Assembly (NCBI GenBank): GCA_030654305.1
Contig: JAURXS010000329.1
Location: forward strand, 1 to 32,565
Direction: 5' to 3'
Source of the DNA: a bacterium
GTDB taxonomy: Bacteria; Krumholzibacteriota; Krumholzibacteriia; LZORAL124-64-63
DNA length: 32,565 bases
The notes below the pieces were generated by a model. That model worked only from the letters and a program-made list of their open reading frames with translations, ran no database searches and was not told the origin of the DNA. A program made the position numbers and the translations under genes. Below are positions 1 through 32,565 of the stretch, one piece after another (the stretch's first letter is position 1; every line of letters begins with the position of its first letter).

Positions 1-20
1 ATCCGCGGGCGACAAAGCCC

Positions 21-50
21 TTGCCATCGTCGCCGCAATCCGCTTATGCT
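21..50 (+). promoter_or_regulatory. Possible sigma70 promoter for the S8 peptidase gene
   Basis: TTGCCA at 21-26 resembles a -35 box (5 of 6 consensus bases). TATGCT at 45-50 is a weaker -10 box (4 of 6), 18 bases away. Transcription would start near 57 and leave a leader of about 115 bases before the ATG at 171. The leader shows no obvious RNA structure. This is inferred from sequence match alone. Confidence 0.35.
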
Positions 51-170
51 CGTCCTACCTCGCCAGAATTCGTGTGGAAGCGTTCCGGGTCGATGGAACC
101 TCGCCATCAACCACCGCTCTGCGTGCGTCCACCGAGCTACGCCCACGAATCGACTGGAAGGGGATCGGAA

Positions 171-1577
<1,407 letters not shown>

Positions 1578-1605
1578 GTCACTTCCCAGGGGTCAAGTCG
1601 AGATG

Positions 1606-1633
1606 GGAGGCGGGGCCCCGCGGCCCCGCCTCC
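1606..1633 (+). terminator. GC-rich hairpin after the S8 peptidase gene
   Basis: GGAGGCGGGGCC at 1606-1617 and GGCCCCGCCTCC at 1622-1633 form a perfect 12-bp stem with loop CCGC. It starts 28 bases after the S8 stop. There is no adjacent U tract, so it may be an atypical terminator or a 3' stabiliser. A second GC-rich dyad (CCCCGGGGATC with a reversed partner) follows at about 1670-1688. Confidence 0.5.
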
Positions 1634-1709
1634 TCCGTACCGGGGACAATTTTCACAGCCGCGGCCGCCCCCCGGGGATCCCCCGGGGCCGAAAACCGGA
1701 CCGGCGGCC

Positions 1710-1739
1710 TTGACAGGGACCGCCCCCGGAGCTTATCAT
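1710..1739 (+). promoter_or_regulatory. Strong sigma70 promoter of rplU-rpmA
   Basis: A perfect -35 box TTGACA lies at 1710-1715. The -10 box TATCAT (5 of 6) lies at 1734-1739, with an 18-base spacer. The expected start is near 1746, about 90 bases upstream of rplU. It is the best housekeeping promoter in the window, as expected for ribosomal protein genes. Confidence 0.72.
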
Positions 1740-1752
1740 GCGCAATTCCGGC

Positions 1753-1828
1753 CGGGATCACCGCGATCCCGCCGTCCCGGGTCTGTCTGAACGTGTCCGC
1801 CCGAACGTGTCTGCCCGAATGTGTGGAG
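1753..1828 (+). promoter_or_regulatory. Structured rplU leader with 14-nt tandem repeats
   Basis: The predicted 5' leader begins with a perfect 7-bp hairpin (CGGGATC at 1753-1759, loop ACCGC, GATCCCG at 1765-1771). Three 14-nt tandem repeats follow at 1787-1800, 1801-1814 and 1815-1828. The first two differ at 2 of 14 positions; the third keeps CGAA-GTGT and supplies the rplU Shine-Dalgarno GGAG (1825-1828). L21 leaders that may bind ribosomal protein are known in other phyla. This one is not recognised as a known class, so its regulatory role is inferred. Confidence 0.4.
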
Positions 1829-1835
1829 AACGAGC

Positions 1836-2147
1836 ATGTACGCCATCGTCAATATCCAGAGCCTGCAGTTCCGGGTCGAGCCCGACCACAAGGTCCGGGT
1901 GCCCCTGATCGACGGCAACGCCGGGGACCAGCTCACCTTCGACGAGGTCCTGCTGCTGAACGACGGCGCGCAGACGACCATCGGCGCGCCCCGGGTGGCC
2001 GGCGCCGCGGTGACCGCCGAGATCCTCGGCCACGGGCTGGCCGACAAGGTCCACGTCTTCAAGAAGAAGAAGCGCCAGAACTACCGCCGCAACCGTGGCC
2101 ACCGCCAGGCGTTCACCGAGATCCGCATCACGGGCATCACCGCCTAG
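1836..2147 (+). CDS. rplU: 50S ribosomal protein L21
   Basis: This 103-residue protein has the usual L21 length and pattern: [15 protein letters not shown] at the start, [10 protein letters not shown] and DEVLLLND in the middle, and a basic C-terminus with [17 protein letters not shown] before TEIRITGI. It binds 23S rRNA in the large subunit. The ATG at 1836 has GGAG seven bases upstream and gives the family N-terminus; an in-frame GTG at 1821 would add five unlikely residues. It is followed 24 bases later by rpmA in the order conserved across bacteria. Confidence 0.97.
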
Positions 2148-2171
2148 CGCGGCCAGAGAGAGGAGCGCGTC

Positions 2172-2426
2172 ATGGCGCATAAGAAGGGTGTAGGCAGTTC
2201 CCGCAACGGTCGCGACAGCAACGCGCAGCGCCTCGGCGTGAAGCGCTTCGGCGGCCAGACGGTCACCGCGGGCACGATCCTGGTCCGCCAGCGCGGCACC
2301 AAGATCCACCCGGGCACGAACGTGGGCATCGGCCGCGACGACACGCTGTTCGCCCTGACCGACGGCGTGGTGGTCTACGGCCGCTACGACAAGACCCGCA
2401 AGAAGGTCAGTGTCCAGCCGGCCTGA
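2172..2426 (+). CDS. rpmA: 50S ribosomal protein L27
   Basis: The 84-residue product matches L27 over its full length. It has the flexible N-terminus [16 protein letters not shown], which reaches the peptidyl-transferase centre, then [20 protein letters not shown] and a C-terminal beta-barrel. There is no N-terminal extension of the kind cleaved by Prp in Firmicutes. The AGAGAGGAG upstream is a clear ribosome binding site. It is co-transcribed with rplU and ended by the terminator at 2452-2485. A second in-frame TGA at 2436-2438 backs up the stop. Confidence 0.97.
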
Positions 2427-2451
2427 GCACCGGTTTGACGCGGTTCCGGGG

Positions 2452-2485
2452 ACCCACCCCTGACGGGGGGTGGGTTTCCTCTTTT
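2452..2485 (+). terminator. Rho-independent terminator of rplU-rpmA
   Basis: ACCCACCCC (2452-2460) pairs with GGGGTGGGT (2467-2475) around a 6-base loop, giving a perfect 9-bp stem. It is followed by a T-rich tail TTCCTCTTTT. This is the most textbook intrinsic terminator in the window and separates rpmA from kdsB. Confidence 0.85.
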
Positions 2486-2532
2486 GTGTAGGTCCCGCTG
2501 TTGTGGAGGTCACGCATTCGCGGAGGTTCCGC

Positions 2533-3276
2533 ATGGGCGACGTGCTGGTGGTGATCCCGGCCCGCTGGGGCTCGAGCCGGTTCCCGGGCAAGGCCCTGGC
2601 CGACCTGGCCGGCCGGCCGCTGGTGGTCCGCGTCGCGGACCTGGCGTCGCGCATGGCGACGGCGACCCGCGTGGTCGTCGCCACCGACGACGAGCGCATC
2701 GCCGCCGCGGTGCGCGCCGCGGGGCACCTCGCCGAGATGACGGGCGAACACGCCACCGGTTCGGACCGGGTAGGCGAGGTGGCCGCGCGCCACGACGCCG
2801 AGGTGGTCGTGAACCTGCAGGGCGACGAGCCCCTGCTCGACCCCGCCGGTCTCGACGACCTGGTGGCGGCCCTGCGCGCCGACCCGCGGGCGGACCTCGC
2901 CACCCTGGCCCACCCGTTCCGCGGGCCCGAGGAGTGGCAAGATCCCCACGCGGTCAAGGTGCTGACGGCCGCGGACGGCCGGGCGCTGTGGTTCAGCCGC
3001 GCGCCGCTGCCGGGCGGCCATCCCGGCGACGCCGGCGGGCCGCACTGGCGCCTGGCGCGGCGCCACGTCGGCGTCTACGCCTACCGCGCCGCCGCCCTGC
3101 GGCGCTACCTCGGGCTGCCGCCGACGGACTGCGAGCGCGCCGAGGGTCTCGAGCAGCTGCGCGCGCTGGAGCACGGGATGCGCGTGCTGGTGGTCGGGAC
3201 CCGCGCCGGTGCCGTCGGGGTCGACACGCCCGCCGATCTCGAGCGGGTGCGCGCCGCGTGGGGGAGACCGGGGTAA
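2533..3276 (+). CDS. kdsB: 3-deoxy-manno-octulosonate cytidylyltransferase (CMP-Kdo synthetase)
   Basis: This 247-residue enzyme activates Kdo with CTP to give CMP-Kdo, the donor for the LPS inner core; it acts in the cytoplasm. The N-terminal nucleotide-binding motif IPARWGSSRFPGKAL and the NLQGDEPLL motif are diagnostic, and the length is typical. An internal HVGVYAYRAAALRRYLGLPP segment and CERAEGLEQLRALEHGM near the C-terminus also match KdsB. The ATG at 2533 follows GGAGG by six bases; the in-frame upstream extension is not KdsB-like. Its CTP supplier, pyrG, is the next gene, and kdsA, kdsC and kdsD follow. Confidence 0.95.
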   Translation: MGDVLVVIPARWGSSRFPGKALADLAGRPLVVRVADLASRMATATRVVVATDDERIAAAVRAAGHLAEMTGEHATGSDRVGEVAARHDAEVVVNLQGDEPLLDPAGLDDLVAALRADPRADLATLAHPFRGPEEWQDPHAVKVLTAADGRALWFSRAPLPGGHPGDAGGPHWRLARRHVGVYAYRAAALRRYLGLPPTDCERAEGLEQLRALEHGMRVLVVGTRAGAVGVDTPADLERVRAAWGRPG

Positions 3277-3299
3277 ACCCGCGCTTCCTCGCGCGGGGT
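3277..3299 (+). other. Small hairpin between kdsB and pyrG
   Basis: ACCCGCGC (3277-3284) pairs with GCGCGGGGT (3291-3299) around loop TTCCTC, with one bulged G. It begins right after the kdsB stop. No U tract follows, so it may be an RNA-processing or partial termination site rather than a true terminator. Confidence 0.3.
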
Positions 3300-3360
3300 C
3301 CAGGGTTTAGGATCGGCCGGGCGCGCGGGGCGCCGGGCTCGCCACGGAAGGACGGCTCGC

Positions 3361-5010
3361 ATGGCGAAGTACGTGTTCGTGACCGGAGGCGTGGTCTCGG
3401 CCCTGGGCAAGGGGATCGCCAGCGCGTCGATCGGGCAGCTGCTGAAGGCGCGCGGCCTGCGGGTCGTGCTGCAGAAGTTCGACCCCTACCTCAACGTCGA
3501 CCCCGGCACCATGAGCCCCTACCAGCACGGCGAGGTCTTCGTGCTCGACGACGGCGCCGAGTGCGACCTCGACCTCGGGCACTACGAGCGCTTCACCGAC
3601 ACGAACCTGACGCGGATCAACAACCTGACCAGCGGCGTCGTCTACGAGACCATCCTGCAGCGCGAGCGCAAGGGCGAGTACCTCGGCCGCACCGTGCAGG
3701 TGATCCCGCACGTGACCGACGAGATCAAGCGCCGGCTGAAGCTGCCGGCGGAGACCGACCCCGGGATCGACGTCGTGGTGACCGAGATCGGCGGCACCGT
3801 CGGCGACATCGAGTCGCTGCCCTTCCTGGAGGCCATCCGCCAGTTCCGCCTGGAGAGCCCGGTGCAGGACACGCTGTCGGTCCACCTGACGCTGGTGCCG
3901 TACATCGCGGCCGCCGGCGAGATCAAGACCAAGCCGACCCAGCACTCGGTGCGCGAGCTGCGCAGCATCGGCATCCAGCCCGACGTGCTGATCTGCCGCG
4001 CCGAGGCGCCCATGCCCGAGGACGCCCGCCGCAAGATCGCCCTGTTCTGCAACGTGCCCGTCGAGAGCGTGATCAACGCCCCCGACGCGCGCTCGATCTA
4101 CGAGGTCCCCCTGAACTTCCACGCCCAGGGCCTCGACGACCTGATCTGCGGCCGCCTGCAGCTGGCGGCGCCGCCGGCCGAACTGGAGGCGTGGCGCCGC
4201 ATGGTCGGCATCATCCTGAACCCGCCCGACACGGTGCGGATCGCCGTGGTCGGCAAGTACGTCGGGCTGAAGGACGCCTACAAGAGCATCATCGAGTCCT
4301 TCATCCACGCCGGGATCCCCAACCGCGTGCACGTCGAGCTGGCGTGGGTCGACGCCGAGGGCCTCGAGGACCGCGACGTGGGCGACCGGCGTCTCGAAGA
4401 GGTCTTCGCCGGCTGCGACGGCCTGCTGGTGCCCGGCGGCTTCGGCGACCGCGGCATCGAGGGCAAGATCATCGCCGTGCGGTACGCCCGCGAGCGGGGC
4501 CTGCCCTTCCTCGGCATCTGCCTGGGCCTGCAGGTGGCGATGATCGAGATCGGCCGCGACCTGGCCGGCCTGCCGCGCGCCAACAGCAGCGAGTTCGACC
4601 CCGCCGCCGAGCACCCGGTCATCGACCTCATGCGCGAGCAGCGCGACCTGAAGCAGATGGGTGCCACGATGCGCCTGGGCGCCTGGCCCTGCGCGCTGAA
4701 GCCGGGCACGCTCGCCGCGTCCTGCTACGACGCGCCGGAGATCTCCGAGCGCCACCGCCACCGCTACGAGGTCAACAACGACTACCGGGCGCGCTTCGAG
4801 GCGGCGGGCGTCGTGTTCAGCGGCCTCTCGCCGGACGGCCGCCTGGTGGAGATGATCGAACTGCCGGGGCACCCCTTCTTCCTGGGCTGCCAGTTCCACC
4901 CCGAGCTGAAGTCGCGGCCCAACCGGCCGCACCCGCTGTTCCACCGCTTCGTCGCCGCCGCCGCGGCGCGCCTGCGCGCGCGCAACGGCGAAGCGGCGGC
5001 GGCGTCCTAG
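3361..5010 (+). CDS. pyrG: CTP synthase
   Basis: The 549-residue protein converts UTP to CTP with ATP and glutamine. The N-terminal amidoligase domain (about 1-270) starts [17 protein letters not shown] and has the [20 protein letters not shown] and [15 protein letters not shown] motifs. The C-terminal class I glutamine amidotransferase domain (about 290-540) has the nucleophile Cys387 in GICLGLQ and the partners His513 and Glu515 in FHPELKSRP. Length and motifs are complete. GGAAGGA lies eight bases upstream of the ATG. It sits inside a Kdo cluster, where it feeds CTP to KdsB; pyrG next to kdsA is a common arrangement in Gram-negative bacteria. Confidence 0.98.
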
Positions 5011-5019
5011 GAGGTGCGC

Positions 5020-5847
5020 GTGGGCGTCGTGGAGATCGCCGGGCTGCGCGTCGGACCGGGCGAGCCCCTGCTGGTCATGGCCGGCCCCTGCGTGTTGGAG
5101 GCGCCGGACGAGATGCTCCGGCTGGCCGGCGACATCGCGGCGGTCTGCCGCCGGCTGGAACTGCCGTACGTCTTCAAGGCCAGCTACACGAAGGACAACC
5201 GCACCAGCGGCGACTCCTTCCGCGGGCCGGGCCCGCAGGAGGGGCTGCGGCTGCTGCAGCGGATCAAGGACGCCCACGGTGTGCCCGTGGTCACCGACGT
5301 GCACCACCCCGAGGAGACGGCGACCGTCGCCGAGGTGGCGGACGTCCTGCAGATCCCGGCCTTCCTCTGCCGCCAGACCTCGCTGCTGGAGGCGGCCGGC
5401 CGCACGGGTCGCGCGGTGAACGTGAAGAAGGGGCAGTTCCTGGCCCCGGCGGACATGGCGCACGCGGCGGCGAAGCTGCGCGCGTCCGGCTGCGACCGCG
5501 TGCTGGCGACCGAGCGCGGCTCCTTCTTCGGCTACCGCGACCTGGTCGTCGACTTCCGCGGCCACGACACGCTGCACCGCCTCGGCCTGCCGGTGGTCTT
5601 CGACGCCACCCACTCGGTGCAGTCGCCGGGCAGCGCCGGCGGCGCCACCGGCGGCACGCCCGAGCTGATCCCCCTGCTGATGCGCTGCGGCCTGGCCGCC
5701 GGCGCCGACGCCCTGTTCATCGAGACGCACTTCGAGCCCGCGCGCGCCCTGAGCGACGCCGGCTGCCAGCTGCCCTTCGCGCGCTTCGCGGCGCTGATGT
5801 CGCAGGCGCGGCGCTGCCGCGAACTGTACCTGGAGGTGACCGCGTGA
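5020..5847 (+). CDS. kdsA: 3-deoxy-8-phosphooctulonate synthase (Kdo-8-P synthase), metal-dependent type
   Basis: This enzyme condenses PEP with arabinose 5-phosphate to give Kdo-8-phosphate. Motifs include MAGPCVLE, FKASYTKDNRTS, VTDVHHPEE, QIPAFLCRQTSLL, NVKKGQFLAP and FDATHSVQSPG. Cys24 in AGPC is the position that separates metal-dependent (Cys) from metal-independent (Asn) enzymes, so this one should need a divalent metal. I choose GTG at 5020 (275 residues): GGAGG at 5010-5014 is five bases upstream, whereas an in-frame GTG at 5014 would overlap that Shine-Dalgarno. The stop overlaps the kdsC start by four bases. The gap from pyrG is nine bases. Confidence 0.96.
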   Translation: MGVVEIAGLRVGPGEPLLVMAGPCVLEAPDEMLRLAGDIAAVCRRLELPYVFKASYTKDNRTSGDSFRGPGPQEGLRLLQRIKDAHGVPVVTDVHHPEETATVAEVADVLQIPAFLCRQTSLLEAAGRTGRAVNVKKGQFLAPADMAHAAAKLRASGCDRVLATERGSFFGYRDLVVDFRGHDTLHRLGLPVVFDATHSVQSPGSAGGATGGTPELIPLLMRCGLAAGADALFIETHFEPARALSDAGCQLPFARFAALMSQARRCRELYLEVTA

Positions 5848-6479
5848 ACGGGCGCCCGGACCGCGCGCTGTCCTGGCCCCCGCGGTCCGACGACGACTAC
5901 CGCCGCGAGGCCGCGGCCGGCCTGGGCGAGGCCGCGCTGGCGGCGTTCGCGCGCGTGCGGCTGATCGTGCTGGACTGCGACGGCGTCCTGACCGACGGGC
6001 GCCTCCACTACGACGCGCAGGGCGAGGCCCTCAAGTCCTTCGACGCGCGCGACGGCCTGGGCCTGGTCCTGGCCCGCGCCGGCGGCTTGAAGCTGGCGCT
6101 GCTGACCGGGCGCGACAGCCCCGCGGCCGCGCGCCGCGCCGCCGACCTGCGCTTCCACGCCGTGAAGCTGGGCCGGTTCGACAAGCAGCGGGCGCTGCGG
6201 GAGATCCTGGACGAGCTGGCCGTCGATCCCGCCGACGTCCTCTACGTGGGCGACGACCTGATCGACGTGCCCGCGCTGGCGCTCGTGGGCGCGCCGGTCG
6301 CGGTGCCCGGCGCGCCCGCCGACGTGCGCGACCGCTGCCTCCACGTCACGGCCGCGCCCGGCGGCGCCGGCGCCGTGCGCGAGGTCTGCGACCGGGTGCT
6401 CGGCCTGCAGGGACGGTTCGGGCCCGCGCTGGTGAAGGTGGCGGCCCGCGCCTGGCTTCCGACCGGGGAGGACGCATGA
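5844..6479 (+). CDS. kdsC: HAD-family phosphatase, Kdo-8-phosphate phosphatase
   Basis: The 211-residue product belongs to the KdsC branch of the HAD superfamily, which dephosphorylates Kdo-8-P. HAD motif I is DCDGVLTDG, with nucleophile Asp44 and acid/base Asp46. Motif II is LLTGRDS, and motif IV GDDLIDVPAL closely matches KdsC. There is no cap domain, so it probably works as the usual tetramer. It starts at GTG 5844, overlapping the kdsA stop (GTGA), with GGAGG seven bases upstream. An N-terminal extension of about 40 residues and a C-terminal tail make it longer than typical KdsC (about 170-190). It overlaps kdsD by four bases. Confidence 0.92.
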   Translation: MNGRPDRALSWPPRSDDDYRREAAAGLGEAALAAFARVRLIVLDCDGVLTDGRLHYDAQGEALKSFDARDGLGLVLARAGGLKLALLTGRDSPAAARRAADLRFHAVKLGRFDKQRALREILDELAVDPADVLYVGDDLIDVPALALVGAPVAVPGAPADVRDRCLHVTAAPGGAGAVREVCDRVLGLQGRFGPALVKVAARAWLPTGEDA

Positions 6480-7477
6480 ACGCCGAGACCGGACGCCCGG
6501 ACGACCGCGCGATCGTGGCCCTGGGACGCGCGACCTTCGCGCAGGAGGCCGCGGCCCTCGCGCGCGTTGGGGAGAGCCTCGACGACTCCTTCGCCGCGGC
6601 CGTCCGCACGCTGCTGGACTGCCGCGGCCGCGTCATCGTGACCGGCTTGGGCAAGTCGGGCTTCGTGGCCCGCCGCCTGGCCGCCACCCTGACCGCCACC
6701 GGCACCCCGAGCCTGTTCCTGCACCCGGTCGAGGCGACGCACGGCGACCTGGGCATCGCCGGTTCCGGCGACGTGCTGCTGGCCATCTCGCGCAGCGGCG
6801 ACAACCCGGAGGTCACCCAGCTCGCCGGGCTCGCCCGCCACTTCGGCATGACCATGATCGCGATCACCGGCCGCGCCGACAGCCTGCTCGCCGGCCTGAG
6901 CGACCTCGTGCTGGCCTGCGAGGTGGAACGCGAGGCCTGCCCGCTCAACCTGACCCCCACGACCAGCGCCACCGCGGCGGCGGCCATGGGCGACGCCCTC
7001 GCGGTCGCCCTGCTGACCCTGCGCGGCTTCACGCGGGACGACTTCGCGGCCTTCCACCCCGGCGGCGTGCTGGGGCGCTCGCTGCTGATGCGGGTGGATC
7101 AGCTGATGCACGCGGGCGAGGAACTGCCGCTGGTGGACCGCGACCTGCCGCTGCGCGCCTGCCTGCCGGTGATCGTCGAGAAGCGGCTGGGCTGCGCCTG
7201 CGTGGTGGACCGCGACGGCCGCCTGGCCGGGATCTGCGTCGACGGGGACGTGAAGCGCTTCCTGATGGCCTACGACGCGCCGCTGGACCTGCCGGTGCAC
7301 GCGCTGATGAACGCGGCGCCCGAGACGGTGCGGCCGGACGAACTGGTCCTGGGCGCCCTGCGGCGCATGGAACAGCGCGCCGGCGGGCCGATCACCGTGC
7401 TGATCGTGGTCGACGACGAGCGCCGCCCGGTGGGCGTCCTGCACATCCACGACATCCTGCGGGCCGGGATCGTCTGA
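6476..7477 (+). CDS. kdsD: Arabinose-5-phosphate isomerase (KdsD/KpsF family)
   Basis: This 333-residue protein interconverts ribulose 5-phosphate and arabinose 5-phosphate, the first committed step to Kdo. An N-terminal SIS domain (about 40-185) has VIVTGLGKSGFVARRLA, the LHPVEATHGDLG segment with a likely catalytic His, and ISRSGDNPEV. Two CBS domains follow (about 205-265 and 270-330; for example GCACVVDRDGRLAGICVDGD). The length is standard. The start overlaps the kdsC stop (ATGA) behind GGGGAGG. With kdsA, kdsB and kdsC this completes the route from Ru5P to CMP-Kdo. Confidence 0.95.
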   Translation: MNAETGRPDDRAIVALGRATFAQEAAALARVGESLDDSFAAAVRTLLDCRGRVIVTGLGKSGFVARRLAATLTATGTPSLFLHPVEATHGDLGIAGSGDVLLAISRSGDNPEVTQLAGLARHFGMTMIAITGRADSLLAGLSDLVLACEVEREACPLNLTPTTSATAAAAMGDALAVALLTLRGFTRDDFAAFHPGGVLGRSLLMRVDQLMHAGEELPLVDRDLPLRACLPVIVEKRLGCACVVDRDGRLAGICVDGDVKRFLMAYDAPLDLPVHALMNAAPETVRPDELVLGALRRMEQRAGGPITVLIVVDDERRPVGVLHIHDILRAGIV

Positions 7478-7484
7478 CACCGGC

Positions 7485-7502
7485 CCATCCCCATCACCAT
7501 CG
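7485..7502. repeat. 6-nt tandem repeat after kdsD
   Basis: CCATCC, CCATCA and CCATCG lie in tandem at 7485-7502, starting eight bases after the kdsD stop. A short GTGCA/TGCAC hairpin (7503-7517) follows directly. No clear U-rich terminator is present, so the end of the kdsB-kdsD transcript is uncertain. Confidence 0.5.
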
Positions 7503-7535
7503 GTGCAACTTCTGCACAGCAATGGATTTATGCTC

Positions 7536-7551
7536 TGGCATACCTTATGCT
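7536..7551 (+). promoter_or_regulatory. Candidate sigma54 (-24/-12) promoter
   Basis: TGGCATACCTTATGCT has the invariant GG (7537-7538) and GC (7549-7550) exactly ten bases apart, as sigma54 requires. It matches TGGCA of the -24 element fully and TGC of the -12 element. Mismatches to TGGCACG-N4-TTGC are at three positions. Transcription would start near 7562, upstream of the acyltransferase ATG at 7616. The downstream run of genes includes rpoN. No enhancer-binding-protein site was identified. Confidence 0.45.
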
Positions 7552-7615
7552 TGACGCACGCCGCGACCGGGTGTTGACTGTGATCGTGCCCCGAGATGCA
7601 GCCCTGGAGCGACCG

Positions 7616-8527
7616 ATGCCGTCGTGCCACCGCAGGCTCCGTCGCGCGATGTACCACGGGCTGGCCCGGGTCGTGCTCGCGGCGGTGCGCCGGTTGCCGC
7701 AGGGGGCGGGGCGGGGATTGTGCCGCGGCCTCGCACGCGCGGCCTTGGCGTGCCGGCCGCGCGACAGGGCCGTGGCCCGGGCCAACCTGCGGCTGGTCTT
7801 CCCCGATCTGGCGCCGGACGCGCGCGAGGCGCTGCTGCGCCGGGCGACCGGGGCCCTGGGGGACAACGTCCACGACGCCCTGAACCTCGACCGCTGGCGG
7901 GAATCGGGGTACCGGGAGGTCGCGGACGACGGGACGGTGGCCGCCCTGCGCGAGCTGCTGGCCGAGGGGCGCGGCGCCCTGGTCCTGACCGGGCACTTCG
8001 GCTGCTGGGAACTGCTCGGCGGCTTCCTGGCCGACCGGCTGGGCGGGCTGACGGTGGTGACCGGCACGATCCGCAACCCGCCGGTCGACCGCCTGGTCAA
8101 CGGGTGGCGGCGCCGGGCCGGCCTGACGGCCGTCCCGCGCGAGGGCGACCAGCGGCCGTTGCTGCGGGCGCTGCGCGCCGGCGGCGCCGTGGCCGTGCTG
8201 CTGGACCAGAACACCCGGGTGGGCAACCGCGACGTGCCGTTCTGCGGCGTCGCGGCGCCGACCCCGGCCGGCTTCGCCAAGCTGGCGCTGCGCACCGGGA
8301 CGCCGATCCTCCCGGTGGCCATCGGTCGCCGCGGGCGCGGCCACGCGTTGACGCACCTGCCGCCGCTGCGGCCCGGGGCCGGGACCGGCGACGCCGCGGT
8401 GGACGGACTGCTGCGGGAGGCGAACGCGGCCCTGGAGACGTTGTTGCGCCGGAACCCGGCCGAGTGGGTCTGGTTCCACCGGCGCTGGCCCGGCGGCGCG
8501 TCGCCGGCGGACGGAAGGCGGGCATGA
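7616..8527 (+). CDS. LpxL/HtrB-like lipid A acyltransferase
   Basis: This 303-residue inner-membrane-associated protein belongs to the lysophospholipid/lipid A late acyltransferase family (LpxL/LpxM/HtrB), which adds secondary acyl chains to Kdo-lipid A. The catalytic HX4E motif is His127-FGCW-Glu132. Other family motifs are DQNTRVGNRDVPFCG, PTPAGFAKLALRTGTPILPV and PAEWVWFHRRW. The ATG at 7616 is preferred because GGAG lies six bases upstream; an in-frame ATG at 7547 overlaps the putative -12 promoter element and has no ribosome site. Acyl-chain specificity cannot be told from sequence. It overlaps lptC by four bases, fitting a joint role in LPS maturation and export. Confidence 0.9.
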   Translation: MPSCHRRLRRAMYHGLARVVLAAVRRLPQGAGRGLCRGLARAALACRPRDRAVARANLRLVFPDLAPDAREALLRRATGALGDNVHDALNLDRWRESGYREVADDGTVAALRELLAEGRGALVLTGHFGCWELLGGFLADRLGGLTVVTGTIRNPPVDRLVNGWRRRAGLTAVPREGDQRPLLRALRAGGAVAVLLDQNTRVGNRDVPFCGVAAPTPAGFAKLALRTGTPILPVAIGRRGRGHALTHLPPLRPGAGTGDAAVDGLLREANAALETLLRRNPAEWVWFHRRWPGGASPADGRRA

Positions 8528-9204
8528 GATCCGGACGGGATGAACACGCGCGCGTCGGCGCGACGGCGACCGGCAGGCGACGGCGGGTGCCAAGAGGCGC
8601 ATTGCTGCGGGGTGCGGCGCTGCGAGTCGCGGCCCTGCTGCTGTCCGCCGCCCTGCTGCTGTCCGCCGGTTGCGACGGCGAGCCGCGCGGCGACCCGCCC
8701 GCGCCGGACGCGGCGGCGGTCGCGGCCGCCCCCGAGGCCGAGCGTGCCCCGGACCAGGTCCTCTTCGACACCACCATCACCGATTCCCGCGAAGGGGTCC
8801 GGCGCTGGACCCTGACCAGCGACCGCCTCGAGAAGTTCATGGACCAGGACGAGGCCGAGCTCCACGGCGTGCACATGGACTTCTTCCAGGCCGACACGCT
8901 GTTCTCGGTGCTCACCGCCGCGCGCGGGCGCGCGAGCCAGCGCAACGGCAACCTCTTCGTCTGGGGCGACGTCGTGGTCGTCGCCAGCGACGGGCGCCGG
9001 CTCGAGACCGGGGAGCTGAACTACGACGATCGCAGCGGCCGCATCAGCAACGAGGTGTTCAACCGCTTCACGCGGGAAGCCGACGTGATGACCGGCGTGG
9101 GCATGCAGGCCACGCCCGGCCTGGACTACTTCGAGCTGAAGCGCGAGGTCGACGCCACGGTGCACGCCGTGCCGGAAGCTGCCGGCGACGGGGGGGGGCC
9201 ATGA
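8524..9204 (+). CDS. lptC: LPS export protein LptC, lipoprotein form
   Basis: The 226-residue product looks like LptC, which links the inner-membrane LptB2FG transporter to the periplasmic LPS bridge. After a basic leader there is a hydrophobic stretch ending in a lipobox LSAGC (Cys50), so it is probably lipid-anchored rather than held by the usual single transmembrane helix. The C-terminal half shows the LptC beta-jellyroll pattern: [45 protein letters not shown] and [19 protein letters not shown] lies five bases upstream of the ATG. It overlaps the preceding stop (ATGA) and the lptB start (ATGA). An lptA gene, often found between lptC and lptB, is absent. Confidence 0.85.
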
Positions 9205-9953
9205 GCGGCGCCACGGCCAGCGCCGGCGCGTCGGGCATCCTGGCGGCCAGGGGCCTGCGCAAGGTCTACCGCGGCCGGGCCGTGGTCGATGCCGTGGACT
9301 TCGAGGTCCGCCCCGGCGAGGTGACGGGCCTGCTCGGGCCCAACGGCGCCGGCAAGACCACGACCTTCTACATCGTGGTCGGCTTCATCCGGCCCGACGC
9401 CGGGACCGTGACCCTGGACGGCAAGGACCTCGCCCGGCTGCCCATGTACAAGCGGGCCCGCCTGGGCCTCGGCTACCTGCCGCAGGAATCGTCGATCTTC
9501 CGCCGGCTGACGGTGGAGCAGAACCTGATGGCCGTGCTCGAGACCCTGCCCATGAGCCGCGCCGCGCGGCGGGAACGGACCGACGAGCTGCTGGAGGAGA
9601 TGCGCATCACGCACATCCGCCGCAGCCGCGGCTACCAGCTGTCCGGCGGTGAGCGCCGGCGGGTCGAGATCGCGCGCGCGCTGACGACGCGCCCCCGCTT
9701 CATGCTGCTGGACGAGCCGTTCGCGGGGATCGACCCCATCGCCGTGGCCGACCTGCAGCGCAGCGTGGCGCGCCTGCGGGAGCAGGGGCTGGGCATCCTG
9801 ATCACCGACCACAACGTGCGCGAGACGCTGAGCATCACCGATCGCGCCTACATCATGTTCGAGGGCCGCATCGCGCTCTCCGGCACGTCCGGCGAGATCG
9901 TGGCCGACGACCGGGCCCGGGAGATCTACCTGGGCGAGGGGTTCCGGCTGTGA
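9201..9953 (+). CDS. lptB: LPS export ABC transporter ATPase LptB
   Basis: This 250-residue ATPase powers LPS extraction from the inner membrane as part of LptB2FG; lptF and lptG lie at 22-24.5 kb on the other strand. Walker A is GPNGAGKTT (46-54), the signature is LSGGERRR (from 147), Walker B is [10 protein letters not shown] (Asp171, Glu172), and the switch His lies in [10 protein letters not shown]. The Q-loop region [17 protein letters not shown] is very close to canonical LptB. The start overlaps the lptC stop just after a run of nine G residues. The gene leads into rpoN, a conserved order in many Gram-negative bacteria. Confidence 0.96.
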
Positions 9954-9990
9954 GGCCGGCGGTGCGCACGCCAGACGAGGGAACGCGGCG

Positions 9991-11406
9991 ATGGATGTGA
10001 AGCTGAGACTGCACCAGGGGCTCTACCAGCGGCAGCAGCTGGTGATGACCCAGCGCCTGCAGCAGGCCCTGAAGCTGCTCCAGATCCCCACGCTGGAGCT
10101 GGAGCAGGTCCTGCGCCAGGAACTGCAGATCAACCCGCTGCTGGAGGAGTACGATCCCGAGGACGACGAGGCGCCCGAGACGCCGGACGAGAACGAGGAG
10201 GAGCCCGCCGCCCACGAGACCGAGGAGCCGGAGGAGAAGGTCGACTGGGACGAGTACTTCAAGGACGGCTTCCGCGACGGCACCTGGGAGCGGGAGACCG
10301 ACGAGGAGGACCGGCTCGAGCGGCCGGCCGCGTCGGTGCCGTCGGGCCAGCAGGAGCTCGCCGATCAGCTCGCGTACACGCTCGACGAGCCGCTGGACCG
10401 CCGCATCGGGGAGTACATCATCGGCAGCCTGAACCGGGACGGCTACCTGGTCTGCCCGCTGACCGAGATCGCCGCCACCTTCGAGACCGACCTCGAGCGC
10501 GTCGCGCGCGTGCTCGCCGTGATCCAGGGCTTCGACCCGCCCGGGGTGGCGGCCCGCGACATCCAGGAGTGCCTGCTGCTGCAGCTGCGCGCCTCCGGCC
10601 GCGGCGACGGCCCGGAAGCCCTGGTGGTGCGCGACCACTTCGAGGCGCTGAAGAACCGCCGCTTCGCGGACATCGCCCGCGAGATGCACATCACGCCGCG
10701 CGAGGTGCAGGACATCGCCGGCCGCATCGGCGAGCTCGACCCCAAGCCGGGCCTGTCGGTGGTGGGGGAGGGCGCGGCCTACATCACGCCGGACCTCGTG
10801 GTCGAGAAGGTCGACGACGGCTACGTCTGCTACCTGAACGACGGCAACCTGCCGCGGCTGCGCATCAGCAACGCCTACGACGCCGTGGCCGCGGGCAAGC
10901 AGGGCGGCGACGACGACACCGTGCAGTTCATCGACGAGAAGCGCCGCTACGCCGAGTGGATCATCAAGACGATCGAGCAGCGGCGCCGCACCATGATCAA
11001 GGTCATGGAGGCGATCGTGCGCGAGCAGGGCGAGTTCTTCGAGCAGGGCGCCATCGCCCTGCGGCCCCTGACCCTGCAGCAGGTGGCCACGGCCATCGGC
11101 ATGCACGAGTCGACCGTCTCGCGCGTGACCAAGCAGAAGTACGTCCAGACGCCGCGCGGCGTGTTCCCGCTGAAGTACTTCTTCTCGGCGGGGCTGGACA
11201 CCGACGAGGGGGACGAGGTCGCCGCGAAGGCGGTCAAGCAGATGATCCAGGAGATCGTGGCCGCGGAGAGCCCGGCCCGGCCCCTGTCCGACAAGAGGAT
11301 CGTGGACCTGCTCTCGGAGAAGGGTCTGAAGATCGCCCGGCGCACGGTCGCCAAGTACCGCGAGCAGATGGGCATCCTGAACGCGAGGATGCGCAAGCAG
11401 TTCTAG
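9991..11406 (+). CDS. rpoN: RNA polymerase sigma-54 factor
   Basis: This 471-residue protein is a complete sigma54, which directs RNA polymerase to -24/-12 promoters and needs AAA+ activators. The Gln/Leu-rich region I (LRLHQGLYQRQQLVMTQRLQ) is at the N-terminus. An acidic region II spans about 52-110. The core-binding region follows (LNRDGYLVCPLTEIA, GFDPPGVAARDIQECL). The helix-turn-helix lies around TLQQVATAIGMHESTVSRVT, and the RpoN box is ARRTVAKYREQMG at 449-461. A likely ribosome site is GAGGGA. It lies between lptB and hpf, a widespread order. A sigma54-like site at 7536 could make the operon autoregulated. Confidence 0.97.
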   Translation: MDVKLRLHQGLYQRQQLVMTQRLQQALKLLQIPTLELEQVLRQELQINPLLEEYDPEDDEAPETPDENEEEPAAHETEEPEEKVDWDEYFKDGFRDGTWERETDEEDRLERPAASVPSGQQELADQLAYTLDEPLDRRIGEYIIGSLNRDGYLVCPLTEIAATFETDLERVARVLAVIQGFDPPGVAARDIQECLLLQLRASGRGDGPEALVVRDHFEALKNRRFADIAREMHITPREVQDIAGRIGELDPKPGLSVVGEGAAYITPDLVVEKVDDGYVCYLNDGNLPRLRISNAYDAVAAGKQGGDDDTVQFIDEKRRYAEWIIKTIEQRRRTMIKVMEAIVREQGEFFEQGAIALRPLTLQQVATAIGMHESTVSRVTKQKYVQTPRGVFPLKYFFSAGLDTDEGDEVAAKAVKQMIQEIVAAESPARPLSDKRIVDLLSEKGLKIARRTVAKYREQMGILNARMRKQF

Positions 11407-11413
11407 AACCGAC

Positions 11414-11428
11414 CCGGTCCGCGACCGG
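11414..11428 (+). other. Small hairpin before the hpf ribosome site
   Basis: CCGGTC and GACCGG form a 6-bp stem with loop CGC, ending just before AAGGAGG, the hpf ribosome binding site. It could tune hpf translation or mark RNA processing between rpoN and hpf. This is inference only. Confidence 0.3.
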
Positions 11429-11440
11429 AAGGAGGACGCC

Positions 11441-11971
11441 ATGCAGCTCGAGATCAACAGCCGTCACTTCACCCTCGGCGACGACATGCGTGACAAGATC
11501 GTCGAGAAGCTCGAGAACCTGAAGCGCTACAGCCCGAGCGACCCGCTGGCCGCCCGTCTCACGCTGACGCTCGAGGGCGGTCGCTTCACCGGCGACCTCT
11601 CGCTGAACCTCAAGCAGTACTCCTGCCACACCAAGGTGCAGCACGTCGAGCCCGACGGCGCGGCCTTCCTGGCCATCGAGAGCGTCGAGCGGCAGGTGCG
11701 TCGGCACAAGGACCGGGTCAAGGACCACCGCGGGCGCGGCGAGGAGGGCGGCCTCGGCGAGGTCCTGGCCGGCCCCGGCCTGCTCGACAACAGCGGCTCG
11801 GCCCTGTCGCAGGAGGGCTTCCAGCTGCGCGACCTGACGGTGGACCAGGCGCAGGAGGCCTTCGCGGCCTCGAGCAGCCCGTTCTTCGTCTTCCGCAACA
11901 CCGAGAACGGCGAGGTTGCCGTGCTGTACCGCCGCGACGACGGCGGCTACGGCCTGATGCGGCAGGAATAG
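11441..11971 (+). CDS. hpf: Ribosome hibernation promoting factor, long form
   Basis: The 176-residue product is a long-form HPF that dimerises 70S ribosomes into inactive 100S particles under stress. The N-terminal S30AE domain (1 to about 105) includes FTLGDDMRDKIVEKLENL, LTLEGGRFTGDLSLNL and AIESVERQVRRHKDRVKDH. A linker of about 25 residues leads to the C-terminal dimerisation domain (about 125-176), with LTVDQAQEAF, SPFFVFRNTENGEVAVLYRRDDGGYGL. Short HPFs of Enterobacteria lack this second domain. AAGGAGG lies upstream of the ATG. Position between rpoN and hprK matches the common rpoN-hpf-(pts) cluster. Confidence 0.95.
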   Translation: MQLEINSRHFTLGDDMRDKIVEKLENLKRYSPSDPLAARLTLTLEGGRFTGDLSLNLKQYSCHTKVQHVEPDGAAFLAIESVERQVRRHKDRVKDHRGRGEEGGLGEVLAGPGLLDNSGSALSQEGFQLRDLTVDQAQEAFAASSSPFFVFRNTENGEVAVLYRRDDGGYGLMRQE

Positions 11972-11980
11972 GGGCGCGAC

Positions 11981-12952
11981 GTGCAGGAGCCGGTCACCGT
12001 CCAGAAGGTCCACCAGGACCTGCGCGAGACCCTCGGTCTCGCGCTGCTGACGAGCCTCCCCGCGCAGGACGTCCCGCTCGCCGCGGGGGACGTCCACCGC
12101 CCCGGCATGGCGCTGATGGGGTTCATGGAGAACTTCCTGCCCCACCGCCTGCAGGTCCTGGGCGAATCCGAGCTGGCCTACCTGGTCACCCTCGACCCCG
12201 ACGCGCAGCGCGGGGCCCTGGAGCGCCTGGTCGCCCTGCAGGCCCCGGCGGTGTTCGTGACCCGGGACCAGGCGGTGCCCGCCGCCTGGCTGGCCGCGGC
12301 CGACGCGGCCGGGCTGCCCGTGCTGCGCACCCCGATGGCCACCGAGGAGTTCATCCACGAGCTGTCGGTCTACCTCACCGACGCCTTCGCGCCGCGCGCC
12401 GAGCTGCACGGTTCGCTGGTGGACGTTTACGGCATCGGCATGCTGTTCACCGGCAAGAGCGGCATCGGCAAGAGCGAGTGCGCGCTCGACCTCGTGGAGC
12501 GGGGGCACCGCCTGGTGGCCGACGACATCGTCGAGGTCAGCCGCGTGGGCGACGACGTGCTGGTGGGCCGCTTCCGCGAGGTGCTGCAGCACAACCTGGA
12601 GATCCGCGGCGTCGGCGTGATCGACGTGCAGGCCATCTTCGGCATCCGCGGCATCCGCATGCAGAAGCGCATCGAGGTCGAGGTCAACCTCCAGCAGTGG
12701 CGGGCCGACGCCGACTACGAGCGCATGGGGCTCGACCGCGAGCAGACCGAGATCCTGGGCGTGCCGATCCCGCGCATCGTCGTGCCGATCTATCCCGGCA
12801 AGAACATCACGGTCATCGCGGAGGTGATCGCCCTGGACCTGATGCTGAAGATCTACGGCATCGACTCCGCACAGGACCTGAACCGCCGCATCATGGAGAC
12901 GCTGCGCTCCGGGGACCGGCTGCGCCGGTACCTGCGGCACGACAGGGAGTAA
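11981..12952 (+). CDS. hprK: HPr kinase/phosphorylase
   Basis: This 323-residue enzyme phosphorylates HPr on a regulatory serine and can reverse the reaction, tying PTS activity to metabolic state. The C-terminal kinase domain has the P-loop GKSGIGKS (158-165), VADDIVEV, and the HprK signature LEIRGVGVIDVQAIFGIRGIR region. The N-terminal domain (about 1-130) is typical. The GTG start is nine bases after hpf; the ribosome site is weak, so coupling is likely. Its target serine is present in the HPr encoded at 15415. It precedes the PTS EIIA gene by two bases. Confidence 0.95.
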   Translation: MQEPVTVQKVHQDLRETLGLALLTSLPAQDVPLAAGDVHRPGMALMGFMENFLPHRLQVLGESELAYLVTLDPDAQRGALERLVALQAPAVFVTRDQAVPAAWLAAADAAGLPVLRTPMATEEFIHELSVYLTDAFAPRAELHGSLVDVYGIGMLFTGKSGIGKSECALDLVERGHRLVADDIVEVSRVGDDVLVGRFREVLQHNLEIRGVGVIDVQAIFGIRGIRMQKRIEVEVNLQQWRADADYERMGLDREQTEILGVPIPRIVVPIYPGKNITVIAEVIALDLMLKIYGIDSAQDLNRRIMETLRSGDRLRRYLRHDRE

Positions 12953-12954
12953 TC

Positions 12955-13359
12955 ATGCTCTGCGGCCTCGTCGTCACGCACGGCGGCATCGGCAAGGAAC
13001 TGGTCCGGGTCGTGGAACTGGTGCTCGGGCCGGTGCCCGGGCTGGCGGCCATGACCAACAGCGGCAAGTCGGTCCAGGACCTGATCGACGAGATCCGCGC
13101 CTGGGCGGCCGCGAACTGCGGCGCGCCGGGCGACGGCCTGCTGCTGTTCATCGACGACTTCGGGGGGAGCTGCGCCAACGCCGCGCAGATCGCCGCGATC
13201 GGCGGCACGCCGGCGCGCATCCTGACCGGGATCAACCTGGCCATGCTGCTGGACTTCGTCACCTGGCGCGACACGCTGGGGCTCGACGAGCTGCCGCGTC
13301 GCCTGGTCGAGAAGGGACGCGACGCCATCACCGCGCTCGGACCCGTCCAGGAGGGCTGA
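12955..13359 (+). CDS. PTS mannose-family EIIA component
   Basis: The 134-residue cytoplasmic protein matches the mannose/sorbose-family EIIA domain. LVVTHGGIGKEL carries the phosphorylation-site His9 (usually His10), and LLLFIDDFGGSCANAA and GINLAMLLDFVTWRD complete the fold. It would take phosphate from HPr-His15 and pass it to the EIIB next door. AGGGAG lies just upstream of the ATG. It stands two bases after hprK and seven before EIIB. The sugar specificity cannot be set from this subunit. Confidence 0.92.
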   Translation: MLCGLVVTHGGIGKELVRVVELVLGPVPGLAAMTNSGKSVQDLIDEIRAWAAANCGAPGDGLLLFIDDFGGSCANAAQIAAIGGTPARILTGINLAMLLDFVTWRDTLGLDELPRRLVEKGRDAITALGPVQEG

Positions 13360-13366
13360 GCGCACC

Positions 13367-13873
13367 ATGCCGCTGCTGCTGGCCCGCATCGACGACCGCT
13401 TCATCCACGGCCAGGTGACCGTCGGCTGGTGCCGCAAGCTCGAGCCCGACCACCTCGTGCTGTGCAACGACGAGATCGCCGCCGACCCCTGGCAGCGCCG
13501 CGTCTACGCCAGTTCGGTGCCGCCGCGCATCCGCGTCTGGGTCCGCGACCGCGCCGGAACGGCCGCCCTGCTCGGCGACGGTCCCGAGGCGCTGCCCGCC
13601 GACGAGGGCGCGGTGCTGCTGACCGGCGGTCCGGCCGACATGCTCGACCTGGCGCGGCGGGGCGTGCCCCTGCCGGTGGTCAACGTCGGCGGCATGCACA
13701 TCGGCGGCGGCAAGCGCGAGCTGCTGGAATCGGTCTACGTCGACCGCGCCGACGTCGCGAGCCTGCGCGCCCTCTTGGCCGCCGGATCGCGGCTGACCGC
13801 GCAGACGGTGCCCGGCACGCGCGCGGTCGAGATCGACCGCGCGCTGCTGGACACGCTGGAGGAGGCGCGTTGA
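13367..13873 (+). CDS. PTS mannose-family EIIB component
   Basis: This 168-residue protein is a stand-alone EIIB of the mannose/sorbose family. The phosphorylation-site loop RIDDRFIHGQVTVGW includes His14 (usually His15), followed by VLCNDEIA; later, VNVGGMHIGGGKR is a family hallmark. It passes phosphate to sugar bound by the EIIC-EIID membrane unit. AGGAGGG lies about 13 bases upstream of the ATG. The stop overlaps the EIIC start (TTGA). Confidence 0.93.
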   Translation: MPLLLARIDDRFIHGQVTVGWCRKLEPDHLVLCNDEIAADPWQRRVYASSVPPRIRVWVRDRAGTAALLGDGPEALPADEGAVLLTGGPADMLDLARRGVPLPVVNVGGMHIGGGKRELLESVYVDRADVASLRALLAAGSRLTAQTVPGTRAVEIDRALLDTLEEAR

Positions 13874-14619
13874 ACCCGGTCGAGATCGCCGCCTGGTGGC
13901 CGCAGATCGCCGCGACCGCGCTGCTGGGCGCGCTGCTGGTCCTGGACGACACGGCCTACGCGCAGACCTGGCTCAGCCAGCCCGTCTGCGGCGGCGTGCT
14001 CGCGGGCCTGGTCTGGGGGCATCCCGGGGCCGGGCTGGCCCTGGGGCTGACCGTGCAGCTGCTGTCGCTGGGGAACCTGCCGGTCGGGCAGGCCTTCGTC
14101 GGTGAGCGCGTCGGACCGCTGCTCGGGGCCGTCGGCGCGGCGTCGGCCGCGGGCTGGAATCCCGGCCTGCCCTTCGGCGGGCCGGGCGCGGAAGCGGGCC
14201 GTCTCGGCTGGCTGCTGCTGGCGGTCGCGCTTGGCAGCTGCCTCGGCGACCGGCTGGTCCGCTGGGAGCGCGTCTGGCACACCCGCCTGGTCGCCGGCGC
14301 CATGCGCGGGTTGCGGGAGGGCCGGCTGGAGGTGCTGGAACGGGCCCACCGCTCCTCGCTGGCCGGCGTCGCGATCCGCGGCGCCCTGACGACCCTCGCG
14401 GTCTGGGGCCTGGTGGCGCTGCTCTGGATCCCGGCCTACGAGCGGTTGCCCGACCGCATCGTGGCGGCCCTGGCCCTGCTGCCCTGGTTCGCCCCGGCGG
14501 TGGCGATCGGCTCGCTGGTGGAACTCTACGGCAGCCGCGCCGGCGCGCGCTGGATCGCCGGCGGCGCGGCGGGCACGCTGGCCCTGGCCTGGACCCTGGC
14601 GCGGCTGGGCGCCTCGTGA
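13870..14619 (+). CDS. PTS mannose-family EIIC component (membrane permease)
   Basis: The 249-residue polytopic membrane protein matches mannose-family EIIC. Hydrophobic segments include ALLGALLVLDDTAYAQTW, GGVLAGLVWGHPGAGLALGL, LLLAVALGSCLGD, ALTTLAVWGLVALLW and IVAALALLPWFAPAVAIGSL. The motif LTVQLLSLGNLPVG is typical. The start is a TTG at 13870, four bases into the end of EIIB and preceded by GGAGGAGG. The EIID start overlaps its stop. It is close to normal length, so it should form a working channel with EIID. Confidence 0.85.
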   Translation: MNPVEIAAWWPQIAATALLGALLVLDDTAYAQTWLSQPVCGGVLAGLVWGHPGAGLALGLTVQLLSLGNLPVGQAFVGERVGPLLGAVGAASAAGWNPGLPFGGPGAEAGRLGWLLLAVALGSCLGDRLVRWERVWHTRLVAGAMRGLREGRLEVLERAHRSSLAGVAIRGALTTLAVWGLVALLWIPAYERLPDRIVAALALLPWFAPAVAIGSLVELYGSRAGARWIAGGAAGTLALAWTLARLGAS

Positions 14620-15374
14620 GCGCCCGCGGCGGCCGGCCCGACGACCTGCACGGGATCTACCGGCGTTCGCTGGGCCTGCAGGGCTCGTGGAATCCGGAGC
14701 GCATGCAGAACCTCGGTCTGGCCGTGGCCCTGCTGCCCTGGCTGCGACGGTCGGGCGCGGCGCCGGCGGACCTGCGGCGCTTCTGCCGCCGCCACCTGGA
14801 GTTCTTCAACACCAACCCCTACTTCGCGAACCTGCTGCTGGGGGGGCTGGTGCGGCTGGAGGCGGAGAACCTGCGCGGCGGCGCGACGCCCGTCCGGACG
14901 CTGACGATGTTCAAGGATTCGCTCGGGCGGGCGCTGGCCTCCCTGGGCGACCAGTTCCTGTGGCTGGGCCTGCAGCCGGCGCTGATGCTGCTGGCCGTCC
15001 TTTCGGCCTGGCCGGGGCTGGTCTGGCCGCCCCTGCTGGTGGTGGGCCTGTTCGCCGTGACCCAGCTGCTGCTGCGGCGCCGCGCCCTGCTGGTGGGCTA
15101 CGACCTGGGACTGGACATCGTGGACCTGCTGGGCTCGCCGCGCTGGCATCGCGCCATCTGGACCGCGAAGCGGGCCGGCGCCCTGCTGACCGGCGTGCTG
15201 GCCGGGATGACCGCCGTGAGCAGCTGGTCGCGCCTGGGCGACCCCGGCGGGACGACGACCGTGCTGGGCACCGCGCTGGCGATGGCGGCCGCCCTGTTCC
15301 TGCGGCGGCGCTGGCCGGGGGAGGGCCTGCTGCTGGCGCTGGTGCCGCTTGCCCTGCTCCTATCGTGCCTGTAA
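14616..15374 (+). CDS. PTS mannose-family EIID component
   Basis: This 252-residue membrane protein matches EIID, found only in the mannose PTS family. The N-terminal amphipathic part has YRRSLGLQGSWNPERMQNLG and FCRRHLEFFNTNPYFANLLLGG. TMFKDSLGRALASLGDQFLWLGL precedes C-terminal hydrophobic segments. It is somewhat shorter than typical EIID (about 270-300) but has the main motifs. Start GTG at 14616 overlaps the EIIC stop. Having both EIIC and EIID argues for real transport rather than only regulation. Confidence 0.88.
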   Translation: MSARGGRPDDLHGIYRRSLGLQGSWNPERMQNLGLAVALLPWLRRSGAAPADLRRFCRRHLEFFNTNPYFANLLLGGLVRLEAENLRGGATPVRTLTMFKDSLGRALASLGDQFLWLGLQPALMLLAVLSAWPGLVWPPLLVVGLFAVTQLLLRRRALLVGYDLGLDIVDLLGSPRWHRAIWTAKRAGALLTGVLAGMTAVSSWSRLGDPGGTTTVLGTALAMAAALFLRRRWPGEGLLLALVPLALLLSCL

Positions 15375-15414
15375 CTTGCGGACGGCTATTTCGCCCCCGA
15401 ACCAAGGACGCACC

Positions 15415-15696
15415 GTGATCGCAACCGTCGCCACCATCTCCGACCCCGTCGGCTTCCACCTGCGCGCCGCGGGACGGATCGTGAAACTGGCCAAGACGTT
15501 CGACGCCGAGGTGACGGTCCGCTTCCAGGGCCGGGTGGCGAACGCCAAGAGCATCATGGGGCTGGCCAGCCTGGCGGCCGACTGCGGCAGCGTCGTCGAG
15601 CTGGAGATCGACGGGCCCGACGACGCGGCGGCCGCCGCGGCCCTGGTCCGGCTGATCGAGATCGAGCTGGCGCACCCCGAGGTCCCGGAAGGCTGA
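15415..15696 (+). CDS. ptsH: Phosphocarrier protein HPr
   Basis: The 93-residue HPr carries phosphate from EI to EIIA. The active-site loop is DPVGFHLRAAG with His15; the usual H-A-R-P is here H-L-R-A, so the proline after Arg17 is replaced. The regulatory site is Ser46 in AKSIMGLASLAA, the target of HprK. Conservation of both sites supports dual control. I chose GTG at 15415, behind AAGGAC, since it places His15 and Ser46 at family positions; the upstream extension is not HPr-like. It is one base from ptsI. Confidence 0.92.
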   Translation: MIATVATISDPVGFHLRAAGRIVKLAKTFDAEVTVRFQGRVANAKSIMGLASLAADCGSVVELEIDGPDDAAAAAALVRLIEIELAHPEVPEG

Positions 15697-15697
15697 C

Positions 15698-17470
15698 ATG
15701 AGGATCCTGCGCGGCATCCCCGCTTCGCCCGGCACGGCCCTGGCCCGCGTCCACCACGTGACGCGCGACCTGCCCGTGGTCGTGCGCGCCGTGCTGCCCG
15801 CGTCGGACCTCGACCGCGAGGTGTCGCGCCTGCACGCGGCGCTCGCGGACGCCCGCGCCCAGATCCAGGCCCTGGTCGCGCGGCTCAGCGCGGACCTCGG
15901 GCCGGAGGGCGCGGCGATCCTGGAGAGCCACCTGCTCATCCTCGAGGACGAACTGGTCGTCGACCGCGCGGTCGCGCTCGTGCGCGCGCAGTCCTGCAAC
16001 GCGGAAGCCGCCTTCCACGACGCCGTGGCCGAGGTCGCGTCCAGCCTGCTCGAATCCCAGGACGACTACCTGCGCGAGCGCGTCCAGGACCTGCGCGACG
16101 TCGAGGACCGGGTCCTGCGGGCCCTGATGGGGCTCGGCGTCGGGCGCCTCGTCGGTCCCGCGACGCCCAGCGTGGTCGCGGCCGACGACCTGGCCCCGTC
16201 GGACACCGCGGCCATCGGCGCGCGCAACGTGCTGGCGTTCGCGCTGGGCGGGGGCAGCCGGACCAGCCACGTGGCGATCCTCGCCCGCTCGCTGGGCATC
16301 CCGGCGGTGGCCGGTCTCGGCGCGGCCGTGGCGGAGCTGCACGACGGCGATCTGGTCGCCGTCGACGGCGACCGCGGCGAGGTCATCCTGCAGCCCGACA
16401 GCGAGACCGTCGCCCGCTACCGGCAGCTGAGCCAGCAGCAGCTGACCGTGAACGCCAAGCTGGCCCACCTGAAGGACGAGCCGGCGATCACGCCCGACGG
16501 CCGCCGCCTGGGCATGCTGGCGAACATCGAGATGCCCGTCGAGGTGGAGAAGGCGCTGGCCTGCGGCGCCGAGGGGATCGGCCTGCTGCGGACCGAGTAC
16601 ATCTACTTCCAGCGCCAGACCATCCCGACCGAGGCGGAGCAGCTCGAGATCTACGCCGGGATCATGCGCGGCATGGAGGGCCGGCCGGTCGTCTTCCGCA
16701 CCCTGGACGTCGGCGGCGACAAGGTCCAGCGCTACCTCGGGGCGCGCAAGGAGTCCAACCCCTTCCTGGGCTGGCGCGGCATCCGCTTCCTGCTGGCCAA
16801 CCGGCCCCTGCTCAAGGCCCAGCTGCGCGCGATCTACCGCGCCGCCGCCGGCGGGCCGGCGCGGCTGATGTTCCCGATGATCACCGGCGTCGAGGAGCTG
16901 CGCGAGGCGCGCGACGCCTGCCGCGAGTGCGTGGCCGAGCTGGCGGCCGAGGGGCTGCCCCACGACCCGGACCTCGAGGTGGGGATCATGATCGAGACGC
17001 CGGCCGCCGCGCTGGTGGCCGACCTGCTCGCCGACGAGTGCGACTTCTTCAGCTTCGGCACCAACGACCTCGTCCAGTACACCCTGGCGATGGACCGCCT
17101 GAACAGCCGCGTGGCGTACCTCTACCAGCCGGTGCACCCCGCCGTGCTGCGCCTGCTGCGCGACGCGACCGCCGCCGCGCACGCGGCCGGCATCCGGGTC
17201 GGCATCTGCGGCGAGATGGCTTCCGAGACGCGCTACGCCGAGATCCTGCTGGGCCTCGGGCTCGACGAGGTCAGCGTCCACGCCGCGCAGCTGCCGAAGA
17301 TCAAGCAGGTCGTGCGCTGGACGACGGTCGCGGAGGCCAAGGGGCTCCTGGCCGACCTGATGTCGCGCCGCACCGCCGCCGAGGCCGACCTCCTGCTCGC
17401 CGACTACCTGGCCGAGAAGAAACGCCAGCGCGCCGCCGCCGGGTCGCCGGAGGTGCCCGATGGCGCCTGA
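15698..17470 (+). CDS. ptsI: Phosphoenolpyruvate-protein phosphotransferase (enzyme I)
   Basis: This 590-residue EI takes phosphate from PEP and passes it to HPr. The N-terminal phosphohistidine domain has GGSRTSHVAILARSLGIPAV with active His191 (E. coli His189). The C-terminal PEP-binding TIM barrel has GAEGIGLLRTEYIYF, FRTLDVGGDKVQRYL, MIETPAA, FSFGTNDLVQYTLAMDR and the catalytic GICGEMAS with Cys504. The length is typical. GGAAGG precedes the ATG. The last 11 bases overlap the isomerase gene. Confidence 0.97.
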   Translation: MRILRGIPASPGTALARVHHVTRDLPVVVRAVLPASDLDREVSRLHAALADARAQIQALVARLSADLGPEGAAILESHLLILEDELVVDRAVALVRAQSCNAEAAFHDAVAEVASSLLESQDDYLRERVQDLRDVEDRVLRALMGLGVGRLVGPATPSVVAADDLAPSDTAAIGARNVLAFALGGGSRTSHVAILARSLGIPAVAGLGAAVAELHDGDLVAVDGDRGEVILQPDSETVARYRQLSQQQLTVNAKLAHLKDEPAITPDGRRLGMLANIEMPVEVEKALACGAEGIGLLRTEYIYFQRQTIPTEAEQLEIYAGIMRGMEGRPVVFRTLDVGGDKVQRYLGARKESNPFLGWRGIRFLLANRPLLKAQLRAIYRAAAGGPARLMFPMITGVEELREARDACRECVAELAAEGLPHDPDLEVGIMIETPAAALVADLLADECDFFSFGTNDLVQYTLAMDRLNSRVAYLYQPVHPAVLRLLRDATAAAHAAGIRVGICGEMASETRYAEILLGLGLDEVSVHAAQLPKIKQVVRWTTVAEAKGLLADLMSRRTAAEADLLLADYLAEKKRQRAAAGSPEVPDGA

Positions 17471-18509
17471 GGCGGGGCTCAAGGCCATGCTCGCCCACGT
17501 GCGCGACCTGCCGGCGCAGCTGGAGGCCGCGCCCGGGCTGCCGGGATTGGCGGACCTGGCGCCGCCGAGCGTCCCGATCCGCGACGTGCTGGTCTGCGGC
17601 ATGGGGGGCTCGGCCATCGCCGGCGACCTGCTCGCGCCGGTGGCCGAGCACGCGGGGGTCCGCCTGGCGGTCCGCCGCGAGGCCGACCTGCCCGGGTGGC
17701 TCGACGAGCGGACCCTGCTGGTGTTCAGCAGCTATTCCGGCCGGACCGGCGAGACGCTGGGGGCGGCCCGCGCCGCCGTCGGCCTGCCGAATCCCCGCGT
17801 GGCGATCACGACCGGCGGACCGCTGGGCGACCTCGCGGACGGCGCCGCCGCGCCTTGCCCGCGGGTGACGCTGCCCCCGGGTCTGCCGCCGCGCGCCGCG
17901 CTGGGCCACGGCCTGGGCGCCCTCGCCTGCGTCCTGGACCGCGTCGGCGCCGTGCCCGGCCTGGCGGCCCAACTGCCGGCGGCCGCCGCGGCGTGGCGCC
18001 GGGGCGAAGAGACTTGCGGGCCGGCCGCCGGCCCGGACAACCCCGCGCTGCTGGCGGCGCGGGCCGCGCTGGGGCGCCTGCTGGTGGTCTACACCTGCTC
18101 GCCGGAGGCGCACGCCCCCGGGATGCGCCTGAAGGCCCAGGTCAACGAGAACGGCAAGAGCCCGGCGCTGGTCGTCGCCCTGCCCGAGGCCGCCCACAAC
18201 GACATCGTGGGCTGGGAGGTGCTGCGCCCGCGGCGGCGGGATTTCCTGCTGCTGATGCTGCATTCCGGCGACGAGACCCCGGAGGCCCGCCTGCGCGCGC
18301 GCACGGTCGCCGACCTGTTGGACGGGGAGTTCCAGGCGCGGATCGAGCACGAGGCCGCGGGAGATTTTCCGCTGGCGAGGATCCTGTCCCTGGTGCAGTT
18401 TGGCGACTACCTGTCCTGCTACCTGGCCGCCGCGGCCGGGGTCGATCCCGTGCCCGTGGCGCGCATCGACGCGCTCAAGGACCGGATGCGGAAGGACGGC
18501 GGAACGTGA
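17460..18509 (+). CDS. Bifunctional phosphoglucose/phosphomannose isomerase
   Basis: The 349-residue protein has two SIS domains of the PGI/PMI family known from archaea and several bacterial phyla, which interconverts glucose-6-P or mannose-6-P with fructose-6-P. Motifs are [48 protein letters not shown], and the C-terminal [14 protein letters not shown] followed by [17 protein letters not shown]. The ATG at 17460 overlaps ptsI by 11 bases, behind GGAGG. Its place right after a mannose-type PTS suggests it processes the imported sugar phosphate; this link is inference. Confidence 0.9.
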
Positions 18510-19492
18510 AAGCCCTGATCCCTGCCGCCGGCACCGGCACGCGCCTGCGGCCGCACACGCACAACAAGCCCAAGGCCCTGCTGCCGGTCGCCGGCAAGCC
18601 GATCCTCGGCCACATCATCGACGACCTGCTGCAGGCCGGCGTCGACGAGGTCGTGCTGATCATCGGCTACTGCGGCGAAGCCGTGCGGGCCTGGGCCGCC
18701 GGCGCCTACCCCGGCCTGCCGGTGACCTGCGTCGAGCAGAGCGAGCGGCTGGGCCTGGGCCACGCCGTCTGGACCGCCCGCGACGCGATCGGCGACGAGC
18801 CCTTCTTCTGCATCCTGGGCGACACCATCGTCAAGACGGACTACCGGCGCCTGCTCGCCGACCCGCACAACTGCATCGCCGTGCGCGAGGTGGCGGACCC
18901 CCGGCGCTTCGGCGTGGTCGAGATGCGCGACGGCGAGGTGCTGCGCTTCGTGGAGAAGCCGGAGGTGCCGCCGAGCAACCTCGCCATCGTGGGCGCCTAC
19001 CTGCTGCGCGACGCGCCGAGCCTCTGGGCGGCGATGGACCGCATCGTGGCCGAGGACCGCCGCACCCGCGGCGAGTACCAGCTGACCGACGGCCTGCAGG
19101 CCATGCTCGCCGGCGGCTGCCGCTTCTCCGTGCAGACGGTCGGCGAGTGGTACGACTGCGGGAAGCGCGAGACCTGGCTGGAGACCAACCGCGCCCTGCT
19201 GGACGCGGATCCGGCGGCGACGGGCGCGTCGTCCGGCGTCGCGCCGCCCTGCCTGATCGCGCCCGGCGCGCGGGTGGTCCGCTCGCGCCTGGGCCCGCAC
19301 GTCGTGGTCGGGGCGGGAGCCCTGATCGAGGACTGCGACCTGACCGACACCATCGTCGGCGACGGCGCCGAGGTGCGCCGCTGCCGGCTGACCGGCAGCC
19401 TGATCGGCGAGCGCGCCCTCGTCACGGACGTCGACGGCAGCGTCAACGTCGGCGACGACAGCGAGGTCGCGGCCGATCGCCGCGTTCCCTGA
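18506..19492 (+). CDS. Sugar-phosphate nucleotidyltransferase with left-handed beta-helix
   Basis: This 328-residue enzyme has an N-terminal nucleotidyltransferase domain: [20 protein letters not shown] then [54 protein letters not shown] and [15 protein letters not shown]. The C-terminal part (about 250-328) has hexapeptide-like repeats of a beta-helix ([20 protein letters not shown]). It resembles glucose-1-phosphate thymidylyl- or uridylyltransferases (RmlA/GalU-like long forms), making an NDP-sugar for envelope glycans. The nucleotide and sugar cannot be fixed by eye. GTG at 18506 overlaps the isomerase stop. It is the last gene of the run before metK. Confidence 0.88.
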
Positions 19493-19521
19493 ACACCATC
19501 ACGAGCTGGAGGAGTCCGCGC

Positions 19522-20661
19522 ATGTCCCAGCGTCACCTGTTCACCAGCGAGTCGGTCACCGAGGGCCACCCCGACAAGGTCGCGGACCAGATCAGCGACA
19601 GCGTCCTGGACGCGATCCTCGCGGTCGACCCCAACGGGCGCGTGGCCTGCGAGACGCTGGTCACCACCGGCCTCGCGATGATCGCGGGCGAGATCACGAC
19701 CCAGACCTGGGTCGACATCCCGCGCATCGCGCGCCGGACCATCCGCGACATCGGCTACACGTCCGCCGCCTACGGCTTCGACCACGAGACCTGCGCGGTG
19801 GTCACCTCCATCGACGAGCAGTCGCGGGACATCGCCCAGGGCGTCGACCCCGGCGGCGCCGGCGACCAGGGGCTGATGTTCGGCTACGCCTGTCGCGAGA
19901 CCGACGTGCTGATGCCCCTGCCCATCACCCTGGCCCACCGGCTGACCCGCCGCCTGGCCGCGGTGCGCAAGAACGGCACGCTGCCCTGGGTGCGCCCCGA
20001 CGGCAAGAGCCAGGTCACCGTGGAGTACGAGGGCGATCGTCCCGTGAAGGTCCACACGGTCGTCGTCTCCACCCAGCACGACCCCGGCGTCACCGACCTG
20101 CGCGAGCGGATCATCGCCGAGGTGATCGCGCCGGAACTGGCGGCGCTGGACCTCGACACCGACGGCGTCATCCACCACGTCAACCCGACCGGCAGCTTCG
20201 TGGTCGGCGGCCCGCAGGGCGACTGCGGCCTGACCGGCCGCAAGATCATCGTCGACACCTACGGCGGCAGCGCGCCCCACGGCGGCGGCGCCTTCTCCGG
20301 CAAGGACCCGACCAAGGTCGACCGCTCGGCCTGCTACGCCGCGCGCTGGGCCGCCAAGAACGTGGTCGCGGCCACCCTGGCGGAGCGCTGCCAGATCCAG
20401 GTCGCCTACGCGATCGGCGTGGCCGAACCCGTCTCGGTGATGGTCACCACCTTCGGCACCGGGCGCGTGCCCGACGACCGGCTGGCCGCCGCCGTGAGCA
20501 AGGTCTTCGACCTCACGCCGCGGGGCATCATCGAGGCGCTGGACCTGCGGCGGCCGATCTACCGGCCGACCGCGGCCTACGGGCACTTCGGGCGGGACGA
20601 GGCGGGCTTCACCTGGGAGCGCGCGAACCGGATCGCGGAGCTGCAGCGCGCGGTCGGATGA
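19522..20661 (+). CDS. metK: S-adenosylmethionine synthetase
   Basis: The 379-residue protein makes S-adenosylmethionine from methionine and ATP. Diagnostic motifs are [19 protein letters not shown] (His16), [12 protein letters not shown], and [17 protein letters not shown]. The length is standard. GGAGGAG lies eight bases upstream of the ATG. It is 29 bases from the preceding gene, too little for a SAM riboswitch, so it is probably read through from upstream or has an internal promoter. The stop lies in the first of three 12-nt repeats that give three in-frame TGA codons. Confidence 0.98.
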
Positions 20662-20688
20662 ACCGTCGGTTGAGTCGTCGGCTGACGA
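20653..20688 (+). repeat. 12-nt tandem repeat with three in-frame metK stops
   Basis: Units start at 20653, 20665 and 20677, each GTCGGnTGA plus three variable bases. Since the period is four codons, the TGA codons at 20659, 20671 and 20683 are all in the metK frame. The repeat lies just before the terminator at 20695. Confidence 0.75.
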
Positions 20689-20694
20689 GTGAAC

Positions 20695-20724
20695 GAAGGC
20701 GGAGCCCCGCTGGGCTCCGCCTTC
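20695..20724. terminator. Bidirectional terminator between metK and the lamin-tail lipoprotein
   Basis: GAAGGCGGAGCCC (20695-20707) and GGGCTCCGCCTTC (20712-20724) form a perfect 13-bp stem with loop CGCT. It lies between two convergent genes, 33 bases after the metK stop and 36 before the stop of the minus-strand gene. The plus-strand tail has only a short T run (CTCGTTTCG). Confidence 0.8.
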
Positions 20725-20760
20725 CTCGTTTCGTACCTGGCCGTTTCAGGGAACGCCGCG

Positions 20761-21921
20761 TCAGGGAGTTCCGGGCGCCAGCACCTCGACCATGACGGTG
20801 TCGTGGCGCGTCACGCTCATGTAGGTGTCGAAGACCGTGACCACCACCGGGCACAGCCCCGCGTCCTGGACCGTGAACATGTGGGAGGACTCCCGCTCCC
20901 CGTAGGTCGATTCCAGGATGCTGCCGGACCGCCACAGGAAGTCGAACCGATCGAACTGGCCGAGGGCCGGGTCGAAGCCGCAGACCTCGGCGGTCGCGGA
21001 GAAGTACGCCCTGCCGTCGGTGCAGGCGTCGGGGTAGTGGCCGAACGAGACGTTGGTGGCGGAGTTGCGGACCGGCTTCACGTCGACGAGGCGGCGGCTG
21101 GCGTCGTAGAGGTAGACGTCGGCGACGAAGTCGGCGGGGGCGCCCGTCCAGCCCAGCAGCAGGTTGAAGTTGGCCTGCGTGGTGCCGGTGCTCTGCCCGC
21201 GCCCGTTCAGCCAGACACGGTAGTAGCCGTGGGCCGGGATCGACACGGTCGAGGCGAAGAGGAACTTGTCCCGGTCGTAGGGGTCGTTGGTCAGGGACCA
21301 GTTGCCGATGTTCACCGCGGCGCCGGTGGGGTTGTGCAGCTCCAGCACCGGTTCGAAACGGTTCTGGTTCTCCGGGTTCGGGAGCACCGCGTTGAAGGCG
21401 AGGATCTCGTTGATGATCGGCTGGCTGCGGAAGTTCCCGCCGCCGGAGCCGCCGTTGGTGGCGCCGATGGTGTGCGTCGGGAAGTAGGCCAGGCTCGCGG
21501 TGACCGTCGTGTCGGGCGAGGACCGGACGAGCAGCGAGTCGGCGCGGATCTCGACCGAGACGAAGGACGACTTGCTGTCCCCGTCGTCGTCGGTGACCGT
21601 CACCGCGACTTCGTAGGTGCCGGGCTCCGCGAACACGTGGTGGGTGGTCGAGCCGTGCCCGGTCGCGCCGTCCTGGAAGTTCCAGAGGATGTCGAGATTG
21701 GTGTTGGCGCCGGTCGGATCGGGCCCGGGATCGCCGCCGGAGACGAAGGCGACGAACTGGACGTCCGCGGGCGCGATGCCGCAGTCGACGTTCGCCTGGA
21801 CCCGGGTGATGACCGGGGCGAGGTCGTCCTTCTCGCCGCAGCCGGACAGCAGCGCGAGCGCGGTGGCGGCGATCATCGCGGCCAGCAATGGGCGGCCGGG
21901 CAGGTATTGGCAATTGCGCAT
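20761..21921 (-). CDS. Lipoprotein with PKD and lamin-tail domains
   Basis: This 386-residue protein has a lipoprotein signal peptide ending LALLSGC (Cys28), so it is probably anchored in the outer membrane. Residues about 35-125 form a PKD-like beta-sandwich (LDILWNFQDGATGHGSTTHH, VFAEPGTYEVAVTVTDDDGD). About 155-285 is a lamin-tail domain (PIINEILAFNAV, FEPVLELHNPTGAAVNIGNW, WSLTNDP, IPAHGYYRVW). A second PKD-like part ends the chain (HMFTVQDAGLCPVVVTVFDT). I start at 21921 because it gives the signal peptide; an upstream ATG at 21951 adds ten polar residues. The function is unknown; these domains usually act in surface binding. It converges with metK. Confidence 0.88.
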   Translation of the reverse strand: MRNCQYLPGRPLLAAMIAATALALLSGCGEKDDLAPVITRVQANVDCGIAPADVQFVAFVSGGDPGPDPTGANTNLDILWNFQDGATGHGSTTHHVFAEPGTYEVAVTVTDDDGDSKSSFVSVEIRADSLLVRSSPDTTVTASLAYFPTHTIGATNGGSGGGNFRSQPIINEILAFNAVLPNPENQNRFEPVLELHNPTGAAVNIGNWSLTNDPYDRDKFLFASTVSIPAHGYYRVWLNGRGQSTGTTQANFNLLLGWTGAPADFVADVYLYDASRRLVDVKPVRNSATNVSFGHYPDACTDGRAYFSATAEVCGFDPALGQFDRFDFLWRSGSILESTYGERESSHMFTVQDAGLCPVVVTVFDTYMSVTRHDTVMVEVLAPGTP

Positions 21922-22000
21922 GAGGCTGGCTCCGTCGTCACGGTGGGGCACCGCGCACCCCCGCCCGACACGGCGGGGCGGCGGCGCAGAACGTCATCAA

Positions 22001-22027
22001 CGTATAAAGTTAGGCCCGGGCGGGCAA
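22001..22027 (-). promoter_or_regulatory. Weak promoter candidate upstream of the lamin-tail lipoprotein
   Basis: On the minus strand TTGCCC (22027-22022) could be a -35 box and TATACG (22006-22001) a -10, but the spacer is only 15 bases. It is the only AT-rich patch in the 152-base gap between lptG and the lipoprotein gene. The rest of the gap holds only the 14-nt duplication at the lptG end. Confidence 0.28.
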
Positions 22028-22052
22028 GGAGTCCAGCGAAAAGCCCCCGGAA

Positions 22053-22080
22053 CGCCCGGTCACCGGCGCCCGGTCACCGG
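22053..22080. repeat. Perfect 14-bp tandem duplication at the lptG stop
   Basis: CGCCCGGTCACCGG occurs at 22053-22066 and again, identical, at 22067-22080. The lptG stop (TCA on the plus strand, 22074-22076) lies in the copy nearer to the gene. The period of 14 is not a codon multiple, so the second copy is not an in-frame backup stop. Confidence 0.85.
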
Positions 22081-23147
22081 CGCACTCGCAGCCACGCCAC
22101 GATCGCGACCCCGGCGTAGGCCAGGTTGCCGGCCCAGGCCGCCAGGAAGGGGGGGAGCGTGCCGTTGTGGCCCAGCGACCGTCCGAAGTTGATGGCCAGG
22201 TAGTACCCGAAGCTGATGGCGATCGTCCAGCCGAACCCCGAGGCGACCGTCGTCTTGCGGGGGCTCGAGGCCAGCAGGATGCCCAGCACCACCACGATCA
22301 GGTGCACCACCGGGAAGGACAGCTTGAACTGCAGGTCGACGCTGTGCGCCGTGGCGTCGCCGCCGCTGCGCCGGATCATGGCGATGTAGCGCCGCAGCTG
22401 CCGGGCGTTCATCGCCTCGGGCTTCAGCCGGTCGTCGAGGAAGGTGCGCGGCGTGATGCCGTCCAGGCCCGAGGCGTATTCGGCGAAGCGGATGAGGCTG
22501 TCGCCGCGGGCGGTGAAGACGCGGCGGGTCCCGTCCGCGAGCACCCACTGGCTGCCGTCCCAGTCGGCGCTGGCGGCGTCGATCCGCTCCAGGACGCGGG
22601 CTCCCGCGACCGTATGGACGCGGAACTCGCGGATCTGCTGGCGCTCGGGGGAGAAGCTGCGGACGTAGTAGAGGCGCCCGTCCGTGCCGTTGAAGGCGGC
22701 GTCGTTGGTCGGGCGCACGCGGTCGGGGTTGCCGTGGATCTCGACCTCCCAGATGCGCGCGACCCGGGCGTTGGTGCGGGGCAGGACGAACTCGCCCCAG
22801 ACCAGCGAGAGCAGGCAGGCGAGCAGGGCCAGGACCAGCAGGGGGCGGGTCGTCTGCAGCAGCGAGCGGCCGGCGGCGAACATGGCGCTCAGCTCGTTGT
22901 AGCGGGCCATGTCCCCGACGGTGAACAGCGTGGCCATGAGCATGCCGATGGGCAGGACCGTGTCGAGGATCCAGGGGATCTTGTTCAGGTAGTAGCGGGC
23001 GATCATCGACGCCGTGGCGTGGTTGTCGACGAAGTTGTCGAGGTGGCCGAAGAGGTCGACCAGGGAGAACAGGACGATCGCGCCGACCAGGGTGAAGCCC
23101 AGGATGCGCAGGAAGCCGGCGACGACGCTGCGGTGGACGAGTTGCAT
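22074..23147 (-). CDS. lptG: LPS export permease LptG
   Basis: The 357-residue permease pairs with LptF around LptB2 to extract LPS. It has three N-terminal membrane helices (ILGFTLVGAIVLFSLVDLFG; DTVLPIGMLMATLFTVGDMA; PLLVLALLACLLSLVWGEFV), a periplasmic beta-jellyroll domain (about 110-260; GRLYYVRSFSPERQQIREFR), then three C-terminal helices (FPVVHLIVVVLGILLA; GFGWTIAISFGYYLAINFG; LAYAGVAIVAWL). RYNELSAMFAAGRS is the coupling-helix region. The start overlaps the lptF stop (ATGA). It is about the family length. A 14-bp duplication covers its stop. Confidence 0.92.
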   Translation of the reverse strand: MQLVHRSVVAGFLRILGFTLVGAIVLFSLVDLFGHLDNFVDNHATASMIARYYLNKIPWILDTVLPIGMLMATLFTVGDMARYNELSAMFAAGRSLLQTTRPLLVLALLACLLSLVWGEFVLPRTNARVARIWEVEIHGNPDRVRPTNDAAFNGTDGRLYYVRSFSPERQQIREFRVHTVAGARVLERIDAASADWDGSQWVLADGTRRVFTARGDSLIRFAEYASGLDGITPRTFLDDRLKPEAMNARQLRRYIAMIRRSGGDATAHSVDLQFKLSFPVVHLIVVVLGILLASSPRKTTVASGFGWTIAISFGYYLAINFGRSLGHNGTLPPFLAAWAGNLAYAGVAIVAWLRVRR

Positions 23148-24514
23148 CACGGTCTCCGCGTCCGTCGGCCCCAGGCGTTCTCGCGCGCGGCGTGCACGAG
23201 CAGGGGGATCCCGATCGCCGTCAGCACCCCGTCGGCCGCCCACATCGCCAGGGCCGGGTCGAGCCGCCCGCGGTCGGCCATCTTCTCGCCGCCGATCAGG
23301 AACAGGTAGTAGAAGAGGTAGAACGCCAGCGCCAGGGTCAGCGAGACGCCCCGCCCGGAGCGCGACGCCGTGACGGCCATGGGCAGCCCGATCAGCACGA
23401 AGACCACGCAGGCGGCGGGGATGGCCAGCTTCTTGTGGAACTCGACGAGGAAGGTGTTCTCGCGGGCCTGCTTGGAGCGCAGCACGCTCAGCTGGAACTC
23501 CGAGGCGCGGCGCACGCGCTGCACCTCCTGGCGGGTGGCGCGCAGCATCTCGAGCCGCCGGCCGCGGGTGTCGGCCGGGCCGCCGGACGGGGCTTCGGTC
23601 AGGCCCCCGCGCGCCGGCGCGTCCAGCAGCAGCCACTGCCGCTCCGCCGCCCCGCCGGCCAGCTCCCGCTGCCCCGCCATGGTCTCCTCGCGGTCGCGTC
23701 GCGCCTCGGCGGCGGCCCCGAGCAGGGCGGTGAAGTCCATCTCGCGGTCGCCGCGGCTGGTGCGGCCGGAGTCCTCGAGGTCCCGCTCGACGTCCGCGAG
23801 CTGCAGGTCGTGCCGGCGGAAGCGCGTGATGGTGTACTGGGAGAGGTCGCGGTCTTCCGGCAGGTCGTGGATCTCGCCGTCGTACAGCTCGATCCGCATC
23901 GCGTTGCGGTCGTGCAGGGGCACGATCAGGCCGCGCGCGGCGGTGGTCATCGTCGGGGAGGTGTCGCCGGGCCCGCTGCGCTCCAGCAGGACGATGTCCA
24001 GGATCTCGTTTGTCTTCTCGTTCTTTTCCTTGACGTAGATGGTGGTGAGGTCGTTGAGGTCCGTGAACATCTGCTCGCGGATCTCCATCATCGGTCTTTT
24101 GTGTTTGATGTCGTACAGGAGGTTGGCTAGCCTGTGGTTCGACTCCGGGAAGACGTAGTGGTTGTAGGCGGTCAGGCCGGCCGCCACCAGCGCGGCGCCG
24201 AACAGCAGGGGCCGCAGGATGGCGTAGAGCCCCACGCCGCTCGCCTTCATGGCCGTGATCTCGTGGTCCGTGGCGAGCTGGCCGATACCCATCAGGACCC
24301 CGATCAGGACCGCCATGGGCACGGATAATGCAAACGTGTAACCCAGGCTCAACAGAAGCACTTCCGTGGCCACCACGAACGGCACGCCCTTGGTGACGAA
24401 CAGATCGACGTAGCGGTACAGGTTGTCGATGATCAGCACGAAGGTGATCACGAAGAAGCCGAACACGAAGGGTCCGGCGGTGGCGCGCAGCAGATGCCGT
24501 TGGAGCAGGATCAT
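23147..24514 (-). CDS. lptF: LPS export permease LptF, with a polar insert
   Basis: This 455-residue permease has the LptF/LptG (YjgP/YjgQ) layout: FVFGFFVITFVLIIDNLYRY, LGYTFALSVPMAVLIGVLMG with ATDHEITAMKASG (coupling helix), and ILRPLLFGAALVAAGLTAY, then a periplasmic domain, then C-terminal helices from KKLAIPAACVVFVLIGLPMA. It is about 90 residues longer than typical LptF. The extra part (about 235-345) is rich in Arg, Glu and Ala, lacks hydrophobic runs, and may form a coiled coil before TM4. Co-transcribed with lptG. Divergent from sprA across a 220-base gap. The ribosome site is weak: AGGAG lies about 17 bases away. Confidence 0.9.
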   Translation of the reverse strand: MILLQRHLLRATAGPFVFGFFVITFVLIIDNLYRYVDLFVTKGVPFVVATEVLLLSLGYTFALSVPMAVLIGVLMGIGQLATDHEITAMKASGVGLYAILRPLLFGAALVAAGLTAYNHYVFPESNHRLANLLYDIKHKRPMMEIREQMFTDLNDLTTIYVKEKNEKTNEILDIVLLERSGPGDTSPTMTTAARGLIVPLHDRNAMRIELYDGEIHDLPEDRDLSQYTITRFRRHDLQLADVERDLEDSGRTSRGDREMDFTALLGAAAEARRDREETMAGQRELAGGAAERQWLLLDAPARGGLTEAPSGGPADTRGRRLEMLRATRQEVQRVRRASEFQLSVLRSKQARENTFLVEFHKKLAIPAACVVFVLIGLPMAVTASRSGRGVSLTLALAFYLFYYLFLIGGEKMADRGRLDPALAMWAADGVLTAIGIPLLVHAARENAWGRRTRRP

Positions 24515-24595
24515 GGTGGTCGCCGCGGCCGCTCCTGTCGCCTGAAGGGGGCGGCCTGACTCCTTTCGAGGACGATCGAGGGCGCCTGGTTCGTA

Positions 24596-24628
24596 CCGGG
24601 AACCCGCAGTGTAGCCACTGGTTCCCGG
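24596..24628. promoter_or_regulatory. Bulged inverted repeat in the lptF-sprA divergent region
   Basis: CCGGGAAC (24596-24603) pairs with GTTCCCGG (24621-24628), and inside them CAGTG (24607-24611) pairs with CACTG (24616-24620) around loop TAGC, leaving a CCG bulge. This gives 13 base pairs in 33 bases. The 220-base gap (24515-24734) must hold promoters for both genes, but no strong boxes were found. The dyad may be a regulator site or an RNA hairpin in a leader. Confidence 0.45.
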
Positions 24629-24734
24629 CAGGACAACGATTCTTCGAGGCGGGATCCTCCGGCTCGGTCATCATCTCACCGGTTCCCCGCCGACGGGGGC
24701 GGGCCGCGCGTGGCGGCCCGGCGGGAGGCTCAGG

Positions 24735-27700
24735 TTGTTCGGTGTGCGGGGATGCGACCGGAGGCTGGGCCGGGGCAGGCGGTCGCCGCCGTCCCGGCCC
24801 GCGCTCGTCCGTGCCGCGCCGCTCTTCCTGATCGCGTGGCTCGCGCTGCTGGGCGCCGCGGGCGGGGCCGCCGCCGGCGACCTGATCCTCTGGGGCCTCG
24901 ACCCGCTGCTGCGTTCCACCGACGATCCCCGCCTGCTGGGCGAGGACCGGCTCGTCCTGCGCGAACGGATGCTGGCGCTGGGGTTCGACCCCGTCGGGAC
25001 GGATTCGCTGTCGCGTTTCGACCGCCGCCTGCGGTACCTCTCCGACGCCGCGGCGGGCGCCGACTGGAAGCGCCGCGTCACGGTGACCGAGTCGTCCGGC
25101 CCCCTGGGCATCGAGACCGTCTTCAGCTACCCCGAGTACTTCCTGCTGACGCAATCCCCCCGCGAGCTGCCCGGCGGCTTCGTCTACTACCCGCCCCGGG
25201 ACACCGACGCGCCCGAGGTGGAGCTGTTCATCGACGACCAGGCCGCGGCCCGTGAGCGGCGGCTGGCCGTGCGCAACCGGGTCGCGCTCGCCAGGGACCT
25301 CGACCTGCGCGGCGGCGCCGGCGGCGCCGGGACGCAGACCGGGCTGATCAACCTGACGATCCCGATCAAGCTGCCGCGGACCCTCGAGAAGATCATCGGC
25401 CGCGGCGAGAAGACCAACATCCGCATCTCGGGCCGCGAGCACATCTCCATCGCCGGCGAGTCGACGCTGAGCAACCACTTCGTCCAGAGCGAGCGGCGCC
25501 GCAGCCAGAGCCTGTTCCCGTCCCTGGACATGGAGCAGCAGCTGCAGATCAACCTCTCGGGGCAGATCGGCGAGAAGATCAAGCTCGAGGTGGACCACAA
25601 CAGCGAGGGGCTCGGGCCGGAGGCGACCAAGATCCGCCTGACCTTCGAGGGCACCGAGGACGAGATCATCCAGACGATCGAGACCGGCGACGTGGGGCTC
25701 ACCCTGCCGGGTAGCCAGCTGCTCGGCTACAGCTCCAACGCGTCGGGCCTGTTCGGCCTCAAGGTGACCGGCCAGTTCGGCCCCGCCGACTTCACGGTGC
25801 TCGCCACCAAGCAGAAGGCCGAGAGCGCCGGCCGCACCTTCAACTCCAGCGGCGGCTCCCAGACCGAGCACGTCATCTACGCCTACCAGTACCTGAACAA
25901 CCGCTTCTTCCGCCTCGACCTGCCGCCGAACGACATCGTGGCCCACCGGCGCCCCGATGTGCCGGGACGCGACCGGCAGCAGGAGAGCATCGACCTGGGT
26001 TCGGTGCAGGTGTTCCTGTCGGTCACCGGCCGGCAGCAGGACGGCGACATCCGCAACATCGTGGCGGTGACCGACACCACCGGGCTCTGGTCGGCCGAGA
26101 CCGTGGGCGCGGCGCTGCCGGGCGGCCACTACGGCGAGCTGTGGCGGCCGGTGAACTTCGAGATCATCCGCGACCAGAACGACGAACTGGTCGCGATCGA
26201 CCTGCTGCGCGAGTACGGCTTCTACGACGTGCTGGCGGTCATCTACGAGGTGATCCTGCCGGACGGCACCCGGCGGCGCGTCGGCGACAAGCCGGGCGTC
26301 GACGAGACGAACCGCGTGGAGTACCAGGGCGAGCTCTACTACCGCATGAAGATGCTGAAGCCCCAGAACCCGGAGCCCTACACCTGGCAGTACGTGCTGC
26401 GCAACATCTACCCCCTGGGCGGCAGCAACATCGACGCCGCCAGCTTCGACCTGCGTCTCGAGACCACGCTGCAGACCAACTACCCCGAGCAGGACCTGGA
26501 CAACACGGGCGCCGGCAGCGGGCTGAAGTGGATCCGCATCTTCGGGCTCGACCGCACGACCCCGCAGAACGTCGCCGGCCACGACGACCGGGTCGACGCG
26601 CACGACCCCTACCTCTTCGACCTCACCCGCGGCCTGCTGAAGTTCCCGCTCGACTTCCCGGAGCCGTTCAACGCCGCGCCGGAGGTCTACGAGGCCTTCG
26701 CCGACTCCTCGGTGTACGACCCGCAGACGACGCTGCTGGACACCATCCCCCAGATCTACAGCACCGCCATCACCCCGCAGCAGATGACCCAGTACACCCA
26801 GTACCGCTTCGTGGCCACGCACGCCGCCGCCTCCAGCACCTTCAACCTCGGCGCCTCGAACATCGAGGAGGGCTCCGAGACCGTGACGCTCGACGGCCGC
26901 ACGCTGGTGCGGGACACCGACTACGTCATCGACTACTCCTTCGGCGAGGTCACGCTCAAGGGCGAGGCCGCCGCCAACATGACGGCGGACTCCCGCATCG
27001 CCGTGAACTACCAGTTCGCCCCCTTCGTGGGCGGCGGCAACAGCAGCCTCATGGGCTTCAACCTGGGGATGGACGTCGGGCGCGACGGCCGCTTCGCCAC
27101 CACCTGGCTCTACGAGAGCAACGCGGTGGTGGGCCACAAGGCGAAGCTGGGCGAGGAGCCCAGCCGCACGCTCGTGGGCAACCTCAACGGCCAGGTCACC
27201 GTGCGGCCCGGGGTGCTGACCGGGTTCGCGAACCTGCTGAGCCGGCACGACTCCGACCGCGAGAGCAACGTGCGGCTGACCGGCGAGCTGGCCCTGAGCG
27301 TCCCCAACCCCAACACCTTCAACGAGGTCTACGTCGAGGACTACGAGGGGGTCGACTCCTCGGACCTGCTGCCCGTCAACCGCCTGGCCTGGAGCGCCGC
27401 CTCGGTCCCGGCGCACGGCACGGGCCTGTCCGTGCCGCCGGGCGACCCGCGCGCCTACCTGGTCGGCCGCGAGTTCACGCCGCAGGGGCGCCTCGACACC
27501 CGCTGGTTCCTGCCGCGCGAGATCACCCAGCGCCGCTACCTGAACCCGGAGCTGCGCGAGCAGGAGGCGCGCGAGTCGCAGCAGGTGCTCCAGATCCACC
27601 TGTCGAACGGCGGCGAGGCGTGGACGCCGGAGAGCTGGGGCGGCATCACGCACGGGCTCGGCCGCAACGGCGTCGACCTGACCAAGGCCCAGTTCCTCGA

Positions 27701-30700
27701 GTTCTGGGTCAACGACTTCCGGCACGAGGCGCTCGGCACGACGCCGGACGGCACCCTGCACTTCGACTTCGGGTACATCAACGAGGACGGCTACTGGCCC
27801 GTGGGGACCGGCGGCGCGCTGGAGACGGGCACCTACCAGCGCGAAGACGGCGTCATGGGCGACGCCCCGGACGGCATCTGGGAGATCCGCGAGGACGTCG
27901 GTCTCGGCAACGACGCCGTGCGGGACCGCTTCAACGCCGACTTCGGCACCGACGGCGACCCCTACCCGTGGATCAACGGCACCGCCGGCAACAACCGCGA
28001 GGACTCCGAGGACCTCGACGGCGACTCCATCCTCGACGACAAGGACGGCTTCTTCACGATCAGCGTGGACCTGGCCGACTCGGCCATGGTCGACGTCCTG
28101 CGCGACTTCCCGCCGTCGGAGGTGACCGCGAACCTCGACCAGCGGCTGTCCTGGCGCAAGTACCGCATCCGTCTCGGCGACCGGCTGCCGGTGGTGCCGC
28201 CCGGCGGCATCACGCCGCAGCTGGCCACGGCGACCCACCTGCGGATCTGGTTCGAGAACCGCGACCCGGCCGCCGCCGAGACCGTGCGCGACATCCAGCT
28301 GACCGAGATCAAGCTGCTCGGGACCCGCTGGGAGCGGGAAGGCGTGCGCCGCGTGCCGTCGGCCGCGGCGCCCGACGAGCTGCTGCTGACCCCGGCCGAC
28401 CTGGCGGCGGGGGAGGAGTTCTTCCTCGGCGAGGTGAACAACAAGGAGAACCCGGACTACGCCCCCCCCTTCGCCCTGCGCATCGAGAACCAGGTGCAGG
28501 AGAAGGAGACCTCGCTGGTGCTCGACTACCAGAACCTGCAGCGCCAGCACATGGTCCGCGCCAGCCGGCTGATCTCGCCCCAGGGCGAGGACTTCACGCG
28601 CTACGAGCGCCTGCTCTGGTACGTCTTCAACCCCGACCCGGACCAGGCCGACATGGAGGTCTTCTACCGGGTCGGCGCCGACACGCTCAACTACTACGAG
28701 ATCAGCTACCGCTTCGACGAGAGCGACGGCGCCCGCAGCGGCTGGCAGGCCATCAGCCTCGACCTCGCCGAGCTCAGCAACGCCAAGCTCGACGCGCGGG
28801 ACCCCGTCTCGGGCTGGATCGTGACGCGCGTGCGCGACTCGGAGGCCGACCGCGACTACCGGGTCCGCGTCGTCGGCTCGCCCGACCTGCGCCGCGTCAA
28901 GCGCTTCTACCTGGGCGTGCGCAACACCGACCGCAGCGCGGGGGCCAGCGGCTACTTCTACTTCAACGACGTCCGGCTGCAGTCGGTGCGGCGGGAGATG
29001 GGCTTCGCCGAGCGCATCGCCATGAGCGTGAACATGGCCGACATCATCAAGACCGACTTCGACTGGTCGCGGCGGGACGCCGAGTTCCACGGGTTGAGCA
29101 GCGACGTCGGCCAGGGCTACACGAACGAGGACTGGAACCTCACCTCAAGCTTCCGCGTCGACGATTTCGTGCCGCTGCTCGGCTACCGCGTGCCGGTGAG
29201 CCTCGGCCGCCAGTCCGGCGTCCGCCGGCCCAAGTACGTCACCAACAGCGACATCGAGATCATCGACGAGGCGCTGCGCGAGCGGGAGTCCTCGCGCAAC
29301 GAGCGGGAGAGCTTCTCGGTGCGCGTGACGCGGGCGCCCTCGGTCCACCCCCTGTTGCGGTACTTCGTCGATCCCTGGACCGTCGGCCTCAGCGGCTCGC
29401 GCTCCGGCGACGAGACGCCGCTGGCCATCCAGCGGGGCAAGAACCTGCAGGGCTCGCTCACGTACGACCTGCGCATCGCCGGCGACCGGAAGCTGGAGAC
29501 CGTCCCGCTGCTCGGCCGCGTCCCGCTGCTGCGGAGCGTCGGGCTGCTGCCCTCGAAGGTCACGTTCAGCGGCAACTACTCCGCGACCGAGCGCCGCGCC
29601 CAGAACTACAACGTGCTGACCGGGATCTTCGAGGCCCGCCCGACGCAGCGGACGCGCACCGGCGCCCTCACCGGCTCCTTCTCCTACAGGCCGCTGCCCA
29701 TCGTCGACCTGGACTTCACGGCCCGCTCCGACCGCGACCCGCTCCGGCCGCAAGAGGCCCTGGGCTTCAACTTCGGGCAGGAGAACGTCTACGCCCAGCA
29801 GGTCCAGCTGCGCTTCCAGCCCCCCCAGCGGCTGGAAGCGCCCGCGGGCTGGTGGGCGCGCCCGCTGGACCTCGCGCTGCGCGCCTCGCGTTCCCTGCGC
29901 CCGACGCTGAACTTCAACGGCTCGTTCAGCGACAACCATTCGCCGTCGGTGCGCCAGACCGGCGACCCGCCCGGGATCAGCAACATCCAGAACAGCGGCG
30001 ACTGGACCGTGCGCCTGTCGCTGCCGATCGACGGCCTGGTCAACCGGCTGGTCCCGCGCCGGTCCACCCTCTCGCGCGACGAGCAGGGCGCCCGCCTGCG
30101 GCAGCAGGCCGAACAGGCGCGGCGCCAGCAGGGCGGCGGCGGGACGGGCGGCCCCGCCGCGACCGGCGAGCCGGCCGGGACGGAAGAACCGGGTGCCGTC
30201 GGCGTCTCCAGCGCGACGCCGGTCCGCGACCCGCGCCTCGACGACCCGAACCTGACGGACGAGGAGCGCCGGGCGATCGAGGAGGAGGCGCTGCTGCGCC
30301 GGGCCGAGGATGAGGCGCGGGACGAGCAGGAACGCCGCGAGCGGCGCGAGCGGGAGCGGACCCTCGCCGCCCCGGCCCTCGCCGATTCGGCAACGGTCGC
30401 GGCCGCCGCCGCCGCCGACACCGCCGCCGCCGCACCCGCGCCGGGACGGCGCTGGCGGGTGCCGAACCCCCTGCCCGGGTTCCTGGAGGTCCTGCGGGAG
30501 ACCCAGCCGGTCCAGGTCAACTACTCGCGCAAGAAGCAGGCGAGCTACGGCCGCTTCACCGGCAACGCGCCGTTCTGGTACCGCGTCGGCTTCTACAACG
30601 ACTACGCGGCCGCCGAATCGCTCTACGTCAGCCACGGCCTCAGCGACCAGACCGCGCTCACGATGTCGACCAGCACGAAGCTGGGACGCATGGCCTCGCT

Positions 30701-31394
30701 CGACGTGAACTACTCGCGCACCGTCAGCGAGGCCGAGCAGGCGGGTCTGGTGACGGAATCCTACAACCGCGACTGGCCGGACCTGCGCTTCTCCCTGACG
30801 GGGCTCGAGCGGCTCGGCCTGCTCGGCGGCGGCGGCACCGACGGCCTGCTGCGGTCGGCCAACCTGCAGGTCAACTACAAGTTCACCCGCAACGTCCCGA
30901 ACATCACGGCGACCCAGTACAACCCGCGCGAATCCAGCCAGATCACGCCGCGCCTGAACTTCACCTTCCAGAACGGCATGTCGGCCAGTCTGAACGTCGG
31001 CAGCAGCGTGGACCGGTCCGAGCAGACCGGCAGCCTGAGCTCGACCGGCCGCTTCAACGTCAACGTGCAGCTGCGGCACCAGTTCCGCGCCGAGAAGCTG
31101 CTGTCGCGGCTCGGCCTCTACAAGCCCGGCGCCCAGCCGAACATCAACATGGACATCGACATCAGCATGTCCCGCGACACCACGGAACGCTGGTTCGCCG
31201 GCTCGGACCGCGCGGGCGAGCCCGACCAGAGCACCGGCACCTCCCGGTGGAGCTTCAACCCCCGCTTCAGCTACCAGCTCAGCCGCAACCTGTCGGGGGC
31301 GTTGCGGTTCATCTACTCGCGGGACACGGTCAAGGAGACCGACCTGGTGACGCAGCGCTTCGGGCTGGGACTGGAGGCGACCTTTGTCTTCTAG
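24735..31394 (+). CDS. SprA/Sov-like giant outer-membrane beta-barrel (type IX secretion translocon family)
   Basis: The 2219-residue protein has an N-terminal signal peptide (hydrophobic LFLIAWLALLGAAGGAAAG) and resembles SprA, the outer-membrane channel of the Bacteroidota type IX system. SprA-like parts include an N-terminal domain from about 213 (LPRTLEKIIGRGEKTNIRIS), EDEIIQTIETGDVGLTLPGS at 308, then LFGLKVTGQFG. A second copy of the theme lies around 1390-1450 (VKRFYLGVRNTDRS, FYFNDVRLQSV). Many amphipathic beta segments follow, and the chain ends in FVF, a BAM-type terminal aromatic signal. Residues about 1776-1905 are a polar Gln/Arg/Glu/Ala-rich insert. It starts at TTG 24735, six bases after GGGAGG; GTG 24744 is possible. 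Length fits SprA (about 2300-2500). No PorV or other T9SS gene lies here. Confidence 0.82.
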   Translation: MFGVRGCDRRLGRGRRSPPSRPALVRAAPLFLIAWLALLGAAGGAAAGDLILWGLDPLLRSTDDPRLLGEDRLVLRERMLALGFDPVGTDSLSRFDRRLRYLSDAAAGADWKRRVTVTESSGPLGIETVFSYPEYFLLTQSPRELPGGFVYYPPRDTDAPEVELFIDDQAAARERRLAVRNRVALARDLDLRGGAGGAGTQTGLINLTIPIKLPRTLEKIIGRGEKTNIRISGREHISIAGESTLSNHFVQSERRRSQSLFPSLDMEQQLQINLSGQIGEKIKLEVDHNSEGLGPEATKIRLTFEGTEDEIIQTIETGDVGLTLPGSQLLGYSSNASGLFGLKVTGQFGPADFTVLATKQKAESAGRTFNSSGGSQTEHVIYAYQYLNNRFFRLDLPPNDIVAHRRPDVPGRDRQQESIDLGSVQVFLSVTGRQQDGDIRNIVAVTDTTGLWSAETVGAALPGGHYGELWRPVNFEIIRDQNDELVAIDLLREYGFYDVLAVIYEVILPDGTRRRVGDKPGVDETNRVEYQGELYYRMKMLKPQNPEPYTWQYVLRNIYPLGGSNIDAASFDLRLETTLQTNYPEQDLDNTGAGSGLKWIRIFGLDRTTPQNVAGHDDRVDAHDPYLFDLTRGLLKFPLDFPEPFNAAPEVYEAFADSSVYDPQTTLLDTIPQIYSTAITPQQMTQYTQYRFVATHAAASSTFNLGASNIEEGSETVTLDGRTLVRDTDYVIDYSFGEVTLKGEAAANMTADSRIAVNYQFAPFVGGGNSSLMGFNLGMDVGRDGRFATTWLYESNAVVGHKAKLGEEPSRTLVGNLNGQVTVRPGVLTGFANLLSRHDSDRESNVRLTGELALSVPNPNTFNEVYVEDYEGVDSSDLLPVNRLAWSAASVPAHGTGLSVPPGDPRAYLVGREFTPQGRLDTRWFLPREITQRRYLNPELREQEARESQQVLQIHLSNGGEAWTPESWGGITHGLGRNGVDLTKAQFLEFWVNDFRHEALGTTPDGTLHFDFGYINEDGYWPVGTGGALETGTYQREDGVMGDAPDGIWEIREDVGLGNDAVRDRFNADFGTDGDPYPWINGTAGNNREDSEDLDGDSILDDKDGFFTISVDLADSAMVDVLRDFPPSEVTANLDQRLSWRKYRIRLGDRLPVVPPGGITPQLATATHLRIWFENRDPAAAETVRDIQLTEIKLLGTRWEREGVRRVPSAAAPDELLLTPADLAAGEEFFLGEVNNKENPDYAPPFALRIENQVQEKETSLVLDYQNLQRQHMVRASRLISPQGEDFTRYERLLWYVFNPDPDQADMEVFYRVGADTLNYYEISYRFDESDGARSGWQAISLDLAELSNAKLDARDPVSGWIVTRVRDSEADRDYRVRVVGSPDLRRVKRFYLGVRNTDRSAGASGYFYFNDVRLQSVRREMGFAERIAMSVNMADIIKTDFDWSRRDAEFHGLSSDVGQGYTNEDWNLTSSFRVDDFVPLLGYRVPVSLGRQSGVRRPKYVTNSDIEIIDEALRERESSRNERESFSVRVTRAPSVHPLLRYFVDPWTVGLSGSRSGDETPLAIQRGKNLQGSLTYDLRIAGDRKLETVPLLGRVPLLRSVGLLPSKVTFSGNYSATERRAQNYNVLTGIFEARPTQRTRTGALTGSFSYRPLPIVDLDFTARSDRDPLRPQEALGFNFGQENVYAQQVQLRFQPPQRLEAPAGWWARPLDLALRASRSLRPTLNFNGSFSDNHSPSVRQTGDPPGISNIQNSGDWTVRLSLPIDGLVNRLVPRRSTLSRDEQGARLRQQAEQARRQQGGGGTGGPAATGEPAGTEEPGAVGVSSATPVRDPRLDDPNLTDEERRAIEEEALLRRAEDEARDEQERRERRERERTLAAPALADSATVAAAAAADTAAAAPAPGRRWRVPNPLPGFLEVLRETQPVQVNYSRKKQASYGRFTGNAPFWYRVGFYNDYAAAESLYVSHGLSDQTALTMSTSTKLGRMASLDVNYSRTVSEAEQAGLVTESYNRDWPDLRFSLTGLERLGLLGGGGTDGLLRSANLQVNYKFTRNVPNITATQYNPRESSQITPRLNFTFQNGMSASLNVGSSVDRSEQTGSLSSTGRFNVNVQLRHQFRAEKLLSRLGLYKPGAQPNINMDIDISMSRDTTERWFAGSDRAGEPDQSTGTSRWSFNPRFSYQLSRNLSGALRFIYSRDTVKETDLVTQRFGLGLEATFVF
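30402..30435 (+). repeat. GCC triplet-rich run in the sprA-like gene
   Basis: An interrupted GCC run encodes AAAAADTAAAA within the polar insert of the SprA-like protein. It sits just before the conserved barrel resumes (RRWRVPNPLPGF). It could vary in length by slippage without a frameshift if changes come in threes. Confidence 0.6.
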
Positions 31395-32373
31395 GAACGT
31401 GTCTTCTAGAAACGTGTCTTCCCGCGACACCGGGCGCCCGCGGCGCTCGCCGCCGGCCGTCGCGCTGTTCCTGGCCGCGGCGGCGCTGGCCGCGGCCTGG
31501 GGCGGCGCGGCCGGCGCCGCCGAGTTCGACGGCGCGCGGGCGATGTCCTGGCTGGAGCGCCAGTGCGCCTTGGGGCCGCGCATCCCCGGTTCGCCCGGCC
31601 ACGCCGCCCTGGAGGCGGCGATCCTCGAACACGCCCGCTCCCTGGGGCTGACCGCCCACCGCCTGCCCTTCGACCGGCCCCATCCCTACGCCCGGGAGAC
31701 GCTGCGCCTGACGAACCTGGTGATCCTGGCGGGCCGGGGCAGCGGCCCCCGCCTCTGGATCGGCGCGCACTACGACAGCCGGCCGACCTGCGACCGCGAC
31801 CCCGACCCCGCGCGCGCGGCCCGGCCGCTGACCGGAGCCAACGACGGCGCCAGCGGCACCGCGGTCCTGCTACACCTGGCCGAGCTGATGGCGGCCGAAC
31901 CGCCGCCGCGGCCCGTGGCGCTGATCTTCTTCGACGGCGAGGACCTCGGCCGCGCCGGGGACCTCGACGGCTACTGCCTGGGCTCGCGCCGGCTGGCCGA
32001 GCACTGGAACGACTTCGGCGCGCCCCTCGCCGGCCCGCCGCCGCGGGGGCTGATCCTGCTGGACATGGTCGGCGACCGCGACCTCGCGATCCCGCAGGAG
32101 GGCTACGGCCTGGCGCTGGCCGGGGAGTGGACCCGGACCGTCTTCGCGCGGGCGGAGGCGCTGGGGCTGTCGGCCTTCGTGCCGGAGCCGGGGCCGGCGG
32201 TCTTCGACGACCACGTGCCGTTCCTGCATCGCGGCCTGCCCGCCGTCGACCTCATCGACTTCGACTACCCGGCCTGGCACACCGCCGCCGACGTGCCGGC
32301 GGCCTGCTCGGCCGCCAGCCTGGAGCAGGTGGGGGCCCTGGTCTGGGACCTGATCCGGCACCCGCCCGACTGA
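31384..32373 (+). CDS. Secreted M28-family zinc enzyme, glutaminyl-peptide cyclotransferase-like
   Basis: The 329-residue protein has an N-terminal signal peptide (PAVALFLAAAALAAAWGGAAGA) and an M28 fold. Residues match animal-type glutaminyl cyclase, which turns N-terminal Gln into pyroglutamate: GAHYDSRP (His129), GANDGASG (Asp154, zinc), FFDGED (Glu186 acid/base, Asp187 zinc), then YCLGSRRLAEHW, LLDMVGD (Asp227), DDHVPFLHRGLP and WHTAAD (His299, zinc). An aminopeptidase role is the alternative. The TTG at 31384 is six bases after GGAGG (31373-31377) and overlaps the end of sprA by 11 bases; in-frame GTGs at 31399 and 31414 sit in the tandem repeat and are alternative starts. Overlap suggests coupled expression with sprA. 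Confidence 0.85.
   Translation: MSSRNVSSRNVSSRDTGRPRRSPPAVALFLAAAALAAAWGGAAGAAEFDGARAMSWLERQCALGPRIPGSPGHAALEAAILEHARSLGLTAHRLPFDRPHPYARETLRLTNLVILAGRGSGPRLWIGAHYDSRPTCDRDPDPARAARPLTGANDGASGTAVLLHLAELMAAEPPPRPVALIFFDGEDLGRAGDLDGYCLGSRRLAEHWNDFGAPLAGPPPRGLILLDMVGDRDLAIPQEGYGLALAGEWTRTVFARAEALGLSAFVPEPGPAVFDDHVPFLHRGLPAVDLIDFDYPAWHTAADVPAACSAASLEQVGALVWDLIRHPPD
31385..31421 (+). repeat. 15-nt tandem repeat across the sprA stop and M28 start
   Basis: TGTCTTCTAGGAACG (31385-31399) is followed by TGTCTTCTAGAAACG (31400-31414), one mismatch in 15, and a third partial copy TGTCTTC (31415-31421). The period is five codons, so the sprA TAG at 31392 is repeated in frame at 31407. In the other frame it gives the M28 N-terminus SSRNVSSRNVSSR and provides GTG start options. 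Confidence 0.85.
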
Positions 32374-32408
32374 GCTGCCCGACCCCGGATCCCGGAGCCG
32401 GTTTTTCC

Positions 32409-32438
32409 TTGCCGCGGGGCCCAGCCCGGGTGTATATT
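32409..32438 (+). promoter_or_regulatory. Sigma70 promoter of the rightmost operon
   Basis: TTGCCG (32409-32414) and TATATT (32433-32438) are 18 bases apart, with TG directly before the -10 box. The start would be near 32445, giving a leader of about 100 bases before the GTG at 32549. A short T run (32402-32406) just upstream may be the tail of a weak terminator of the M28 gene. Confidence 0.55.
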
Positions 32439-32441
32439 GGC

Positions 32442-32504
32442 CCCACTTCAGGAGTGTGCCGACCCGGCACGGTTTTTGGAGTGGGCGCAAGTCCACTTCT
32501 TTTC
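32442..32504 (+). promoter_or_regulatory. Attenuator-like leader with competing hairpins (rimP-type)
   Basis: AGTGGGC (32480-32486), GNRA loop GCAA and GTCCACT (32491-32497) form a 7-bp stem followed by TCTTTT, an intrinsic terminator shape. The 5' strand of that stem, GGAGTGGG (32478-32485), can instead pair with CCCACTTC at 32442-32449 (8 bp, one G-U), enclosing a GTGCC/GGCAC hairpin. The two folds exclude each other. AGTGGGC-type hairpins with a U tract commonly lie before rimP in many bacteria. The regulatory function here is inferred. Confidence 0.55.
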
Positions 32505-32548
32505 ATGTACGGCCCCCCGCACGGGGGTCGACGGCGGGAGGCGGCGGC

Positions 32549-32565
32549 GTGGACCGTTACGAGCT
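32549..32565 (+). CDS. Start of a cut gene, possibly rimP
   Basis: GTG at 32549 opens a frame reading M-D-R-Y-E and runs off the window. GGGAGG at 32536-32541 is seven bases upstream, so a real start is likely. Five codons cannot identify a protein; the rimP guess rests only on the leader before it. A CCCCC/GGGGG hairpin (32514-32527) stands just before the ribosome site. Confidence 0.35.

Follow-up and report, generated by a model that had tools for sequence, protein, structure and literature searches.

A gene predicted to encode a type II glutaminyl cyclase overlaps the sprA translocon gene in a member of Krumholzibacteriia and lies directly downstream of sprA in several phyla

In Bacteroidetes, the residue at position +1 after signal peptidase cleavage is Gln in about 71% of cases, a regularity known as the Q-rule (PMC5837995, 2018; PMC10653852, 2023). 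The co-occurrence of the Q-rule with the type IX secretion system (T9SS) was noted in 2018 and judged not to be mechanistic for targeting, and mutagenesis in P. gingivalis gave evidence against control of T9SS targeting by pyroglutamate (PMC5837995). A stability role has been described for pyroglutamate capping (PMC10653852), and a role of glutaminyl cyclase (QC) in stability is compatible with both studies. A published survey restricts the T9SS to Bacteroidetes (PMC4793230). BLAST hints of a T9SS outside Bacteroidetes exist.

The window analysed here is a stretch of 32,565 nucleotides (contig JAURXS010000329.1) from a bacterium of the class Krumholzibacteriia. In an initial annotation it had been proposed to carry, outside Bacteroidota, an SprA/Sov-like barrel gene that shares 11 bases with the gene of a glutaminyl-cyclase-like M28 protein. 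The host indeed lies outside Bacteroidota, and both genes were found where they had been placed (Table 1). The SprA ORF matches TIGR04189 with 476 bits (cut-off 200) and Pfam SprA_N with 43 bits (cut-off 27) in profile searches, and its closest solved structure is Flavobacterium johnsoniae SprA (6h3i, 3.3e-30). It thus shares with the Flavobacterium and Porphyromonas translocon SprA/Sov the TIGR04189 equivalog, over cut-off, but SprA of the window type is distant from these proteins, with 461-476 bits compared with about 1,100 in a Bacteroidetes-labelled genome, and differs from them in having a QC gene directly 3' of sprA.

Table 1. Features of the sprA-QC locus, in window coordinates.
Feature	Position	Strand	Basis
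lptG-like LPS export permease gene, divergent from sprA	22077..23174	-	Pfam LptF_LptG 2.6e-73
lptF-like LPS export permease gene, divergent from sprA	23147..24514	-	Pfam LptF_LptG 4.3e-82
sprA/sov, T9SS outer-membrane translocon, 2219 aa, signal peptide	24735..31394	+	TIGR04189, SprA_N, PDB 6h3i
GGAGG, Shine-Dalgarno-like, within sprA Leu-Glu-Ala codons, 6 bases before TTG 31384	31373..31377	+	sequence
Third-last sense codon of sprA, TTT (Phe), yielding the QC TTG start in the shifted frame	31383..31385	+	codon counts, family comparison
sprA/QC overlap, 11 bases	31384..31394	+	ORF coordinates; start at -11 kept in family
Predicted type II (animal-like, M28) glutaminyl cyclase, 329 aa, predicted signal peptide	31384..32373	+	PDB alignment, AF2, Foldseek, invariant residues
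15-base tandem repeat units (gtgtcttctaggaac-like), alternative GTG starts 31399 and 31414	31399..31428	+	sequence

Other T9SS components accompany SprA in this class. The PorV family (PF19572) was detected over cut-off in 37 of 38 genomes, including the genome that contains the window; this genome also has 48 matches to the T9SS sorting domain (CTD, TIGR04183), most of them over cut-off; the other genomes of the class have from 36 to more than 100 CTD matches each. The co-occurrence of SprA with PorV-like and CTD proteins is a further likeness to the Flavobacterium and Porphyromonas systems. GldL/PorL and GldM/PorM gave no match above cut-off in the 38 genomes, and searches of controls gave none either. 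From these profile matches, it is fair to say that the secretion system of Krumholzibacteriia appears T9SS-like. A highly divergent SprA-like protein of 2174 residues, far under the family cut-off, was also observed in a poribacterial genome (G042:C1:1478797-1482453).

The M28 protein carries the four motifs expected of a QC (FFDGED, LGSRRLA, DDHVPFLHRG and WHT), and the key residues of these motifs are invariant in an alignment of 28 relatives from many phyla. Its predicted zinc ligands are D154, D187 and H299, with E186 as the catalytic residue and W298 preceding the zinc His in WHT, and none of these residues varies in the 28 relatives; in the alignment with Porphyromonas QC (PgQC), D154 and D187 occupy the places of PgAsp149 and PgAsp183, which are among its three zinc ligands (PMC7948796). 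By sequence, the best PDB match is the QC of the planctomycete Fimbriiglobus ruber (7d1b, 1.9e-36), and the QCs of Porphyromonas, Tannerella, Bacteroides and Parabacteroides are also among the best matches. An AlphaFold (AF2) model built from the 28-row alignment (pLDDT 89.6) was compared with known structures using Foldseek: the top 50 matches, the first at 1.8e-29, are all QCs or entries later recognised as QCs.

The alternative that this protein is an aminopeptidase trimming exported proteins might be read from the Pfam name of its domain (Peptidase_M28, PF04389, matched at 1e-26) and from the few related PDB entries with older structural-genomics titles of leucine aminopeptidase or exopeptidase. 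These older exopeptidase-titled structures, however, are grouped with QCs in PMC7948796, a characterised aminopeptidase matches the protein at 3e-5 only in the PDB sequence search, and the DDHxPF and WHT motifs are invariant, as is the Asp typical of bacterial QCs as third zinc ligand. Moreover, an unrelated QC is found in genomes that do not have this gene (see below). An aminopeptidase identity, which we regard as very remote, was rejected on the structural comparison, in which the model falls with QCs, that of Porphyromonas included. The protein is therefore classified, by sequence and modelled structure, as a predicted type II QC, in agreement with the initial annotation, and it would be expected to have cyclase activity.

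Compared with PgQC (6qql), the Tannerella enzyme and BtQC (7d1d), the window QC shares the M28 fold (Foldseek E values of 1e-28 to 1e-29). Its zinc-site residues are equal to those of these enzymes, including the bacterial Asp that replaces Glu, and it is exported as they are; the lipobox of PgQC is also carried by many of the SprA-linked relatives. The window QC is only 28-31% identical to the Porphyromonas, Tannerella and Bacteroides QCs, and the Trp of the bacteroidal subgroup (PgTrp193) is replaced by Tyr197, the bacteroidal Trp being absent from the F. ruber enzyme as well. Gene position differs too: the window QC gene follows sprA, whereas the bacteroidal QC gene lies with hemG and the planctomycete QC loci examined have no sprA in reach.

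The overlap of 11 bases holds only if translation of QC starts at TTG 31384. At the QC start, tandem copies of a 15-base unit (31384-31428) provide three in-frame starts, TTG, GTG and GTG; close relatives do not have this repeat. The TTG is favoured over the two GTGs because GGAGG lies 6 bases upstream, because a start codon is found exactly at -11 in 21 of the 22 genomes of the window's family, and because the sprA codon that creates it is otherwise unused. The start at -11 is TTG in 19 genomes, that of the window included, where sprA has TTT, and ATG in two, where the Phe codon of sprA has become a Tyr codon (TAT); GGAGG or a similar motif before the QC start is also conserved among family members. 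The TTT at 31383 is the sole TTT among the 80 Phe codons of the window sprA, the other 79 all being TTC, and TTT accounts for 13 of 1305 Phe codons (1%) in a sample of the same genome. Because the choice between TTT and TTC leaves SprA unchanged, the codon is most naturally explained by selection on the nucleotides, in the simplest case on the downstream start, and the overlap looks to be under selection. The codon constraint and the start at -11 are direct evidence, short of proof, for translational coupling of sprA and QC. In two other families of Krumholzibacteriia, an ATG within sprA at -26, formed by conserved His-Ala codons (CAT GC), may be the QC start, so that coupling by overlap may recur at another position.

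Conservation of the pair was surveyed first in Krumholzibacteriia. All 38 genomes of the class that were searched have SprA (36 of them above the family cut-off when pieces are counted), and 35 have an orthologue of QC. In 32 of the 34 genomes with an informative contig, QC lies directly 3' of sprA; in two, from another family, carAB is inserted between the two genes, all on one strand. Among GTDB species genomes more widely, the 80 best QC loci include 33 with sprA directly upstream, representing at least seven phyla: Fidelibacterota (Neomarinimicrobiota, 15), Krumholzibacteriia and near relatives (5), Zixiibacteriota (4), Calditrichota (3), Eisenbacteria (3), KSB1 (1), Gemmatimonadota (1) and one record labelled Bacteroidota (1). 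The pair is conserved far beyond chance. No sprA was found within 1.5 kb of QC in any of 19 Bacteroidota-phylum genomes with a clear QC orthologue; QC and sprA are likewise separated in loci of Ignavibacteriota, Kryptonia, Fibrobacterota and Cloacimonadota, and genomes of Planctomycetota, Chloroflexota and Armatimonadota have a type II QC but no sprA. On a QC tree, adjacency to sprA is strongly clustered, yet 13 changes are required, as would fit either one gain with many losses or several gains. We found no report of the sprA-QC pair in the open-access literature searched.

The genes surrounding the pair are less constant. Upstream, the divergent lptG-like gene keeps its position in nearly all Krumholzibacteriia and also in Eisenbacteria, KSB1 and Gemmatimonadota loci (in the window, the adjacent lptF-like gene matches NCBIfam LptF_YjgP at 6e-65, slightly below cut-off), and in Krumholzibacteriia and Eisenbacteria a longer string, lptGF / sprA-QC-rimP-nusA, is conserved. 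Elsewhere, the upstream gene is of the Ham1 family (Neomarinimicrobiota) or murB (one zixibacterium). Downstream, the pair is followed by rimP-nusA, by prmA in several genomes, by an endo/exonuclease-family gene or by an HHH gene, and about half of the genera in the window's own family have non-rimP genes after QC. Since these outer neighbours differ within and between phyla, the pair persists while its setting changes. Two further observations concern gene order: one Bacteroidota-phylum genome has QC head to head with rimP-nusA and no sprA in reach, which echoes the Krumholzibacteriia order; and positions 6476-17470 of the window carry a series of genes for the envelope and for PTS regulation (SIS/CBS-domain protein, lipid A acyltransferase, ABC ATPase, sigma-54, S30EA, HPr kinase, sorbose/mannose-type PTS components and enzyme I).

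Gln at +1 was counted among signal peptidase I (SPI) substrates predicted with a home-made signal peptide caller on sampled stretches of genomes. The caller is crude and probably undercounts Gln after Ala runs in GC-rich genomes; in the window's genome, for example, 5 of about 21 substrates have Gln at +1 by eye and 3 by the caller. About 7 in 100 predicted SPI substrates of Krumholzibacteriia have Gln at +1, compared with 6 of 12 (about 50%) in a Bacteroidetes-labelled control genome and 6 of 21 in Neomarinimicrobiota with the same caller. In the CTD cargo of QC-bearing Krumholzibacteriia, the proportion is 9 of 51 (18%, interval 8-31%), against 4.7% Gln at positions +2 to +9 (p 5e-4). There is therefore a modest excess of Gln at +1 in T9SS cargo, and the Q-rule, which the initial annotation had invoked from Bacteroidota, is not followed in Krumholzibacteriia. 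These bacteria resemble Q-rule organisms in combining an exported QC with a T9SS-type system, but Gln at +1 is a minority state in their proteins overall as well as in their cargo.

It was expected that Gln at +1 would disappear where the linked QC is lost. This failed in G031, a genome without type II QC, where 5 of 17 CTD proteins (29%) have Gln at +1; the excess in cargo is therefore independent of this particular QC gene. The failure led to the finding of a type I QC. Type I QCs (PF05096) are of the papaya type, a beta-propeller with a fold unrelated to that of type II QC. The three genomes in which rimP directly follows sprA and which have no type II QC orthologue (G029, G031 and G037) all carry a stand-alone exported type I QC (244-291 bits), with a lipobox in two and an SPI-type signal in one. 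Among the 35 genomes with type II QC, PF05096 was matched over cut-off in five, and in the two of these that were inspected the domain sits behind another domain. For the association of type I QC with type II QC loss, the Fisher p is 0.007 when genomes are counted and 0.003 when genera are counted; as G029 and G037 belong to the same family, it involves at least two families and perhaps no more than two independent events. That all three genomes without type II QC have an unrelated exported QC points to cyclase activity in the envelope as the actual requirement, and makes the count in G031 compatible with a functional link. The two inspected genomes, that of the window (G000:C361:15439-16119, in an open frame) and G017 (G017:C218), thus hold both QC types. 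Stand-alone, lipoprotein-type type I QCs were also observed in two more Krumholzibacteriia (G131:C74:2016-2714 and G136:C1:2444651-2445346), which would be expected to have no sprA-linked type II QC.

We consider it probable that sprA and QC are an old, translationally coupled two-gene unit, and that, in an envelope of T9SS type, the periplasmic QC caps some of the exported proteins. The sprA product would form the channel through the outer membrane in a type IX-like secretion system, and the overlapping gene, its translation coupled to that of the sprA end, would supply a Sec-exported type II QC to the periplasm. There, the enzyme would turn N-terminal Gln, and possibly some Glu, exposed by signal peptidase into pyroglutamate. 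It would act on only some exported proteins, part of the T9SS cargo among them, and the cap would protect these against aminopeptidases before they pass through SprA or while they do so. We infer the enzyme activity, the substrates and a role shared with SprA; action on SprA cargo in particular is suggested by the linkage and by the excess of Gln in cargo. Several observations stand against this reading: Gln at +1 is a minority state and is equally frequent in G031; QC and sprA are non-adjacent in Bacteroidota, where T9SS and Q-rule are known; type II QC exists without sprA in many lineages (Planctomycetota, Chloroflexota, Armatimonadota); the P. gingivalis mutagenesis speaks against control of T9SS targeting by pyroglutamate (PMC5837995); and GldL and GldM gave no match, in the controls as well as here. 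The proposal of the initial annotation that export and N-terminal capping work as one unit is thus strengthened by the conservation of the pair and weakened by the departure from the Bacteroidota Q-rule, and the functional link would still be an indirect deduction.

The occurrence of type II QC without sprA, its separation from sprA in Bacteroidota, Ignavibacteriota, Fibrobacterota and Cloacimonadota, the inclusion of the pair in the longer lptGF / sprA-QC-rimP-nusA string and the fact that Gln at +1 does not follow QC presence could also be accounted for if old envelope genes were merely kept in order by operon expression, QC serving general periplasmic proteins. We regard this as unlikely, since the pair survives turnover of the genes on either side, within phyla as well as from one phylum to another, and a synonymous sprA codon that preserves the coupled start is retained despite a strong codon bias. 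The tight translational coupling to sprA alone and the weak overall Gln enrichment would also fit a QC dedicated to a single component of the T9SS or outer membrane, or to a few of them (for instance an SprA partner, PorV or a lipoprotein), the point of the coupling being dosage. As the predicted mature N terminus of SprA, determined by eye, is not Gln, the target would then be another component; no candidate substrate was identified and some cargo proteins do have Gln at +1, and we hold this explanation to be improbable.

For the coupled capping unit, a wider possibility, which we put forward tentatively and at somewhat less than even chances, is that in the non-Bacteroidota members of FCB the T9SS translocon and pyroglutamate capping form one coupled export-maturation unit inherited from a common ancestor, the Q-rule of Bacteroidota having arisen later, after the two genes separated. 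Descriptions of the T9SS commonly limit it to Bacteroidota, and the physically coupled sprA-cyclase pair is found in at least seven other phyla. The conserved pair, and the unrelated cyclase present where type II QC is lost, reopen with genetic evidence the question of T9SS and capping raised in 2018 (PMC5837995), and the pair names organisms, and one synonymous codon, in which the link between T9SS and capping may be tested.
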